Assembly: GCA_963971285.1 (NCBI GenBank)
Contig: OZ020248.1
Coordinates: 9,858,001 to 9,922,000, forward strand
Source: Astropecten irregularis
Taxonomy: Eukaryota; Echinodermata; Asteroidea; Paxillosida; Astropectinidae
Length of the DNA: 64,000 bases
Direction of reading: 5' to 3'
A program made the translations under genes and the position numbers. Shown one piece after another: positions 1-64,000 of this stretch. Every line of letters begins with the position of its first letter. Within the stretch, counting starts at the first letter, position 1. The notes beneath the pieces are model-generated. The model worked only from the letters and a program-made list of their open reading frames with translations. It was not told the DNA's origin and did not search any database.

Positions 1-1191
1 TTCATACTTTAGAACAAGGGATGTTGTGTAAAATAATTATGTATTTTTACACAAAAAATTATTATACACGTACTTATAGTTTTGAATATTTGCCCGCGTA
101 ACAAGTTGGGAGATGGGGCACGGAAGAAACTTTGCTTTCAAAACATTATCAAGGCAAAGAGTCAAGATTCGCTCCGATCCCGCCCACCACTTTAAACTGG
201 AGAGTCTAGCCTAGACCATGGAGCTATTAAACATGAGATAGCTAGCTCCATGCCTAGACCAACCAAAAAGGGTGGTGCCACAAAATGGTCAAAGGAGATC
301 ATTGTTTATCTCAATTACCCATTAAAGAATTCCAATCGTGACACAATTTGAGTTGCCTTGAATAAATTGGCAGCCGGAGCCGACGATCAGTCTGAGCACG
401 GTCTGAGCGTCCATGGTCTGAGCGTTACTATCCGCCGAAAGGGTGACCACCAGTGTGCGCTTGGTATTAAATATTTCACGTATAATCTATTTAGTTTTGC
501 TTAATAAATTAACTTCATGTATATTGTTACTGATGATTCTTATACTCATCTATTCTGTGATTTAAGATTTTCAACTTGGTAATGTTTGTAAGAGCAATAA
601 AACAAAATGGTGATTTACATATTGGAACACAACGCATTATTTGTTTCGGAGTCTTTCTTATTTCCACAGTCCATATCATTATAATTAGTGAAATAAAACA
701 ACATGCGAACCATTAAAACTAAATCGTCCTTCCACTGGAGAAGTTATCCATGTTATAGCTCCATGATATAAAAAAATATGTAGGGCCTATATATACATGT
801 ACATGTATATCAACGAGTTTTTCTTCATGAAAGGTGTAATTGGCACTGACCCCAAAAAACAAAATAATCAGCGCCGAAATTCTGCTGGAGACTGACAACA
901 TATAACCTATCCTATAACTTATAGGCCTACTATAAAACTGCGTCCTAGCTTTGTGGTATTTATTATGTACATAATTCAAGCTCGGACTGGGCTAGGCCCA
1001 ATCCACTCGTTTAGAAAAAGCTCCAATCTTGGGGGTAATGGTCCACTCTGGACCTAAACGAAGATTTTATGTCTATTGACAGTGATAGAGATTGTAAGTC
1101 AATGGAAGCCCGCCCCCATCGTTCGGTACTGGTCAGTTCTCTTCGCAACGACCTTTGTCCGTTTGTGAATGAACGTTCGTCCTGTGTGTGA
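1..1191. other. Intergenic, no gene recognised
   Basis: AT-rich DNA with stop codons in all frames. It contains scattered AGGCCTA-type words and a short ACATGT run near 790-812. I found no splice-compatible coding segment and no RNA gene. Confidence 0.5.
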
Positions 1192-1625
1192 GTGACCTTT
1201 TATGAGTTTTTCAACGTACGTGTGTGTAATAGCTATCGCCTGAATTTCACTTCGTCCTTATTGTGTGCATTCGTCCTCTTCTGGTTTTGCTCGTGTTCTG
1301 TTTTTGTACTGTCTTTCTTTAAAGCGGTCCTCTTGTTGTTTTGTCCTTTGTTTGATTTTGGTTTTTGTCTTTTTGTACATTTTTGTCCTCTTGTCATTTT
1401 GTACTTTGTTTGATTTTGGTTTTGTCTTTTTGTAAATTTCTGTCTTCTTGTCATTTTGTCCTTTGCTTGATTTTGGTTTTGTCTTTTTGTAAATAGGCCT
1501 ATGTCCTCTTGTCGTTTTGTCATTTGTTCGACTTCGATTTTGTCTTCTTGTGAAGTTTTGTCCTTTGGTTTACATTTTCTCTTTTCGTAAATCTGTTCGT
1601 TTGTTAATTTGTCCTTTCTTTAAAT
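1192..1625. repeat. Pyrimidine-rich degenerate minisatellite
   Basis: One strand is almost only T, C and G. It is built from repeated blocks such as TTTGTCCTTTGTTTGATTTT and GTCTTTTTGTA, with a period of roughly 55-65 bases repeated several times and decaying at both edges. Because A is rare on this strand, both strands show open frames of 70-96 codons. These are a composition effect and not genes. Confidence 0.7.
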
Positions 1626-2261
1626 AAAATAAGGTCTTTAGATGGGTTTTTTGTCCTTCTTAATTTTTTTTTAATTTTGGCCCTTTTGGCCGCCCATAGG
1701 AAAACACCTTTTCTTTGCACGCGACGCACGTACATAAATTCTGTTGTATATTCTGTACTGTACAGTCGTGTATTCTACTGCATGGCCACTGCACCGATGA
1801 CTTGTCACAAATGTTATTTGGCCTTAGTCGTGTCTGTACTGTGTGTATACGTGTAGTATAAATAAAAACATTGCATCACGCGGGCGTGTTCATGCATCAT
1901 GCATGATTCTTGGAAAATCGTTCGCGGTTAATATGGAAGTAATATGAATGACAATGGAACCACGGGCGTGGATACCAGTATACAAATATAATAGAGTTAT
2001 TGTGTAAATAAGATATGTGACAACTTCCAATCGCCGGCATATGTATATGGAGGTATGGGAACTATTGGCCTATAACCATAGAGCTATAGGAAATGGCCTA
2101 ACCAATGATATAACCATGTAACACGTACAATACCAGAATCAGAATATCGAATTATAACTAATACTTTGTAATAGCCCGTCTCGACAATAATTGTTGAAAT
2201 CAATGGGTTGTCAAACATGATTGCAAAATGATGCTTCTCTTTTCAAGGTATATGTATATAT

Positions 2262-2652
2262 ATGATACATGATTGGTATAAAGGTCACAGAACAGCACTC
2301 ATACTTTGTTTGATCATTTGACCAAACCTATCAAACTGATGTGGCCTACAATACATGAAATAATAAACCTGTGAAAATTTGAGCTCAATCGGACATCTGA
2401 GTCACGAGAAAACAGAGTCAGCCCAACTTTATTTTTTCTAATGAAACATAGAATTGAATGGTTTTGATCTTATACCCTGAGATCAAAACTGTTTTCGGTA
2501 GCCTAATCCTTTGTTTTAATAATGTTTAGATAAATTACATCATTTCACTTTTCAGGTGGAAATATTTCAACACTTTGTTTCTACCAGCGCCATTCTGAAA
2601 ATCTGTGAGCATTTTTGTTTGGGTATGTTATCAATCCTGTACTATACATTTA
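2262..2652. mobile_element. MITE family B copy
   Basis: It starts with a diverged form of the family end (TACATGATTGGTA) and closes with a terminus ending in TTAA at 2649-2652. The interior carries family hallmarks: GAGCTCAATCGGACATCTGA, GAGTCACGAGAAAA and GATCAAAACTG. Other copies of this non-coding family lie at 7776, 38073 and 58118. Confidence 0.65.
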
Positions 2653-3261
2653 AGTAGGTCGCGCCTTTAGCTTTGTACGGACACTCGACAGAAAGTTGGT
2701 GTGGAGTTTCGACAAAAACACACTGCGTGAACGTGTGGTATACACAAACAATAATAACCTCTGCCTCATGATAGCGTTTGTTTTGTTGGTTTGTCAAGGT
2801 TTTCCCCGCTTCCTTGTTTCACTTCGTCCGGCCGGAACTCAGTCAGAATCACATCCCTTCGGTGTACATGTACATGTAGTTGAATGTTTTATTTCCAGAT
2901 AACAACTTGTCTGTATGTTGACTATTAGGTGTGGTGTCTATTTGTTCTTCCTTTTCAATGGCTGTGTTAGTATAGCCTATTACTATTGAGTTGACTTTGT
3001 CACACAAATTGCTAGGACAAAGCCCGTGGAACTTGCACTGCGCAGGTATAATTACTAATAGGCCTATTATAAGGTGAACCTCGAGATATTAATAAATATA
3101 GGCCTACTTTATCGAAAGATTATTTTTTTTGTACTCAGGGCCAACATAATAAGCTCATTTCCTGTTGCCAACTAAAGAAACAATTGCATGTTCAACACCG
3201 TGAGGAAACGCCTGCCATAGAGACAACGTATCACTATACAAATGGGATGTCTTTATCTACT

Positions 3262-3616
3262 TATATCTCTACTTTGGTAGCATAAAAAACGAAACAGAAA
3301 TCTTTCCGGTTTATCTATAACTTACAGTGTATAAAGATGGTGATGGTAGAAACATAACGTTAAAATATTTCTGCCTGAAATGCTGTATTTATCAAGAAAA
3401 GAGTAAAACCATTGACCAAAAGCAGTTTTGATCATTTAAAAATTAAAAATAACGATGAAAAGATTGTTAGAATATATACGATGTAGGCGTTTTTCACTGT
3501 TTTCTTAAAAAGCTGGCACCGTATGGGACTGAAAATCTGACAGTTGACTGTTACTGTATATCTTCCTTGATATTGCAATGTCCACGAATCTGCATTTCTT
3601 TGACAAAAATAGCGAA
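3262..3616. mobile_element. MITE family A copy (diverged)
   Basis: It shows the family A order: ACTTTGGTAGCATA start, CTATAACTTACAG, GATGGTGATGGTAGAAACAT, GTTTTTCACTGTTTTCT, GACTGTTACTGTAT, and a TTTCTTTGACAAAAA end. The outer TTAA ends are eroded. No coding potential. Confidence 0.65.
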
Positions 3617-3639
3617 ACTACCCGACTCAATTGTTCGTA

Positions 3640-3845
3640 TAAAACAATGATTTTTGATACACAGTAGATCAAAAATGTTTTTGGTGTTTGATTTTAATTT
3701 GTGGATAAATATATTTCGGGCGGAAATATTTTAACGATATGTTTCTACCAGCACCATCTCCATACCCTGAAAGTTATACGTAAATATGCGCACATGTTCT
3801 GTTATGGTTTGTTACCAATGTTGTATATACATGCCCTTCAATGGA
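3640..3845. mobile_element. MITE family B fragment
   Basis: It is a right-half fragment with GATCAAAAATG, GTTTCTACCAGCACCATCT, CCCTGAAAGTTATACGTAAA, GGTTTGTTACCAATG and a degraded terminus. It follows the family A copy directly. Confidence 0.55.
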
Positions 3846-4227
3846 GACATGGCGTCTGAATCGAATAAAATCAGCGATATCTTTCCTGGCATATTATGAG
3901 CAAAAAAATAAATATCATACTGTGTTTTATATTGGAATAATAGGTACAGCTCTTGTGCAACTACCAGTATATAAATAATTTTATACAAGGTTTCTATTTT
4001 GGGCTGCTCAATTCTTGATTTGCATCACTAACGGATACGTTACGTCATTGCAGCCGATAGGAGTAAAATATTATGGGTTTAAACAGTTTCGTTTATCATA
4101 CGTGAATTGGTAATGCGCTGTAAGATTGTCAAACTATACCGGCCAGATTATTATTTCAGTATTAATGAGCTTCAGAAATTATTCGCCGTTTATTTTGAAA
4201 AGATAATAATAGCGAACATTTAATAAT

Positions 4228-4609
4228 TTAAAGGTAATATCATACTAATTGGTTTTATCAAACAAATACAGATTTGATGGGCAAGATTATCAAGACAGAT
4301 AATGCAGTAGTCATCTGTGAAAATTTCAGTCCCATACATTATATTTTCTGCCCACCTTTTTGGAAAACAGTGAAAAACAGCCACAGTATTTCTTAAATCA
4401 TTTCACCGTTATATTTTTTATCCTTAAAAGATCAAAATTGTTTTTGGTCAATGGTTTTACTCTTTTTTTGATAAAATACAACATTTCAGGCAGAAAAATT
4501 TTAACGATTATGTTTATACCATCACCATCTTTATACCCTGTAAGTTATAGGTAAATCTGTGAAGATTTATATTTCGGTATGCTACCAAAGAATGATACTA
4601 TACCTTTAA
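4228..4609. mobile_element. MITE family A copy with TTAA ends
   Basis: It is bounded by TTAA at both ends. The left arm is AAGGTAATATCATACT and the right arm is AGAATGATACTATACCTTTAA, i.e. imperfect terminal inverted repeats. It lies inverted relative to the copy at 3262. The TTAA target is the signature of piggyBac-type transposition, but no transposase is encoded. Confidence 0.75.
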
Positions 4610-7600
4610 CTGCATTATGCAGTATAATTTTTCCCAAAACCTGACGCTGGCATAACCCAGAAAGGTTGCAAATAAGCGGGGTCATCGATTCATCTTTTGG
4701 GAAAGGGTCAATGTACAGAATAAACATACCGCGGGGATTGTCCATGCACTTTATCATATTATGCTAAATTGTGAACTTCGGTTAAAGCAAGACTCAGCCT
4801 ACCAGGGCCCATAATACCCCAGGATTTGCACAGCGATAACGAGATAGGGCACTGAACAAACGATAATAAATTAATTATAAAGAGCCAACTGTATTTTTTA
4901 CTTCACCAGTTCAAACGCGAACATTACTTTAATTCTCACATTTTTTTTATCATCATCATATTCATAATAATAACAATTATGTACATTTTGTTTGTTTAAA
5001 GTTTGCCTACAGTACCGCTACCAGATACAAGAATTGACTATTACAGTCACTTTATTTACCAATTTAATACAGCGCATAATGGAAGTTCAACAATTTCTCG
5101 TAAAATACAAAATAAAAATGATTTGTGAGAAATCACTATACCGTGACAAAAGAGGCATGTGCAAATTATTATGATTGTTCTATTGAAGAGAACAAATGTA
5201 ATAGAACAATAAGGGTTTGTTAATTAATGGTTCCTGTTTAGTTTCAAAAGGCAATGTTTTAATTTTTTTCCAACGAAGGGTACAAACTGATTCTCAAAAT
5301 CTGTGTTACAAAACATATCGCACAATGCTATTTTTAATTACTGAGCTAATTTAAATATCTTCCCCATCATGTGATGAGAACTGCCCGAGCAATTAGGGGC
5401 ATATTTTGATCGAGTGTACAATCGGCCTTATTCAAGGTGCATCCATTTTGTCACTTTCCTTGTATACCCTTCGGAAAATATAACACAAATTCTTAAAAGG
5501 AAACGGGTACCAGACTATTTTGAACCCAAGCCTCGGTTTGATTGCACTGCTTCGAATGCAAGATGGATGCACCACGAAAAAGACTAATAGGGAGGCATAC
5601 GGTTCCACAAGAATTACAGTTCCGAGAATGGGTTCCAGGGCAGAACCCTTTGAAGGTTCTGATAAAAAAAAAACTCACATGGTTAAATATTTACAAAATT
5701 GACTCATTCATTATACAAAAAACTTGGTTTCTGTTACATTTCTGAACCATTTCATTATCAAATTTTAATAAGCACTTAGGGGCATGTTATTGGCATATAT
5801 TCTGATTGGTATAATGATTGGGTAATGATATAAATGACTAATGGGCAGTCCATATGGTGCGAGAAAAATGTGCATAGTCACGGCCGTTTACTTTTTTCAT
5901 TAAATTTGATACATAATTAATAATCAGCCTATTGATTAATTATTTACCCATCACCTGAATCACACAAACTGACAAAACATTTGATTTTTTCCCCTTTTTT
6001 TAACAAATACGGAGAAAAAAAATCAAACGGTCGATTTTGTGTATACATGTACTTTTAATAAAGTGTTTACACACAGTGTCATTACATGTAGGCCTACACA
6101 TTGAACCTTAACAATGTATTTACAAAAATATCGACATTTCATTAATTTTCATTTCAACTTTTTCAACCACACTGATACCATGCACATGTCGCCAGAGGTA
6201 GCTTTTGTTTGACCAAAAAAAGAGGAGTTTTATTATAAAACATTTAATATTTATACCAATTCACAATAATAGCCAATCTGTGTTATACCATACTATAGTA
6301 TTGAAGTTATCTTTTTCATAGCGTTCTAGATTCTGAAATGGCTGACTTGGCTTGTTTACTTCACGCTTTCGAACATGTGCCATGAGGCCTTGGGTAATAA
6401 TGTTACGTAATCACCAGGTACTTCATAATAACCGGGGGGCTTAAACCATCCGTAAAAAGCGTACAACTGTGTTTACCCATAGAGCTTCAAACAGATTACC
6501 ATACTGACCATCCCCTTACTGTAGCTTCCTTTGTTTCGCCTGTTTCATAGAGTTATGTCAAGGCAATGTTTATCGCAAACACAACCAGGTACCTCACAAC
6601 TCAAACAAATTCTCTAAAGTCACCCAATATTTTCATGTAAACAATTTCGGTAACATGTCATTTTCGGTAAAGTGTTGCCCAGTTTAGGGCATGCAACACA
6701 CTTGGGCAACACGACTTTGGGCCCTCTGTATACTAGCAACATTTGGCCAACATGTTACCGAGATGTTGCTGCGACTTGTTACCCAACTCGTTTTGCTCTG
6801 TGTACACTGACAACATTTTCAGCAACAACGTACCTGGGCAAAATGTTACCAAGATTGATACCGAAAATGTTGACTGTGTATGTACTGTTTTACAGCCATA
6901 TGAAGGCCATATGAAGTTGGTTGTGGACTTTTCGTATGTTATAACATTCCTAGCTCTATGGAAATAGCATACCCAATCATTGCCGAATAAGGATGAAGTA
7001 CACCCCCTAAAAAAAAAATCCATTTAAGATTTGTGAACGCAAATCGTATACTAATAAGTGAGTTAATCAATTCACGCATGGTGGACAGAAACACATGATT
7101 CAAGCAAGTTCATTCAAGAAAGTACAACTGTTTTGCACAACATAATGCAGAAAAGAGAAAATTCAGAGAGCGAGTAAAAAGCTGTGTAGTGCCACAAGTC
7201 ACGTTTTTCTTTCTTCTTCTTTTTTAAATAGAAAGTTCATGTCAATCACCTATTTTGTTTCCATTCAAAATGCATATAAATATCACAAAACTAACATGAG
7301 AGAAATTTCATCCATAATCAGTGAATTGTACGACATATTTCTGTTGTTTAATTTCAACTGCTGAAATCAAAATCAGGTAACATAAAGTTAAGTGGATTAT
7401 GTTTTTTGGGGGATATTACGACATTTTAGAGAGAAATATTTTACATGAATATTGGTATTAATATCAACTTTACAAACATTGTTCATACAGAAACGAAAAA
7501 AACTTGTTTACATTTTGTCATGTGCCACACCTTGAATAAATAATGTGTGCAAACATTCGCTTCTATTTCCTAAAAGAAATTCTCTCTCTTTTTGTTTTTA

Positions 7601-7775
7601 AATTTAAATTTAAAGTACATGTACCATTCAAAGTGTCTTTAAAAATGTATCATTCAACCACATAAAAAGAAGATTTCCAGTCTTTGGAAATACATGTAAA
7701 CATGTAAGACATGAACATATTTTTAAGGAGAGCAGCCTTAATAAGGAGACTAGTAAAATAAATGCATGTTGTGAC
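4610..7775. other. Intergenic, no gene recognised
   Basis: AT-rich DNA without a supportable gene. At about 5441-5570 lies one copy of a repeat (CCAAGCCTCGGTTTGATTGC) that recurs inverted at about 59205-59325. At 6590-6870 is GTTAC/GGCAAC-rich sequence that may be an old foldback repeat. Confidence 0.45.
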
Positions 7776-8130
7776 TTAAAGGTACAGTACAGGATTGGTA
7801 ACCAAAACAGAAAATGTTCACATATTTTCAAACTTTCAGAATATGAAGGTGGTGCTGGTAGAAACATAGCATTAAAATATTTCCACATGAAATGCTGTAT
7901 TTATCCAGAAATGAGTAACACAAAGACCGAAAACAATTTTGATCTTGGGGTAAGATCAAAACCATTCTTCATGTTTATAAGACAAATTGAGTTTGTTTTC
8001 GCTATTTTCTCATGACTCAGATGTCTCATTGAGCTCAAATTTTCACAGGTTTATCATTCCATGCACATGCCAGATCAGACAAACTGTGAGTGGTTTTGTG
8101 ACCTTTACCAATCATGCATTATACCTTTAA
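7776..8130. mobile_element. MITE family B copy, near complete
   Basis: It has TTAA at both ends (7776-7779 and 8127-8130). The left arm reads AGGTACAGTACAGGATTGG and the right arm CCAATCATGCATTATACCT. The central part has GATCTTGGGGTAAGATC and the CTCATGACTCAGATGTC block. It is the most complete family B reference copy in the first 10 kb. Confidence 0.75.
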
Positions 8131-11100
8131 ATCAGGGGGCTCAGCTCTGGGGTCAACTGAAAACAAAATTCAATTTATACTATAATTCTGAGGTAAAAAA
8201 AAAAAGGCCACAGTCTATTTGCAACACACACACAATGCTTAATTGCACAAAGTAATCTAATTAAAAAAGAAAAGAATGAAAATCCCAAAACTACTAGCAT
8301 CCCGTTTCAAGCTTGATTAATAATTCTAAGCTACATGCCTCCCAACATTAAACTTAGCATTCATTAAAAAAAAATGTGTTCATTATGGTAAAAGCGAATG
8401 TTGTTTGTGTGACAAAGCACTATATAGATGAAATGGTTGGCTAGGTCAGCCTAGTTGAGCTTGACTTTGAAGCATCTCTCATGGATTATACAACAGAATT
8501 AACAGATGACCAAAAAATGTACAAAATTTCACAATGTGCAGTACACAATTTAATTTGGGTCAACACTTTTTTTCAAATATTGATAATTACTTATTACAAA
8601 ATAAAAAAAAAGAACTACCACTGTTATTATAAATTAGCAACTGTAGACAACAAAAACAGTAAAAAATTGATTTTAAAGTCATGAGCCTACAAAAGTTTCC
8701 ATATTTCTTTAAGGGGGGGGGGGGGGATACCGAGTTACCGACAATCCGACATACATAATTAAGCATTAAGTAATGCTGAAGTCAAAAATAAACTGAAGAT
8801 GTACTACAATGAGTTCTTAAAGTGCAAAATTGTGTTATAAATACACACACGTTTCCATGTTAACTAGCTATGTTTTTTGTTGTTTTTGTGCCCAATCTGC
8901 AGACATAACAATTTTGTTATTTTTGTGTCTGTCTCTTCATACAGGCAATCTGGGTTGGGTTTTGGTTTTTAAAGTGGGGTAGAGATAAAAGTCCAAAGGT
9001 TTCAAAAAGCAAGAATTTGCTAGTCTAGTAAAGCAGACATAGCGGCCGTCCCGTTTCTTCTTCATACACATGAACTGAGAATTCTGCTATAAAGAACATT
9101 TTAGTGGCTTTTAGGTCAAGAAATTCTATCATTCACACTTTGTTTGACCAAAAATTTCAGCGAGATCATCAACTGTGTGGGCCTAAAACACGACAAATGG
9201 TTAAAAAAAAAACAATGTCATGCTTGTGAGTTCTGTTTTTTTTTTCTAAAAGGCTTTTTTATGCACAGTGATAATTTTGCAGCTTGTCTCTTTTTTCTTT
9301 GTTTGCATTTCAGGACAAAATATGTTACAAAACTGAAGGTTTCTTTCATATCATCTGTAGCATGTTAAGTTAAATGTAAATCCCTGAACATTTGAAATTT
9401 GTTAATTTCATGTAAATTGTAATAGTAAATACCGAACGTTTTAAAATCCATGGAATATTTCCTTATACAGTACATGTAGTTATTATAGGCCTACTACAAC
9501 CAATACTTTAATATCCCACGCGTCATTTTACAACAATTATTCAACGAATGGTGGATTCAAATTCAATTCTGTTTTCCCATCATGGACATGCGGTTGGGAT
9601 TTTCAATGCACGAGCTCTCTCTATTCAGTCTAGACTGCTTGATCACTCAGCAGGCCAGTATTAGTCACTCAAATGCATGCACCGGGTGTGCAAACATGCA
9701 CAGGGCAGGTCAACTACACCATTTTCATTTCTTGGACAAAACAGTCTTTGGTTACATTTCCCCAACACAAAGGGGGAAAGACTGTACATGGGGGTTGACC
9801 TGTCTATGCACTGCATGAACTGCAAGTGTCACACAATAAGTAGCCTTTACACTGTATGGACTATGTACTGGTATACAGGGCACAAGATGCAATGACTGCT
9901 ATATGCAGATAAGGCTTACCCCACTGTGTACATGCACAAGCAGCAGCACACATGTACATGTACATGAACATAGTACACTACATGTACACCGTACTGTACA
10001 CAATACACATAACACATACATGAGACTTAGTCATGAAAATATGTGGGCATGAAAGGTCACAGCTTAATGTTAAAGGGGCAGTGCATGTTCAAAACAGCAT
10101 CTCAAATCTCATCACTCAGACATGTGGTTAAGTAACCTTGTTTCTAAAAACCCAACACAATTATGGAATATTATTTCTTTGTATTTTAGAAACGAAAGTG
10201 GCATATTAGTTGTAAGCAAGCCTATAAACTCTCAACAGAAAAATATGAATTTTGTCTGTAGTCTGTACTATGAGACGCCTTCCTGTTCCTGTTTGGATTT
10301 GTTTTTATAAAACCGACAAAAACCATGAAAGTGCATTGTAAATTTAAAGAATTGGTGCTTGTAGCTAGTCCTACAGCTTATAATACATTGGCAAAAGCCA
10401 CGGAAAGAAACAAATTTGGATGTTAATATTTAATCCTCTCCTTAGGTCCGTACTTTAGTGTCTAACTCATAACACAATGGTAGTAGTAAATTAATTTCAC
10501 TGAATTAAAAATCTTAGGCAGGAACACAAGACAACTTCACCAATCATCTGTAGTGCTTTCCTTCACAGTTGGTACTTTAGTTTTTTTTTCTTCTAGACTC
10601 AATAATACAAGATTTTTACAACACAAAAAAAAATTTGTACTGGTACAAAAATTCAACAAAACTCGTACAAAAAAATTGTTTACATCTTACAAGGTTTTGG
10701 GAGCAAATGTAACGTCAAAGACAGCTTCTCAATGATAATATCTTAAAACATTTTTAAGTTAAGGGTCGTTATTTTAAGCAAAAAATACAGAATGACATAA
10801 ATTCCTTTCTCGCTTTACAAACTCATGGCTGCACTGCAAGCCACTTACTTAATATTAAATCGTAACATTGAAATTTTTCTTTATAAATAAAGAGCCTACG
10901 TCTGCAAGTCATATACGAACATTCCAAAATTCTCTGGGACTACAAGGGGAACATGATGTTTTCTAGATAAAAAAGAAAGGAAAAAGGACCCCCCCCAAAA
11001 AAACCCAAAATAAACAACCTCACATGAAGCAGGCTTTCCGAGGTCCGAGGATTTGGTAATCCACCTCTTCTTGTGTGTCAATTGCTGACATCGCCGCTTC

Positions 11101-11180
11101 TGGAGTACGTTTACGTGTATAAATCCAATTCCTTCATTGGCATAACAACTGCAGCTGCACATTTTTCAACTCAAAGACAA
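8131..11180. other. Intergenic, no gene recognised
   Basis: AT-rich DNA with a G-run at about 8704-8727 and ACATGT/GTACAT-rich low-complexity sequence at about 9940-10020. I see no exon with credible splice sites. The right part may include 3' flank or UTR of the UBALD gene on the - strand. Confidence 0.4.
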
Positions 11181-11186
11181 TTTATT
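11181..11186 (-). terminator. Candidate UBALD polyadenylation signal
   Basis: TTTATT on + reads AATAAA on -. It lies about 215 bases downstream of the UBALD stop codon. This is a short and common word, so transcript 3' end data would be needed to confirm it. Confidence 0.35.
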
Positions 11187-11399
11187 TTTTCATTCTTCGT
11201 TTTCCATGATCATCCGTGCACGTGTTGTCATTCGTTTCGAAAAAAAAAAAGAGACAGAAATTTCTTCCAGTGCGATGATACTTGGTTGAAGTCACCGTGT
11301 GATGCAATCCGAAGTCCCCCAGAGTTCCCCATTCCTCCTGTGCCCCAGCCCAGCCCCCACGAGACATTGTCCAGTTTTTTACTTCGGAGGGAGCCATTT

Positions 11400-12310
<911 letters not shown>

Positions 12311-12382
12311 TTATTACCGCCGACGAGAACGACAACAACCCGAGATGAAAATACACCCACTGCGGCGCGGTTTATTGACACA

Positions 12383-12487
12383 TGACGTCAGAGCCAGGAG
12401 CCCCATTGCCGCCCTCTGATTGGTCCATACGCGGCATGACGTGGATCGCCCCATGTTTTCGAGGGGGAGGTCTTGTTTATTGATTGG
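12383..12487. promoter_or_regulatory. UBALD upstream region: CRE and CCAAT boxes
   Basis: A perfect cAMP-response element TGACGTCA lies at 12383-12390, about 95 bases upstream of the UBALD start codon. ATTGG words (CCAAT on -) lie at 12419-12423 and 12483-12487, and a second half site (TGACG) follows near 12438. Spacing fits a CCAAT/CRE promoter for the - strand gene. It could also influence the divergent MGRN1 gene. Binding is inferred. Confidence 0.5.
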
Positions 12488-12489
12488 AT

Positions 12490-13988
12490 CCTGTGTTTTG
12501 TTATGATTTTTGTTTGGGAATTTGGCCACGAGATATAAAATCAACGTTTCTTCCATTGACCACAATCAAAATTATGATAATCAATTCAGCGATTATTTTG
12601 TCCAAATAACAACAAAAACAGTATCAACAAACAGTGGATGCTTGTATTTATCATGGCCTAGCCATCATTTGACACAATTGTTTCATTGAATTGATTGCGC
12701 AACAGTAATTTTTAGAAAAAAAGATGAAAATTACAAAAAATTGTGGGAAAAGTCATCTTAATTGTGAATAACGTAATTATTTTCTAATCAGACCAGACAG
12801 GTTTGCGTTTGTAAACAATTTTTTTTTTTCATCTTGGCAGCGTGACGAGTTGCTTCGCAGATGAAATTGGCACCCTGCCAAATGGCATAGAAACCAGGGC
12901 ATTTTCTGGTTATTATTGACGGACCAACATTTTATAACAGGTATTAAAGGGGTCAGTATTTTATTCAAGAGGAAGTAATGGAAATTACCCTGAACGAAGA
13001 AATAAATCGTATTATTTGAATTAACTCAATATTTACGTTGCTAATTTGTTGCACGTGGTTTACTTCATTGTGTTTTTTTATTTATTCATAATGGTTTTAT
13101 TTTTAAAGGTACTATCATAGGAATCATACTTTGTTTTTTGTCCAAAAAAATACAAACCCATGGGCAAAAATATCAGTCATCTGTGAAATGTTCCGTCCCA
13201 TACGGTGCCCACTTTTTGAAAAAAAAACACAGTGAAATACGACAAAGTATTTTTAAAAATTCACCAATATTTTTAATCTTAAAAAGATCCAAATCGTATT
13301 TCTGAATAGATATACATGTACAGCCTTTCAAGCAGAAAGGCCATCTTTATACTGTTAGCCAGGTAAATCTATGAAGATTTCTGTTTCGGTAGGGCATGTT
13401 GTATGATACCTTTAAAGACTTCCATCAAACCATTAAAAAACATCTGAAAACACAAACAACTCTAGGGCCCCTTAAAGCAACACAAACACATAAACGGAGA
13501 AAACAAGAGAAACTAAGAACGGTCACCGAAAATATACAGGATTTACAACAATTTGAAAACAATTTAATAATTGGATAGACGGCAAAATGTCACTGATAAA
13601 TTTAGTCTTAATGCATGTATTATTTCCTCCAATGTGCCAGTCAATAAATAAAGCAAGACAGCAGTATTATGTGGATGGAGAAAAATCCCTCATTCTACCT
13701 CCGGCTTATTGATGATTGGGTAAACTCTTCTATTTTTCTAAGAAAGAAGAACTTATAAAAATAACTGTTATCGCATCGATTGTATCGTGTGGCCAACACA
13801 GAGTGCGCCCTCTTGCTAAAAGAAAAAGCCACTGCCAAAACCAACGACTGTTTCATGCAATCGCTGAAGTGGATCTTGGGATACGCCATTTTGTTCAGTT
13901 CCGTGTTGGAGTTTTGTGAGGTTGGCACTGAAATCAATTTGGAATTGAATGAAATTCCCGTAAGACGTGTGGATAAAACTACGTGAAA
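12490..13988. other. UBALD-MGRN1 divergent intergenic region
   Basis: This is the region between the two head-to-head genes. Apart from the MITE at 13103-13415 it is AT-rich unique-looking sequence. MGRN1 5' UTR is expected at its right end (about 13,700-13,988), but I could not fix a transcription start. Confidence 0.4.
13103..13415. mobile_element. MITE family A copy
   Basis: It is bounded by TTAA at 13103-13106 and 13412-13415. The arms are AAAGGTACTATCATAGGAAT and TTGTATGATACCTTTAA. The interior matches family A (CAGTCATCTGTGAAATG, GTCCCATACGGTGCCCAC). It lies between UBALD and MGRN1. Confidence 0.7.
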
Positions 13989-16900
13989 ATGGGAGGGCTG
14001 ACAAGTATGCAGCGCTCCAATGTACAGGAGCTGGATACTAACGCCTCGTCTGCATACAGATACCCGCCAAAGACAGGTAAGGAACATGTCGAAAATGGCA
14101 AATCACTGTTTTTGCACCTTGCCAATGCCACTGGCACTGCATCACTCAGTTTTCGTCACTGAGTGACACCATCACTTAGTCACAAAGTGACATCCGATGT
14201 ACCTAGACTAATGTTAGCCTCATACTATGATACTAGGGCCATTTTACGGGGTTAGTGTCTTTTACGCCACCCATATTTTTTTCCTGAGTATTTATTTAGC
14301 TTCTTTTATTCCAAAATGAGACTTGTTACTTAGCCTGCAGTTCAATATCGGTTTCCGATGGGATAACAGGAAAACTTCTATACAACAGAAACGGAATAAA
14401 ATGTCAGAAAATCGCTTCACTAACTTTGAACTGGACACTTCCAGATTATAATCTGTAAAAAATCCTCGAAGTTGAAGTCTTTTCTTTGGAAATATTGTCC
14501 GTCATTTACAGTGACACCGATTCCACTACTATGTAAACAAAGCGTCACCAGTTTTCGGTAACTTGGTTGCCAAGTCACTCAAAAATTGATGAAATATTGT
14601 CCTGACTCAATTTGATCGAACTGGGTCGATGGAGTTATTTATAAAAGGTTCTGAAATGGCTTTTGATTCCAAGATCGTGAATAATAAATTATTTTTTATA
14701 AATAAATGGTTGAATCAACAAAATGAGAATTTGGTACAGATCATGGTACTAGATAAAATTATTATCACAACATTTTTATAATATCTGGCATCATTATGAG
14801 AGGCCTAAACATGGATAGCTTAAGTTCATCAGCTTAGCAAAGTTTCAAGTTAAAAAGAGAAAAATAAAATTATGGCACTTCGATTTGAGGAAGACTTTAT
14901 AAACACTTTTGTTACATTGGCATGCCATAAAAACCTGCCATCTGACATCGGAAGAATGAAAGTTGCTCAAGCAGACGACAGTTTAGTTTGAAATATTTGA
15001 CCACAGATTGTGTCTTTTCTAAACATTTGAACATAGCCTTAAAATGCATTAGTAATCTATACCCAAAATTACCTACTTTTTTTTTACTTTTGAGTAGGCC
15101 TATCACTCACAGCTGAAAACTTTATTCTCAACATCCTGAATGTTGGAGAGAGCCCTGAGTGTAGTCATCACTTCAGGGATACTGATCACGAAGTATCACG
15201 CATGGTCTCCCAGTAAACGGGAATCAAATTTCGTCACCGAAAACACATGTTTATCGGAAACTCATGACCAGACGATAAGTTAAAGCAAATTTATTCATGG
15301 GTCCTGTAATTGTAAACCCTAAAGTTAACATATTTCGGCAATATTTCAGTGAAAAAAAAACAGTTTCTTACCCAAATAGATACTGAAAATAATATGGGTG
15401 GCGTAAAAGACACTAATGCCCATTTTACTCTATTAGTTTTACACTCTGATTACCTTGGCCTTAGGGCCTACTTAGACCCAGTAGGCCTAGGCCTATTCAG
15501 TAACTGGGGCACTGCTGAACTCCTTTTTTAAATTTTGGGGTCGACGGTCCATCTATCTTATCTAGCAATTATTCCAGCAGAGTCCCTGTCCCGTAGACTT
15601 TGATATTTTGTACACGGAAAAAATTGTACTTCATGGTACTTGGCACTTGCAACGAAAAAATTTCCCCAAATGACAACAAAGAACAAGGGCAGTTCCGTAG
15701 TTGCGGACGTGCATTTCAGAGAATTTAGGGGGTTTAAAGTCCTCCCCTCTTGGGCTCTCTAAAAAAAATAAAATTCAAATGTCAAATTGAAAAAGCTCCC
15801 TACCAAAGAAGGTTGGACACCCCCCTTGGCCCCTTCCACACTTCGTGCCCTCGGGCTTGGTCGCTCCGCTCTCTCGAAGTGCCTGAGTACAAAATTTCAC
15901 TCAGGGTAAACCACCCCCCCAATAAGCAAAAAGCTAGATCCGCCCCTGTCACCTGGATAGTGGCACTGGCAGACCAGAGCACCGAATCAAATACTTTATT
16001 GTACACCTTCAATGAAGTTTCATCTGTCCTAATCGTTTCTCTTTTTCCATTTCCCCCCCCCCCCCCCGTTCCCCAAAGGATGTTACTTTGGCACTTACTT
16101 CAGCATGGGAGGACAACGGTTTGACACCCCGCAGCCAGAGGCCTACCTCTTCGGTGAGAACTCGGATCTGAATTATCTCAGTTCCAGGCCAGCTCCGGTG
16201 AGTTTGAGTTTGAGAAACAGGGTTTGAGATAAAAACAAAGGATACAGCCTAGCAGAAGATGTTCTGTCTGTGCCAATGCGCCGTTTTTTTTAAAGCAAGA
16301 GGGCGCTGTTAGGTACAACTTTATTTACTTTCTGGGGGTATGGTCCGATTAATTGTCAATTGAGCAGAGGTCATTTACGGACAATTTTGTCTTTTGGGAT
16401 ACGATAGAAGTGTATATTTTTACTACGACATGTACGAGTTGTATTCTGACACAGCGGTACACAACAACAACGCATTGTCAAATGACCCCCGGAAGTACCC
16501 GGAAGTTATTCGAAGCGCCCTCACTCGTTCAAAAATACCGCGCATTAAAGATGTCTGATGTCTTATTATGTCTTTGTTTCTACTTGGCAAATTAAATGGA
16601 CCCCAAAACGACTGAAATTCAAGTATGCACAGTCTACACTTTTGGGTTGTTTAACATTAGGCAAATGTTGTGGTTTCGTTATACCGTTTTTGACATTTTG
16701 AAACCGGATGGCTAAATCCAAAGCGGTAGCCCGGAAATCTGTTTTTAATGCACAGCACTGACATGCTGCGTATGACACAATTTAGGATTCATTCCCCAAT
16801 TGCTTGAGTCCCAACTAACTTTGATTCAATAGTAAAGTGTACTTTGAAATGTCCCTTCCCCCTTCTCTTGAAGAATTTCCTCAGCTTCTCCAAACACCCT

Positions 16901-19900
16901 GAAACCCAATGAAGGCACTGGCACAGTGGTCTAGTTCTCCCGTATCATGCAACATAGTGAATACATGAAAGATTTTAGACTTTGCATGGTGACATTTGGT
17001 ATGTGGATCGGTTTGCGGAAACACCATGTAAGAATTGTTCGTACTTTCGCACTTCTATTTTGTTTGCACTTCTGGTAAGGTCTCAACGTTTCGACTAGCT
17101 TGCTCTAGAAGTGCAAACGAAATAGAAGTGCGAAAGTATGAACGATTCTTACAAGGTGTTTCCGCAAACCAATCCACATACCAATTGTCACCATGCAAAG
17201 CCTGAAATCTTTCTTGAAATCGCTCTATGGTGAGCGCATTACCACACAGGTCAAACAGTTCCAACAATCCAATAGCAGACGTTGTAAACTGATAAACACC
17301 TTGAACTTCATCATGAAGAGATGCAGGGATAACAATCTCATTCCGAAGGGTCTCCGCCTCAAAGACCCAACAAAAACTGCCAGCCCTACTCAGACAAAAA
17401 TTCTGCTCATTTTATCTCTATTTGTCTCCTGATGAGGACTAGAGCAGGCTAGTCGAAACGTTGAGACCTTACGAGAAGTGTGAACGAAATGGAAGTGCGA
17501 AAGTACAAACGATTCTTACATAGTGAATACATGGTTCTAAATTCTGCCTGTCAAGTTGCTTATACCTAGAACAGCTGTTCATCGCACAATTTCACAATAT
17601 CTTGATTGATTTGAATAAATTTGATATTATTTGTATGTTTTTGTCTATGTGTCGTCATGCGGAGCAGTTTCCCTACCCAGCGCTTCAGCCCAACGAGCCA
17701 ACCAAGACATTGAAGAGTCTGGTCAACATCAGGAAGGATTCTGTGAAACTGGTCAAAGCCGCCCAGAGGTGAGCTCCTTCCTTCACGACTTAACCCAACA
17801 CAGCTCAATCCCCTCTAGCTCTGCAGCCGATTTCATAACATGTTGCGTAACTTGCGCAACGTACAAATGTTGCGTAAGTTTTGTGAAACTGGCATAACTT
17901 GTGCAACCAAAGGCAGGAAAAAATTTGAAAAGTGAACAAAGGAAAATTGACTGGAGCGGGATTTGAACCGGCGAGCAAACGTAATGTTGATAGTTATCTT
18001 GCAAACTGACTGATCTTCCTAATTGCTCTCACTCCCCTTTCCTTAAGCCCTCACCTTTGAGTGGCCTTCCAGATAAGAGCCTTGTGTTGAGCAATACATG
18101 TATTCTTTTAAAACCAAAATCAGCGTCTGATAGTAACATCTTTCATCTCTCTTTCCGTTTCAGTGATGGTGAGGAGAGAAATGACTGTCTCCATTCCATT
18201 GAATTCACATTTGATGCGGAGGCCCGCACGGCCATCACCATCCACTTCTTCGCCCGTGAGGAAATACAAGCTGGCCATGCCTTGTAAGTCCAACTGGATT
18301 ATTAAAGATCTATACAACTGCCGGGAAGTTAAAAAGGCGGACACATCTGTATTAAGGCCCTGTCACACACTACCGATGTGACTCGCCGAAACTAAACCGG
18401 AGCACAAAATAAACAATGCGGAGAAAATCAGTAGAGCTATTTTTTTCATACATTGTAAAGAACATTTATAGCTCTTCGGTTTTGCCTCAAAGAAAGAAGG
18501 ACATTATGTAGGTGAAACATTAACAGTCCTGCTAAATTTGGTTTGTTTGTCTTGAATGACCTTATCAGAAACCTGATGCGTAAATGGCTGTCTCATTTTA
18601 GTGACCTGTGAACATCAGGTGAGCATAAAGAGTTAAAATATTAATTGGTTCATATATCCATCTTTAGATACACAGCGAGGGATCCCACACTGAGATCAGA
18701 GACATTCCACTACGAGCGCGGCTCCAGCCAAACCTTCTACCAGCCGGCATTCACCTTTGACCCCTCGATATTCGATGAGGACGAGGTACAGTACAATCTT
18801 TTTTCTGTGTGATCGAGACTCGATCGAGTGGTCAGAGTGGTTTTTTGGTCATTTTGCTTGTCATTAGTTGTTAAAAAAAGCTGTTGATCATTTTGGTTAA
18901 AATGGTCATTTCACCGAACGGATTCTTACTCTTGCTTCTGTGATCCGAATCAGAGGCCAGGTTAGGTGTGGTTCTAGAGCCAATGTCTTATTTTTTGGGT
19001 GGGGGGTGGGGGGTTGGGGCTAGGGAGCCTTTATTTTTTGGGGGCTACAAGAGCCTCTTTTTTGGGGTGGCTAGATCCTTCTTGACTCGTCCTAGTTTGA
19101 TTCAAGTCCAAAAAAATGTGACAAAGGTTTAAGGTCCTGCCTCATCTAGGTGGTCGGCAGAGTCAGCTTAATACAACTTTCTGAAATTGGATTATCTTCC
19201 TGTCAGTTTGTGTACACTCCGGGGAAGGACGTCATCCCCATTGTCATCCAGTGCATCGTGGAGGAAGGGGACGAGCACGCCGGCCACAGCCACGCCCTCT
19301 TTGCCACCTTGGAGCAGACCATGGAGACCACCTACATCATCAAACCCCTCAAGCAGAAGCAGATGGTAGACGGTGTTTACTACATGCTGCAGGAGATCTT
19401 CGGCATCGAGAACAAGAACTCCGGCGATTCCAACAAGGTAATGGAAAATGAGAAAAGATTGTCTTCCTCACAGGACTCTAAGGCCTGTGTCATGCCAGGG
19501 ATCAATTTCAGGGCCCTGCTTAGCACAAAAACTTTCTGTCTTAATAAGAACAGGACTAACAACCAAATTTCCATGTTTGTGTATCACTTGTGATTGTTCT
19601 TTGGCTGCCATTCGCTGACCATGAATATGAAATTGAATTTTTTGTGGTTGCTTGTTTTGTTGGGCAAGACATTTTGTGCTAAGCAATTTTTCTATGCTAA
19701 GCAGCTCCATGAAATTGGCCACAGGCAATCAATGAGCAATCTGTTAGATGGAAACTATTTGCCTTTTGGTGAATGTTGCTCTTCCATCGTGATCGAGGAG
19801 GACCACAGACATCACTTGGTGGACGATTTGGTCAGATGAACCCTCAGGTAGCTGATTAACCCCTTCAGCCCGGGGAGCATCCATAGCAGCCCCACGTCAT

Positions 19901-22900
19901 GGCATCAGAATATTCATGATTGCTTTGTTATTTCCATTGAAATGCATTGAATGGGGGCATTGTCTGGAACAAGAGGTTCTGGGAACCTTTATTGTCAAAA
20001 AAAAAAAACCCACTCATTGTGGTACATTCACCTCCTTGATTTGCATTTGAAAAGATCTGTATTTTTTAGTCGACCGCAATCTCTGAGTTCCGAACATCTG
20101 GGCATAAACGCATTCGAGTCCATCTTGAATATGATCTTCTGTGCGGGGCTATTCAACCAATGCACGCCTGCATTGTTTACGCCGTCAACACTTCTATTAC
20201 TTGCAAGAGCAATACCAATTTCCATTGTGAGTTTCTGCAATCCTGTTGCTCATCATGGCTTTAATATCTCATTCGTTTTTTGTTTTACAGACGGCAGAGG
20301 AGGATGAGTTTGCTGATGACATTGGGTCTGATTGTGTCATCTGCATGTCCGATGCTAGAGACACCCTTATCCTGCCCTGTAGGCATCTCTGCCTCTGTAG
20401 CACCTGTGGTGAGTCAAGACCTGTCAATCACAGTCATAAGCCTTGTCCGCACTGGATTTTTTTTAATTAAATGAAAAATTGGCAAATATTACCGGTGTCC
20501 GCACTTGGATTTTGACTCGGATAACTTAACCATGCACACGCTAAAGAATTACCGAGCTGTCAATACTAGGCTCATGAGGGTAACAGACTCGCACTGTCCA
20601 CACTGGACTTTTCGTCTCGGGTAAAGTGTCACGGGAATTCTTCCTGGGTAAAAGTTGGCCAGTAGAGATGCCCGCGCAGGTCGGGAAAAGTAACTGAGAG
20701 GAAGACTTCCTGAGACGTCCGCAATGTACTTAAATGGGTAAATTACGCAGCATCTCGGTAACTTTGCCCCAAAAAAGTCCAGTGCAGACAGGGCTATAGA
20801 CCTACCAAGTCTCACGCCTCTGGTGTGACTGTCACGCTTCAGGACTCTCTCTCTCATGCTCGCACGCCTGGCAACCATTTTCTCATGCCTCAGGACCAGA
20901 CTGAAAAACTACACTTCAAGGCATTTGATGGATGGCCACCTATAGCTAGCCATTATGCACTGCACTATTTGAAATGAATGATTTTATTCTTTTCCAGCTA
21001 ATTCCACGCACATTTTGAGACCATGGTGTTTTTTAAAAGCAGTTACAACATGGAGGAATGGTTAAAATAGTTACATCATTGTGCATCAGATTGTACAATT
21101 TTCTGCTTAAACAGGTTAAAGCCTTCTACATCGATTGGCTCCCTCGTATTGTGTGCGCTCTCTCTGGAATATAGAAAAAATCTCACGCCCAGCTGTTCTC
21201 TGACCTTGCATTTCTGCAGTCAATTTATAAATTTGGAAAATTTTGCATGATCTGTCTATATCAAAATCCCACCATCATCTTCAAGTCTCCTTTAAAGGTT
21301 TAATACAGGATTGGTTAAGGTCACAGGACTGCACTCATACTTTGTCTGATCAAACATGTACACGAAATAATAAATCTGTGAAAATTTGAGCTCAATCGGA
21401 CATCTGAGTCACGAGAAAATAGCGAAAACCCAACGCCATTTTTCTTATAAAACATGAAGAATAGTTTACTTTTTTTAGTTTACTTTTTGTTTGTTCAAAA
21501 CAAAAGTTTTCCCTGCGAAAAGAATATTGAACAAGTCACAATTATTATTAATAATATTATTCCTATTTTTCCATTTCAGCTGACTCACTGCGATACCAAG
21601 CAAGCTGTTGTCCCATCTGTCGTGCACGTAAGTCAAATAATTTCTGTTCATGCACCTCTAAAATCAATTCCATTTCAACCCCAATTTTGTTTCAAGTCCA
21701 TCTTCACAAGATTAAACTTGATCTGTGGAATAAATTTAACCCAGCAACGGAATTTCTTTTGAATAGAAGATTTAATATTTGAAGATTCTGGCAGTGGCCT
21801 GCCATTTTGTATTTTCATGTTAACCTGACTATTCCCTTCAAAAATCCATTCCTCCCTTTTAAGATTGATTCAGATAAAGATTTTGATGGGTTAAGCAAAA
21901 TAATGCATTTAACGATGTAGGAAAGTCTTGAAAGCTTGCATCAAGCAGCTGTTCTGTATTCATCAGAACCCCACAAATTTCCACTGTTGAAATTCGATGG
22001 ATGCAGGTTTGGGACCACGGGCCAATTTCATGGAGCTCTTAATTTGTTAAGCACAACAAAATTGCTTAGCACAAAATGTCTTGCTCAATAAAACAAATCT
22101 CCATTAAAATATTCCATATTTGATATTCATGGTCAGCAAACAACAGCCAAAGAACAATTTGGTCATTAATCCTGTTTTTATTCAGACAGAAATTTCATGG
22201 TTAGCAAATTTTTGTGCTAAGCGAGACCGTGAAATTGGCCCATGGTAATGATTGACACAAGTATATCGGGAGTTCATTTCTTGCCAGATATTTAGCTCAC
22301 CGGAGACAAAGGATATCATTTTGCCAAATTTAGGATGTTATTTGCCTAAAATGCCTCTCTAAAGTTTGGCTTAAAGGTTGTATCATACTTTGGTATGAAC
22401 AGAAATCTTCACAGATTCACCTATAACTTACAGGGTATAAAGATGGTGCTGATAGAAACATACCATTAAATTTGTTCTGCCTGAAAATGCTTTATTTGTC
22501 AAGAGAAGAGTAAAACCAATTACCACAATTATTTTTGATCTTTTCAGGATCAAAAATAAAAGAGAAAAGATTTTCAAAATACTGTTGCCGTTTTTCACTG
22601 TTTTCTCAAAAACGTGGATACCATATGGGACTGAATTTTTCACAGATGACTGTTACTGTATCTTTCTTGATATTTTTGCCCACGAATCCGTATTACTCTG
22701 ACAAAAACCAACGTATCATATTACCTTTCAATGTTGCTTCATTGATTGGTTGAAAAATTTCTTTTTTATGACAAGACAACTCTGATTCAAGTTTTTGTTT
22801 GAAGTCGTTCACTCTTTGATCATTGTTACCTCCAGCTTTCCGAGCTCTTTTGCAAATTCGAGCCCTGAGGAAAATTGGCTCAGCAGTTGCCACAGATGAG

Positions 22901-24421
22901 GAACACCAGGTAAGAGAAAGAAATTGAAGTGAAATGCTTTATTGCGACACGGTAGACAATAGGGTGGTGGTATGCTTATGAACCTTACTCTGAAGAAAAT
23001 GGGTCAAGACGTTTTCAAGATAAATCTACCAGTGTTATATTAGACAATGTTATGTCTTGTATATATGCGCATTTCTTGTAGTCATTATGCAACCAGCCAG
23101 GGAAATGCTATTCATCAGTGTGAAAATTGTTGAAATCTAACGACTTGTTCACAAGTCTTATGCATCCAGAAAATTTCACAATTGGTATCCGCGCCGCACC
23201 ATTAGAGGCATACAAACGTGCACCAGTGAAGTACAGTGGCCAATTTGCAATAGGGCAGAAAGTGCAAGTCTACATGTCGTACATAAAACGCGTGTATTTG
23301 TTGCATTCAAGTCGCGCTCGGTACAGTCACAGTGGGCCCCGGCCAGCTTCATTTTGCAGAAAGAAGTCTGGCATGTTATGCTCAGCCATGCACTCAGCAA
23401 GTCATGAGCGACTCTGTAAAATTCTGTAATTCTGTATGGTTGCCGGCACCAAAATCTCGCGAGATTCCTGAACACGAAAATAGATTGAGATCAGCAACTT
23501 GCATACTTTAGTTTAATACGTTGCCTCAATGATCGTTGTAGCATGTTAACATCCGTTTCCTACATCGCAATATATGCATCAATTCATCGTGCACATTATA
23601 TTTTGTTTGGACAGTACATATTTGTAAAGGATTGTATTAGTAAGCCTCGAGAATTTCAGTCTCAGACTGAGGCTCCAATTAGCACACATGCCTATGGGAG
23701 CCATAGCCATACTGACTATAGCCATTTCTCATAGATTTATTGTTAATTGTGGTTGCTGCCTGAGACGTAGAACAATGCCTTATTGTCTTGTACAATTATG
23801 AATTTGCAGACGAGCCAGGAGAACGTTCCCAGTGGATACGAGGCCATACCCCTGGGCGAGGCCCTGAACGGACCCAGCCCCATCAGAGTGGGCGCGGAAG
23901 GTGGGTTCAATTGTTAACGAGAGTAATTGTTATTATTATCATTTTTATTTATTTCTGGTAATGAAACCAAGGATTCCAAATGAAAGGAAACCAATGAAAC
24001 CAAGCGCCCTAGGCACTGTGGCCCAAAAGCCTGATGAAACTTTAATTGAAAGGTAATGAGAAGAAGATGTAGATTTAGAGTAAGAGGAAATTCCCAGAGT
24101 GATTTAGTTCTGGAATCAGGTAGGCATTGAAAACCCAATCCACTTGTGGACCGAACTGGACTCGAATCCAGGCCGCCAAAGGTGAAAGGCGAGGAAAGAC
24201 CATCTACACCAACCTGACTCCCAAATGCCTGCCACAAACCTTACCAGCCTTTTCTTTATCTTGCTTTTTTTTTCTCATAAAGCTGGAGCTGGAGAGAGAC
24301 ACCTTGGCTCAGCGTCCAGCGAGGGAAGGTCTCGACGGGGACGACGGTAGGTACCAGTCTCTGGTCCAAAGTTTACTCAGGATCTTTTCCAAACCTCGGC
24401 TCTGGCTCAGGCTCCGGCTCT

Positions 24422-24457
<36 letters not shown>

Positions 24458-27072
24458 ATTTCTTGAATCCATTCTAAAATAGCGGGTATCAAAGTAGATG
24501 CTTTTGGCTATGGTTTGGAAGTAGATACTCTTGTTTTGAACAAGAAACAGAGATTCAGCTTCAATGAAAAGTCACAACCTATATTTTCAGCATATGGATG
24601 ACAGCAACGAAGCCAGGGTCTGAGCTGGAGCCTGGAGCTTTCAGTACAAACACTGAAACAAGATGGTCTCATCACAGTACAAACAGGACTGGAAGATGCG
24701 CAAAGCGTGCAGAAACTTAATAAGTTCCTCCACCCCAGTGACGCTTATTCGTCAAATTTAAACAAGACCAACATCACCAGTTGGCTTGGTTGTCGGAATC
24801 GTGTAGTGTAACGGCTGTAGGCAGTTTTCGCCACTCAAAGCCGGACCAAGGATATCACCTTAAAATAAAACACGTTTCAAACAGTTTTTGTTTCAAAGTA
24901 TTTACAATTTCTCTCAGTCAAAACTTGGGCCTCAGTCAGGCTATATCCAAAACACCATTATTTACAACGTAATTTCAACAAATCAATTAACAGTATTTGA
25001 CACGGTCAAGCATAGTTAATCCTGAAACCCCAAGGTATTTTGCAATTAATCAAATCGTTCACAACTCAGTAATTTGATTAGATTTATCTTGAGAATGTTT
25101 ATGTATCCAAATGGATACTTTCAAGCACTTAGTTTGAATTTCACTAAAATGTGAAGTGGTCTCAGACAAAATGACAGCCAGGTTTCTTTTTGTGATTGCA
25201 CGAAACACAGGAAGGCACGGTCCAGCTCGGCCGCCTCTCTGCGCAGTCGCACCAGCGAGGAGCAGACAGCCGGCTTCAGGGAGGAGAATGAGACCAAGGG
25301 CATGGCCAACGGCAGCGTCCGGTCCCTGCCTGAGACTAAGAGGAAGACCAAGGCGGCACAAGGAGGCGCTGCACAGAGCGATGTGGTGGTAAGCAACTCA
25401 CTGCTTTTTCAAACTAATCAGTCAATCAGTGGGAGCATGCGCTGCGGTAGCGCGTTGCTGCATTTACCTTCGAGCTGTACTCCTTTGGTCTTGTGATGGC
25501 CATCCCCCAGGCAGCCATGAGACCCATCCCCATCTCAGCAAAATAACGATCCATCTGACACAACCACGTGTCATGTGGACGCCCTACCCATGGAGTCCTA
25601 CCATTAGGTTCTCTCATAGAGAGAATCCGCCCGGGAGGTGATCACTCGCAGGGAATCTAGCCACATGACCGTACAGTCACATCTTCCACTCACGTATCAT
25701 GCAGGTAATAGGTCTCATCTGACAAGGTTTTTCTGCAGAATGCATTTGACAGCGCATTAGCAAAAAATAATCACAGTTACCCTACCGATTCGTCGCTAAC
25801 AGAAAATCTTGCTTACGGATACCATGAAATAGATTTCACGCAAAGCAGTAAGCCGTAAGCACAAAAACAGGTCGTAACAAATTCCATGAAATTGGGCCCT
25901 GATGATGGATACCCTGTATCACAACTATTATGCCTCCTGAAGGAAAACTCTTGTCATCCCTCACTAAGGCGAACTCTTGTCATTCCTTTTACCTCCCTCT
26001 CCCGCCTCCCCCTTCCCCCCACAGGAGCTGTTTCAGCAGACTGACCCTAAGCCAGCCATGCCGCCCCCACTGGTCCTGAGGGAGACCCCTCCCAGCTCGG
26101 CCTCGGCCGACAGCCGCAGCAGCGTAGCCACACCGCAGAACATTGTCCTTGACGGCTCAGCTGCCAGCTGTGAGCCAGCAGGGGCTCAAGGTCCGACTGA
26201 GGCCAAGACGGTAGACAGGCTGGTGGTGCAAGGACTGCAGGAGACGGCCATCGATGACTGTAAGTTCATTTTTATAGCAGGCAGTGTTGGAGTTGAATCC
26301 GGGGCTGAGTCCGAGTACATTGTTGACGAGTCCAAGTCCAGGGTATCAAATATGAGTATCGTGCATTATTTTGAGGTTGAGAATAGGGCTGAGTCCGAGT
26401 CCACATTGGAGTACATGCCCAATACCAATGCACAGTGCCAAGAAATGCAGTTTGTTTCATGAAGATGTTTGGACATTGTGCCACTCTTCTGATAAATTCT
26501 TGTTTTACTGACTTGAATACAACTTGAGTACATGCAAGTTCTTGTCCCGTACTTGATGAAAAGTACTCAAAAAAAAATATGTACTTGGCCAATACTCAAT
26601 GAAAAATAATCACAAATGTACTCGAGTACGACTACTCCATGACTGTCTCTATGATGACAGTTTGATTGAACTTTTAGGAAGAATACTTAGAGCCTATCAA
26701 GCTTATTAAGTAAGATCGGAACAGCTCTGTGTTCGTCCATGAACACTTAAATGTCTAGTTATGACTTCTTTTCCTTTTTTTTGTGCATGCCCAATTACTT
26801 CAGATGTTGACAACAACCCGGCGGCGTCGGTGATGTATGACGAAGCGGACGAGCCCCAGCAGCTGGAGGTGTCGCAGACCAGCAGTACCTTCAGCTGCGC
26901 CATGACCGACCTGGAGCTGCCCGGCACTCCCCAGCAGAGCACCCTGAACAACACGCTGGGCAATCGGGACAGCCAGGCTAGCTACAGCAGCACAGGCAGC
27001 ACACGTCAGCTGCTGTCTACTACGCCCAGCAACATCCAACTGGAGGAGGAGATTCATGAGCAGATGGTGTAA
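13989..27072 (+). CDS. MGRN1: E3 ubiquitin ligase MGRN1/RNF157 homologue
   Basis: There are 14 coding exons: 13989-14076, 16079-16197, 17668-17768, 18164-18283, 18668-18785, 19207-19437, 20291-20408, 21580-21627, 22836-22909, 23810-23900, 24283-24346, 25211-25388, 26025-26259 and 26804-27072 (stop TAA). They sum to 1,854 bases (617 aa), in frame at every junction. The start MGGLTS fits an N-myristoylation signal (Gly2, Ser6), as expected for this family. Next come SAYRYPPK, SLVNIRKDS, EFTFDA and KPLKQKQMVDGV (substrate-binding half). The RING is at about residues 274-312: CVIC, PCRHLCLC, CPIC, then FRALLQIRA. The tail is Ser/Pro/acidic-rich and poorly conserved. MGRN1 ligases ubiquitinate endosomal and membrane targets (TSG101, melanocortin receptors in mammals). 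No P[ST]AP TSG101-binding motif is visible here. Introns host many repeats. Confidence 0.96.
15690..15955. repeat. Repeat-like segment in MGRN1 intron 1
   Basis: C-rich sequence ending in AGCTAGATCCGCCCCTG, i.e. CAGGGGCGGATCTAGC on -, a typical terminal word of interspersed non-coding elements. Only one clear copy of the end is in this window, so the family is not resolved. Confidence 0.3.
16968..17517 (+). mobile_element. Internally deleted Penelope-like element
   Basis: The insertion in MGRN1 intron 2 is flanked by identical 16-base direct repeats ACATAGTGAATACATG at 16952-16967 and 17518-17533 (target site duplication). Its left part is a large foldback: about 16968-17080 is the reverse complement of about 17100-17213 (GGTGTTTCCGCAAACC, GAAGTGCGAAAGTA). 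Then follows an open segment (about 17193-17429) with the motif RCRDNNLIPKGLRLK, which resembles the N-terminal region of Penelope-like proteins. A hammerhead-like core and a second terminal repeat copy end the element. No reverse transcriptase or endonuclease is left. Family assignment rests on motif memory. Confidence 0.65.
17429..17460 (+). ncRNA. Hammerhead-ribozyme-like core
   Basis: CTGATGAG is followed by GACTAG, a six-base loop AGCAGG, the exact complement CTAGTC, and then GAAAC. This is the order CUGAUGA - stem II - GAAA of the hammerhead catalytic core, with a perfect 6-bp stem II and one extra G. The terminal repeats of Penelope-like elements are known to carry such motifs, often with a minimal stem III. 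Stems I and III are not convincing by eye, so activity is not claimed. Confidence 0.55.
17815..18055. repeat. Foldback remnant and tRNA-like half element in MGRN1 intron 3
   Basis: About 17819-17895 is a short inverted repeat (TTGCGTAACTTGCGCAAC). From about 17928 follows GTGAACAAAGGAAAATTGAC and GGAGCGGGATTTGAACCGG, the outer arm of the tRNA-like foldback family seen at 38640, 44675 and 55735. Confidence 0.5.
19500..19727. mobile_element. MITE family C copy
   Basis: It is palindromic at the ends: CTGCTTAGCACAAAA at left and TATGCTAAGCAGCTCCATG plus AAATTGGCC at right. Members recur at 22019, 28731, 37432 and 46070. Lies in MGRN1 intron 6, about 60 bases after the exon 6 donor. Confidence 0.6.
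20437..20797. mobile_element. Foldback element with CCAGTG arms
   Basis: Arms GCCTTGTCCGCACTGGATTT (left) and AAAAGTCCAGTGCAGACAGG (right) are imperfect inverted repeats. Two further inner copies of the CACTGGA/CACTTGGA arm are present. It is non-coding, in MGRN1 intron 7. Confidence 0.5.
21292..21465. mobile_element. MITE family B left-half fragment
   Basis: TTAA-AGGTTTAATACAGGATTGG start, TGTCTGATCAAACATGTACA, GAGCTCAATCGGACATCTGA, then loss of homology. Lies in MGRN1 intron 7 upstream of the 48-base exon 8. Confidence 0.6.
22019..22243. mobile_element. MITE family C copy
   Basis: GGGCCAATTTCATGGAGCTC at left and CGTGAAATTGGCCCATGG at right form the inverted ends. Inner TTAGCACAAAA and TTTGTGCTAAGC pair as well. 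Lies in MGRN1 intron 8. Confidence 0.65.
22371..22731. mobile_element. MITE family A copy
   Basis: TTAAAGGTTGTATCATACTT at left, CAACGTATCATATTACCTTT at right. Interior matches the family (AAAGATGGTGCTGATAGAAA, GATCTTTTCAGGATC, GTTTTTCACTGTTTTCTC). The right TTAA has mutated. MGRN1 intron 8. Confidence 0.7.
23931..24240 (-). mobile_element. tRNA-derived SINE, family 1
   Basis: On - the element starts with GGTTGGTGTAGATGG (box A-like) and has GGATTCGAGTCCAG (box B). It ends at low coordinates in an ATT/TAT-rich tail. A second copy in the same orientation is at 58345-58622. It lies between MGRN1 exons 10 and 11, starting about 30 bases after the exon 10 donor. Confidence 0.65.
24380..24640. 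repeat. MITE family H copy with GGCTCC hexamer expansion
   Basis: About 24394-24460 is a run of GGCTCC/GGCTCT/GGCTCA hexamers. The flanks (TTTCCAAACCTCGGCTC, ATTTCTTGAATCCATTCTAA, TCAATGAAAAGTCACAACC) match the foldback element at 29678-29926, so the microsatellite grew within its terminal arm. MGRN1 intron 11. Confidence 0.6.
26270..26640. repeat. GAGTCCGAGT low-complexity repeat in MGRN1 intron 13
   Basis: Degenerate repeats of GAGTCCGAGT and GAGTACATG, related in style to sequence at 61590-61700. The exon 13 frame reads on into it, but a clean GTAAGT donor after 26259 marks it as intron. Confidence 0.5.
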
Positions 27073-28730
27073 AAGGAGGTTTGTCCAAACCCAAGATTCG
27101 CAATTTACACGTTTTTGAGGGTACGGAAACGGCCTCACCGAGCATGAAAATCATGCATCTTGGCAAAAATTCCATGTGAGTAAAGACCGGTTCATACATC
27201 ACGCAAAATTGTCTAGCAAAGCGTCACAAAGGGAATATTCACACATAGTGCTTGTTACGTCACCAGAAATCGCTTCGCATTGCATTTCGCAGGATGTATG
27301 AACTGGCATGTGGCATGTGGGCTAAAAGTAAAAAAAAATCATCTTGATTGATTCCGGATTGAATGTGGCTCTTGGAACTCAGGGTCCTAAAGAAGACTTC
27401 ACTCATACACTTCCTTCAATGGACCCTTCCGACCTGCCAATCAAACTGCGCGCATTGACCAATAGCACTCCGCATTAATGACGTCACAAAATCCCCGTAT
27501 GTCAGACAAACATTGTCTCACACACGTAGTGTACATGCACGCGCACACGCACATATATACGTTTGCTTGGTTGCAATGTTTGTCTGAGATCTGGTGCTAT
27601 TTTTAGCGCAATTGCGGAGCGCTTTTAGTCAGGTGACCACGAAAGCCTTGGTCAAACTCGGTCACATGCGGTATGTAAAACACACATGTGGATGGGGCTT
27701 AAGAGCAAAGTCGGAATGGTCCATTGCATTGACTGTCAGCCAAATCACTTGACTTGATATAACGGGTGTTCATAAGACATTGGTTTACTTATAGAAGGTT
27801 TGTGTAGTGTTTTACCTTGCTATGATATATTGTGTGCCACAGAAACGTATTTAAAGTTGGCACAGTAAGTAGTAAAGATAACTTGCTTTACTAATTTCTG
27901 TTGTAGTAATTCTTGTGTATGATTTTTGCCTCTATCAAGAGTAAAATGTTTTTATCGAGAACCAGTAGATATTGACTGTGGAGCATACAGGAGGTTGATC
28001 AGAAGTTCCTGTCATGCCTGTACTGTAACCCAGAGGTTGCAGGTTCAAACCCCACTCTATTGTTAAGTTTCTTCTGTTCCTCTTCATTGTGACTCAGTTG
28101 GAGCTTGTAGTTGACTGACTTTTTTTTTCTGCTTTGCTTTTACTGACCTCATTATCAGCCACCACACAATGGTTGAATACCGCCATGCATTAGCACAAAT
28201 TCCAGGCAGAGTGTACTCTATGCACACAGCTGTGTTCAGAACTCACAGTCTGCTCTAAAATGCCGATCTATTCAAATGGGTTTAAAATTTATGTACCACA
28301 ATGAGCAAATTTGTTGAGACAATAAATATTCATTGAACCTCTTGTTCAAGACAGTACCCCCATTCAATGCAATTCAATGGAAATAACAAAGCAATCCTGA
28401 ATATTCTCATGCCATGATGCGAACAGCTATAGATGCTTCCCAGGTAGAAGGGGTTAAGGGTTCGTCTCTTGCTTTGTGAGCCAAAATTATTTGGATTGCC
28501 CCAGCGATCTTTCTGGGTCCATAGTCTGTTTTTAACTACTAGCATAATTGCTTTAATAATTAATAGGAATTGTTGATCATGTTGATTTTAATAGCCGACT
28601 ATCAACCTAGAAATGTTATGTTACCCCAGATATATAGATGTGCGTTGCTTATTATCACCTGTCTAGTGGTCTGGTAACCAGACTCATCGCACTTTTTTTG
28701 TGTGATAATCCTGTATCACTTGTTCAACCA
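27073..28730. other. MGRN1 3' UTR/flank
   Basis: No further coding exon is visible after the MGRN1 stop. The 3' UTR end is not resolved, since several AATAAA words occur (for example near 28321). The region contains the family G element at 27462-27630. Confidence 0.4.
27462..27630. mobile_element. Foldback element family G carrying a CRE-like site
   Basis: Arms TAGCACTCCGCATTA (left) and GCAATTGCGGAGCGCTTT (right) are inverted. The interior holds TGACGTCAC, GTCAGACAAAC, and CAATGTTTGTCTGAGATC. A second copy lies at 33830-33996. Confidence 0.6.
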
Positions 28731-28979
28731 GGGGTCAATTTCATAGAGCTGATTAAACACCAAAATGTGCTTAAGCACCAAAAATCTTGGTAAATAAAAT
28801 CAGTATGCCAGCCAAAGCTCCTTGTGAATGTTATGCTCAGTAAACAATGGCCAAATACAAGTCAAAAGCAATAAACATCACATGATAATTTGGTTGGCAA
28901 TCCTGTTTAATCAAGGAAGACTTATCATGCTTACCGGTATTCAATTTTTGTGCTTAGCAGCTCTATGAAATTAGCCCCA
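28731..28979. mobile_element. MITE family C copy (AAGCACC subtype)
   Basis: GGGGTCAATTTCATAGAGCT at left and AGCTCTATGAAATTAGCCCC at right are near-perfect terminal inverted repeats. The interior matches the copy at 46070 (CCTTGTGAATGTTATGCTCA). Confidence 0.75.
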
Positions 28980-29677
28980 GCTCAAATGATGACTAGTTTT
29001 GTATATAAATGTAAAAAGGGAAGAGAAATAATCAAATAATCTTAACAACAGATATTTAGTGTACAAATATTTTCATCATTATCTTGTCGCGAATAGGCAA
29101 TTTTTTTGTATTTATGAATGATCACTTTTTTTGGCAATCTTTGTAAATGTTTTCTTTTTCATTTTTTTTTCTTTTTAATCTTATGATATTCGGAATGATT
29201 TGTATAGATTTTCCAAGCTTTAGTTCATTTCGGTAAAATCCGGCCGACTTCTTGAATTTGTGTAAATTTGTAATTATATAATATATGTTCTTTTTTAATC
29301 AGTGTATAATAGTGATTGATTATTATACCTAAGACTGCCTGATCCTGCGTTGGAAAACAAGTTGCAAAAATAATCAATAGTTCTGTCTAAATCTGAAAAC
29401 CAAAATTTCATTAATTAACTTCACAAATGCCTATATTTGTATCCTTGTGGAGACATGGCTTTGTTCTTGTGTTCTTATGAACACTCTCTGAAGAGCAGAA
29501 TTGAAATCGCTCCTATTTGAACCAGAATCACTTTCCTGGGTTGAAATTGCAGCTAGCGAACGTCTTTTATACAAAATACTTCTGTTTGCAACAGAGTATA
29601 GTATACTATTCCTTGGAAATTCCTCCTTGTTGATTTAATTCCAAATATCAGTTTTGTGAAAACAGTGTGAGAACTTA

Positions 29678-29926
29678 GGGCCTTTGCCAAACCTCGGCTT
29701 CGGCTCAGGCTCTGGCTTCGTCTCTGTCATCCATATGCTAAAAATATAGGTTGTGGATTTTCATTGAAGCTGAAGCTCTGTTTTCATTTTCAAACCAGAG
29801 AATCTTCTTCCAAACCGCAGCCAAAAGCCTCTATTTTGATACCCGTTATTTCAGAATGGATTCATGAAATGCAACCGGAGCCCGAGTTGGAGCCTGAGCC
29901 AAGGTTTTTTTTGGGGAAAAGGCCCC
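29678..29926. mobile_element. Foldback element family H
   Basis: GGGCCTTTGCCAAACCTCGG at left pairs with AGCCAAGG...AAAAGGCCCC at right. The inner half is also palindromic (GTGGATTTTCATTGAAGC, CTCTATTTTGATACCCG). Partial copies at 24380 and 37072. Confidence 0.65.
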
Positions 29927-30393
29927 TATAGACTTTTAGAATTTCCTTATTGCAACATATTCAAGGTAAATGTGATGTGCTCGGTCTCCAGAAGGCACCA
30001 GAGTTCACAACTCTAATAAAATCAGTTTATTATTGGCACATTTAATTTGGGCGATGTCGGTTTCTCATTTTTGTCCTTTGAAGACCTCAAAATACAAAGC
30101 ATATGAGAGTATTCCTGTAAAATGTCCTCATTATTAGTGTTAATTCAATCATAACTTCTTGGGATGTGTAACAAAATCCTCATTTTTAATGTTGAATATA
30201 AAGCAGTGTAATATTTGAAACTTGTTCATTGGAATAATCATTAGATGTGGATTTTAAAATGATAGGGTTCCTTTGAGGATAGGTTTTTTTTTTTTTCTTC
30301 AGTTTGGCTTAGAAACCGTTATTGCTTCATTGCTGCTGCATCTTGGGTTGTGTACTCACCAGGGAGCAGAGAAAATGGTCTCAGGACGTGTGT

Positions 30394-31152
30394 TTAAAGG
30401 TTTACTGTAATCAAAACTCATATGAAGTTAAATACATCTGTATTGTTATAAAACTCAACCTGAGTGTCTATCATTGTTTGTGCTAAAAGATAGATAAAGG
30501 AGGTATTTCAGACCCATAATTTAACACCTCACTTTTCGTGATGAAAAACCTTGCTTACGTCACAAGCCATGCTGTATTCTGTGGTGCGAGCCTATACTAG
30601 TTCTGTAGGCGACATCACACACTATTAGCCTTTTAGAGGTATGGTGGACAAAATAGGAGGGCACAGTTTGGTTTGGGTAAAATCCTTTGTATTTGACTCA
30701 AAATACCCACTACAAACAGCGCCCTCCTATTGTGTCCGCCATACTTCGAAAAGGCTAATACACGGGTTTACACCTTGGCGGCCATCTTAGATTTTGATCG
30801 CAACTGCAAAGCGAGGAACTTCCACGCATGCGCACTTTTCGAAGTGTAAACCCGTCCATTGTCGAAGACAATACACGGGTTTACACTTTGGCGGTTTTGA
30901 TCGCGACTTCAAAACGAGGCACTATCATGCATGCGCACTTTTCGAAGTGTAAACCCGTGTATTGTTGCGTGGATCGGTTCCAAGGGGGACTTTTTGGGGG
31001 GTGAGGCATACGTGTACTGATTTTGTAACTTTTTGGTCAAAATTAAGCGCATACATAGAAATATAAATTTATATAGCCATGAATTATGTTTTAAGCAATT
31101 GTTTTAGAGCACTTTCACCAATTTCCCACATTTGATTACAGTAAACCTTTAA
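30394..31152. mobile_element. TTAA-flanked foldback element E with nested insertions
   Basis: TTAAAGGTTTACTGTAATC at 30394 and GATTACAGTAAACCTTTAA ending at 31152 are a perfect inverted pair. Inside lie two further foldbacks: about 30624-30761 (TTAGCCTTTTAGAGGTATGG against CCATACTTCGAAAAGGCTAA) and about 30762-30970, which has repeated ACACGGGTTTACAC and GAAGTGTAAACCCGTG units. Confidence 0.7.
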
Positions 31153-31553
31153 CAGCCCCTTGCAACTTGTAACTATTGCAGTGATGAATGGCTCATATTT
31201 GCAATATATAGAATGCTTGTAGCATAATTAGTATTATTATGATTATAACATAATGTTTGTTATTAAATTAATTAAGAATCACAGATTTGCAATTCAATAT
31301 CTATTATTATAATTATGTACACTGGTATAGTGACTTTGATTTTGTTAAGTTAATCATGATGAATAATTGAGAAGAAATAAATAAATTACACACAAATGAA
31401 ATATTGCATCTGATTTTCAGTTCATTTCTTATTATCATTCATTTCTTATTCTTCAATTTCTGTTCACCCAACACAATATTTAAGTTATAGTACTTCATTA
31501 ATTTCAAATCACATGATTTTAATACATTGAAATAGCCGAAGATTACTGTTGTC

Positions 31554-31918
31554 TTAAATGTAGTATCATACTTTGATAAGAGACCAAAACAGAACTGTTC
31601 ATAGATTTACGTATAACTTACAGGGTATGAAGATAGTGATGGTAGAAACATACCGTTAAAATGTTTCCGCCTGAAATGGTGTACTTATCTAGAAATTAGT
31701 AAAACAACGACCGAAAATCTTTTTGATCTTTTAAAAGATCAAAAATAAAAGAGAAAATACTTAAGAAATACTGTGGCTGTTTTTCACTGTTTTCTCAAAA
31801 AGTGGGCATCGTATGGAACTGAAATTTTCACAGATGACTGCGACTTTATCTTCCTTGATATTTTTGCCCATGAGTCTGTACTTCTTTGACAAAAACCAAA
31901 GTATGATACTACCTTTAA
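31554..31918. mobile_element. MITE family A copy, near complete
   Basis: TTAAATGTAGTATCATACTT start, AAAGTATGATACTACCTTTAA end, with TTAA at 31554-31557 and 31915-31918. Interior has GATCTTTTAAAAGATC (perfect palindrome) and GTTTTTCACTGTTTTCTC. Confidence 0.8.
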
Positions 31919-32385
31919 AACAAGAGAAACTCGATAAAAACATAAAAACAAAGCAATACAAAGCAAGGCAATTGCATAAATTTATCACATAACTTGTTTT
32001 GAATACTGTATATTTTGAAAATAAAAGTGAATCATGTCTTAGTTGGCACCATAATTTCACATACATGTAATATAAATTACATTATAATTACACATATATA
32101 ATACTCAAATTTCTTTGCAAAGGATAAGATTACAATATTTTTTTTGATAAGGAATAAACACAATAGAGACAAAAATCCACATTAAAAATCCACAATTACA
32201 TTGTATTGGAATATACACATATCATATCACATAATATTTTACTGCATTAAAATAGTAGATGCTTGATCAACAAAAAAATAATAATACAATGCACATGTAA
32301 ACACATATAACAGTACTCATTCTTAAGTACAAAAAATTGCAAATTTTCTGCCGAGGTAAAACAAACTTAAATTCCTCCACAGTTA

Positions 32386-32752
32386 TTAAAGGTAGTGTCA
32401 TACTTTGGTAGCATACCGAAACAGAAATCTTCACAGATTTACCTATAACTTACAGGGTATGAAGATGGTGATGGTAGAAACATACGGTTAACATTGTTTC
32501 CCGCCTAAAATTATGTATTTATCCAGAAAAGAGTAAAACCAATGACCAAAAACAATTTTGATCTTTCACAGATAAAAGATAATGGTGAAAAGATTTTTTA
32601 AAAATACTGTCGCCGTTTTTCACTGTTTTCAGGAACAAGGGCACGGTATGAACTGGGAATTTCACAGTTGACTGTTACTGTATCTTCCTTGATATTTTTG
32701 CCCATGAATCTGTATTTCTTTGACAAAAACCAAAGTATGATATAACCTTTAA
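32386..32752. mobile_element. MITE family A copy, near complete
   Basis: TTAAAGGTAGTGTCATACT start, AAAGTATGATATAACCTTTAA end, TTAA at both ends. Same orientation as the copy at 31554, about 470 bases away. Confidence 0.8.
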
Positions 32753-33020
32753 GAACTGATCAACAATAGACATCTGAACAGCAGCACATTATGAAGATAT
32801 TAAAACAATCACAGATTGTTGGTTCTCCCAACCAATAATTTCGAAAAAACCCTCAAATTAAAAAACTAAATCATATGAAAGACTCTGAGTAAATATACAA
32901 TTTCCATGCTAAAAATGATTAGAAAAATAAAAAAATCAAAAGAATTAATAAAACTTGTACTGTTGCAAATAATATACAAAAAGCATTCAATGTACAACAA
33001 TGGCATTAATTGAAGTAGTG

Positions 33021-33473
33021 TACAGGGTGTCCCTCCAAAAAATCCAACACTTGTGTCGAGAACTATTATATGAAAATTAAACTGTTAATCACTTCAAGAT
33101 TCACATATGTGATCCAGCTATGTCTTGGCTATCACCATGTAGAATTTGAACAAAACTGGAGCAAAATTTTGTGAAAAAAACTAAGACTGAATTATCCAAC
33201 CTCAAAATCCCAATTTTCATCTTTCTTTCATACACATTATGTGTATTGACCACTATGCGTGGTATCCTTGCAAATTTGTTTGTAAGGAGTACTCTTTCAA
33301 TTGGTCATATTTTCGCCAATTTCACCCATTTTTGCCCAAATATGCTTAATTTCTACATGGTGATAGCCAAGACATAGCTGTATCACATATCTGAATCTTG
33401 AAGTGATAAACACTTTAATGTTAACATAATGGGTCCCGACACAGTATTCCGTTTTTTTCTGGGACACCCTGTA
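33021..33473. mobile_element. Long foldback element with TACAGGGTGTCCC ends
   Basis: TACAGGGTGTCCC at left and GGGACACCCTGTA at right. An inner pair, ATGTCTTGGCTATCACCATG against CATGGTGATAGCCAAGACAT, makes the whole insertion an imperfect hairpin. The 68-codon open frame inside is a by-product of the palindrome. Confidence 0.7.
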
Positions 33474-33829
33474 TATGAAACTGAACTTGGATAATTAAGT
33501 CCATACAAAAAACAGGAAGGAATGTTAAAAAATGGTATAAAAAAGGAACAAAAACAAAAGAAACCCAACACAGACTTGCAAAGTGATTGCTTCATGTTGA
33601 AATGACGAGTCAATACACCGATCCAGTAGGCCACGCCCCCTTGAAAAATTGACCAATCACAACTCGTTATTTAAGGTCCGAAAAATTGCCGCCATTTTGT
33701 CCAACAAAATGTTTTAAAGTATTGTATTCTTTACTGCTCAATTTTGTTTCGTATGTACAAGACAATTCTTTTACAAATTCGAGTTTTATTCTTAACAATG
33801 GTCAAGCGGTGTTTATATTTTCATTGTAA

Positions 33830-33996
33830 TAGCGCTCCGCACTATGACGTCACACAAATGATTTGGCCAGCACGCGCATAATACAAAATCCCCGGATGTC
33901 AGACAAACTTCATGCATGCACACAAGCTCACCCACACACATTTGCAATGTTTGTCTCAGATCCAGTGTGCTATTTTTAGCGCAAGTGCGGAGCGCT
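33830..33996. mobile_element. Foldback element family G
   Basis: AGCGCTCCGCACTATGACGT at left and AAGTGCGGAGCGCT at right. It carries TGACGTCAC, AATCCCCGGATGTCAGAC and CAATGTTTGTCTCAGATC like its partner at 27462. Confidence 0.65.
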
Positions 33997-34460
33997 ATTC
34001 TGACTTTCGATGCCCTGGCTGAGAGGAAATGTACATTTTTTCGCCTTTTGCAAAACCAGAGTCCAACGGAGAGAGGTGCTTTCGGTGGTTGCCGAGAGTG
34101 TACAGCACTTCGTGTGTGGGCGATCGTGACATGTTGTGTGCATGCACGTCGTTGCTTAGACGTTGCTATGGTGGGCGTGGCCTTCTAGATTGGTGTATTG
34201 TGAAAGCAAGCCTAATGTGCTTACATTTGGAGTTGATTAATTGCGTCATTATTTCACATCATTTCGTTGCAATGCTGGAAATTGGACTGGTAGCAACTCC
34301 CCCAGATGGCTATTGGCATTATACCAAGAACGACCACCAGCCAGGTTATGACACTCAGCTTCCACGCCGACCAAACCCTGTATGTACAAATAAAGCCAAC
34401 AGATAAAATGTCAGCCAGACTCTGCATAAAACATTTCTTTATCAGACTAGTGACACAAAA

Positions 34461-35453
34461 ATGCCGCTGGAGGCAAGACCGTGAGTATATCTCCAACTCG
34501 CACAATCAAACCTGCAGTTTATCTGTCTTATGTCTTGTTTCAAGTCGCTTGGAAGAGTCGGGAACATTTGAATTCTTCCCATGCAAGTCTCAAAAGGCAC
34601 CCAGTTTGCAGGTTCAGATTTGAAATTCTGAACAAAAGGGGCCGTCCATAAAGTACGTACGCACGAAGGGGGGGAGGGGGGGTTGTTACCGATGTGTACG
34701 CCATGCGTACAGGGGGGGAGGGGGGGTTAAGGCCAATGCGTACCGTACGCAAACGAAAAATTTGCATAGCATTATCGCTCGAAAAGAGAGGTAAAAACGT
34801 GAAAAAACACCGGGATTGTTTTGTTTTTTTTCCTTTTTTTTCTTATTCAACATGGTAAAAAATAGTAAAATCCATCTGTAAATGTATAAAAACCTGTTAA
34901 ACTTTAGTCATTCATTTCAGAATTTGAAAGTGACGTCCCAATAACGGTACCGGCCCGGATTACGGTTACATTTTAATGATGCTAAAGCAAGGTACCACGA
35001 GAAGTGAACAACCTAATGTGGAATGCGTATGCGTACAGGGGGGGAGGGGGGGTTGGGACCACTGCGTACGCCATGCGTACAGAGGGGGAGGGGGGGTCAA
35101 AAAAGTCGGCATTTCGTGCGTACGTACTTTATGGATGGCCCCAAATGCCACTGGAGGCAAGACCATGAGTATATCTCCAATTCGCAAGGTCAAACTTTCA
35201 GTCTCTCTGTCTTTAGTCTTGTTTCAAGTCGCTTGGAAACATATTTGAATTTTTTCCATGCAAGCTCAGATTTGAAATTCTGAGCAAAATGCCGCTGGAG
35301 GCAAGACCGCGAGTATATCTCCAATTCGCACGGTCAAACCTTCAGTCTCTCTGTCTTTAGTCTTGTTTCAAGTCGCTTGCGAACATTTGAATTTTCTCCA
35401 TGCAAGTCTCAAATTGCACCGAGTTTGCAGGCTCAGATTTGAAATTCTGAATG
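34461..35453. repeat. Tandem array of about 145-180 bp units, three copies
   Basis: Units begin ATGCCGCTGGAGGCAAGACC (34461, about 35147 with one change, about 35288) and end CAGATTTGAAATTCTGA. They share GAGTATATCTCCAA and TTGTTTCAAGTCGCTTG. The first and second unit are separated by the element at 34638-35142. Confidence 0.7.
34638..35142. mobile_element. Foldback element with GTCCATAAAGTACGTACG ends
   Basis: GGGGCCGTCCATAAAGTACG at left pairs with CGTACTTTATGGATGGCCCC at right. Sub-terminal GGGGGAGGGGGGGTT tracts and GTACGCCATGCGTACAG repeats are present in both arms. Non-coding. Confidence 0.75.
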
Positions 35454-35611
35454 AGTAATGAATTCATTTGAATTTGTAATTCAATTATACATATATATAT
35501 AAAAGAATAATTATTTCATTTTCTAGAGGAATGATTATGTGACAGGTCTAGCCTACATCCAATGCAACATTTTTTAATTAATATTTTTAATTATAATGCA
35601 AAGTTCTGATG

Positions 35612-35960
35612 TACAATACATTGGTAAAGGTGACAGATCAGAGCAGGCTGCTCATAATTTAATTTGTCATGGAATAAAAACAAACCTGTGAATATTGATC
35701 ATTGGAAACTGTAGAAAACATTGAAAAAACTGTTGCAATTGTAAATTGAGTGGGAATATGTAACTGTCTCATTTTTGATCTTCCCAAGATTAAAAATGTG
35801 TTGGTGTTTGTTTTTATTTGTTTCTGCATAAATACAGCATTTCAGGCAGAAATATTTTTACAGTATGTTTCTGTCATTACCGTCTTTATTCCCTGTAAGT
35901 TATAGGTGAATCTGTGAACATTTCTGTTTTGGTTTGTTACCAATACACCCTTTATATGGT
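35612..35960. mobile_element. MITE family B copy next to the last TMEM220 exon
   Basis: ATTGGTAAAGGTGACAGATC start, then TACAGCATTTCAGGCAGAAA, GTTATAGGTGAATCTGTGAA and GGTTTGTTACCAATAC. The right terminus is eroded. A separate family B terminus (GGTATGTTACCAATTCTGTA) is at about 36078-36122, just beyond exon 5. Confidence 0.6.
35885..35890 (-). terminator. Candidate TMEM220 polyadenylation signal
   Basis: TTTATT on + gives AATAAA on -, about 86 bases downstream of the TMEM220 stop. It falls inside the family B MITE at 35612-35960, so the element may have supplied the signal. Confidence 0.35.
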
Positions 35961-35975
35961 TAATTATTATATGAC

Positions 35976-38900
35976 TTACATAAAGTAACCGCTGAACCAA
36001 CACATGGCGATCCACCCCACTGCGATCAGAAGACCACACAATTCTCTGCAACAGAAACAAATCCATCAGTGTACAAAACATTTCTTTTTGGGTATGTTAC
36101 CAATTCTGTACTGTACCTTTAAATGTAATATCATACTTTGGTTTTTGTCAAAGAACTACAAGTACACATTCATGGGCAAAAATATCAAGGAAGATACAGT
36201 AACAGTCATCTGTGAAGATTTCAGTCCCATACGGTGCCCACTTTTTGAAAAAACATTGAAAAACGGCCACAGTATTTCTTAAGCCTTTTCTATTTTATTT
36301 TTGATCTTTTAAAAGATCAAACAAAATTTTGGTCGTTGTTTTACTAATTTCTGGATAAATACACAATTTCAGGCGGAAAAATGTTAACGGTATATTTCTA
36401 CCACCACCATCTTCATACCCTTGTAAGTTATAGGTAAATCTGTAAACATTTCTGTTTTGGTATCTTAACAAAGTATGATACTACCTTTAAGTAACTGGAC
36501 TTATAATATAAGTCCAGTTACTTATTTATCATATTATGATCAATTGTAATAAGGCTTTGTGAAATCGACATCAGGGCTTGTGAGAAATATAAACAAGTAG
36601 GTCTTGGTCTCGAATCCCACCCACAATGGGAGACTTTGGAGAATCGGTCTTCAAATCAACAGCGCACGTGCACGCACAACAGCGCATACGCACGCACGCG
36701 CAAAACAACGCACGCATGCTCACAATTGCGTGCGCGTGCGCTGTTGACTTGAAGGTCGATTCTCAAAAGTCTCCCATTGAATTGAAATTGAAATCTTTTT
36801 CTATATAAGCTCACCTGCCCTCTTCAGTGGCCAGTGGATTGGAGAATCCATCTTCCATCTGATGATTGACTTGGATGGACAGATAAATAATACCCAGTAC
36901 AGACAAGCACATGTGGGCTATGGCCGGCCCACGCCAGTATATGTGGTCTGACAGAGCAAAAAAGACAGGAAAATATCAATGACTTACATCCTTGTTGCTT
37001 GAAGAGGCAGAATATTTTATTTCATTTCCTTAATTTTTTTGTTCAGTGTTTAGGGGTAAGTACAATTCTCTTGGGCCCTTTTCCAAACCTCGGCTCCGGC
37101 TCAGGCTCCGGCTCTGTCATCTATATGATGAAAATATAGGATGTGGTCCTTTCCTCAGTCAGTTATATGTTGCCCATCAAATTTGAACAGCCCTGCCCAA
37201 AACTTTTAAAGAGGAGTTGTAAAGACTTACCAATAGCCTCCTGTGAATATACAATGGAACAGCAGAGAAGACTTGGAACCAAGTACATTGGCTGGGAAAT
37301 AGAGAAAACAAAATGATCAGAATAATTATAGACCAGTCTACAGTTAGACACTTATCAACTGTTTTTTAAACTGATGATGATAACTAAAGCCTACTGCTGG
37401 GATTTTAATCCAGTTATAGATTAACCAACCTGGGGCCAATTTCATAGAGCTGCTTAGCACAAAAAATTGCTCAGCACAAAAATAGCTTGCCCAATAAAAC
37501 AAACCACCATTGAAAATTCCATTTGATATTCATGGTCAGAGAACAACAGCCAAAGACCAATTGCAAGTGATACACATTACACGGGAATTTGGTTGTTAAT
37601 CTTGTTTTTACCAAGACAGAAATGTCATGTTTAGCGAATTTTTGTGCTAAGCAGCTCTATGAAATTGGCCCCTGAATTTAATTATCCTGCTACAAATGTC
37701 CAAAAATCGTTAACCGAAACTGAAAGGAAAAAAATAAAGGACGAATGTCTGGCTCATGCTAAACAATGTAAACTGTAGAATACATACTTGAATTTCAGTC
37801 AGTTATTTTGTTCATTTTGCCAACTAGAATATCGATATCAATAAAAACTGTCATGTCGAACAGGTTGTGTTGCCCCATTCTAGCAGAAATGACCAAAATT
37901 GAGTTATATAATAATTGAGGTACAAAAGGTTTATAGAAACTTACAATCCAAATGTATGGGTCGGGATCATTTATCTGCATTTATAAGACAGGAAAGAAAA
38001 TGAAACATGAGTTAGTGTTAAATCGATCTGACTGTATAATTGTTCTGTGGAGCTGTTTGTTTGACATGAGAGTTAAAGATACAATACATGATTGGTAAAG
38101 GTCACAGAATAGCACTCACACTTTGTCTGATCAAACATGTACATGACATAATAAACCTGTGAAAATATGAGCTCAATCAGACATCTGAGTCACGAGAAAA
38201 TAGCGAAAAACCGACTCAATTTTTCTTATAAAACATAAAAAATTGTTTTCGGTCTTTGTTTGACTAATTTTTGGATAAAAACAGCATTTCAGGCTGAAAT
38301 ATTTAAATGGTATGTTTCTACCGTCTTCATACCCTGAAAGTTATACATAAATCTGTGAACATTTCTGTTTGGGTATGTTACCAACCTGTACCCGTACCTC
38401 TAAACTTTTACTGAGTCTACAGCCTTCCACAACCTCAGCCACAAAAATTAGGTAGAGGGCCACTTAGGCTGTATGTATCACATGTAGTTTGTGGTTGGTG
38501 CCCACTTTGTGATTTTGCTGAAGAATGACTGAAGTGGGAGTCGAACCTACGACCTCTGGTATATCATCTCATATGGTATACATCTTACACCTACATGTCC
38601 TAGATCACAGGTTGGAATCTCACTACCGTCTATATATTCTTTGTTCATTGAAAAGTGAACAAAGAAAAATTTACAGGAGCGGGATTCGAACCGGTGGTAG
38701 TGAGTAGATGGTAGTGAGATTCCAACCTGCGATCTAGGACATGTAGGATTATACCATACGGTATTCAGGAGGTCACAGGTTCGAATCCCGCTCCGGTAAA
38801 TTTTTCCTAGTTTTCCTTGTGGTTATTAATGATTATAATCTTTGTTCACGTATAATGAAAGTGTGGGTCACCTAAAGATTTCTACAGAAGGCTGTCCCCG

Positions 38901-39055
38901 CATACACTGACCTGGACATAAGCAGCTAACGCAAAGAAGACAGCCATAACTGCATTGATGCCAGCCCACAGCCAAGAGTGCTGACGACTGACGGTCTCCT
39001 TGGTGACCGGCCCGTCGAAGGGACTAGATTTCATCGAGGTGGTATTTCTCTGCAT
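35976..39055 (-). CDS. TMEM220: Transmembrane protein TMEM220
   Basis: There are five coding exons on -: 39055-38912, 37974-37945 (30 bases), 37291-37231, 36947-36815 and 36045-35976 (stop TAA). They sum to 438 bases, 145 aa, in frame throughout. Four hydrophobic stretches fit membrane helices at about residues 29-47, 58-75, 87-104 and 125-141. The loop motif QINDPDPYIWI after helix 1, split across the exon 1/2 junction, and REL-GLLIAVGW in the last exon identify TMEM220, an uncharacterised multipass membrane protein (human about 160 aa). The start ATG opens the exon with helix 1. It is convergent with MGRN1 and divergent from the first nuclear receptor. The tiny second exon would be missed by automated prediction. 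Confidence 0.88.
36119..36490. mobile_element. MITE family A copy, near complete
   Basis: TTAAATGTAATATCATACT start and AAGTATGATACTACCTTTAA end with TTAA on both sides. Contains GATCTTTTAAAAGATC. Lies in TMEM220 intron 4, about 75 bases from the exon 5 acceptor. Confidence 0.8.
36624..36779. mobile_element. Palindromic element family P
   Basis: ATGGGAGACTTTGGAGAATC at left against TCTCAAAAGTCTCCCAT at right, with GCACGC/GCGTGC-rich arms between (TCAACAGCGCACGTGC against GTGCGCTGTTGA). A near-identical element abuts an exon at 58766-58920. Confidence 0.7.
37072..37150. repeat. Family H element fragment
   Basis: TTGGGCCCTTTTCCAAACCT followed by CGGCTCCGGCTCAGGCTCCG, matching the left arm of the element at 29678. 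TMEM220 intron 3. Confidence 0.55.
37432..37672. mobile_element. MITE family C copy, near complete
   Basis: GGGGCCAATTTCATAGAGCT at left and AGCTCTATGAAATTGGCCCC at right, perfect 20-base inverted ends, then inner CTTAGCACAAAA and TTTGTGCTAAG. It is the best family C reference copy in the window. TMEM220 intron 2. Confidence 0.8.
38073..38404. mobile_element. MITE family B copy
   Basis: TTAAAGATACAATACATGATTG start, GAGCTCAATCAGACATCTGA, GTATGTTTCTACCGTCTTCA, and a right end with ACCTCTAAAC instead of TTAA. TMEM220 intron 1. Confidence 0.7.
38530..38815. mobile_element. tRNA-like foldback element
   Basis: Box B-like words occur on both strands: GTGGGAGTCGAACC (38536), GCGGGATTCGAACCGG (about 38682) and GGTTCGAATCCCGC (about 38780). 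Left GTGAACAAAGAAAAATTTAC and right GTAAATTTTTCCTAG arms are inverted. The short open frame with GVEPTTSG is a translation of the tRNA-like part. Confidence 0.6.
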
Positions 39056-39117
39056 CTTCCTAGATCTTCAACGCCACAGTGAGCCAGTCAGATGATTCCA
39101 AAGAAATTCAAACACTG
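39056..39117 (-). other. Candidate 5' UTR extension of TMEM220 coding exon 1
   Basis: On - a polypyrimidine tract and CTCTTCACAG acceptor precede position 39117, so the coding exon may begin with 5' UTR spliced to an upstream exon. A good donor (GTGAGTGCG on -) at 40258 could end that upstream exon (about 40259-40330). No transcript evidence. Confidence 0.35.
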
Positions 39118-40218
39118 TGAAGAGAAACACAAAATTTTGAATAATCTCAAAGTTATTAATTTTAATTTTAAAGGGTGTGCACAACGTTGGTAAAGCCTAT
39201 TTAAAGGTGACAGAACAGCACTCACAACTTCCACCAATCAAACCATATGATATTTGTATTATAAACTATTAGGCCTATTACTTTGGGGACTGTGATAAGA
39301 AGGGATCCCCAAAACACATTTGATTATTTTTGACTTTCGGCAAATGTTCCTGGGTCCTTAAAAGCCTACATTGAAGAAACTAGTGCAACATTTCAGTGTA
39401 AAAATTAAGTTTTCTTATATATGCGCTTCTTGCAAACTTGAAAACAGCCTGTCTCATCGCGTGAGGCCATTTTGTCTGGTCTGGTCTGGTCAGTTTAGTG
39501 CCCAGACCCAACAGATCAAGAGTCCTCAAAATGTCAGAGTGGAAACCAGATTGTAAAATGTTACAACTTCGTTATCGTTAATTTCCCTCAAAAATGAAAA
39601 GCCCTGCCCTCTTTCCACAAAATTAACCTTGCTAATATTATGTACAAGAGGACACAAGGTACGTATATTAAGGTAAGTAACTTTCAAAAAGTAGATTTCC
39701 CTTCCTTATACTTTTATAGTTTTGGGACCCGTCACAATCCCCAAAATGGTGATCAATGCATTGCAATGACAATGTGTGTCTAATCACAATCCCCCCTGCT
39801 TCTGCCCAAAGATAGAAAATTTGAAGGGCACACTTCACAGGTAAAAACAATAAGCCTATTAACTGATAAAACACGTGACAATAATACACCCCCACTGATG
39901 ACAGTTCTATTTCTACCGCCATGGTTCAACCAACAATAACATAGCCTAATATAATGTGAATGTCGTCTGCTAAAGCCTGAATCAGAAAATGGGTGTCAGC
40001 GTGTTCGTTCCAATAGCTACAATCAAATGTCTTACCTCTTGTCTTTAAACCATTACCACCACGTCTGCAATCTACTGAAAATTGCTGCACCACACAAACC
40101 GAATGTAGGCCTAATAACAACCGTAATTTTGTAACATTTGTTTATCAATCATGTTGACAAATGACAGCCTACGTGACCTATGCCTCCAGCCCAGCCCAGC
40201 CTTCCTTTGACTGTTGTA
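39118..40218. other. TMEM220 upstream region/5' UTR intron, no other gene
   Basis: No conserved coding segment is seen. AT-rich sequence with short open frames lacking similarity to known families. Confidence 0.4.
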
Positions 40219-40849
40219 CATAGAGTTATATTAAGAAAACTAGAGTGCGCACTCACCGTGCCTTGTGTGACGCGCTCTCGGCAACACACGGGGAATCAAA
40301 GATGGCGTCTCTAAGTGGGCAAAACCGTGTAAAATGCCCGGATGTGCTTATTCTTTTACACAGTGCGCTCAGAAAACGCATTACTAAAAGTCGATTTTCT
40401 CCAATCTTTTTGGGAGTTTCGGCCTTATCGTCATAAATACTACTCATCAATAGTTTGTTTTTAGAATAAACTAGTGCAATTTGAAAAAAATTGCAATAAT
40501 TGACAAAAAATCCTTTACATTAAAACTGCCCCTTTCCACTCGAATTCAGCTTAGTAGTTTAGGATATACCACTTTTCAAGTCGAGGGCCGGTCATAACTC
40601 GATTGCGCGTCGATAATATCGTTTCATTAATTGTCAGTCTTAATCTAAAACAAGGAGGGTATCGGGTTTTTATATCTTGGGTCACGTGCATGTATAGTTT
40701 AGAGAAATGTGGGATGGAACTGAGGCATAACCGCTATTTGTTGTACTCGATTACAACTACGGATCCAAGTAATTAAATCAGCCACAAACTTGACACAATA
40801 CGGAAACTTGAGATTTTCGACTTTTCTGCAAGTTCTGAATCAATATATT

Positions 40850-41000
40850 AAAATACTGTGTGCATTTTTTCCACTGTTTTCTCCAAAAGTATAGTCACCT
40901 TATGACACTGGAAATTTTCACAGATGACTGTTGCTGTTTATTTCTTGATATTTTCGCCCACGAATATCTGCATTTCTTTGACAAAAACCAGTTTTTATAT
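40850..41000. mobile_element. MITE family A fragment
   Basis: CCACTGTTTTCTCCAAAAG, GAAATTTTCACAGATGACTG and TTCTTTGACAAAAACC in family order. The outer ends are missing. Confidence 0.55.
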
Positions 41001-41580
41001 ATACATTTAATAAAATAAATCGTGACAAACTAATATGCTTCTGGAGTGGCCAAAATGACGTACGGACGGACAGACAGAAGTCGGTATATTAACTCGCACT
41101 GCTTCGCAGCACTTCGCCAAAAAGCAAGTGCACCTTTATCTGAACTGCGAAACAGCTAATTATTTACAGTATTACTTGCTCTTCACAGTTAATTAATTTA
41201 ACAAGTCGAAACAGTATATGAAAGATCAACACACTGGGAAAGAACAAACTTTTTTGACAAGCTAAAAATGTACATAAGTTATCTCAGCAATGTTTACATA
41301 TACATAGCTCTATGTCCATGAATACAGACACTTTATAATTATGTACCGGTAATTGTTTTAGCTCACCAGTACATGGATTCACTAGGCCTATGTTTTTACA
41401 TTGATGAACTTTGTCAAATCCTGTTTTCGTACTCATACTCGCACTCATGGAAAAGTGCTCAGGTACTCGCACTCATAATATTCGTGGTAAAGTTCGTTCT
41501 CATGCCTTCTCACTGCCAAATGAACAAAGATAATAGACTACAAGAGATGAACAAGAGATAATTAGCGACACCATCAACGT

Positions 41581-41692
41581 AGGGCTGGAAGGCTCAGTTG
41601 GTAGAGCGCCTGTATATGGTATTCAGGAGGTCACCGGTTTGAATCCCGCTCCAGTCAATTTTTCTTTGTTCACTTTTCAATGACAATACATT
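41581..41692 (+). mobile_element. tRNA-like half element
   Basis: GGCTCAGTTGGTAGAGC gives a D-arm/box A-like block, a CCTG...CAGG arm, and GGTTTGAATCCCGC is box B. The 3' flank CCAGTCAATTTTTCTTTGTT is shared with the foldback copies at 44675 and 55735. It is therefore a SINE-like repeat and not a functional tRNA gene. Confidence 0.6.
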
Positions 41693-41977
41693 TTTTTGTA
41701 AAATCTAGTAGTTATTTCTTTAAATCTTGCATCTGAGTGACATCTTGCATCATGAATCTTGAGTCATGTCGCCATTCCTGAAATCTGGACCTGCATGTAT
41801 TCTTGAAGGAGAGTGCGAAAAAATGAAATTAAAAAAAAGAAAATGGATTTCATCTTTTGGCAGTAATCAACAGACTTGAATATAAATCTCTTTTGGGATG
41901 ATTTGGTGGTCCTGAAAAGGGCCATTTTGTTGGTGGTGGTAACCCTGAAGAATCTTCCATCTTGAAACGTCGATCTT

Positions 41978-42105
41978 GGATCTTGAATCTTGAAACTTGG
42001 ATCTTGAAACTTGGATCTTGAAACTTGGATCTTGAAACTTGGATCTTGAAACTTGGATCTTGAAACTTGGATCTTGAAACTTGGATCTTGAAACGTGGAT
42101 CTTGT
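41978..42105. repeat. 14-bp minisatellite
   Basis: About eight head-to-tail copies of GGATCTTGAAACTT, almost perfect in the middle and diverged at the edges (GTCGATCTTGGATCTTG). Period 14. Confidence 0.85.
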
Positions 42106-42809
42106 ATCTTATCTTTAATTTTGCATCTGGAATTAGTAAAAATAAATTTGTTAAAAGAAGTTAGTTTAAAAAAGATTTAGTTACAACGAATGAAATACGG
42201 TAGTCCATGCGATGTTCCGCTTCATTTTGCCGGTAAATAAAGTGGCAACACTATGAGGAAGGTGGTGTCAACTTTTCAAGGATGATCTGACCTGTTTCTT
42301 TCATTATTTGATCATTTCCTGAAGTTACCTGGATGATTTCAACCTCTGACATGATGCGGGAACCAGCTTTGCCGTAGTAAACATCCAGACCTAGATCCAG
42401 ATCCAAATCCAGATCCAGAGTCGACTAAGTAATAAAATACAAAATATAGCAGCACAAATTCCTATAGGCCCCTAGCCTTTTTATAGGCCTAAAGTAACGT
42501 TAACCCCTTCTTACTCCATGAAAAATCGCCTAAATATAATGATATTTAGGTTAGACTAAGCAGTACTACTCACTTAAGAAATGAAACGTTGTTGGTCTTA
42601 TTACTCCGATTCCTGCAGCCAAAGGCTGCGAAATTTTTGGCATATCAAGCCAATGCAAACACACGTCACAGCCAAACGCGAAACGTAAACATAACCCCAT
42701 GAATGCGCATTTTGCATTTTTGCCCACTTAGAAAAATGGCGGCCAATTCTTCAATTCGTGACGCGACAATTCAGAGGTGCGCCCTCTAGTTTTTTAATAT
42801 AACTCTATG

Positions 42810-44042
42810 CTGTTGTACTATATAGCGCCCTCTATAGATTGGTGATATCCAACATAATAATGCAACAAAGTTGGCCGGTGATGATATCCAACCTATGATA
42901 AAACTGCTAGGAGTTATTACTTATTAGAGGTCCTGATGCGGTTTTTGATCCTGAGAGGATCCTTCTCTAAGATCGACAGAAAGGCAAGAACATGCTAGTA
43001 AAGATAGGCATAAATGGTTTGAGAGGATCAGAACAAAAGGGCGGTGGGGGGGGGGGGGGGGGGGGGGGGGTTGACCGGGCGTGAAGGGCCGGTGTGGCCG
43101 GCAAGCTACGGTCAGGGAAAAGAGGACAAAGGGTCTCGAGTAGGCAAGTGAAAAACAGCCACAGTATTTCTTAAGTCTTTTCTCTTTTCAGTTCTGATCT
43201 TTTAAAAGATCAAAAAGATTTTCGGTCGTTGTTTGACTGATTTCTGGATAAATACACCATTTCAGGCGGGAAAATTTTAACGGTATGTCTCTATACCAGC
43301 ACCATATTCATACCATGTAAGTTATACGTAAATCTGTGAACATTTCTGTTTTGGTTTCTTACCAAAGTATGATACTACCTTTAATGTTATCAAGATGATC
43401 GAGGTTTAAACCTACTTTTATCAAGATCTATCATATCTTTTGGTTTAAGAGGGGTTTAAAATCTTTCCTTTTCTTCCAAAATAGCTACCCGGCGCAAGTT
43501 TTAAGTTTTACCGGTGAAAAAAGTTTTTCCGGTGACTCTATGTACAAGTCATGAAGTCGGCCGCCGTGTCAAACATGGTGGAATTACATGTACAGTAGAC
43601 TTACCAACAAATTCAGTTGTTTGAGTTGTGTCTGAACTTTGTAATTGTGAGTGACAAAGTTTAAACACACACACAATTTAAAGTTTCTTTTCTTTTCTTA
43701 ACTCCCGGATTCGATTGACACACTGACCCGGGCTCCTACACACAACCGGATCAAATTCCACCAGAAAGTTTGAAACAAAGTTCACCAAAGTACTTAAAAA
43801 AAAAAAACGTTCAGATTGTTCTATCTTTGATCAAACAGAGCCAAGTTTGACGTAAAGGGGTTCGTTGATAATGGGTCACGTATTTAATTTTAGGCATGTT
43901 GGCACGATTCAATGAGACGCAATAAAATATCATAATCGGCCAAGTAGCATTTCTTATGCCCAAAAGAGGCTAGAGAATCCGGTGTGTTCTAGGACTAGGA
44001 GTTCAGAACTTTGTTTGGGTTTGGGGTTGTAACTTGCTGAAT
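42810..44042. other. Upstream region of nuclear receptor A
   Basis: It contains a G-run at about 43047-43070 and a half MITE A copy at 43147-43384. The rest is unique-looking sequence that should hold the receptor promoter and 5' UTR. I cannot place the transcription start. Confidence 0.4.
43147..43384. mobile_element. MITE family A right half
   Basis: GTGAAAAACAGCCACAGTAT start (interior), GATCTTTTAAAAGATC palindrome, and a perfect AAGTATGATACTACCTTTAA terminus. The left half is absent. It begins about 75 bases after the G-run. Confidence 0.7.
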
Positions 44043-47000
44043 ATGTTTGAGAGCTCACGGTTGATCTACGAGGCTATGGTGGACAGGATGGATCCGAACA
44101 TAGTGGGGATACATCCTTCACATCCAACCCACGGCATCGACACCATGACCGGGCACCTCACCGCCGACAGCATCGGGGGCTTCCAAGCGCTTAGGAGTCC
44201 GGGAACGGTGGAAGGTTTCCAGGTGTCCAGAACGCCACCGGTGTGCAGCTCCGGTGGTATCAGTACGGTGCGAGGTGGCAGTGTCCTAGCCGGGGCAGGT
44301 GGTGTTGATGTCGGGGCTGCTGCGACCGGAGGTTCGGTGAACCATCACGGGGCTGCCAAGCAGAACTCAAAGCGACGGTGTGCCGTCTGCAAGGGCCTGG
44401 CCACGGGCTACCACTACGGCGTGGCCTCGTGCGAGGCTTGTAAGGCCTTCTTCAAACGAACTGTTCAGAGTAGGTATAGACCCTATCATTCCAGCTGAAA
44501 ATATATCAGAAATTATAGGTAAATCGCATCATATACGGTAACACCAGCCAACGGTACGCCACCAATTTCTGGAAATCTTGAAATCCCACAATCTACAGTT
44601 AAAGACGCACTTAGTGCCGTATTGGTAAGGATAAAAGCATCATCAAATACCCACAAGGAAACTGACTGCATTTCAAGTCATTGAAAAGTGAACAAAGAAA
44701 AAATGGCTCAGTGGAGTGGATTCGAACCGGCTACCTCCTGAATACCGTTCAGGCGCTCTACCAACTGATCCAGCCCTATACGTTGGTGGTGTCCTATAAT
44801 CAATTATCTTTTTTCGTTTTGCGGTCAGAAACCATGAAACCACTCACATACCGCAATATCCCATAATATAGTGGTTCGAATCCCGCTCTAGTCATTTTTT
44901 CGTTGTTCACTTCTTTTCAATGATAAAAACATAAATAGTTGTGACTAAATACGAAATTAAGACATTAATTTTATGACATTTAATTTGACATGCAGTGTAC
45001 GTATATTCAATTTAATACGAATTTAAGACATTAATTTTATGACATTTAATTTGACAGTTGTAAGTGTATTCAATTCGATGAACTGGCACATTATTTTTGT
45101 CACATGCAGAGCAACTCACTTACTCGTGTCAGGAGAAGCGGCAGTGTGAGATCTCCCATGGTAACAGACGAACGTGCCAGGCTTGCAGGTACGAGAGATG
45201 TCTTGCAGAGGGCATGTTGATTGACGGTAAGGAGGCCCATCAACGCAACCCCTCATATTTGGTTGTATACAGTCGCAAATTTTCAGTGTTTCCACGTGGG
45301 AATAGTCTTAAAAAGCTTGTAGTCCTATTTTAATACTCACATAGTAAGATGGCAAGTTAGCAGCTGCAGTCTTAAATAGGCCTGTAGGCCAGACTAGGCC
45401 TACGCACATAGCAAGATTACTAGTTAACAGTCAGTTCACAGTTTAAGCTCAGGTCCTATATAAATTATGCTTGGTTTGAAAATTGCATTGTTTTCAATGT
45501 CTTGTGTGAGTATCCTCTGGATCCAATCCAGTCTGAAACTTTCGATCGAAAAGCCTACTTAGAAGATGCAGCAGTCCGCCCGGGAATGTTGATCAGTTTT
45601 AAGCTTCATCTTGAAGCTTTATACTCGGCTGCGATCCAAAGTCCTTTGCTCCTTGAATATAGAGATTCATGAGAGTATGATCTTCAATCGGGATTTTGAC
45701 ATTCATAGATTGAAGACATTGAAAAAAGGCAACTCTTCATCAACCGGGAAGTTGCCGAAATTTTGAAACCCTTCACTGGGTGAAATATCTTCAGTAGACG
45801 GCATGCATGTCATCCACTCCAACCTGCCCGACGTTCTCCTCTTTGAAACAAAAAAGGCGCTCCACCATCCATCATCAGTAAGGGGGCTTACACGGAGATG
45901 CCTTTTGTACATTATAGGTGTGAGGATCAATCGGAATAAAGGCGGACGACAGGAGTACAGACGCCGACCTGATGAGAGAGACTTCTCCCCTGCCACGTCG
46001 GGCAAGAAGCGAAAACACAAGCAAGGTACGCGATTCCCGATGTATGAGAGAGCCTACGAAATACCAGAGCCTATTTCATAGAGCTGCATAAGCACCGAAA
46101 TTTGTTAAGCACCAAAGACCTTGGTAAATAGAATCAGTATACCAGCCACAGCTCCTTATGAATGTTATGCTCAGCAGACAACGGCCGAATACTTATCAAA
46201 AACAGTCAATATCATTTGAGCACTGCATACTTAGTGCTTGTGAGACCACGTGAAAACAATCACATGCTGGCTCAGGCGGGATTCGAACCAAAGAACCTCC
46301 TGCTTACGAGTGCAGATGCCATACCGCTAGGCCACCGAGCTAGCTATAGCTAAAGTTTGTGCTTAAGCAGCTCTATGAAATTGGCCCCTGGCCCTTCTCA
46401 AAGACTTGATGACTGTGGGCCCAAGGGGACATTAATACAATACACGAAAAATATATAAGAGAAGCACAGAGGGAGACATGGGTGTAGCAGCAGAAGAAAA
46501 CAGAAGTTCAAGGGTGGTGAATTGGCAAAGAAAAGTAGTGGTACAGTCAACCAGAAATATCAGAGGAAAGTGGAAAGTGACAGACAAACCCAGGCTCAAA
46601 GGAAGACGCTAAAAAGTTGTATGAATTATTGGGAAGAACGAAAACATTTAATGTAGAACAAGGTTAGGAGAAAATATCTCCCGGTCCTTCACAGGACCAC
46701 ACACCTTCCATAAAGAGTATACATGGTGTCTCCACAAGCCTTACATTGTTCTAGTCTCTCTACCATGCAAACATTCAAATCCTAGCAGTCAATGTAAAAA
46801 CTCAACCGAGAATAGGAAGATGGGCTGGTGATGGAACGTTTAGTGTAATTTAGGCTGGATATAATGCACCTAGTCTGAGATACTCGAAAACTCAAACATT
46901 CACGTAGACTTGGGGCCAAGTCTTTCTAAGTCCGGGTGATTGTCTCTTTTTCCACGCAACTCTTTTTGAGTGGTCCCGGGCCGAGAGCTGAACTCTCGCC

Positions 47001-50000
47001 GTAGCCACGAGTCTCGGGCGGTGTCGCGAGAGGTTCGTGAAAAAAGAGACAATCACCGCGACTTATAGAAAGACTTGGCCTCAAGACTAACATTAATGCC
47101 GCAGTATTGCAGAGTGGGTGAGCCGCATACCTCACCAAGTTCATAACTGGTAGGCTCACCCTATTTCATGAAATGTCCCGATGTCAAGAGACACAGAGCA
47201 TAATGACACTTACAGTGACAAAGGACCATGAGAAAAAGGAACGTTCCTACAGCTTATCGGTTTCTGTTTCACTTATGCGTCATGATTTTATCTGGTTCTG
47301 ACGGACCTCCAACAGCTATGGAGTTTGCTCAAAGGCTTTTGGAAATCGACCCGGAGGTGCTGACGATCAAGGTGCCCGATGAGATCAAGAAGTGCTTCGT
47401 GTCTGCCAGCGACGTCAGGGACAAGAGCTCAGAGATACCCGGCATGCAGATGATGGCCGAGATCGCCGATAAGGCCTTGATCACCACGGTGCGATGGGCC
47501 AAGAAGGTGCCAGGTAGGCTAATCGAGTTTGCTGGCAATTTTGGTGAACTCATCTTAATAATAATAATATAATGATAACAATTATAATGCGCCGGTATCC
47601 GCCAAGCATGACGCTCATGGCTCAACTTAATTATTATCCCTGGTCATCGGGCCATAATTTTACATTCCTGAAACCATCTCAACTTCCTAGGGAGTATACA
47701 GCCCCGGTTCTCGTATTCAGCGCACAAAGCCATCTCTACCCTCGCAGGTACCCATTTATAAACACCTGGGTGAAGAGGAGCAATATGTGACAAAGCGTCT
47801 TGCCCAAGGATACAAGCACCACTAGCCCATGGCTGGACTCGAATCCACGTTCTGTAGATTGACCACAGGACTTTGAGTTCAACACGCTAGGCCACAGCAC
47901 CCCACGTCTTTGGTTGTTGCTGTTGTTGTTCGTCATTGCTGCTGTTGCTGCTTCTCCTGCTGCAGCCTCTGCTGCTGTTGCTGCTGCTTCTGCTCGTGCA
48001 ATTAAATGCAGACGTTGAATTAATTTAGAGGCGCCTGTGTGTCATGTCAACCACAAATTCCAAAAAGGCAAAGATTACAACCACAACATCAGACCAAAAT
48101 AAAGACTAATGTTGGATGCATCTTAATGACAACTATATGGGGTGGCATTATCATGCTGAGTGGATTCATGGCTTCTGACTGGCCATTAGCGAACGAGGGT
48201 AGTTGACAATTCGGGACACACATCAGAGATTGTTTCAATACATTTATTTCAATGCTGCCACATATTTACAAGAACAGAATAATACATATAATACAAGAAT
48301 ATGTCATATCATAAGATTATCAATACATAATTATAGTAAATAACTTAGACAACTTGGCAACATTTAGGCATAGGGTGAAGCAGAGCTTTTGTTCCCTGGC
48401 CTAGGGACAGACAAACAAAAGACGGGACAAGAAAGACAAACATGAAATGACAAACATATACACAACACACAGTTACAGGTATAAGAAAGAAAGCATCACA
48501 GTTAATTGTTATCTCTAAATTTGTTCAATTGTAATCACATAGAATGCGTGTTTTTAGTTTTTTGGTAAAGATAGAGAGAGTGGGTGATAATTTTTACAGT
48601 ATCATCTAAACTATTCCAATATGATGTGCCACGTTGGATTACACTGTTTTTGTACAATGAGGTTCTACTATAGTGGACAAAAAGATTTTTCCTTTTAGTA
48701 CTGCGAGTATTATGAGGATGTATATTTGAGGTTAGGGTAAAACAGGAATTGAAACAAGCAGGTAGTGAATGATTCATAAACTTATACATAAATTTTCCTA
48801 AATAAAGATGGTACAGGTCATCAAATTTTAATAATTTTAGATTTCCAAATAAAGGACCAGAATGTTCACGATACCCGGTGTTAGAAATAACGCGAACAGC
48901 TCGTTTCTGCAAACGAAGCAGTTTGTGGTATTTAGAAGTGGAACTAGATTTACCCCATGCCAGAACCGAGTAATTTAAATACGGTAAAATAAATGAGTTG
49001 TACAAGGTTAATAATACAGTACTAGGTAGACAATATTTTAAACGATTCATTATACCAATATTTTTTGATATTTTAGCTGCTATATCGTCAATATGATTCT
49101 TCCAAGTAAGATTTTCATCAATATGTATTCCCAAAAATTTAGTGTTCTTCACCTGATTAAGATTTGCACCATTTAAAATTAAAGGAGCAGACTGAGTATA
49201 TTTATATTGACTGGCACAGAATATCATATAATTTGATTTTTGTACGTTAATGCATAGTTTGTTGGCTAAAAGCCAAGTAGTGATTTTCCGAAGTTCAACA
49301 TTAAGGTTCAGGACTGCTAAATCTACGTTTTTGTCCGTGTACAATAAACTTGTGTCATCGGCAAATAAGCAATAAGTAATAAGGTCTGATGTATTGCAAA
49401 TATCATTAATGTATAATATAAATAATAAGGGGCCTAGCACGGAGCCCTGGGGTACACCGGAAGTAATGGCACGATGGGTAGATTTTACCGAATCATACAA
49501 AACATATTGGTTTCTGTCACATAAATAACTTTTAAACAGGTCTAGAGCTGTTCCACGGATACCATAATGCTCCAATTTACGAATCAAGATATCATGATTA
49601 ACGGTATCAAATGCTTTTGATAGATCCAGGAAAATACCAACCGTAAAATTATTATTATCTATTGCATTACATATTTTGTTTACTACAAAAGATGTCGCCA
49701 AATCAGTAGAACGATTACGTCTGAAGCCAAATTGTGATTCTGACAAGATCTCATGCTTATTCACAAAAGATATTAATCGCGAATAGATTAATTTTTCAAA
49801 TAGTTTTGAAAATACTGATAAAACAGAGATGGGTCTATAATTTTCAATGTCATGTTTACTGCCTTTTTTATGTATTGGTGTAACTTGTGCCGTTTTTAGC
49901 CCATCAGGAAACACTCCAGCTAATAGAGACTTATTAAATATGTCAGCCAGTGGTTTAGCCAATGAATACGTAGCCCGTTTTATAACAAAAGAACTTAGTT

Positions 50001-51569
50001 CATCAAAGCCAGGAGCCTTGCCAGAAGGAAGTTTGTTCAGATTATCCACTATCTCTTGTTGCGTAATGAATAGCTCAGTTAGTAGTTAAGGGCACTGGAA
50101 GGGTACGCCAAGGGTCGTAAATGTGAATTCTGTTCTTGTCAGTATTCTTGAATGGTTCGAACGAAAACTGAAGAGGCCTGACTCTCTCAATCCTGCAAAT
50201 CATCTCGGCATACTTTCTCAGTGACATCGAAAGTTAGTTGATAGGATTCCAAATTCTCAACTCACGTCTGTTTTTTCCTCAGGGTTCGATCGGTTGTGCC
50301 TTAACGACCAGATGGCCCTGCTGTGCAACTCCTGGATGGAGATCCTCCTCCTGAACGTCATCCATCGCAACTCCCTCCTGCCTGCAGTTGATGAAGGTGG
50401 CGGCATCGTCATCTTCGCCAGTGGTCTGGTCGTCTACCGGGAGGACATGTGCTCGCCTCAGCGGAGCGTGTCTCCGCTCATATTCGAGCAGATCTCCAAC
50501 GCCGTGGATCGTCTTCGGCCCCTCAAGCTGAGCAAGAACATCCTGGTCATCCTGAAGGCCATGGTGCTCTTCAACTCGGGTATGAAAAGATATCAGTTTC
50601 AGAGGATGTCAGAAGATGACACTTCTTTGAATGTTTGTTTCTTGGGCCATAAACCCTCTTTCTGAAGAAGGCATAGTTCATGTGGAATGTGCTACTGCAG
50701 TTTAAACCACATGCAATCACGCAAGTAGTCATAAAACTATCTAGCCGTTAAGAGCTGCAAAATTTCCAGGTACAATAAACAAAATGGCTGTTTTGAGTAC
50801 AAGTAGCAAACTGCTGATGCCAAATTGTTCACCGACCAAAATATGTACGTAGCATGCAACCTTTCAACAACTTTAAGATTGATCTGAAAACACACTTATT
50901 TTCTCTTCACTTCCATTAGTAATCATCTTATTTTTCCAGATTATTCCTATTGATGCGCATTGTATCCATTGGCAAATGCGCTTTATAAATCGTGGTATTA
51001 CTATTATCATTATTACATGAACGTGCTCTTAGTTTGGAGGGCCTGACGTTTCGATCTCAGCAAAATCTCTCCAGAGGCTGAAGGTTGCTCATTGTATTTC
51101 GATTTTAAAACTTGGGATTATCTTATTCTTAACTGGAATCTACTGTATGCCCTTCCTTGATCCGTGTTTCTCGTTCCTTCGTGACTTAACCTGTCTTACA
51201 GGTCCGTCTCTGTCGAACCGGCTCCCGTTGAAGTCCCAGAAGGAGCTGCAGGAGATCCGGTCCACCATCCACGATGCCCTCCACTACCGCATCCAGCACG
51301 AGCACCCAGGCAACACCCGCCTGGTCTATCACCTCATGATGCTACTGCCGCTCATCAAGGACACGGCCCTAACCATCTCCAGCCTGGTCTGGAGCGAGTT
51401 CAACAGGGAGCAGGTGCCCATGCAGGACCTGCTTCGTGAGGTGCTGCAGCCCATTTTGCAGACCAGCGAGAGGAACCACCAGCCCAAGACGCGATGCAGG
51501 GGAGACCAGACTGAGATTCCCTCCAGTGACCAGACCTTGCTGACCTCTGAGCTTCAGAACACAACCTGA
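44043..51569 (+). CDS. NR3-type (ERR-like) nuclear receptor A
   Basis: There are six coding exons: 44043-44469, 45110-45226, 45918-46025, 47316-47513, 50283-50579 and 51202-51569 (TGA). They sum to 1,515 bases, 504 aa, all introns phase 1. The first ATG of the open segment is used. Residues 1-115 are a Gly/Ser-rich A/B region. The DNA-binding domain has both zinc modules (C-x2-C-x13-C-x2-C; C-x5-C-x9-C-x2-C), P-box CEACKA as in ERR, and extension [11 protein letters not shown], which in ERR reads bases 5' of the half-site. The ligand-binding domain shows [20 protein letters not shown] (the NR signature), and helix 12 DLLREVLQ fits an AF-2. In the helix-3 ADKEL-type position the glutamate of ER/ERR is alanine (ADKAL); the helix-5 arginine is kept (VIHR). 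It is probably a nuclear transcription factor on TNAAGGTCA-like sites. Closest known group: NR3 (ERR-like); exact subfamily open. Confidence 0.92.
44675..44935. mobile_element. tRNA-like foldback element in receptor A intron 1
   Basis: TCATTGAAAAGTGAACAAAG at left is the reverse complement of the right end (GTTCACTTCTTTTCAATGA with a small insertion). GGATTCGAACCGG and GGTTCGAATCCCGC are box B-like words in opposite orientations. Confidence 0.7.
46070..46387. mobile_element. MITE family C copy containing a tRNA-like insertion
   Basis: It runs from GCCTATTTCATAGAGCTGC to AGCAGCTCTATGAAATTGGC. At about 46255-46345 on - is a tRNA-like module: GGTGGCCTAGCGG (box A-like), GGTTCGAATCCCGCC (box B). 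Receptor A intron 3, about 45 bases after the exon 3 donor. Confidence 0.65.
46655..46790. mobile_element. Penelope-type terminal repeat fragment
   Basis: CATGGTGTCTCCACAAGCC resembles CATGGTGTTTCCGCAAACC at the end of the Penelope-like element at 16968 and the foldback at 51855. Only the end is recognisable. Confidence 0.35.
47575..47905 (-). mobile_element. tRNA-derived SINE, family 2
   Basis: On -: GGTGCTGTGGCCTAGCGTG (box A-like), GTGGATTCGAGTCCAGCC (box B), then CCTTGGGCAAGACGCTTTGT and a TAATAAT tail at the low-coordinate end. Copies: 54325-54605 (-) and 57455-57785 (+). It begins about 60 bases after the exon 4 donor of receptor A. Confidence 0.7.
48232..50088 (-). mobile_element. 5'-truncated non-LTR retrotransposon in receptor A intron 4
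   Basis: The element is antisense to the receptor. The reading frame opens at about 50085 with no endonuclease domain, i.e. a 5' truncation typical of LINEs. A 3' UTR of about 300 bases follows the stop and ends near an AATAAATG word at about 48236-48245 on -. The exact 3' end and target duplication were not resolved. Confidence 0.7.
48535..50049 (-). CDS. Non-LTR reverse transcriptase, N-terminally truncated ORF2
   Basis: The uninterrupted frame has about 504 codons. Reverse transcriptase blocks are in order: [17 protein letters not shown] (about 70-86), [11 protein letters not shown] (105-115), [13 protein letters not shown] (140-152, catalytic Asp142), [14 protein letters not shown] (197-210), [10 protein letters not shown] (227-236, catalytic Asp231/232) and [12 protein letters not shown]. 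The C-terminal domain follows to the stop. It looks like the Jockey/CR1/L2/Rex1 group, with the clade unresolved. The first codon at 50049 is GTG inside an open frame continuing to about 50085, so this is not a native start. The absence of stops suggests a recent insertion. Confidence 0.88.
   Translation of the reverse strand: MDNLNKLPSGKAPGFDELSSFVIKRATYSLAKPLADIFNKSLLAGVFPDGLKTAQVTPIHKKGSKHDIENYRPISVLSVFSKLFEKLIYSRLISFVNKHEILSESQFGFRRNRSTDLATSFVVNKICNAIDNNNFTVGIFLDLSKAFDTVNHDILIRKLEHYGIRGTALDLFKSYLCDRNQYVLYDSVKSTHRAITSGVPQGSVLGPLLFILYINDICNTSDLITYCLFADDTSLLYTDKNVDLAVLNLNVELRKITTWLLANKLCINVQKSNYMIFCASQYKYTQSAPLILNGANLNQVKNTKFLGIHIDENLTWKNHIDDIAAKISKNIGIMNRLKYCLPSTVLLTLYNSFILPYLNYSVLAWGKSSSTSKYHKLLRLQKRAVRVISNTGYREHSGPLFGNLKLLKFDDLYHLYLGKFMYKFMNHSLPACFNSCFTLTSNIHPHNTRSTKRKNLFVHYSRTSLYKNSVIQRGTSYWNSLDDTVKIITHSLYLYQKTKNTHSM
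50850..51017 (+). mobile_element. LINE 3' end fragment in receptor A intron 5
   Basis: The first part translates to [12 protein letters not shown], like the end of L2/CR1-type ORF2, followed by GCGCATTGTATCCATTGG, AATGCGCTTTATAAAT and a TATTATCATTATT tail. Confidence 0.55.
51020..51100 (-). repeat. Hammerhead-like repeat remnant
   Basis: On -: CTCTGGAGAGATTTTGCTGA followed by GATCGAAACGTCAGGC. The GAAACGTC end and preceding CTGGAGA recall the core of the Penelope-type repeats, but the CTGATGA block is not intact. Confidence 0.3.
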
Positions 51570-52200
51570 GGAAGTCCTGGAGCCGATTTCACGAAGCACT
51601 AAGATTGATCTGAAGTGTGAATCAATTATAATTGCTAAGTAAAGTGTGATGTCACAATGCAAATCACTACGGCAATACTGACAACTCATCTTAAGATCAA
51701 AGTTAGTGTTTGGTGAAATCAAGCTCAGGACAGCTTCCCCCAGCCTGCATCAGCAAGCAACGAGCCTCGAAGAAACTGCAGAACTTAGTATTGATACATT
51801 TCCAACAATAATTTTGTAGATAAGACTTGAAGCTATGCATGGTGGAAGTAGTAAAGTAAGGTAGGTTTGCGGTGACATCATGTAATCTGTCACTCTCCTG
51901 AGGACGAACAGAGCACACACTGTTCGGAACGTCGAGTTAATACCAACGGTTCTTCTCAGAACCACACACTCTCACAGAAGAGATTACATGGTGTCACCGC
52001 AAACCCACCTTAAATTAATAATTTTGTACAAATGTTTTAATTTTGCAAATGTTTGTGCTAAGCAGCGCCGTGAAATTGGTATCAGGAGTCACAAGACTTG
52101 ATTGCTAATAATTTATTTGAAGGGCTAAAATTATTTTTGTACATAGCAATTTACTCAGGCTTCAACACATTTCACAAAATGTCTCCCTATTGACCGGTGT
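51570..52200. other. Receptor A 3' flank with two foldback repeats
   Basis: About 51581-51727 is an imperfect foldback: GCCGATTTCACGAAGCACTA at left against TTAGTGTTTGGTGAAATC at right. About 52040-52082 is a family C terminus (TTTGTGCTAAGCAGC, CGTGAAATTGG). The 3' UTR of receptor A probably covers part of this. Confidence 0.5.
51855..52012. mobile_element. Penelope-type foldback with hammerhead-like core
   Basis: GGTTTGCGGTGACATCATGT at left is inverted at right (CATGGTGTCACCGCAAACC). Between them on + lies CTGAGGAC, GAACAG, loop AGCACACA, CTGTTC, GGAAC, a perfect 6-bp stem in the position of hammerhead stem II but with altered core bases. It is related in plan to 16968-17517. Confidence 0.5.
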
Positions 52201-53091
52201 CTCCAAAATGTTAGCTTTCAGATGCTAACCTGTCTCATTCTGCAATTTAGAAATATATATACATTGTATATAAATATATATAAATCTCATTTCTTATATC
52301 GTTTTTATGTGTTCTTTTTGATAAATTTAGTCAAACTGTGGCTAACTTTTATGTCAATTAAAAAGAAAACTACTGACATAAATGGAATAATCAAAATTGT
52401 AATCGCGAGATAAAAAAAAAATGAAGACAGACTTGTTCTAGATAGATTTTCTGCCGTTTTAATGAACTGATGAAAATAATGTTAGTTAAAGTTTGGTGCC
52501 AATAATATTGCATAACTTGCTTGTAAATACTAGTCCTGTATTCATAGACAGAATTGTTCTTCGTTTACAGAGGATCTATATCCGATTGGTAACAATCCAA
52601 CCGTTGTGGTGAAATGGGGTGCTATTTATTCTATCGGTGCCGTTCATAGTTCGACGAGGCATTGCGACCTATCGAGTGTTTGGACTTCAGTCATGGGGCA
52701 CTTTATCGATGGCAGCCGGTACACGAGGGCCCCATTTTGATGCCTCGGCTTCGGAATCGTCTCCGTTATACAGAAAAGCTGACAAAAAAATAGGTCGCAG
52801 GCTCAGCTGCAAAGCCTAAGCCTTGTTTTCTTGTTCAGAGTGTCTAACTTCTAATCCGTATCCAACGAGGATCTATTTTTTTTTTTACAGTGTAAAGTTC
52901 CCTAATTTATCAGGGATGCCTCATCTATCTCAGTTTTCAAGAAACTTCTCAAAATTTTCCCTTGTTTCATTGCCTAATTGGTAGTCACGTGCGGCTACTC
53001 TTTGTATCTTTAATTGTTTACTTTCCTTGTACATAACTTTGATCTTCCTATGTGCGCTATTTGGCCCTTTATTATCATCAATATATTAAAA
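52201..53091. other. Intergenic between receptors A and B, nothing recognised
   Basis: AT-rich, with short unrelated open frames. No exon or repeat family assigned. Confidence 0.4.
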
Positions 53092-53350
53092 GTCATATCA
53101 TACTTTGTTTTGTTGTTGTTAAAGAAATGCAGATTCATGAGCAAACATATCAAGTAACATACAGGAACAGTCATCTGTGAAATTGTGCAGTGCCACAAGG
53201 TGCCGACCTTTGGAGAAACCAGTGAAAAACGCCCACAGCATTTTTAAAAACCTTTTCACCGTTATTTGTGATCTTTAAAAGATCAATCTTGTTTTTGGTA
53301 ATTGATTTTACTCATTTCTGGATAAATACAACATTTCAGGCAGACATATT
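53092..53350. mobile_element. MITE family A left part
   Basis: CATATCATACTTTGTTTTG start, AGTCATCTGTGAAATTGTGC, GTGAAAAACGCCCACAGCAT, ACATTTCAGGCAGACATATT. It stops where the next copy begins, at a TTAA that in other copies is internal. Confidence 0.65.
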
Positions 53351-53711
53351 TTAAAGGTAGTATCATACTTTGGAAAGAAACCAAATTGAAACCAGATTTA
53401 CGTATATTATTACAGGGTATGAAGATGGTGGTGGTAGAAACATACCGTTAACATTTTTTCCGCCTGAAATTGTGTATTTATCCAGAAATATAGTAAAATA
53501 ACGACCGAAAATATTTTTCATCTTTTAAAAGATCAAAAATAAAAGAGAAAATAATTAAAAAATACTGTGCCTGTTTTTCAATGTTTTCTCAAAAAGTGGG
53601 CATCGTATGGGACTGAAATGTTCACAGATGACTGTTACTGTATCCGTCTTGATATTGTGCCCATGAATCTGTATTTCTTTGATAAAAACCAAAGAATGAT
53701 ATTACCTTTAA
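53351..53711. mobile_element. MITE family A copy, near complete
   Basis: TTAAAGGTAGTATCATACT start, AAAGAATGATATTACCTTTAA end, TTAA at both ends. Opposite orientation to the fragment it abuts. Confidence 0.8.
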
Positions 53712-54176
53712 CCTGACTACCGAATTGTATAATGGGCAAACATTTTAAATACCGAATAATATCCAATGCTTTGTTATAAGTCTGAGATTCAATTGTTTGT
53801 AAATAAATGTTATATACTGTAAATAGTACACCTTTGTGTCCCGTCATGGTTCATTTCCTGCCTGCACGTAAATCCTTCTAATCACAGTGGCCCTGTAGAG
53901 ATAAAACAGTCCAAACCTCTGAACGACGGTACGACATCCAGGTAAGTAAAGGTTGTCAGCGTCAGACCTTATAGGTCCAGATGAGACACATCTCTGAGAC
54001 CTCCATGCCTTGGTCTCTGACTATCGGGTCTCAACTGCATACGACACTTCATCTTTCGCCTTGCACAACTTCATTGCATCCTTTAATTATAATAATAATA
54101 GATGTACAATGTATAGGGTATTTACATTGTGCATATACTCTATACTGTGCATTACAAAATGTTTTATCATCCCTGG

Positions 54177-54324
54177 GGTCGATTTCACCAAACTCTTCGT
54201 AACTTACTATCAATCATAGGACTTTTGATGCATTGAAGACATAGGTGGAATAGGCCCCCTACGATGGGTTATCCTTCGTAATTCGAGTTACAATCGATCG
54301 CAGGGCTTCGTGAAATCAACCCCT
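54177..54324. mobile_element. Foldback element family D
   Basis: GGGGTCGATTTCACCAAACT at left against CTTCGTGAAATCAACCCC at right, with CCTACGATGGG in the middle. Fragments of a similar element lie at about 55620-55735 (CGTAGGGCTTC). Confidence 0.55.
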
Positions 54325-54605
54325 GGTCATCGGGCCATAATTTACATTCCTGAAACCATCTCAACTTCCTGGGGAGCATACAGCCCCGGCTACCGTATTA
54401 ATTTAAGTGCACAGATGCATAATCAAACCACAAAGCCATCTCACATGTACCCATTTACATGGGTAAAGAGGAGCAATATGTGACAAAGCGTCTTACCCAA
54501 GGAACAAGGACACAAGCACCATTAATCCATGGCTGGACTCGAACCCACAATCTGTAGGTTGTGGGCGTTCGACATGCCAGACCACTAGGCCACAGCACTC
54601 AACAT
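54325..54605 (-). mobile_element. tRNA-derived SINE, family 2
   Basis: On -: GCTGTGGCCTAGTGGTCTGG (box A), GTGGGTTCGAGTCCAGCC (box B), CTTGGGTAAGACGCTTTGTC, then the shared body. The copy is split: TATAATAATAAT tail-like sequence sits at about 54085-54110, with the family D foldback in between. Confidence 0.65.
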
Positions 54606-54928
54606 ATTCAAACAGTCTTGCCGAAATTCAACAAATGCTAGTGTTCTCTCCTGCCTTTTTTGGTGTTATTGCTGTATATGACGATGAGTGCAGATGTATG
54701 AAATACCTACTTCAGTTCACCATCGTGCCACCATTATTATCTAATCTGCACCCAACCATCGGGTCATATTGACTCGCGTAAAGCACCATTCTACCAGCAC
54801 AGAGTGGAACCACTGCATTTTGCTTTTTAAAACTTGCTCAACACATTGCGTCATATTTTAAGAGGACCCTGCGTCAGACGAGTTGACTATTATTAGACCG
54901 TTACTTGGATGAAAACAAAACAAAACAT

Positions 54929-54952
54929 ATGTCATGGATTTTGACATTGTGA
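54929..54952 (+). other. Upstream ORF overlapping the receptor B start
   Basis: An ATG five bases upstream of the receptor B start, in a different frame, encodes seven codons before TGA. It could reduce initiation at the main ATG (54934), whose context (GTCATGG) is better. Confidence 0.4.
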
Positions 54953-57900
54953 CGGAGTACGAGAACAGTGTGAACTGTGACCAGTTGAGAGAAAGAGGGT
55001 GTTCCGACGCCCAGTTGATCAGTACCGAGAGAAGACAGAAAGCGGACGGGTTCACCGGCGATGAATCACCCACGATTCGCACCGATGGCTCGGCGGTGGA
55101 GCCTCGGCGGCGTCTGTGCTCGGTGTGCGAGGGGCAGGCCACCGGATACCACTACGGCGTCCCGTCTTGCGAGGCGTGCAAGGCATTCTTCAAGAGAACC
55201 GTCCAAAGTAAGTTGGAATTTGGGACAATTGCTGGTTTGTTTTGAAGTTTGAGTTCATACAATTAATCTACTCTAAAAGCGACCCTTTCTAATGCTGAAA
55301 ACCGTGTTCCACTAAATATTTGAAATAAGCAACGTAGGCCTCCCATAGGCCTACTCAAGTTATCATTGGAGAGTTATCAAAATAATTATAAATAAAACAC
55401 AATATTACGAAGAGCAGAAAAAAGACCAGTAAAAGACACGAGATAAAAGGTCAATGAAGACGGTTTATAAATATTCAAAGGAATGAAAGTGGAAATCCAC
55501 GATTTTAAAAGACCATGTGTGTGTATAGTGATGTCCTGGCTTGAGCATAGATGAGGTTAGTTGTAGAGAACTAAAGCAAGAGCAAAACGGTATGGGGAGG
55601 GGGGGGGGGGGGGGGGTCACCAACCTCACCGTAATCGTAGGACTTATGTAGCCCCACGTAGAATTAAGTCAAAGGATACGACGGTTTATCCTTCGTTTCT
55701 CGAGTTACGATCAATCGTAGGGCTTCTATTTTAAACCATTGAAAGGTGAACAAAGAATTGACTGGAGCAGGATCCGAACTAGCGACCTCCTGAAAACTGT
55801 ACAGGGGCTCCACCAACTGAGCTATCCAGCCCTATCAGGAGGTCGCTGGTTCGAATCCCTCTCCAGTCAATTTTTATTTGTTCACCTTTCAATGACTAAA
55901 ACATTCAGTCAGCTTCCCTTGTGGTATAATGATGATTGGATTAAATCAAACTCCTCTTGTGTTATAATAATCATCATTGATGCAGTGTTCCGGCGTCTCC
56001 CTGCAGGAAACCTGAGCTACACCTGTACCGAGGACGGCAAGTGCGAGGTATTTCACGGCAAGAGACGGACGTGTCAGTCATGTCGCTACGACAAGTGCAT
56101 CGCCGTGGGTATGATGATAAACGGTAAGAGCTTCAGTTTATATCAGGCCCACGAGATTGATAACTTGGTGTCCTGATGAGGTATCCTGATAAGGACTAGA
56201 GCAGGCTAGTCGAAACGTTGAGACCTTACGAGAAGTGCCAACGAAATAGAAGTGCGAAAGTACGAACGATTCTTACATGGTGTTTCCGCAAACCGATCCC
56301 CATAACTTGCTGTGTTCTTGGGGGAATGATTTGGAGGGTTTGGCTCCGAACTTCCTAGATTATAGAAATAAACTCCTCTTTAAATTATTCCTATCGATTC
56401 CGTTTTTCAAGCCCTCCAATAATCCATTACAATTTCGAAGAAATGTTTCGCATTATACCATCTACACCGGACAAAACCACTTCCAGTGTAGCACTGTAGC
56501 TTACGGGTGCACCACACTAAATAGCTCAAAAATCAATGCGCCGAGCTGCTTATCATAATGAGTGTACCCTCAAATGTTATTTAAATATGCAATTTGGGGG
56601 GTCGTGCAATTAATATATTGTGTAATTTTGACTGGTTATGACAACCTGGGGGTTCAGTGCTTCAGCTTGTTGTGGAGACTTGAGATATTTTGGTTTAAAA
56701 TCTGGTCCTACATTGTCTTGAACGTGGAGGGTTGCTTCATGAAAACTCGTAGCAAGTCGGTTACGGAAAAAGCACATTTCGGGGGTGTTTTTTTCTTGGG
56801 GCAATTAGCAAAAAATCCAATCGGTTACCCATCCAAAAAGTGAAAAGAATTGGATAGATGAGAGTTCACACTACCATTTACACTATTGCACCAACAACTG
56901 AGAAACTTCTGGATGGGGTTTTTTGAACTGTGAAGTTGAGGGATTTTACACTAAGGTCAATGGGACACTATTTAGTGTGGTGCACCCTTACGTACATGAC
57001 GTATATTTGAGTAGGGCGCCCTCTGTCAGCGGCAAGAAGAAGACGGCTTATTGTGGCTGGCCTATACCAGAGGGCGTATCTTGTGAGATACATGGCCCTC
57101 TATCAAATTCCTCGGCTTGGTTTTTGGCCCCGCTCCCTTTGGCTCACATCCATTCTTCCATTCTATTCTTAATCCCGGTATCAAATTTTAGATGTCTCAG
57201 TACGATTTTGAAGTAGGAAGTCCATTATTTTATAAAACTTAGGAAAATTGAGCTTTTTTGTGGATCTGTCTTTTCAGTTTTGAATGACAAAAACGAACGA
57301 AAATTTTTGGAGTCTAAGCCATGGTCGTCATAGGCCACAGCTGTGCGTTGTGTTTTAGTTGTCTCATCAACGTTTCGCGTGCTAAGATGGCGCCGTGATA
57401 ACGTCAGAACATCAGGTCTTTTCCAATTTGCCAAATAATAGTCTTGTGTGTTGGGTGATGTGGCCTATACGGTGGTCTGGCGTGTCGAACTCAAGATCTT
57501 GTGGTCAATCTACAGATTGTGGGTTCGAATCCAGCGCGATGGGCTAGTGGTGTTTGCGTCCTTGGGCAAGACGCTTTGTCACACAGGTGTAAATAGGCAC
57601 CTGTACAGGTAGAGGTGGCTTTGTGGTTTGATTAGCCTCTGTACGCCCTACGGTAGCCTGGGCTGTATGCTCCCCAGAGAGTTGTGATGGCTGAGGAGTG
57701 GCCCAATGACCAGGGATAATAATAATGTGCAGCGCTTTGATCTTCTTGGAAAGACGCTTTATACAAATGCTCGATATTATTGTTACGTGTATCATTATCA
57801 TTATATGAATATCGTTGGATACCCACAGGTGTTCGACTGAACAGAAGCAAAGGAGGACGTCAAGCGTACAGACGGAGACCAGATGAGCGAGATTTCATCT

Positions 57901-60900
57901 CCAAAACAACGAGGAAGAAGCAGGCGACAAATAGCCGCTGTAAGCAAATCCAGATCACAGAATTGAATTTGACGACAGCCATATGATAATGAATTATGAC
58001 GACGGGTGACAGAGGCGACAACAACGGTGACAACATAATGACGGTGACATTGACGATTGACGTGGTATACCGATCTTGACGATGACTTGCCACAGGCCTA
58101 GGTGGTCTGTTTTGTTTAAAGGTATAATACATGATTGGTAAAGGTGACAGAACAGCACGCACACATTGTCTGATCCAGAATGTACATGAAAATGTGAGCT
58201 CAATCGGACATCTGAGTCTGAGTCTGAAAGACCGACTAAATTTTTCTTATAAAACACAAAGTATAGTTTTGATCCTACCCCGAGATCAAAACTGTTTTTA
58301 TTTCTGGATAAATACACCATTTGAGGCAGACACATTTTAACGGTATGATTATTATTTATTTCTGGTAATGAAACCAAGGATCCCCCAAAAGCGCCTAGGC
58401 ACTGTAGCTCGAAAGCCTGATGAAACCTTTTATGGAAAGATGATGAGAAGAAAATACAATTTTAGAGGTGGGAGGAAAACCCCAGAGTAATATTCTGGGT
58501 AAAACCCACATAATCAGGCAGGGACTGAAAAGCCAATCTAAAAAGCTTGTGAACCGATCCAGACTTGAAGCCGGTCCACAGAAGTGAAAAGAAAGGAAAG
58601 AACCGCTGCGCCAACCTGACTTCTACCAGCACCATCTTCATATCCTGAAAGTAATACGTAAATCTGTGTTTGGGTATGTTTAATACCAGTCTTGTACTGT
58701 ACCTTTAACATCGAAGAAGCGACCCATTGGGATGATCAGCTGCAGGTATTGGTCTCTCGAGCCTGATTGCAATGGGAGACTTTTGGAGAGTCGGTCTTGA
58801 GTCAACAGCGCACGCGCAATCCATGCTTGCGCAATTGTGAGCATGCGCGCGTGGTATTGCGCGTGCGTGCGCGTGCGCTGTTGACTCAAGACCGACTCTC
58901 CAAAAGTCTCCCATTACAATACCATTTTGCAGCCGTCGCAGACTTCTGCCAGCGGCTTCTGGAGATCGAGCCCAGCATGCTGAAGATGACCCTGCCGGAC
59001 GGAGACTGGGGCACCGGGGCACCGCGTCCCGGCAGGACGCCGATGCAGAAGATCTGGATGGAGCTGATGGCCGAGGTTGCTGACCGAGCCCTGACCACCA
59101 CCGTCCAGTGGGCCAAAAAGATTCCAGGTGAGTGTCATTTTACATGACGGTCAGCGGGTCACCTATATTGACCTCATTCAAGATGTTTCCATCCTACATT
59201 AATTTGAAGCAGTGCAATCAAACCGAGGCTTGGGTTCAAAATAGTCTGGTACCCGTTTTCTCTTAAGAATTGGTGTTACCTTTTCCAACGGGTACACAGA
59301 AAGGTGACAAGATGGATGCGCCGTCAATAAGGCATATTGCCATGCCCGATGTAGACGTCAGCATGTACACACCGTGTCTCTTGTTTACGAACATTTTTAG
59401 CACTTACACGCATTCGTACGGGAAGTCATAAGTCATTACGAAGTTGTCCACTTCCATGTGATCTTCGTAAAAAGCAAAAGCATCTCAGTGCTATATAACA
59501 AAATAAATCGTGTCGAAGGACTTGCAGCAAATAGACTTTTAGCGCTCAGTAAATAATATTTATAGCAGTTTTGTGGAATTGGGCAGATTCTGAAATTCTA
59601 CCCGTGAATTGATTGATATCCCAGGCTTCGACAAGCTGTGCCTGAACGACCAGATGGCCCTCCTCTGCAACTCCTGGATGGAGATCCTCTTAGCCAACGT
59701 GATCTACCGCTCGTCCCAGCTGCCCCAGAGCGAGACCTGCTCCATGATCCAGTTCGCCGACGGATTCATCATGACCAAGGAGATGGCTAAGGGCACGGAG
59801 AGGGGCCCGCTCATCTTCAACCAGATCGCTAACGTCGTGGACAGACTGCGAGAGCTGCATGTCAGCAAGGGCATCATGGTGATTGTCAAGGCCATTATAC
59901 TCTTCAACTCCGGTGAGCTATATACATACCGATCGCGACTTAATGCTACCATTCCACACAGTCTACGAATCCCACGAAATACCACGAATTGATAAATGCT
60001 AGCGTTCGTATTAATCAGTTCTTGAAGCTCTAAACTATTTCATATGAATTCGTATTCAGTTCTTGTAATTCCTGAGCAAATCGGGAATTCGCTCTGGCGA
60101 AAGTTTTGAACTGTTCCAAGTTTTGGCCACGTATTCCCGATTGAAAGAAATCGCAGTTAAGTCGTAATAAAATCGTCGGGCATTCTTAGACATCGTAGCT
60201 GAATTGTGGTTAATTCGTATAAAGCAGTCATGTGTATTCTTACCTCTCATTCGTGGATTCGTGAAATCGCGTCTTGATCACGAATCATATACGAATCACA
60301 CGCAGTGGCGTCACCAGCCTTTTGAGTCTGGGGGGGGGGGGGGGGGGGCACAAGGGGGGCACTAGCAATTGTTTTTTTTTTTTCACCAACCCAAATCTCA
60401 AATGGGGGGGGGGGGGGGGGCACGAGGTTTTCCAGGGGGGGGGGGGGGGGGGGTACGTGCCACCCCTGGCCCCCCTTGGCGACGCCACTGATCACACGAA
60501 TACACATTACACACCAGAGCAGGTGTAAAGCAAATCTAGTTGATGCATCCGCCATTTTCTTAGCTGATTCGTATCTGATCTTTGACGTTTGTACAAATCT
60601 TCGTAATTGAATATTGTAAATCGTAGTAGATCCCAGACATAAAACCCGAATAGAACCGAATCCTCACGAATCCTAAGAATTGATCAATTCGTGGCAATTC
60701 GTGAGTTAAGTAGCCTGTGTGGAAAGGGGGCATTAATGCAACTATTCACTCTGAACTATGAACTCTGACTATTTGGACCGAGCAGGACTCGAACTTGTAT
60801 CTTCGTAGTGTTTTATTTGTTTATACAGTAAATAATGATTTCGAATTTGAAAGAAATAGAAATACGAATGTGGAATATTAATTTTTGTTGTTGAAATCTT

Positions 60901-61345
60901 GACACAAGGTCCGTCATTGGCCAATCGACTCACCTTGCAGTCTCCTGACGTGGTGCACGACCTGCAGACGACGGCCTACGATTCCCTGCACTGCCGCATC
61001 CACCAGGAGCACCCGGGCGACTACCGACTGGTCTACCGTCTGCTGATGGTCCTGCCTCTCATCAAGGACGTGGCCGTCACCGTGGCCACCATCGTATGGA
61101 TCGAATTCAAACAGGAGCAGGTCTTCATGCAGCAGCTTCTCAGCGAGGTGGTGCGACCCATCCTGCAGACCAAGATGGGACAGGTGGCCGTGACCCAGGG
61201 AGGTGATGCACCGGGCACGGAGGCTGCAGGCGGCGGGGTGGTGGATCGGGCTAGCGAAGGGGCCACCCTCGAGCAAAACCTTAAGGGAGGGCCAAGCTTC
61301 TACGAGGAAGAAAGAGAGAAAGTATGCTCATCATCATCGAATTAG
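54934..61345 (+). CDS. NR3-type (ERR-like) nuclear receptor B
   Basis: There are six coding exons: 54934-55207, 56007-56123, 57829-57939, 58933-59127, 59625-59912 and 60909-61345 (TAG). They sum to 1,422 bases, 473 aa, all introns phase 1 at the same places as receptor A. The A/B region is short (about 60 aa). The DNA-binding domain is intact with P-box CEACKA and [11 protein letters not shown] extension. By eye, 48 of 71 domain positions equal receptor A. The ligand-binding domain has [20 protein letters not shown] and helix 12 [10 protein letters not shown]. At the helix-3 position where ER/ERR have glutamate it has alanine (VADRAL), while the helix-5 arginine (VIYR) stays. A Gly/Pro-rich insert ([13 protein letters not shown]) sits between helix 1 and helix 3. 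The C-terminal tail after helix 12 is long, about 60 aa. It is a tandem paralogue of A; ligand unknown. Confidence 0.92.
55735..55905. mobile_element. tRNA-like foldback element in receptor B intron 1
   Basis: ATTGAAAGGTGAACAAAG at left is inverted at right (TTGTTCACCTTTCAAT). Two box B-like words (GATCCGAACTAGCG and GCTGGTTCGAATCCC) face each other, with GGCTGGATAGCTCAGTTGG on - between them. It is the most symmetric copy. Confidence 0.75.
56165..56290 (+). mobile_element. Penelope-type terminal repeat fragment
   Basis: GGACTAGAGCAGGCTAGTCG and GAAACGTTGAGACC, then GAAGTGCGAAAGTACGAACG and GGTGTTTCCGCAAACC, match 17436-17517 and the foldback arm. The hammerhead block reads CTGATAAG instead of CTGATGAG. 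It starts about 45 bases after the exon 2 donor of receptor B. Confidence 0.6.
56300..57450. other. Receptor B intron 2, nothing recognised
   Basis: Apart from the flanking repeats, no family was assigned. The 90-97 codon open frames show no known motif. Confidence 0.4.
57455..57785 (+). mobile_element. tRNA-derived SINE, family 2, most complete copy
   Basis: GATGTGGCCTATACGGTGG (box A-like), GTGGGTTCGAATCCAGC (box B), CCTTGGGCAAGACGCTTTGT, GACCAGGGATAATAATAATG, and a 3' end AGACGCTTTATACAAATGC with ATTATTGTTA. The end lies about 45 bases before the exon 3 acceptor of receptor B. Confidence 0.75.
58118..58709. mobile_element. MITE family B copy interrupted by a SINE
   Basis: Left part 58118-58344 (TTAAAGGTATAATACATGATT to TTTTAACGGTATG). 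The right part 58622-58709 resumes with TCTACCAGCACCATCTTCAT and ends at GTACTGTACCTTTAA. Receptor B intron 3. Confidence 0.75.
58345..58622 (-). mobile_element. tRNA-derived SINE, family 1, inside a MITE
   Basis: It shares TTTATTTCTGGTAATGAAAC, GCGCCTAGGCACTGT and CGCCAACCTGAC with the copy at 23931-24240, in the same orientation (head at high coordinates). The box B part is more eroded here. Confidence 0.7.
58766..58920. mobile_element. Palindromic element family P at a splice acceptor
   Basis: ATTGCAATGGGAGACTTTTG at left pairs, with one mismatch, with CAAAAGTCTCCCATTACAAT at right. The arms are nearly perfect (GAGAGTCGGTCTTGAGTCAA against TTGACTCAAGACCGACTCTC). Only 12 bases separate its right end from receptor B exon 4. 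Confidence 0.8.
59205..59330. repeat. Interspersed repeat, inverted copy of 5441-5570
   Basis: GCAATCAAACCGAGGCTTGG, TTCAAAATAGTCTGGTACCC and GGTGACAAGATGGATGC are the reverse complement of the segment near 5441-5570. Confidence 0.55.
60303..60492. mobile_element. Foldback element with CAGTGGCGTC ends and long G-runs
   Basis: CAGTGGCGTCACCAGCC at left and CTTGGCGACGCCACTG at right. Between are three runs of about 15-20 G and the complementary-type GGCCCCCC tract. Receptor B intron 5. Confidence 0.65.
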
Positions 61346-61589
61346 ATGCCAAAATGACAGCTCCTTTGTTTGCCAATATTCTTAAAATGCCACTGCTGCC
61401 GCACGATATTTCAAAGCTAAGGGTTGTAAATAACTTGCTCATCTGTGGAGAATGTTTCAAGAAAGTTCACGAAACAAGAATATTCCTCTCAGTACTTAGA
61501 ATACCAGCAGTTTTTATTTAGAATCTAGACAAATTTGTAAAAATACTTCTCAGTAGTTATTATAATCTGCGCAGACTTGTATGCGAGTC

Positions 61590-61700
61590 ATGATCTCTGG
61601 AGCCCGAGTCCGAGTAGTCCCGAGTCATCTAGGTAAAGTCCGAGTCCGAGTCAAGAGTCACAAAGGTCGAGTCTCAAGTCCGCGTCCAAGTCACCTTACA
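61590..61700. repeat. GAGTC-type degenerate tandem repeat
   Basis: Repeated GAGTCCGAGT, GAGTCAAGAGTC, AAGTCC words, similar to sequence in MGRN1 intron 13. Lies in the receptor B 3' UTR or flank. Confidence 0.55.
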
Positions 61701-61794
61701 ATGTAATACTGTACTGCAAATATATTTCCCAATTGGCGACATGTTTTCCTCGAATCGCATTAACTAGAAATAGGTCTACACGCATAGTATGTCA

Positions 61795-61800
61795 AATAAA
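61795..61800 (+). terminator. Candidate receptor B polyadenylation signal
   Basis: An AATAAA about 450 bases downstream of the receptor B stop codon. Only the word itself supports it. Confidence 0.35.
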
Positions 61801-61892
61801 ACAGTTCAGTTGATCAACTGAGGTACTTATGATTAAACTTGTATTTGTGTTGAACCTGATTTTATAAGACGTTTCCACGAAACCATGAACCA

Positions 61893-62012
61893 CACACAGG
61901 CTTCGGCTTACGTATAGCTACCATCAATCATACACAGGCTTCATACGTATAGCTACAATCAATCACACACAGGCTTCATACGTATAGCTATCATCAATCA
62001 CACACAGGCTTC
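61893..62012. repeat. 33-bp tandem repeat, about 3.5 copies
   Basis: Unit CACACAGGCTTCATACGTAT plus AGCTAYCATCAAT, head to tail. A looser inverted echo (TGTGTGGTGG, GTGAAGCCAG) follows at about 62015-62100. Confidence 0.75.
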
Positions 62013-62109
62013 AAGTGGTTGATGGTAACGTTATGATTAGCTTGTGTGGTGGTATAACCTGTGTGATTTGGTGGTGGTTGTGAAGCCAGTGTGTGGTGGA
62101 TGCTAGCAT

Positions 62110-64000
62110 ACCGACTGACTACATTTGTACAGCTCGATCCCGTTAACCACCACAAACTTCCATATACTGTACCCCTAAAACACAGCAAATGGACTGGCAC
62201 CAGATTAAAAAATACCCCTCCCCTCCAGGCACGGACAGGTCGGAAGCACTGAGTAAACACGTATAACTTCAAAGCAAATGCCCCCCATTTTCATCTGACA
62301 TGGTCCCGCCCACCATTTACGTCGTCAATCCATACCTGGCCACGAAACAAAAATCCTTGAGGGCGGTATATTCATACACAAAAGGTACAATAGGTCAAAC
62401 TCGTTAGAAGATGCGAAGATTTTGGCATTCGGTGCTTGTTGAATGGGAAGCCATGCAACTGAACGGCCAGACACGACAGCCGAGGCCACGGCTTTTGTTA
62501 CTGACTTGTTTTGCTGCTTTTAAAGCCAGTTACACTGAAAAATGTTTTCAAACATCTACTTGCGACCGGTGAGGAAAAATAAACAATGCTATCTTATATG
62601 CCAATTGTTGTGGAAAGTTGCGCATTAAGTGCTCATGTTTACATGTGCCTGCTATGGTGAATATGCAAAATACAAGCTTTTATGTGGTGTCATTTTAATC
62701 AACCTCACAACTAGCTTTTGAGTGTATTTTCACTGGATTTTAGTTTGTGAATGGAAATTGGAAATTCCAAGGCTGTTTCTACGTGCACTCACAAGCACTG
62801 AGCTCAGTGCTCATCCATCCAAGTCGGTGAAGGGCAAGCCTAATTTGCATATCATATAGTCTACACTAGTAAAACAAGTGTGACTTGTCTGTTACTAAAC
62901 AATCTCAATGTCATTCTTGTTTATATTCAAATCACAAGGAACAATTTAAACATTAAATGTATAGTTTCATACTAGTTTTGATGAAACTACAATTGACTGA
63001 GTGAGGTATCATTTTTAATGATGATTTGAACAAAATTCAGCTTGTCGGCACGCACCGCACTGTGGAGGTCGTCATAAGTAAATGGAACGTGAATGAGATG
63101 ATTTTTCTGTTTAATATTTCATGTACTTAATCTAGTTCTACCATACATAATTATTACAAAACTGAACCGGCCATCCCTGACTTGCTGAAAGAAGTGTCTG
63201 CAGAACTATATTGTGGCCTAGTATAGCAGTACGCCCTGCTACAATACTTGCAAACTCCTGCACCACGCCACCACTTCCACCTACGAAACAATTTTGAGTA
63301 GACTGAACTAACACGACACAATTGTGATTCATTTGACAAATTGTAGCAAAACATATCCGCAAAGATAATTGATTTAAACATTATTTTGTTTAAGTTTTAC
63401 AATGTCAATAAATTATTGTTTATTTTGTTAATGGAAATTAACAGTTTTGTTCGATGGATCTCATTTGAAATGCCAAAGTCAACCTAAGTTCCGTTACACT
63501 GCAGCTGCTATGACCGAGTGTCATTCATGTAAATTTACAATCAAATAGGTACACGAATCCGTCATTTCATGCCCCTGGTTTGTATGACCCAGGTTTTGAA
63601 TTTCATGTTGTGGAGTGAGCTGCAATAATCTGCAGGGTTAACACCGACTATACTACGGGGCCACTCATTCGCCGGAGTGGTGTACCCTGCGGCGTGCCGG
63701 GTTCACCGGCGCACGACCCCGGGGGATTTGCTCGGAGAACCGCGCCATTACTTCCCGGACCCTATATCTGTCTAGTTGTTTGAAATTTATTAGGGGGTTA
63801 TTCGTTCCGTTAACATATTTTGTGTTGTTGTTGCGTCCTGATTTGTATTATTGTTTGTTGCCTTGTAGTGAGGGTTTGAAGTTTGAGTAGGGAAAGGGGT
63901 GGGGTGGGTTGGTGGTGGTAGGATGTGGTGGGCAGAGGGTAGGGCGCTAGGGCTGGAAATAATTCAGTTTCCGATTATTGATTGAAACACACTAGCATTT
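62110..64000. other. Downstream region, no gene recognised
   Basis: AT-rich except for a GC-rich patch at about 63640-63760. Short open frames only. No tRNA, rRNA or known repeat family was identified. Confidence 0.4.

Follow-up and report, generated by a model that had tools for sequence, protein, structure and literature searches.

The window, a 64,000-nucleotide stretch of Astropecten irregularis DNA, contains two complete six-exon nuclear-receptor genes arranged head to tail on the forward strand, A at 44043-51569 and B at 54934-61345. The ATG of A (44043) and the stop codon of B (61345) agree with the coordinates originally proposed for the pair. Each gene has five introns, all GT-AG and all in phase 1, with no internal stop, and the products are 504 (A) and 473 (B) residues long. 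Both products match the Pfam families zf-C4 (A 90.9 bits, B 93.7 bits; cut-off 21.1), which is covered end to end in each, and Hormone_recep (A 68.4 bits, B 79.5 bits; cut-off 23.5). The exons, including those of the ligand-binding domain (LBD), are as follows.

44043..44469, + strand: A exon 1, N-terminal region plus zinc finger 1, which holds the CEACKA P-box (open reading frame, GT donor, zf-C4 match)
45110..45226, + strand: A exon 2, second zinc finger with D-box CQEKRQC (AG/GT sites, phase 1)
45918..46025, + strand: A exon 3, C-terminal extension and hinge
47316..47513, + strand: A exon 4, start of LBD and helix 3, whose ADKAL places Ala where ERalpha has Glu353
50283..50579, + strand: A exon 5, helices 4-7, Arg394 equivalent within NVIHRN
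51202..51569, + strand: A exon 6, helices 8-12 with Leu replacing His524 and Glu replacing Met528, retained AF-2 Glu and the stop codon
54934..55207, + strand: B exon 1, N-terminal region plus zinc finger 1, which holds the CEACKA P-box
56007..56123, + strand: B exon 2, second zinc finger with D-box CTEDGKC
57829..57939, + strand: B exon 3, C-terminal extension and hinge
58933..59127, + strand: B exon 4, start of LBD and helix 3, whose ADRAL places Ala where ERalpha has Glu353
59625..59912, + strand: B exon 5, helices 4-7, Arg394 equivalent within NVIYRS
60909..61345, + strand: B exon 6, helices 8-12 with Ile replacing His524 and Glu replacing Met528, retained AF-2 Glu, and a long C-terminal tail leading to the stop codon

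A LINE-type reverse-transcriptase open reading frame lies inside intron 4 of A, and reverse transcriptase was the sole Pfam match in a scan of six open reading frames outside the receptor exons.

The two genes differ by a dS of 1.78, which is near saturation (and infinite within the DNA-binding domain, DBD), and a dN of 0.41 over 447 codons, and thus they are not haplotypes of a single gene. These values fit purifying selection, with dN/dS about 0.23 overall and 0.36 in the LBD. It is extremely improbable that A and B are degenerate or misassembled copies devoid of function; their strong divergence and the retroelement in intron 4 of A could be read in that way, but all 12 exons are open with canonical splice sites throughout, the dN/dS ratios argue against it, and the zf-C4 domain is complete and the AF-2 clamp intact in both products.

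As originally noted, the P-box of both proteins is of the ERR type (CEACKAFF), and neither CEGCKA (ER) nor CGSCKV (SR). The C-terminal extension reads GGRQ-x-Y-x-RR, matching ERR (GGRQKYKRR type) and unlike that of ER; the NR5 extension is similar (RGGRNKF). Comparison of the DBD with its extension gave, for A, 120.7 bits against ERRalpha, 88.3 against the top NR5 receptor, 84.4 against RXRalpha and 83.9 against ERalpha; the corresponding values for B are 119, 97.2, 83.4 and 85. By these scores this region appears clearly to be of the ERR type, by a wide margin (119-121 bits for ERR versus 84-85 for ER). The D-box is altered, the CPATNEC of ERRgamma being replaced by CQEKRQC in A and CTEDGKC in B; the PATNE type is absent, and the two D-boxes are unlike those of every NR3 reference compared. 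Having retained the extension but not the D-box, A and B would be expected to occupy ERR half-sites (TNAAGGTCA) chiefly in monomeric form. The window itself contains four TNAAGGTCA sites, with 2.3 expected from mononucleotide shuffling, which is nothing notable.

In the LBD, the position of ERalpha Glu353 is occupied by alanine in both proteins, in a region that aligns without gaps, the Arg394 equivalent in helix 5 is present in both, and the position of His524 is leucine in A and isoleucine in B. These three assignments, of which the last had been made by eye, are identical under all five MAFFT settings used. Both proteins have gained a glutamate at the Met528 position and retain the AF-2 charge-clamp pair Lys362/Glu542, and at positions 404 and 425 they carry phenylalanine, as does ERalpha, where ERRgamma has tyrosine and asparagine. 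Because the phenol-anchoring glutamate and histidine are absent from both, binding of phenolic steroids in the vertebrate manner is unlikely, and to this extent the proposal of a different ligand, or none, is borne out. The pocket changes, being common to both copies, presumably predate the tandem duplication. The LBDs are 27-29% identical to those of ERR, 26-29% to those of ER and 19-24% to those of NR3C. The top PDB match of both is ERRbeta (A 81.5 bits, B 82.2 bits), with a chain named 'Estrogen receptor' (9d8q) close behind for A at 80.4 bits. A structure prediction for the LBD of A, using five rows from other receptors of the same genome, was unusable (mean pLDDT 49.7, pTM 0.34).

Trees of the DBD, the LBD and the two combined were computed from 13 rows, with human sequences as the only references. 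They place A and B firmly within NR3 relative to RXR, HNF4 and LRH1, with support of 100/98.6 for DBD+LBD, 96/96 for the LBD and 95/95 for the DBD. A and B group together with support of 100/100 on DBD+LBD and share a long stem (1.38 changes per column). The best DBD+LBD tree sets the pair outside ER+ERR+SR with weak support (56/53). A clade of the pair with ERR is not in the best tree and is not rejected by the AU test (p = 0.355 for the LBD, 0.487 for the DBD and 0.475 for DBD+LBD), and placement of the pair outside ERR is likewise not rejected. Thus, of the original view that the pair forms a divergent NR3 branch and not plain ERR, the strong divergence stands (LBD identity 26-29%), but a separate branch is not established, given the ERR-type DBD and AU p values of 0.36-0.49 for grouping with ERR.

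A search of the 476-Mb assembly, in which only the best candidates were scored, found no canonical ERR, ER or SR, and A and B were the only NR3-type receptors found. The CEACKA motif is confined to A and B among all 57 zf-C4 matches read. With the ERRgamma DBD as query the top identity among all 56 matches belongs to an exon of A (74% over 35 residues), and with the human ERRbeta LBD the best of 31 matches is exon 5 of B. No third copy was found among the 17 matches to the LBD of A, six of which are exons of A and B and the next of which (E 9e-7) lies in a CEGCKG receptor. Two further candidates were set aside: a gene at C21:10868758 has the P-box CNGCSG and, as typed by eye, looks NR2E-like, and a CEACK finger, split ahead of a serine, at C8:6309285 lies in an apparent two-DBD receptor and not in an NR3 one. 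The missing canonical ERR could reflect an assembly gap.

With an ERR-type DBD and no separate canonical ERR found, the simplest reading is that A and B occupy the ERR slot. The balance tips slightly in favor of their being fast-evolving tandem ERR co-orthologues with ERR-type DNA recognition and coactivator binding, lacking the anchoring of phenolic steroids. Counting against this reading are the lack of a clade of the pair with ERR in the best tree, an LBD identity to ERR no higher than that to ER, the altered D-box and the phenylalanines at 404 and 425 as in ERalpha. It is possible, though rather doubtful, that A and B instead represent an old NR3 branch separate from ERR, ER and SR, with ERR lost in echinoderms and the EACKA P-box and the extension being ancestral NR3 traits. 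The basal position of the pair and its long stem fit such a history, which nothing in the tests rejects, as do the resemblance of the NR5 extension and the occurrence, in the excerpt of PMC10497141, of EACKK/EACKS in two-DBD receptors and of EACKS in sponge receptors. It would however require an additional loss of ERR, the 56/53 support is low and long branches are pulled toward the base, and ERR leads the next family by 22-32 bits in the DBD scores.

As divergent ERR co-orthologues, A and B probably act without phenol-type steroids or respond to a different molecule. Coactivator recruitment would proceed much as in ERR and would not require a phenolic ligand; most likely, both would be basally active in the absence of a classical hormone. 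According to the excerpt of PMC4076284, constitutive activity was only moderately affected by alanine substitutions in the human ERRgamma pocket, that of Glu275 included, and about 70% of it remained in His434Ala. Filling of the pocket as the mechanism is unsupported by a crude tally of side-chain volume over 23 pocket positions (3405 for A and 3349 for B, compared with 3591 for ERalpha and 3552 for ERRgamma), and the phenylalanine at the ERRgamma Asn346 position was dropped as a plug, ERalpha likewise having phenylalanine there. The unpaired arginine may have no partner at all, or may face a keto or an anionic group.

The last two options would apply if A and B were ligand-gated, which is unlikely: the pocket would be open, the glutamate-less Arg394 would accept a ligand's keto or anionic group (for instance from a starfish sterol 3-sulfate or a fatty acid), and Glu528 would hold the ligand's far end. 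Both copies do have the unpaired arginine and the new glutamate, and the side-chain volume is not raised, so there is no sign of a filled pocket. On a 24-residue ERalpha pocket list based on ER structures, A and B conserve 20/24 positions versus 101/181 elsewhere (p = 0.007), or versus 34/59 other core positions (p = 0.02). Such conservation resembles ERalpha/ERbeta (22/24 versus 105/181) and not ERRalpha/ERRgamma (15/24 versus 107/170); the other pairs gave 15/24 versus 113/170 (ERRalpha/ERRbeta), 21/24 versus 136/170 (ERRbeta/ERRgamma), 17/24 versus 93/178 (GR/PR), 18/24 versus 94/179 (AR/PR) and 15/24 versus 90/178 (GR/AR). The signal is, however, lost with 19 ERRgamma residues taken from the excerpt of PMC4076284 (13/19 versus 108/186, p = 0.27), on which ERalpha/ERbeta keep theirs (18/19 versus 109/186, p = 0.001), and the comparison rests on one pair of copies. 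There is thus at most a hint of special pocket conservation between A and B, which hangs on the residue list, and the main conclusion does not depend on it. 3-Sulfated sterols are a starfish speciality. Classical asterosaponins carry a 3beta-sulfate (excerpt of PMC7760246), which fits ligand gating. A more specific scheme, and a very improbable one, is that the sea-star (perhaps all-echinoderm) ERR was rebuilt as a duplicated sterol sensor of reversed polarity, in which the arginine would hold a 3-O-sulfate and the helix-11 glutamate the other end, with sulfated sterols as putative ligands.

A limited look at the open-licence literature found no description of the missing glutamate in echinoderm ERRs, which is weak evidence of absence. 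Other echinoderm sequences with related annotations are the A. japonicus 'ER-like' proteins PIK58758.1 and PIK52234.1, an H. scabra 'ERR-like' contig and a sea-urchin transcript labelled as ER (PMC8632358). The helix-3 glutamate and helix-5 arginine form the anchor common to ER and ERR pockets, and the debate over whether the first NR3 receptor was a steroid binder leans on this pair. An animal in which the only NR3-type genes found both lack the glutamate amounts to a natural E-to-A experiment, and the selection acting on A and B suggests that ERR-type genes can persist without it. The pair offers a test of whether an ERR is active without a phenol-binding pocket or able to take a new ligand, and is relevant to whether the responses of echinoderms to estrogens and bisphenols can use nuclear receptors at all.

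Among known receptor groups, the cnidarian NR3E and placozoan NR3F receptors, listed in PMC7827873, are NR3 members outside the vertebrate groups. The NR3C oxosteroid receptors share the presence of Arg394 and the absence of Glu353, but have glutamine in its place, and neither this Gln/Arg pair nor their P-box (CGSCKV) occurs in A and B, to which their LBDs are 19-24% identical. ER (NR3A) shares the NR3 LBD with Phe404, Phe425 and Arg394, but differs in its P-box (CEGCKA rather than CEACKA) and extension, and of its Glu353/Arg394/His524 triad only the arginine is kept. A and B differ from ERR (NR3B) in lacking the equivalents of ERRgamma Glu275 and His434, in having phenylalanine for Asn346, in the D-box and in an LBD identity to human ERRs of only 27-29%; the likeness lies in the CEACKA P-box, the GGRQxYxRR extension, the NR3-type LBD, the helix-5 arginine and the AF-2 clamp.

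Genes A and B are head-to-tail nuclear-receptor genes on the + strand, separated by 3.4 kb. The exons of the gene models are as follows, the first exons and start codons of both genes being modelled.

Exons of genes A and B
44043-44469, + strand, gene A exon 1
45110-45226, + strand, gene A exon 2
45918-46025, + strand, gene A exon 3
47316-47513, + strand, gene A exon 4
50283-50579, + strand, gene A exon 5
51202-51569, + strand, gene A exon 6
54934-55207, + strand, gene B exon 1
56007-56123, + strand, gene B exon 2
57829-57939, + strand, gene B exon 3
58933-59127, + strand, gene B exon 4
59625-59912, + strand, gene B exon 5
60909-61345, + strand, gene B exon 6

Every intron is GT-AG and of phase 1, with corresponding positions in both genes, and the predicted products (504 residues for A and 473 for B) each contain zf-C4 and Hormone_recep domains well above the Pfam cut-offs. 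The two are a known kind of protein and share 70% identity in the DNA-binding domain (DBD) and 55% in the ligand-binding domain (LBD). Their divergence (dN 0.41 and dS 1.78 over 447 aligned codons; dN 0.39 and dS 1.07 for the LBD only; dN 0.17 with saturated dS for the DBD only) suggests that both have been retained by selection. Intron 4 of gene A contains, antisense to the gene, a 516-residue LINE-type reverse transcriptase ORF (48535-50085, - strand; RVT_1, 5.9e-39). Coding-looking ORFs with no Pfam match lie to the left of gene A at 19150-19593 (+) and 17055-17411 (-), and a short tandem array at ∼41850-42176 (-) reads as (F)KIQVSRSKFQDPS repeats in more than one frame.

Pocket positions were read from an alignment of A and B with 11 human receptors (the numbering is for ERα). 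The helix-3 Glu353 position is alanine in both, within the motifs ADKAL (A) and ADRAL (B), which align gap-free to ADREL of ERRβ in the PDB-match alignments. The helix-5 Arg394 is retained; A has Leu and B has Ile where ERα has His524, and both have Glu in place of Met528. All four assignments are identical in five of five MAFFT settings, the first three bearing out the original prediction. Further replacements in the pocket are Leu346 to Met, Thr347 to Ala, Leu525 to Val, Met421 to Ser/Gly and Gly521 to Ile/Val; Phe404 and Phe425 keep the ERα state, and both residues of the charge clamp, Lys362 and Glu542, are present. Summed side-chain volumes, a crude measure, gave no sign of a filled pocket. 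With a list of 24 ERα pocket residues, A-B identity is 20/24 in the pocket versus 101/181 in the rest (p = 0.007), resembling ERα/ERβ (22/24 versus 105/181) and unlike ERRα/ERRγ (15/24 versus 107/170). This extra conservation may be a weak hint, since the signal is absent with the 19 residues named in passages of PMC4076284 (13/19 versus 108/186, p = 0.27).

At the DNA-binding end, both receptors carry the P-box CEACKA, which is the ERR state, as had been proposed, and their C-terminal extension retains GGRQ-x-Y-x-RR, a feature of ERR but not of ER. Both D-boxes are altered. PDB matches of the A DBD reach 120.7 bits for ERRα, 88.3 for SF1, 84.4 for RXRα and 83.9 for ERα; for the B DBD the values are 119 for ERRα, 97.2 for the best NR5, 83.4 for RXRα and 85 for ERα. 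The P-box, the extension and these scores, together with the changed D-box, predict that A and B would share the half-site choice of ERR with altered DBD dimer contacts.

In trees of 13 rows with human references only, the pair falls within NR3 (96/96 on the LBD and 100/98.6 on DBD+LBD), as expected from the NR3-like LBD noticed earlier, and A joins B (100/100 on DBD+LBD and 96/94 on the DBD alone). The best DBD+LBD tree places the pair outside ER, ERR and SR with support of 56/53; at 1.38 changes per column the pair has a long stem, which makes attraction to the tree base a real risk. Constraining the pair with ERR on DBD+LBD, with the same human references, costs 0.09 log units (AU p = 0.475), compared with 0.84 for ER+SR (AU p = 0.376) and 4.39 for ER (AU p = 0.159). 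LBD identity is 27-29% to ERRs and 26-29% to ERs. The PDB matches of the A LBD are ERRβ (81.5 bits), an estrogen receptor chain (9d8q; 80.4), ERRγ (78.8) and RXRα (70.9), and those of the B LBD are ERRβ (82.2), ERRγ (79.8), an estrogen receptor chain (7nel; 75), ERRα (68.4) and RXRβ (66.6). These comparisons point to A and B as divergent members of NR3 whose DNA binding is of ERR type and which are probably co-orthologues of ERR. Of the original description as a divergent NR3 branch and not plain ERR, the divergence stands; the separation from ERR is tempered by the ERR-type DBD and the probable co-orthology. The pair is not classified as confirmed ERR because the glutamate equivalent to Glu275 of ERRγ is absent, the D-box is altered and the trees neither favour nor reject an ERR clade.

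A separate canonical ERR was sought in the assembly (475.7 Mb, 168 contigs), only the best candidates being scored in each search. Among these candidates, no further ERR, ER or SR was found with the zf-C4 profile, the human ERRγ DBD, the human ERRβ LBD or the A LBD. The 57 zf-C4 matches (of 68 candidates) were all inspected, and none outside A and B has CEACKA. The ERRγ DBD gave 56 matches of 60 candidates, with the top identity in A exon 1 (74% over 35 residues) and 63% over 41 residues in B exon 1; full DBDs reached at most 58% and short finger pieces at most 70% over 23 residues. B exon 5 (41%) was the best of 31 matches to the ERRβ LBD. Six of the 17 matches to the A LBD are A/B exons, and the next (E = 9e-7) is a receptor with P-box CEGCKG. 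An ERR, ER or SR could possibly have been missed through an assembly gap; the assembly is not receptor-poor in general, since RXR-, COUP-, HNF4-, NR4-, NR5- and NR6-like receptors are also present (by eye). A and B, the only NR3-type genes that these searches turned up in this animal, have both clearly lost the anchor residue in nature.

Several other loci were noted on contigs outside the window. Tandem DBDs at C8:6300037-6309407 (-) read CEACK then SFFIRS in finger 1 and CEGCK then GFFRRS in finger 2; the CEACK finger (C8:6309285) looks like that of the echinoderm two-DBD receptor, whose P-boxes are given as EACKS-EGCKG in part of PMC10497141. C25:2889407-2889553 resembles NR3 helices 3-5; a DBD whose P-box is CEGCKG stands ∼9 kb away, at C25:2880414. 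Nuclear-receptor DBDs at C8:34039297, C8:12185262 and C25:1881848 have odd post-P-box sequences (CESCKSFFGRK, CEGCKSFFLRS and CEGCKTFFRRN) and a CVMDLY/CSMDLY stretch in common, and are perhaps a lineage-specific group. Three TLX-like DBDs (NR2E-type, by eye) with near-identical first fingers, at C12:18.87-18.95 Mb and 22.42 Mb, form an apparent expansion. The 16.3-kb contig C168 is a mitochondrial genome (genes assigned by eye): its COX1 shows the conserved STNHKDI only when AAA is translated as Asn and ATA as Ile, as in table 9, and ND1 and ND2 are on the minus strand. This code, which flatworms also use, in combination with such an inverted block is a mark of sea stars, and the animal is accordingly taken as an asteroid. 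A long open COX1 (C131:32162-33484; 552-residue frame in the standard code) is probably from a bacterial contaminant or symbiont, and a second, mitochondrial-type COX1 stretch with seven TGA in a large contig (C25:9951047-9952018) is probably a nuclear mitochondrial insertion.

Since the pocket changes are common to both copies, they would most simply predate the A-B duplication. An arginine that lacks an acidic partner is well suited to hold a keto or anionic group, as in RXR, HNF4 and SRs. In human ERRγ, Glu275 and Arg316 grip the phenol of 4-hydroxytamoxifen and BPA (sections of PMC2199305); alanine mutants at pocket positions including Glu275 are described as having moderate effects on constitutive activity (PMC4076284, in part), and passages of PMC13234766 term Glu275/Arg316 the gatekeepers to a larger, merged pocket, with no BPA uptake reported for the double alanine mutant. 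By analogy with these mutants, A and B would be expected to lack tight phenol binding, yet to be able to remain active. Classical starfish asterosaponins are 3β-sulfated sterol derivatives (part of PMC7760246), and a possible candidate ligand would be a 3-sulfated sterol placed on Arg394 with its far end at the new Glu528.

Among other echinoderms, the sea urchin is described in portions of PMC2529310 and PMC2527136 as being without ER or another steroid receptor, and a sea-urchin transcriptome includes a transcript annotated as ER (excerpt of PMC8632358). A 205-residue sea cucumber 'ERR-like' contig has a brachiopod ERR as its best match at only 3e-41 (PMC7838161, in part), and low homology to established ERs led to the exclusion of two 'ER-like' proteins of sea cucumber from a tree (PMC10295501, in part); the sea cucumber cases are a hint that echinoderms may commonly possess divergent NR3 genes. 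According to a passage of a review (PMC7827873), invertebrate deuterostomes have a single ER and a single ERR gene, a statement that this genome does not fit.
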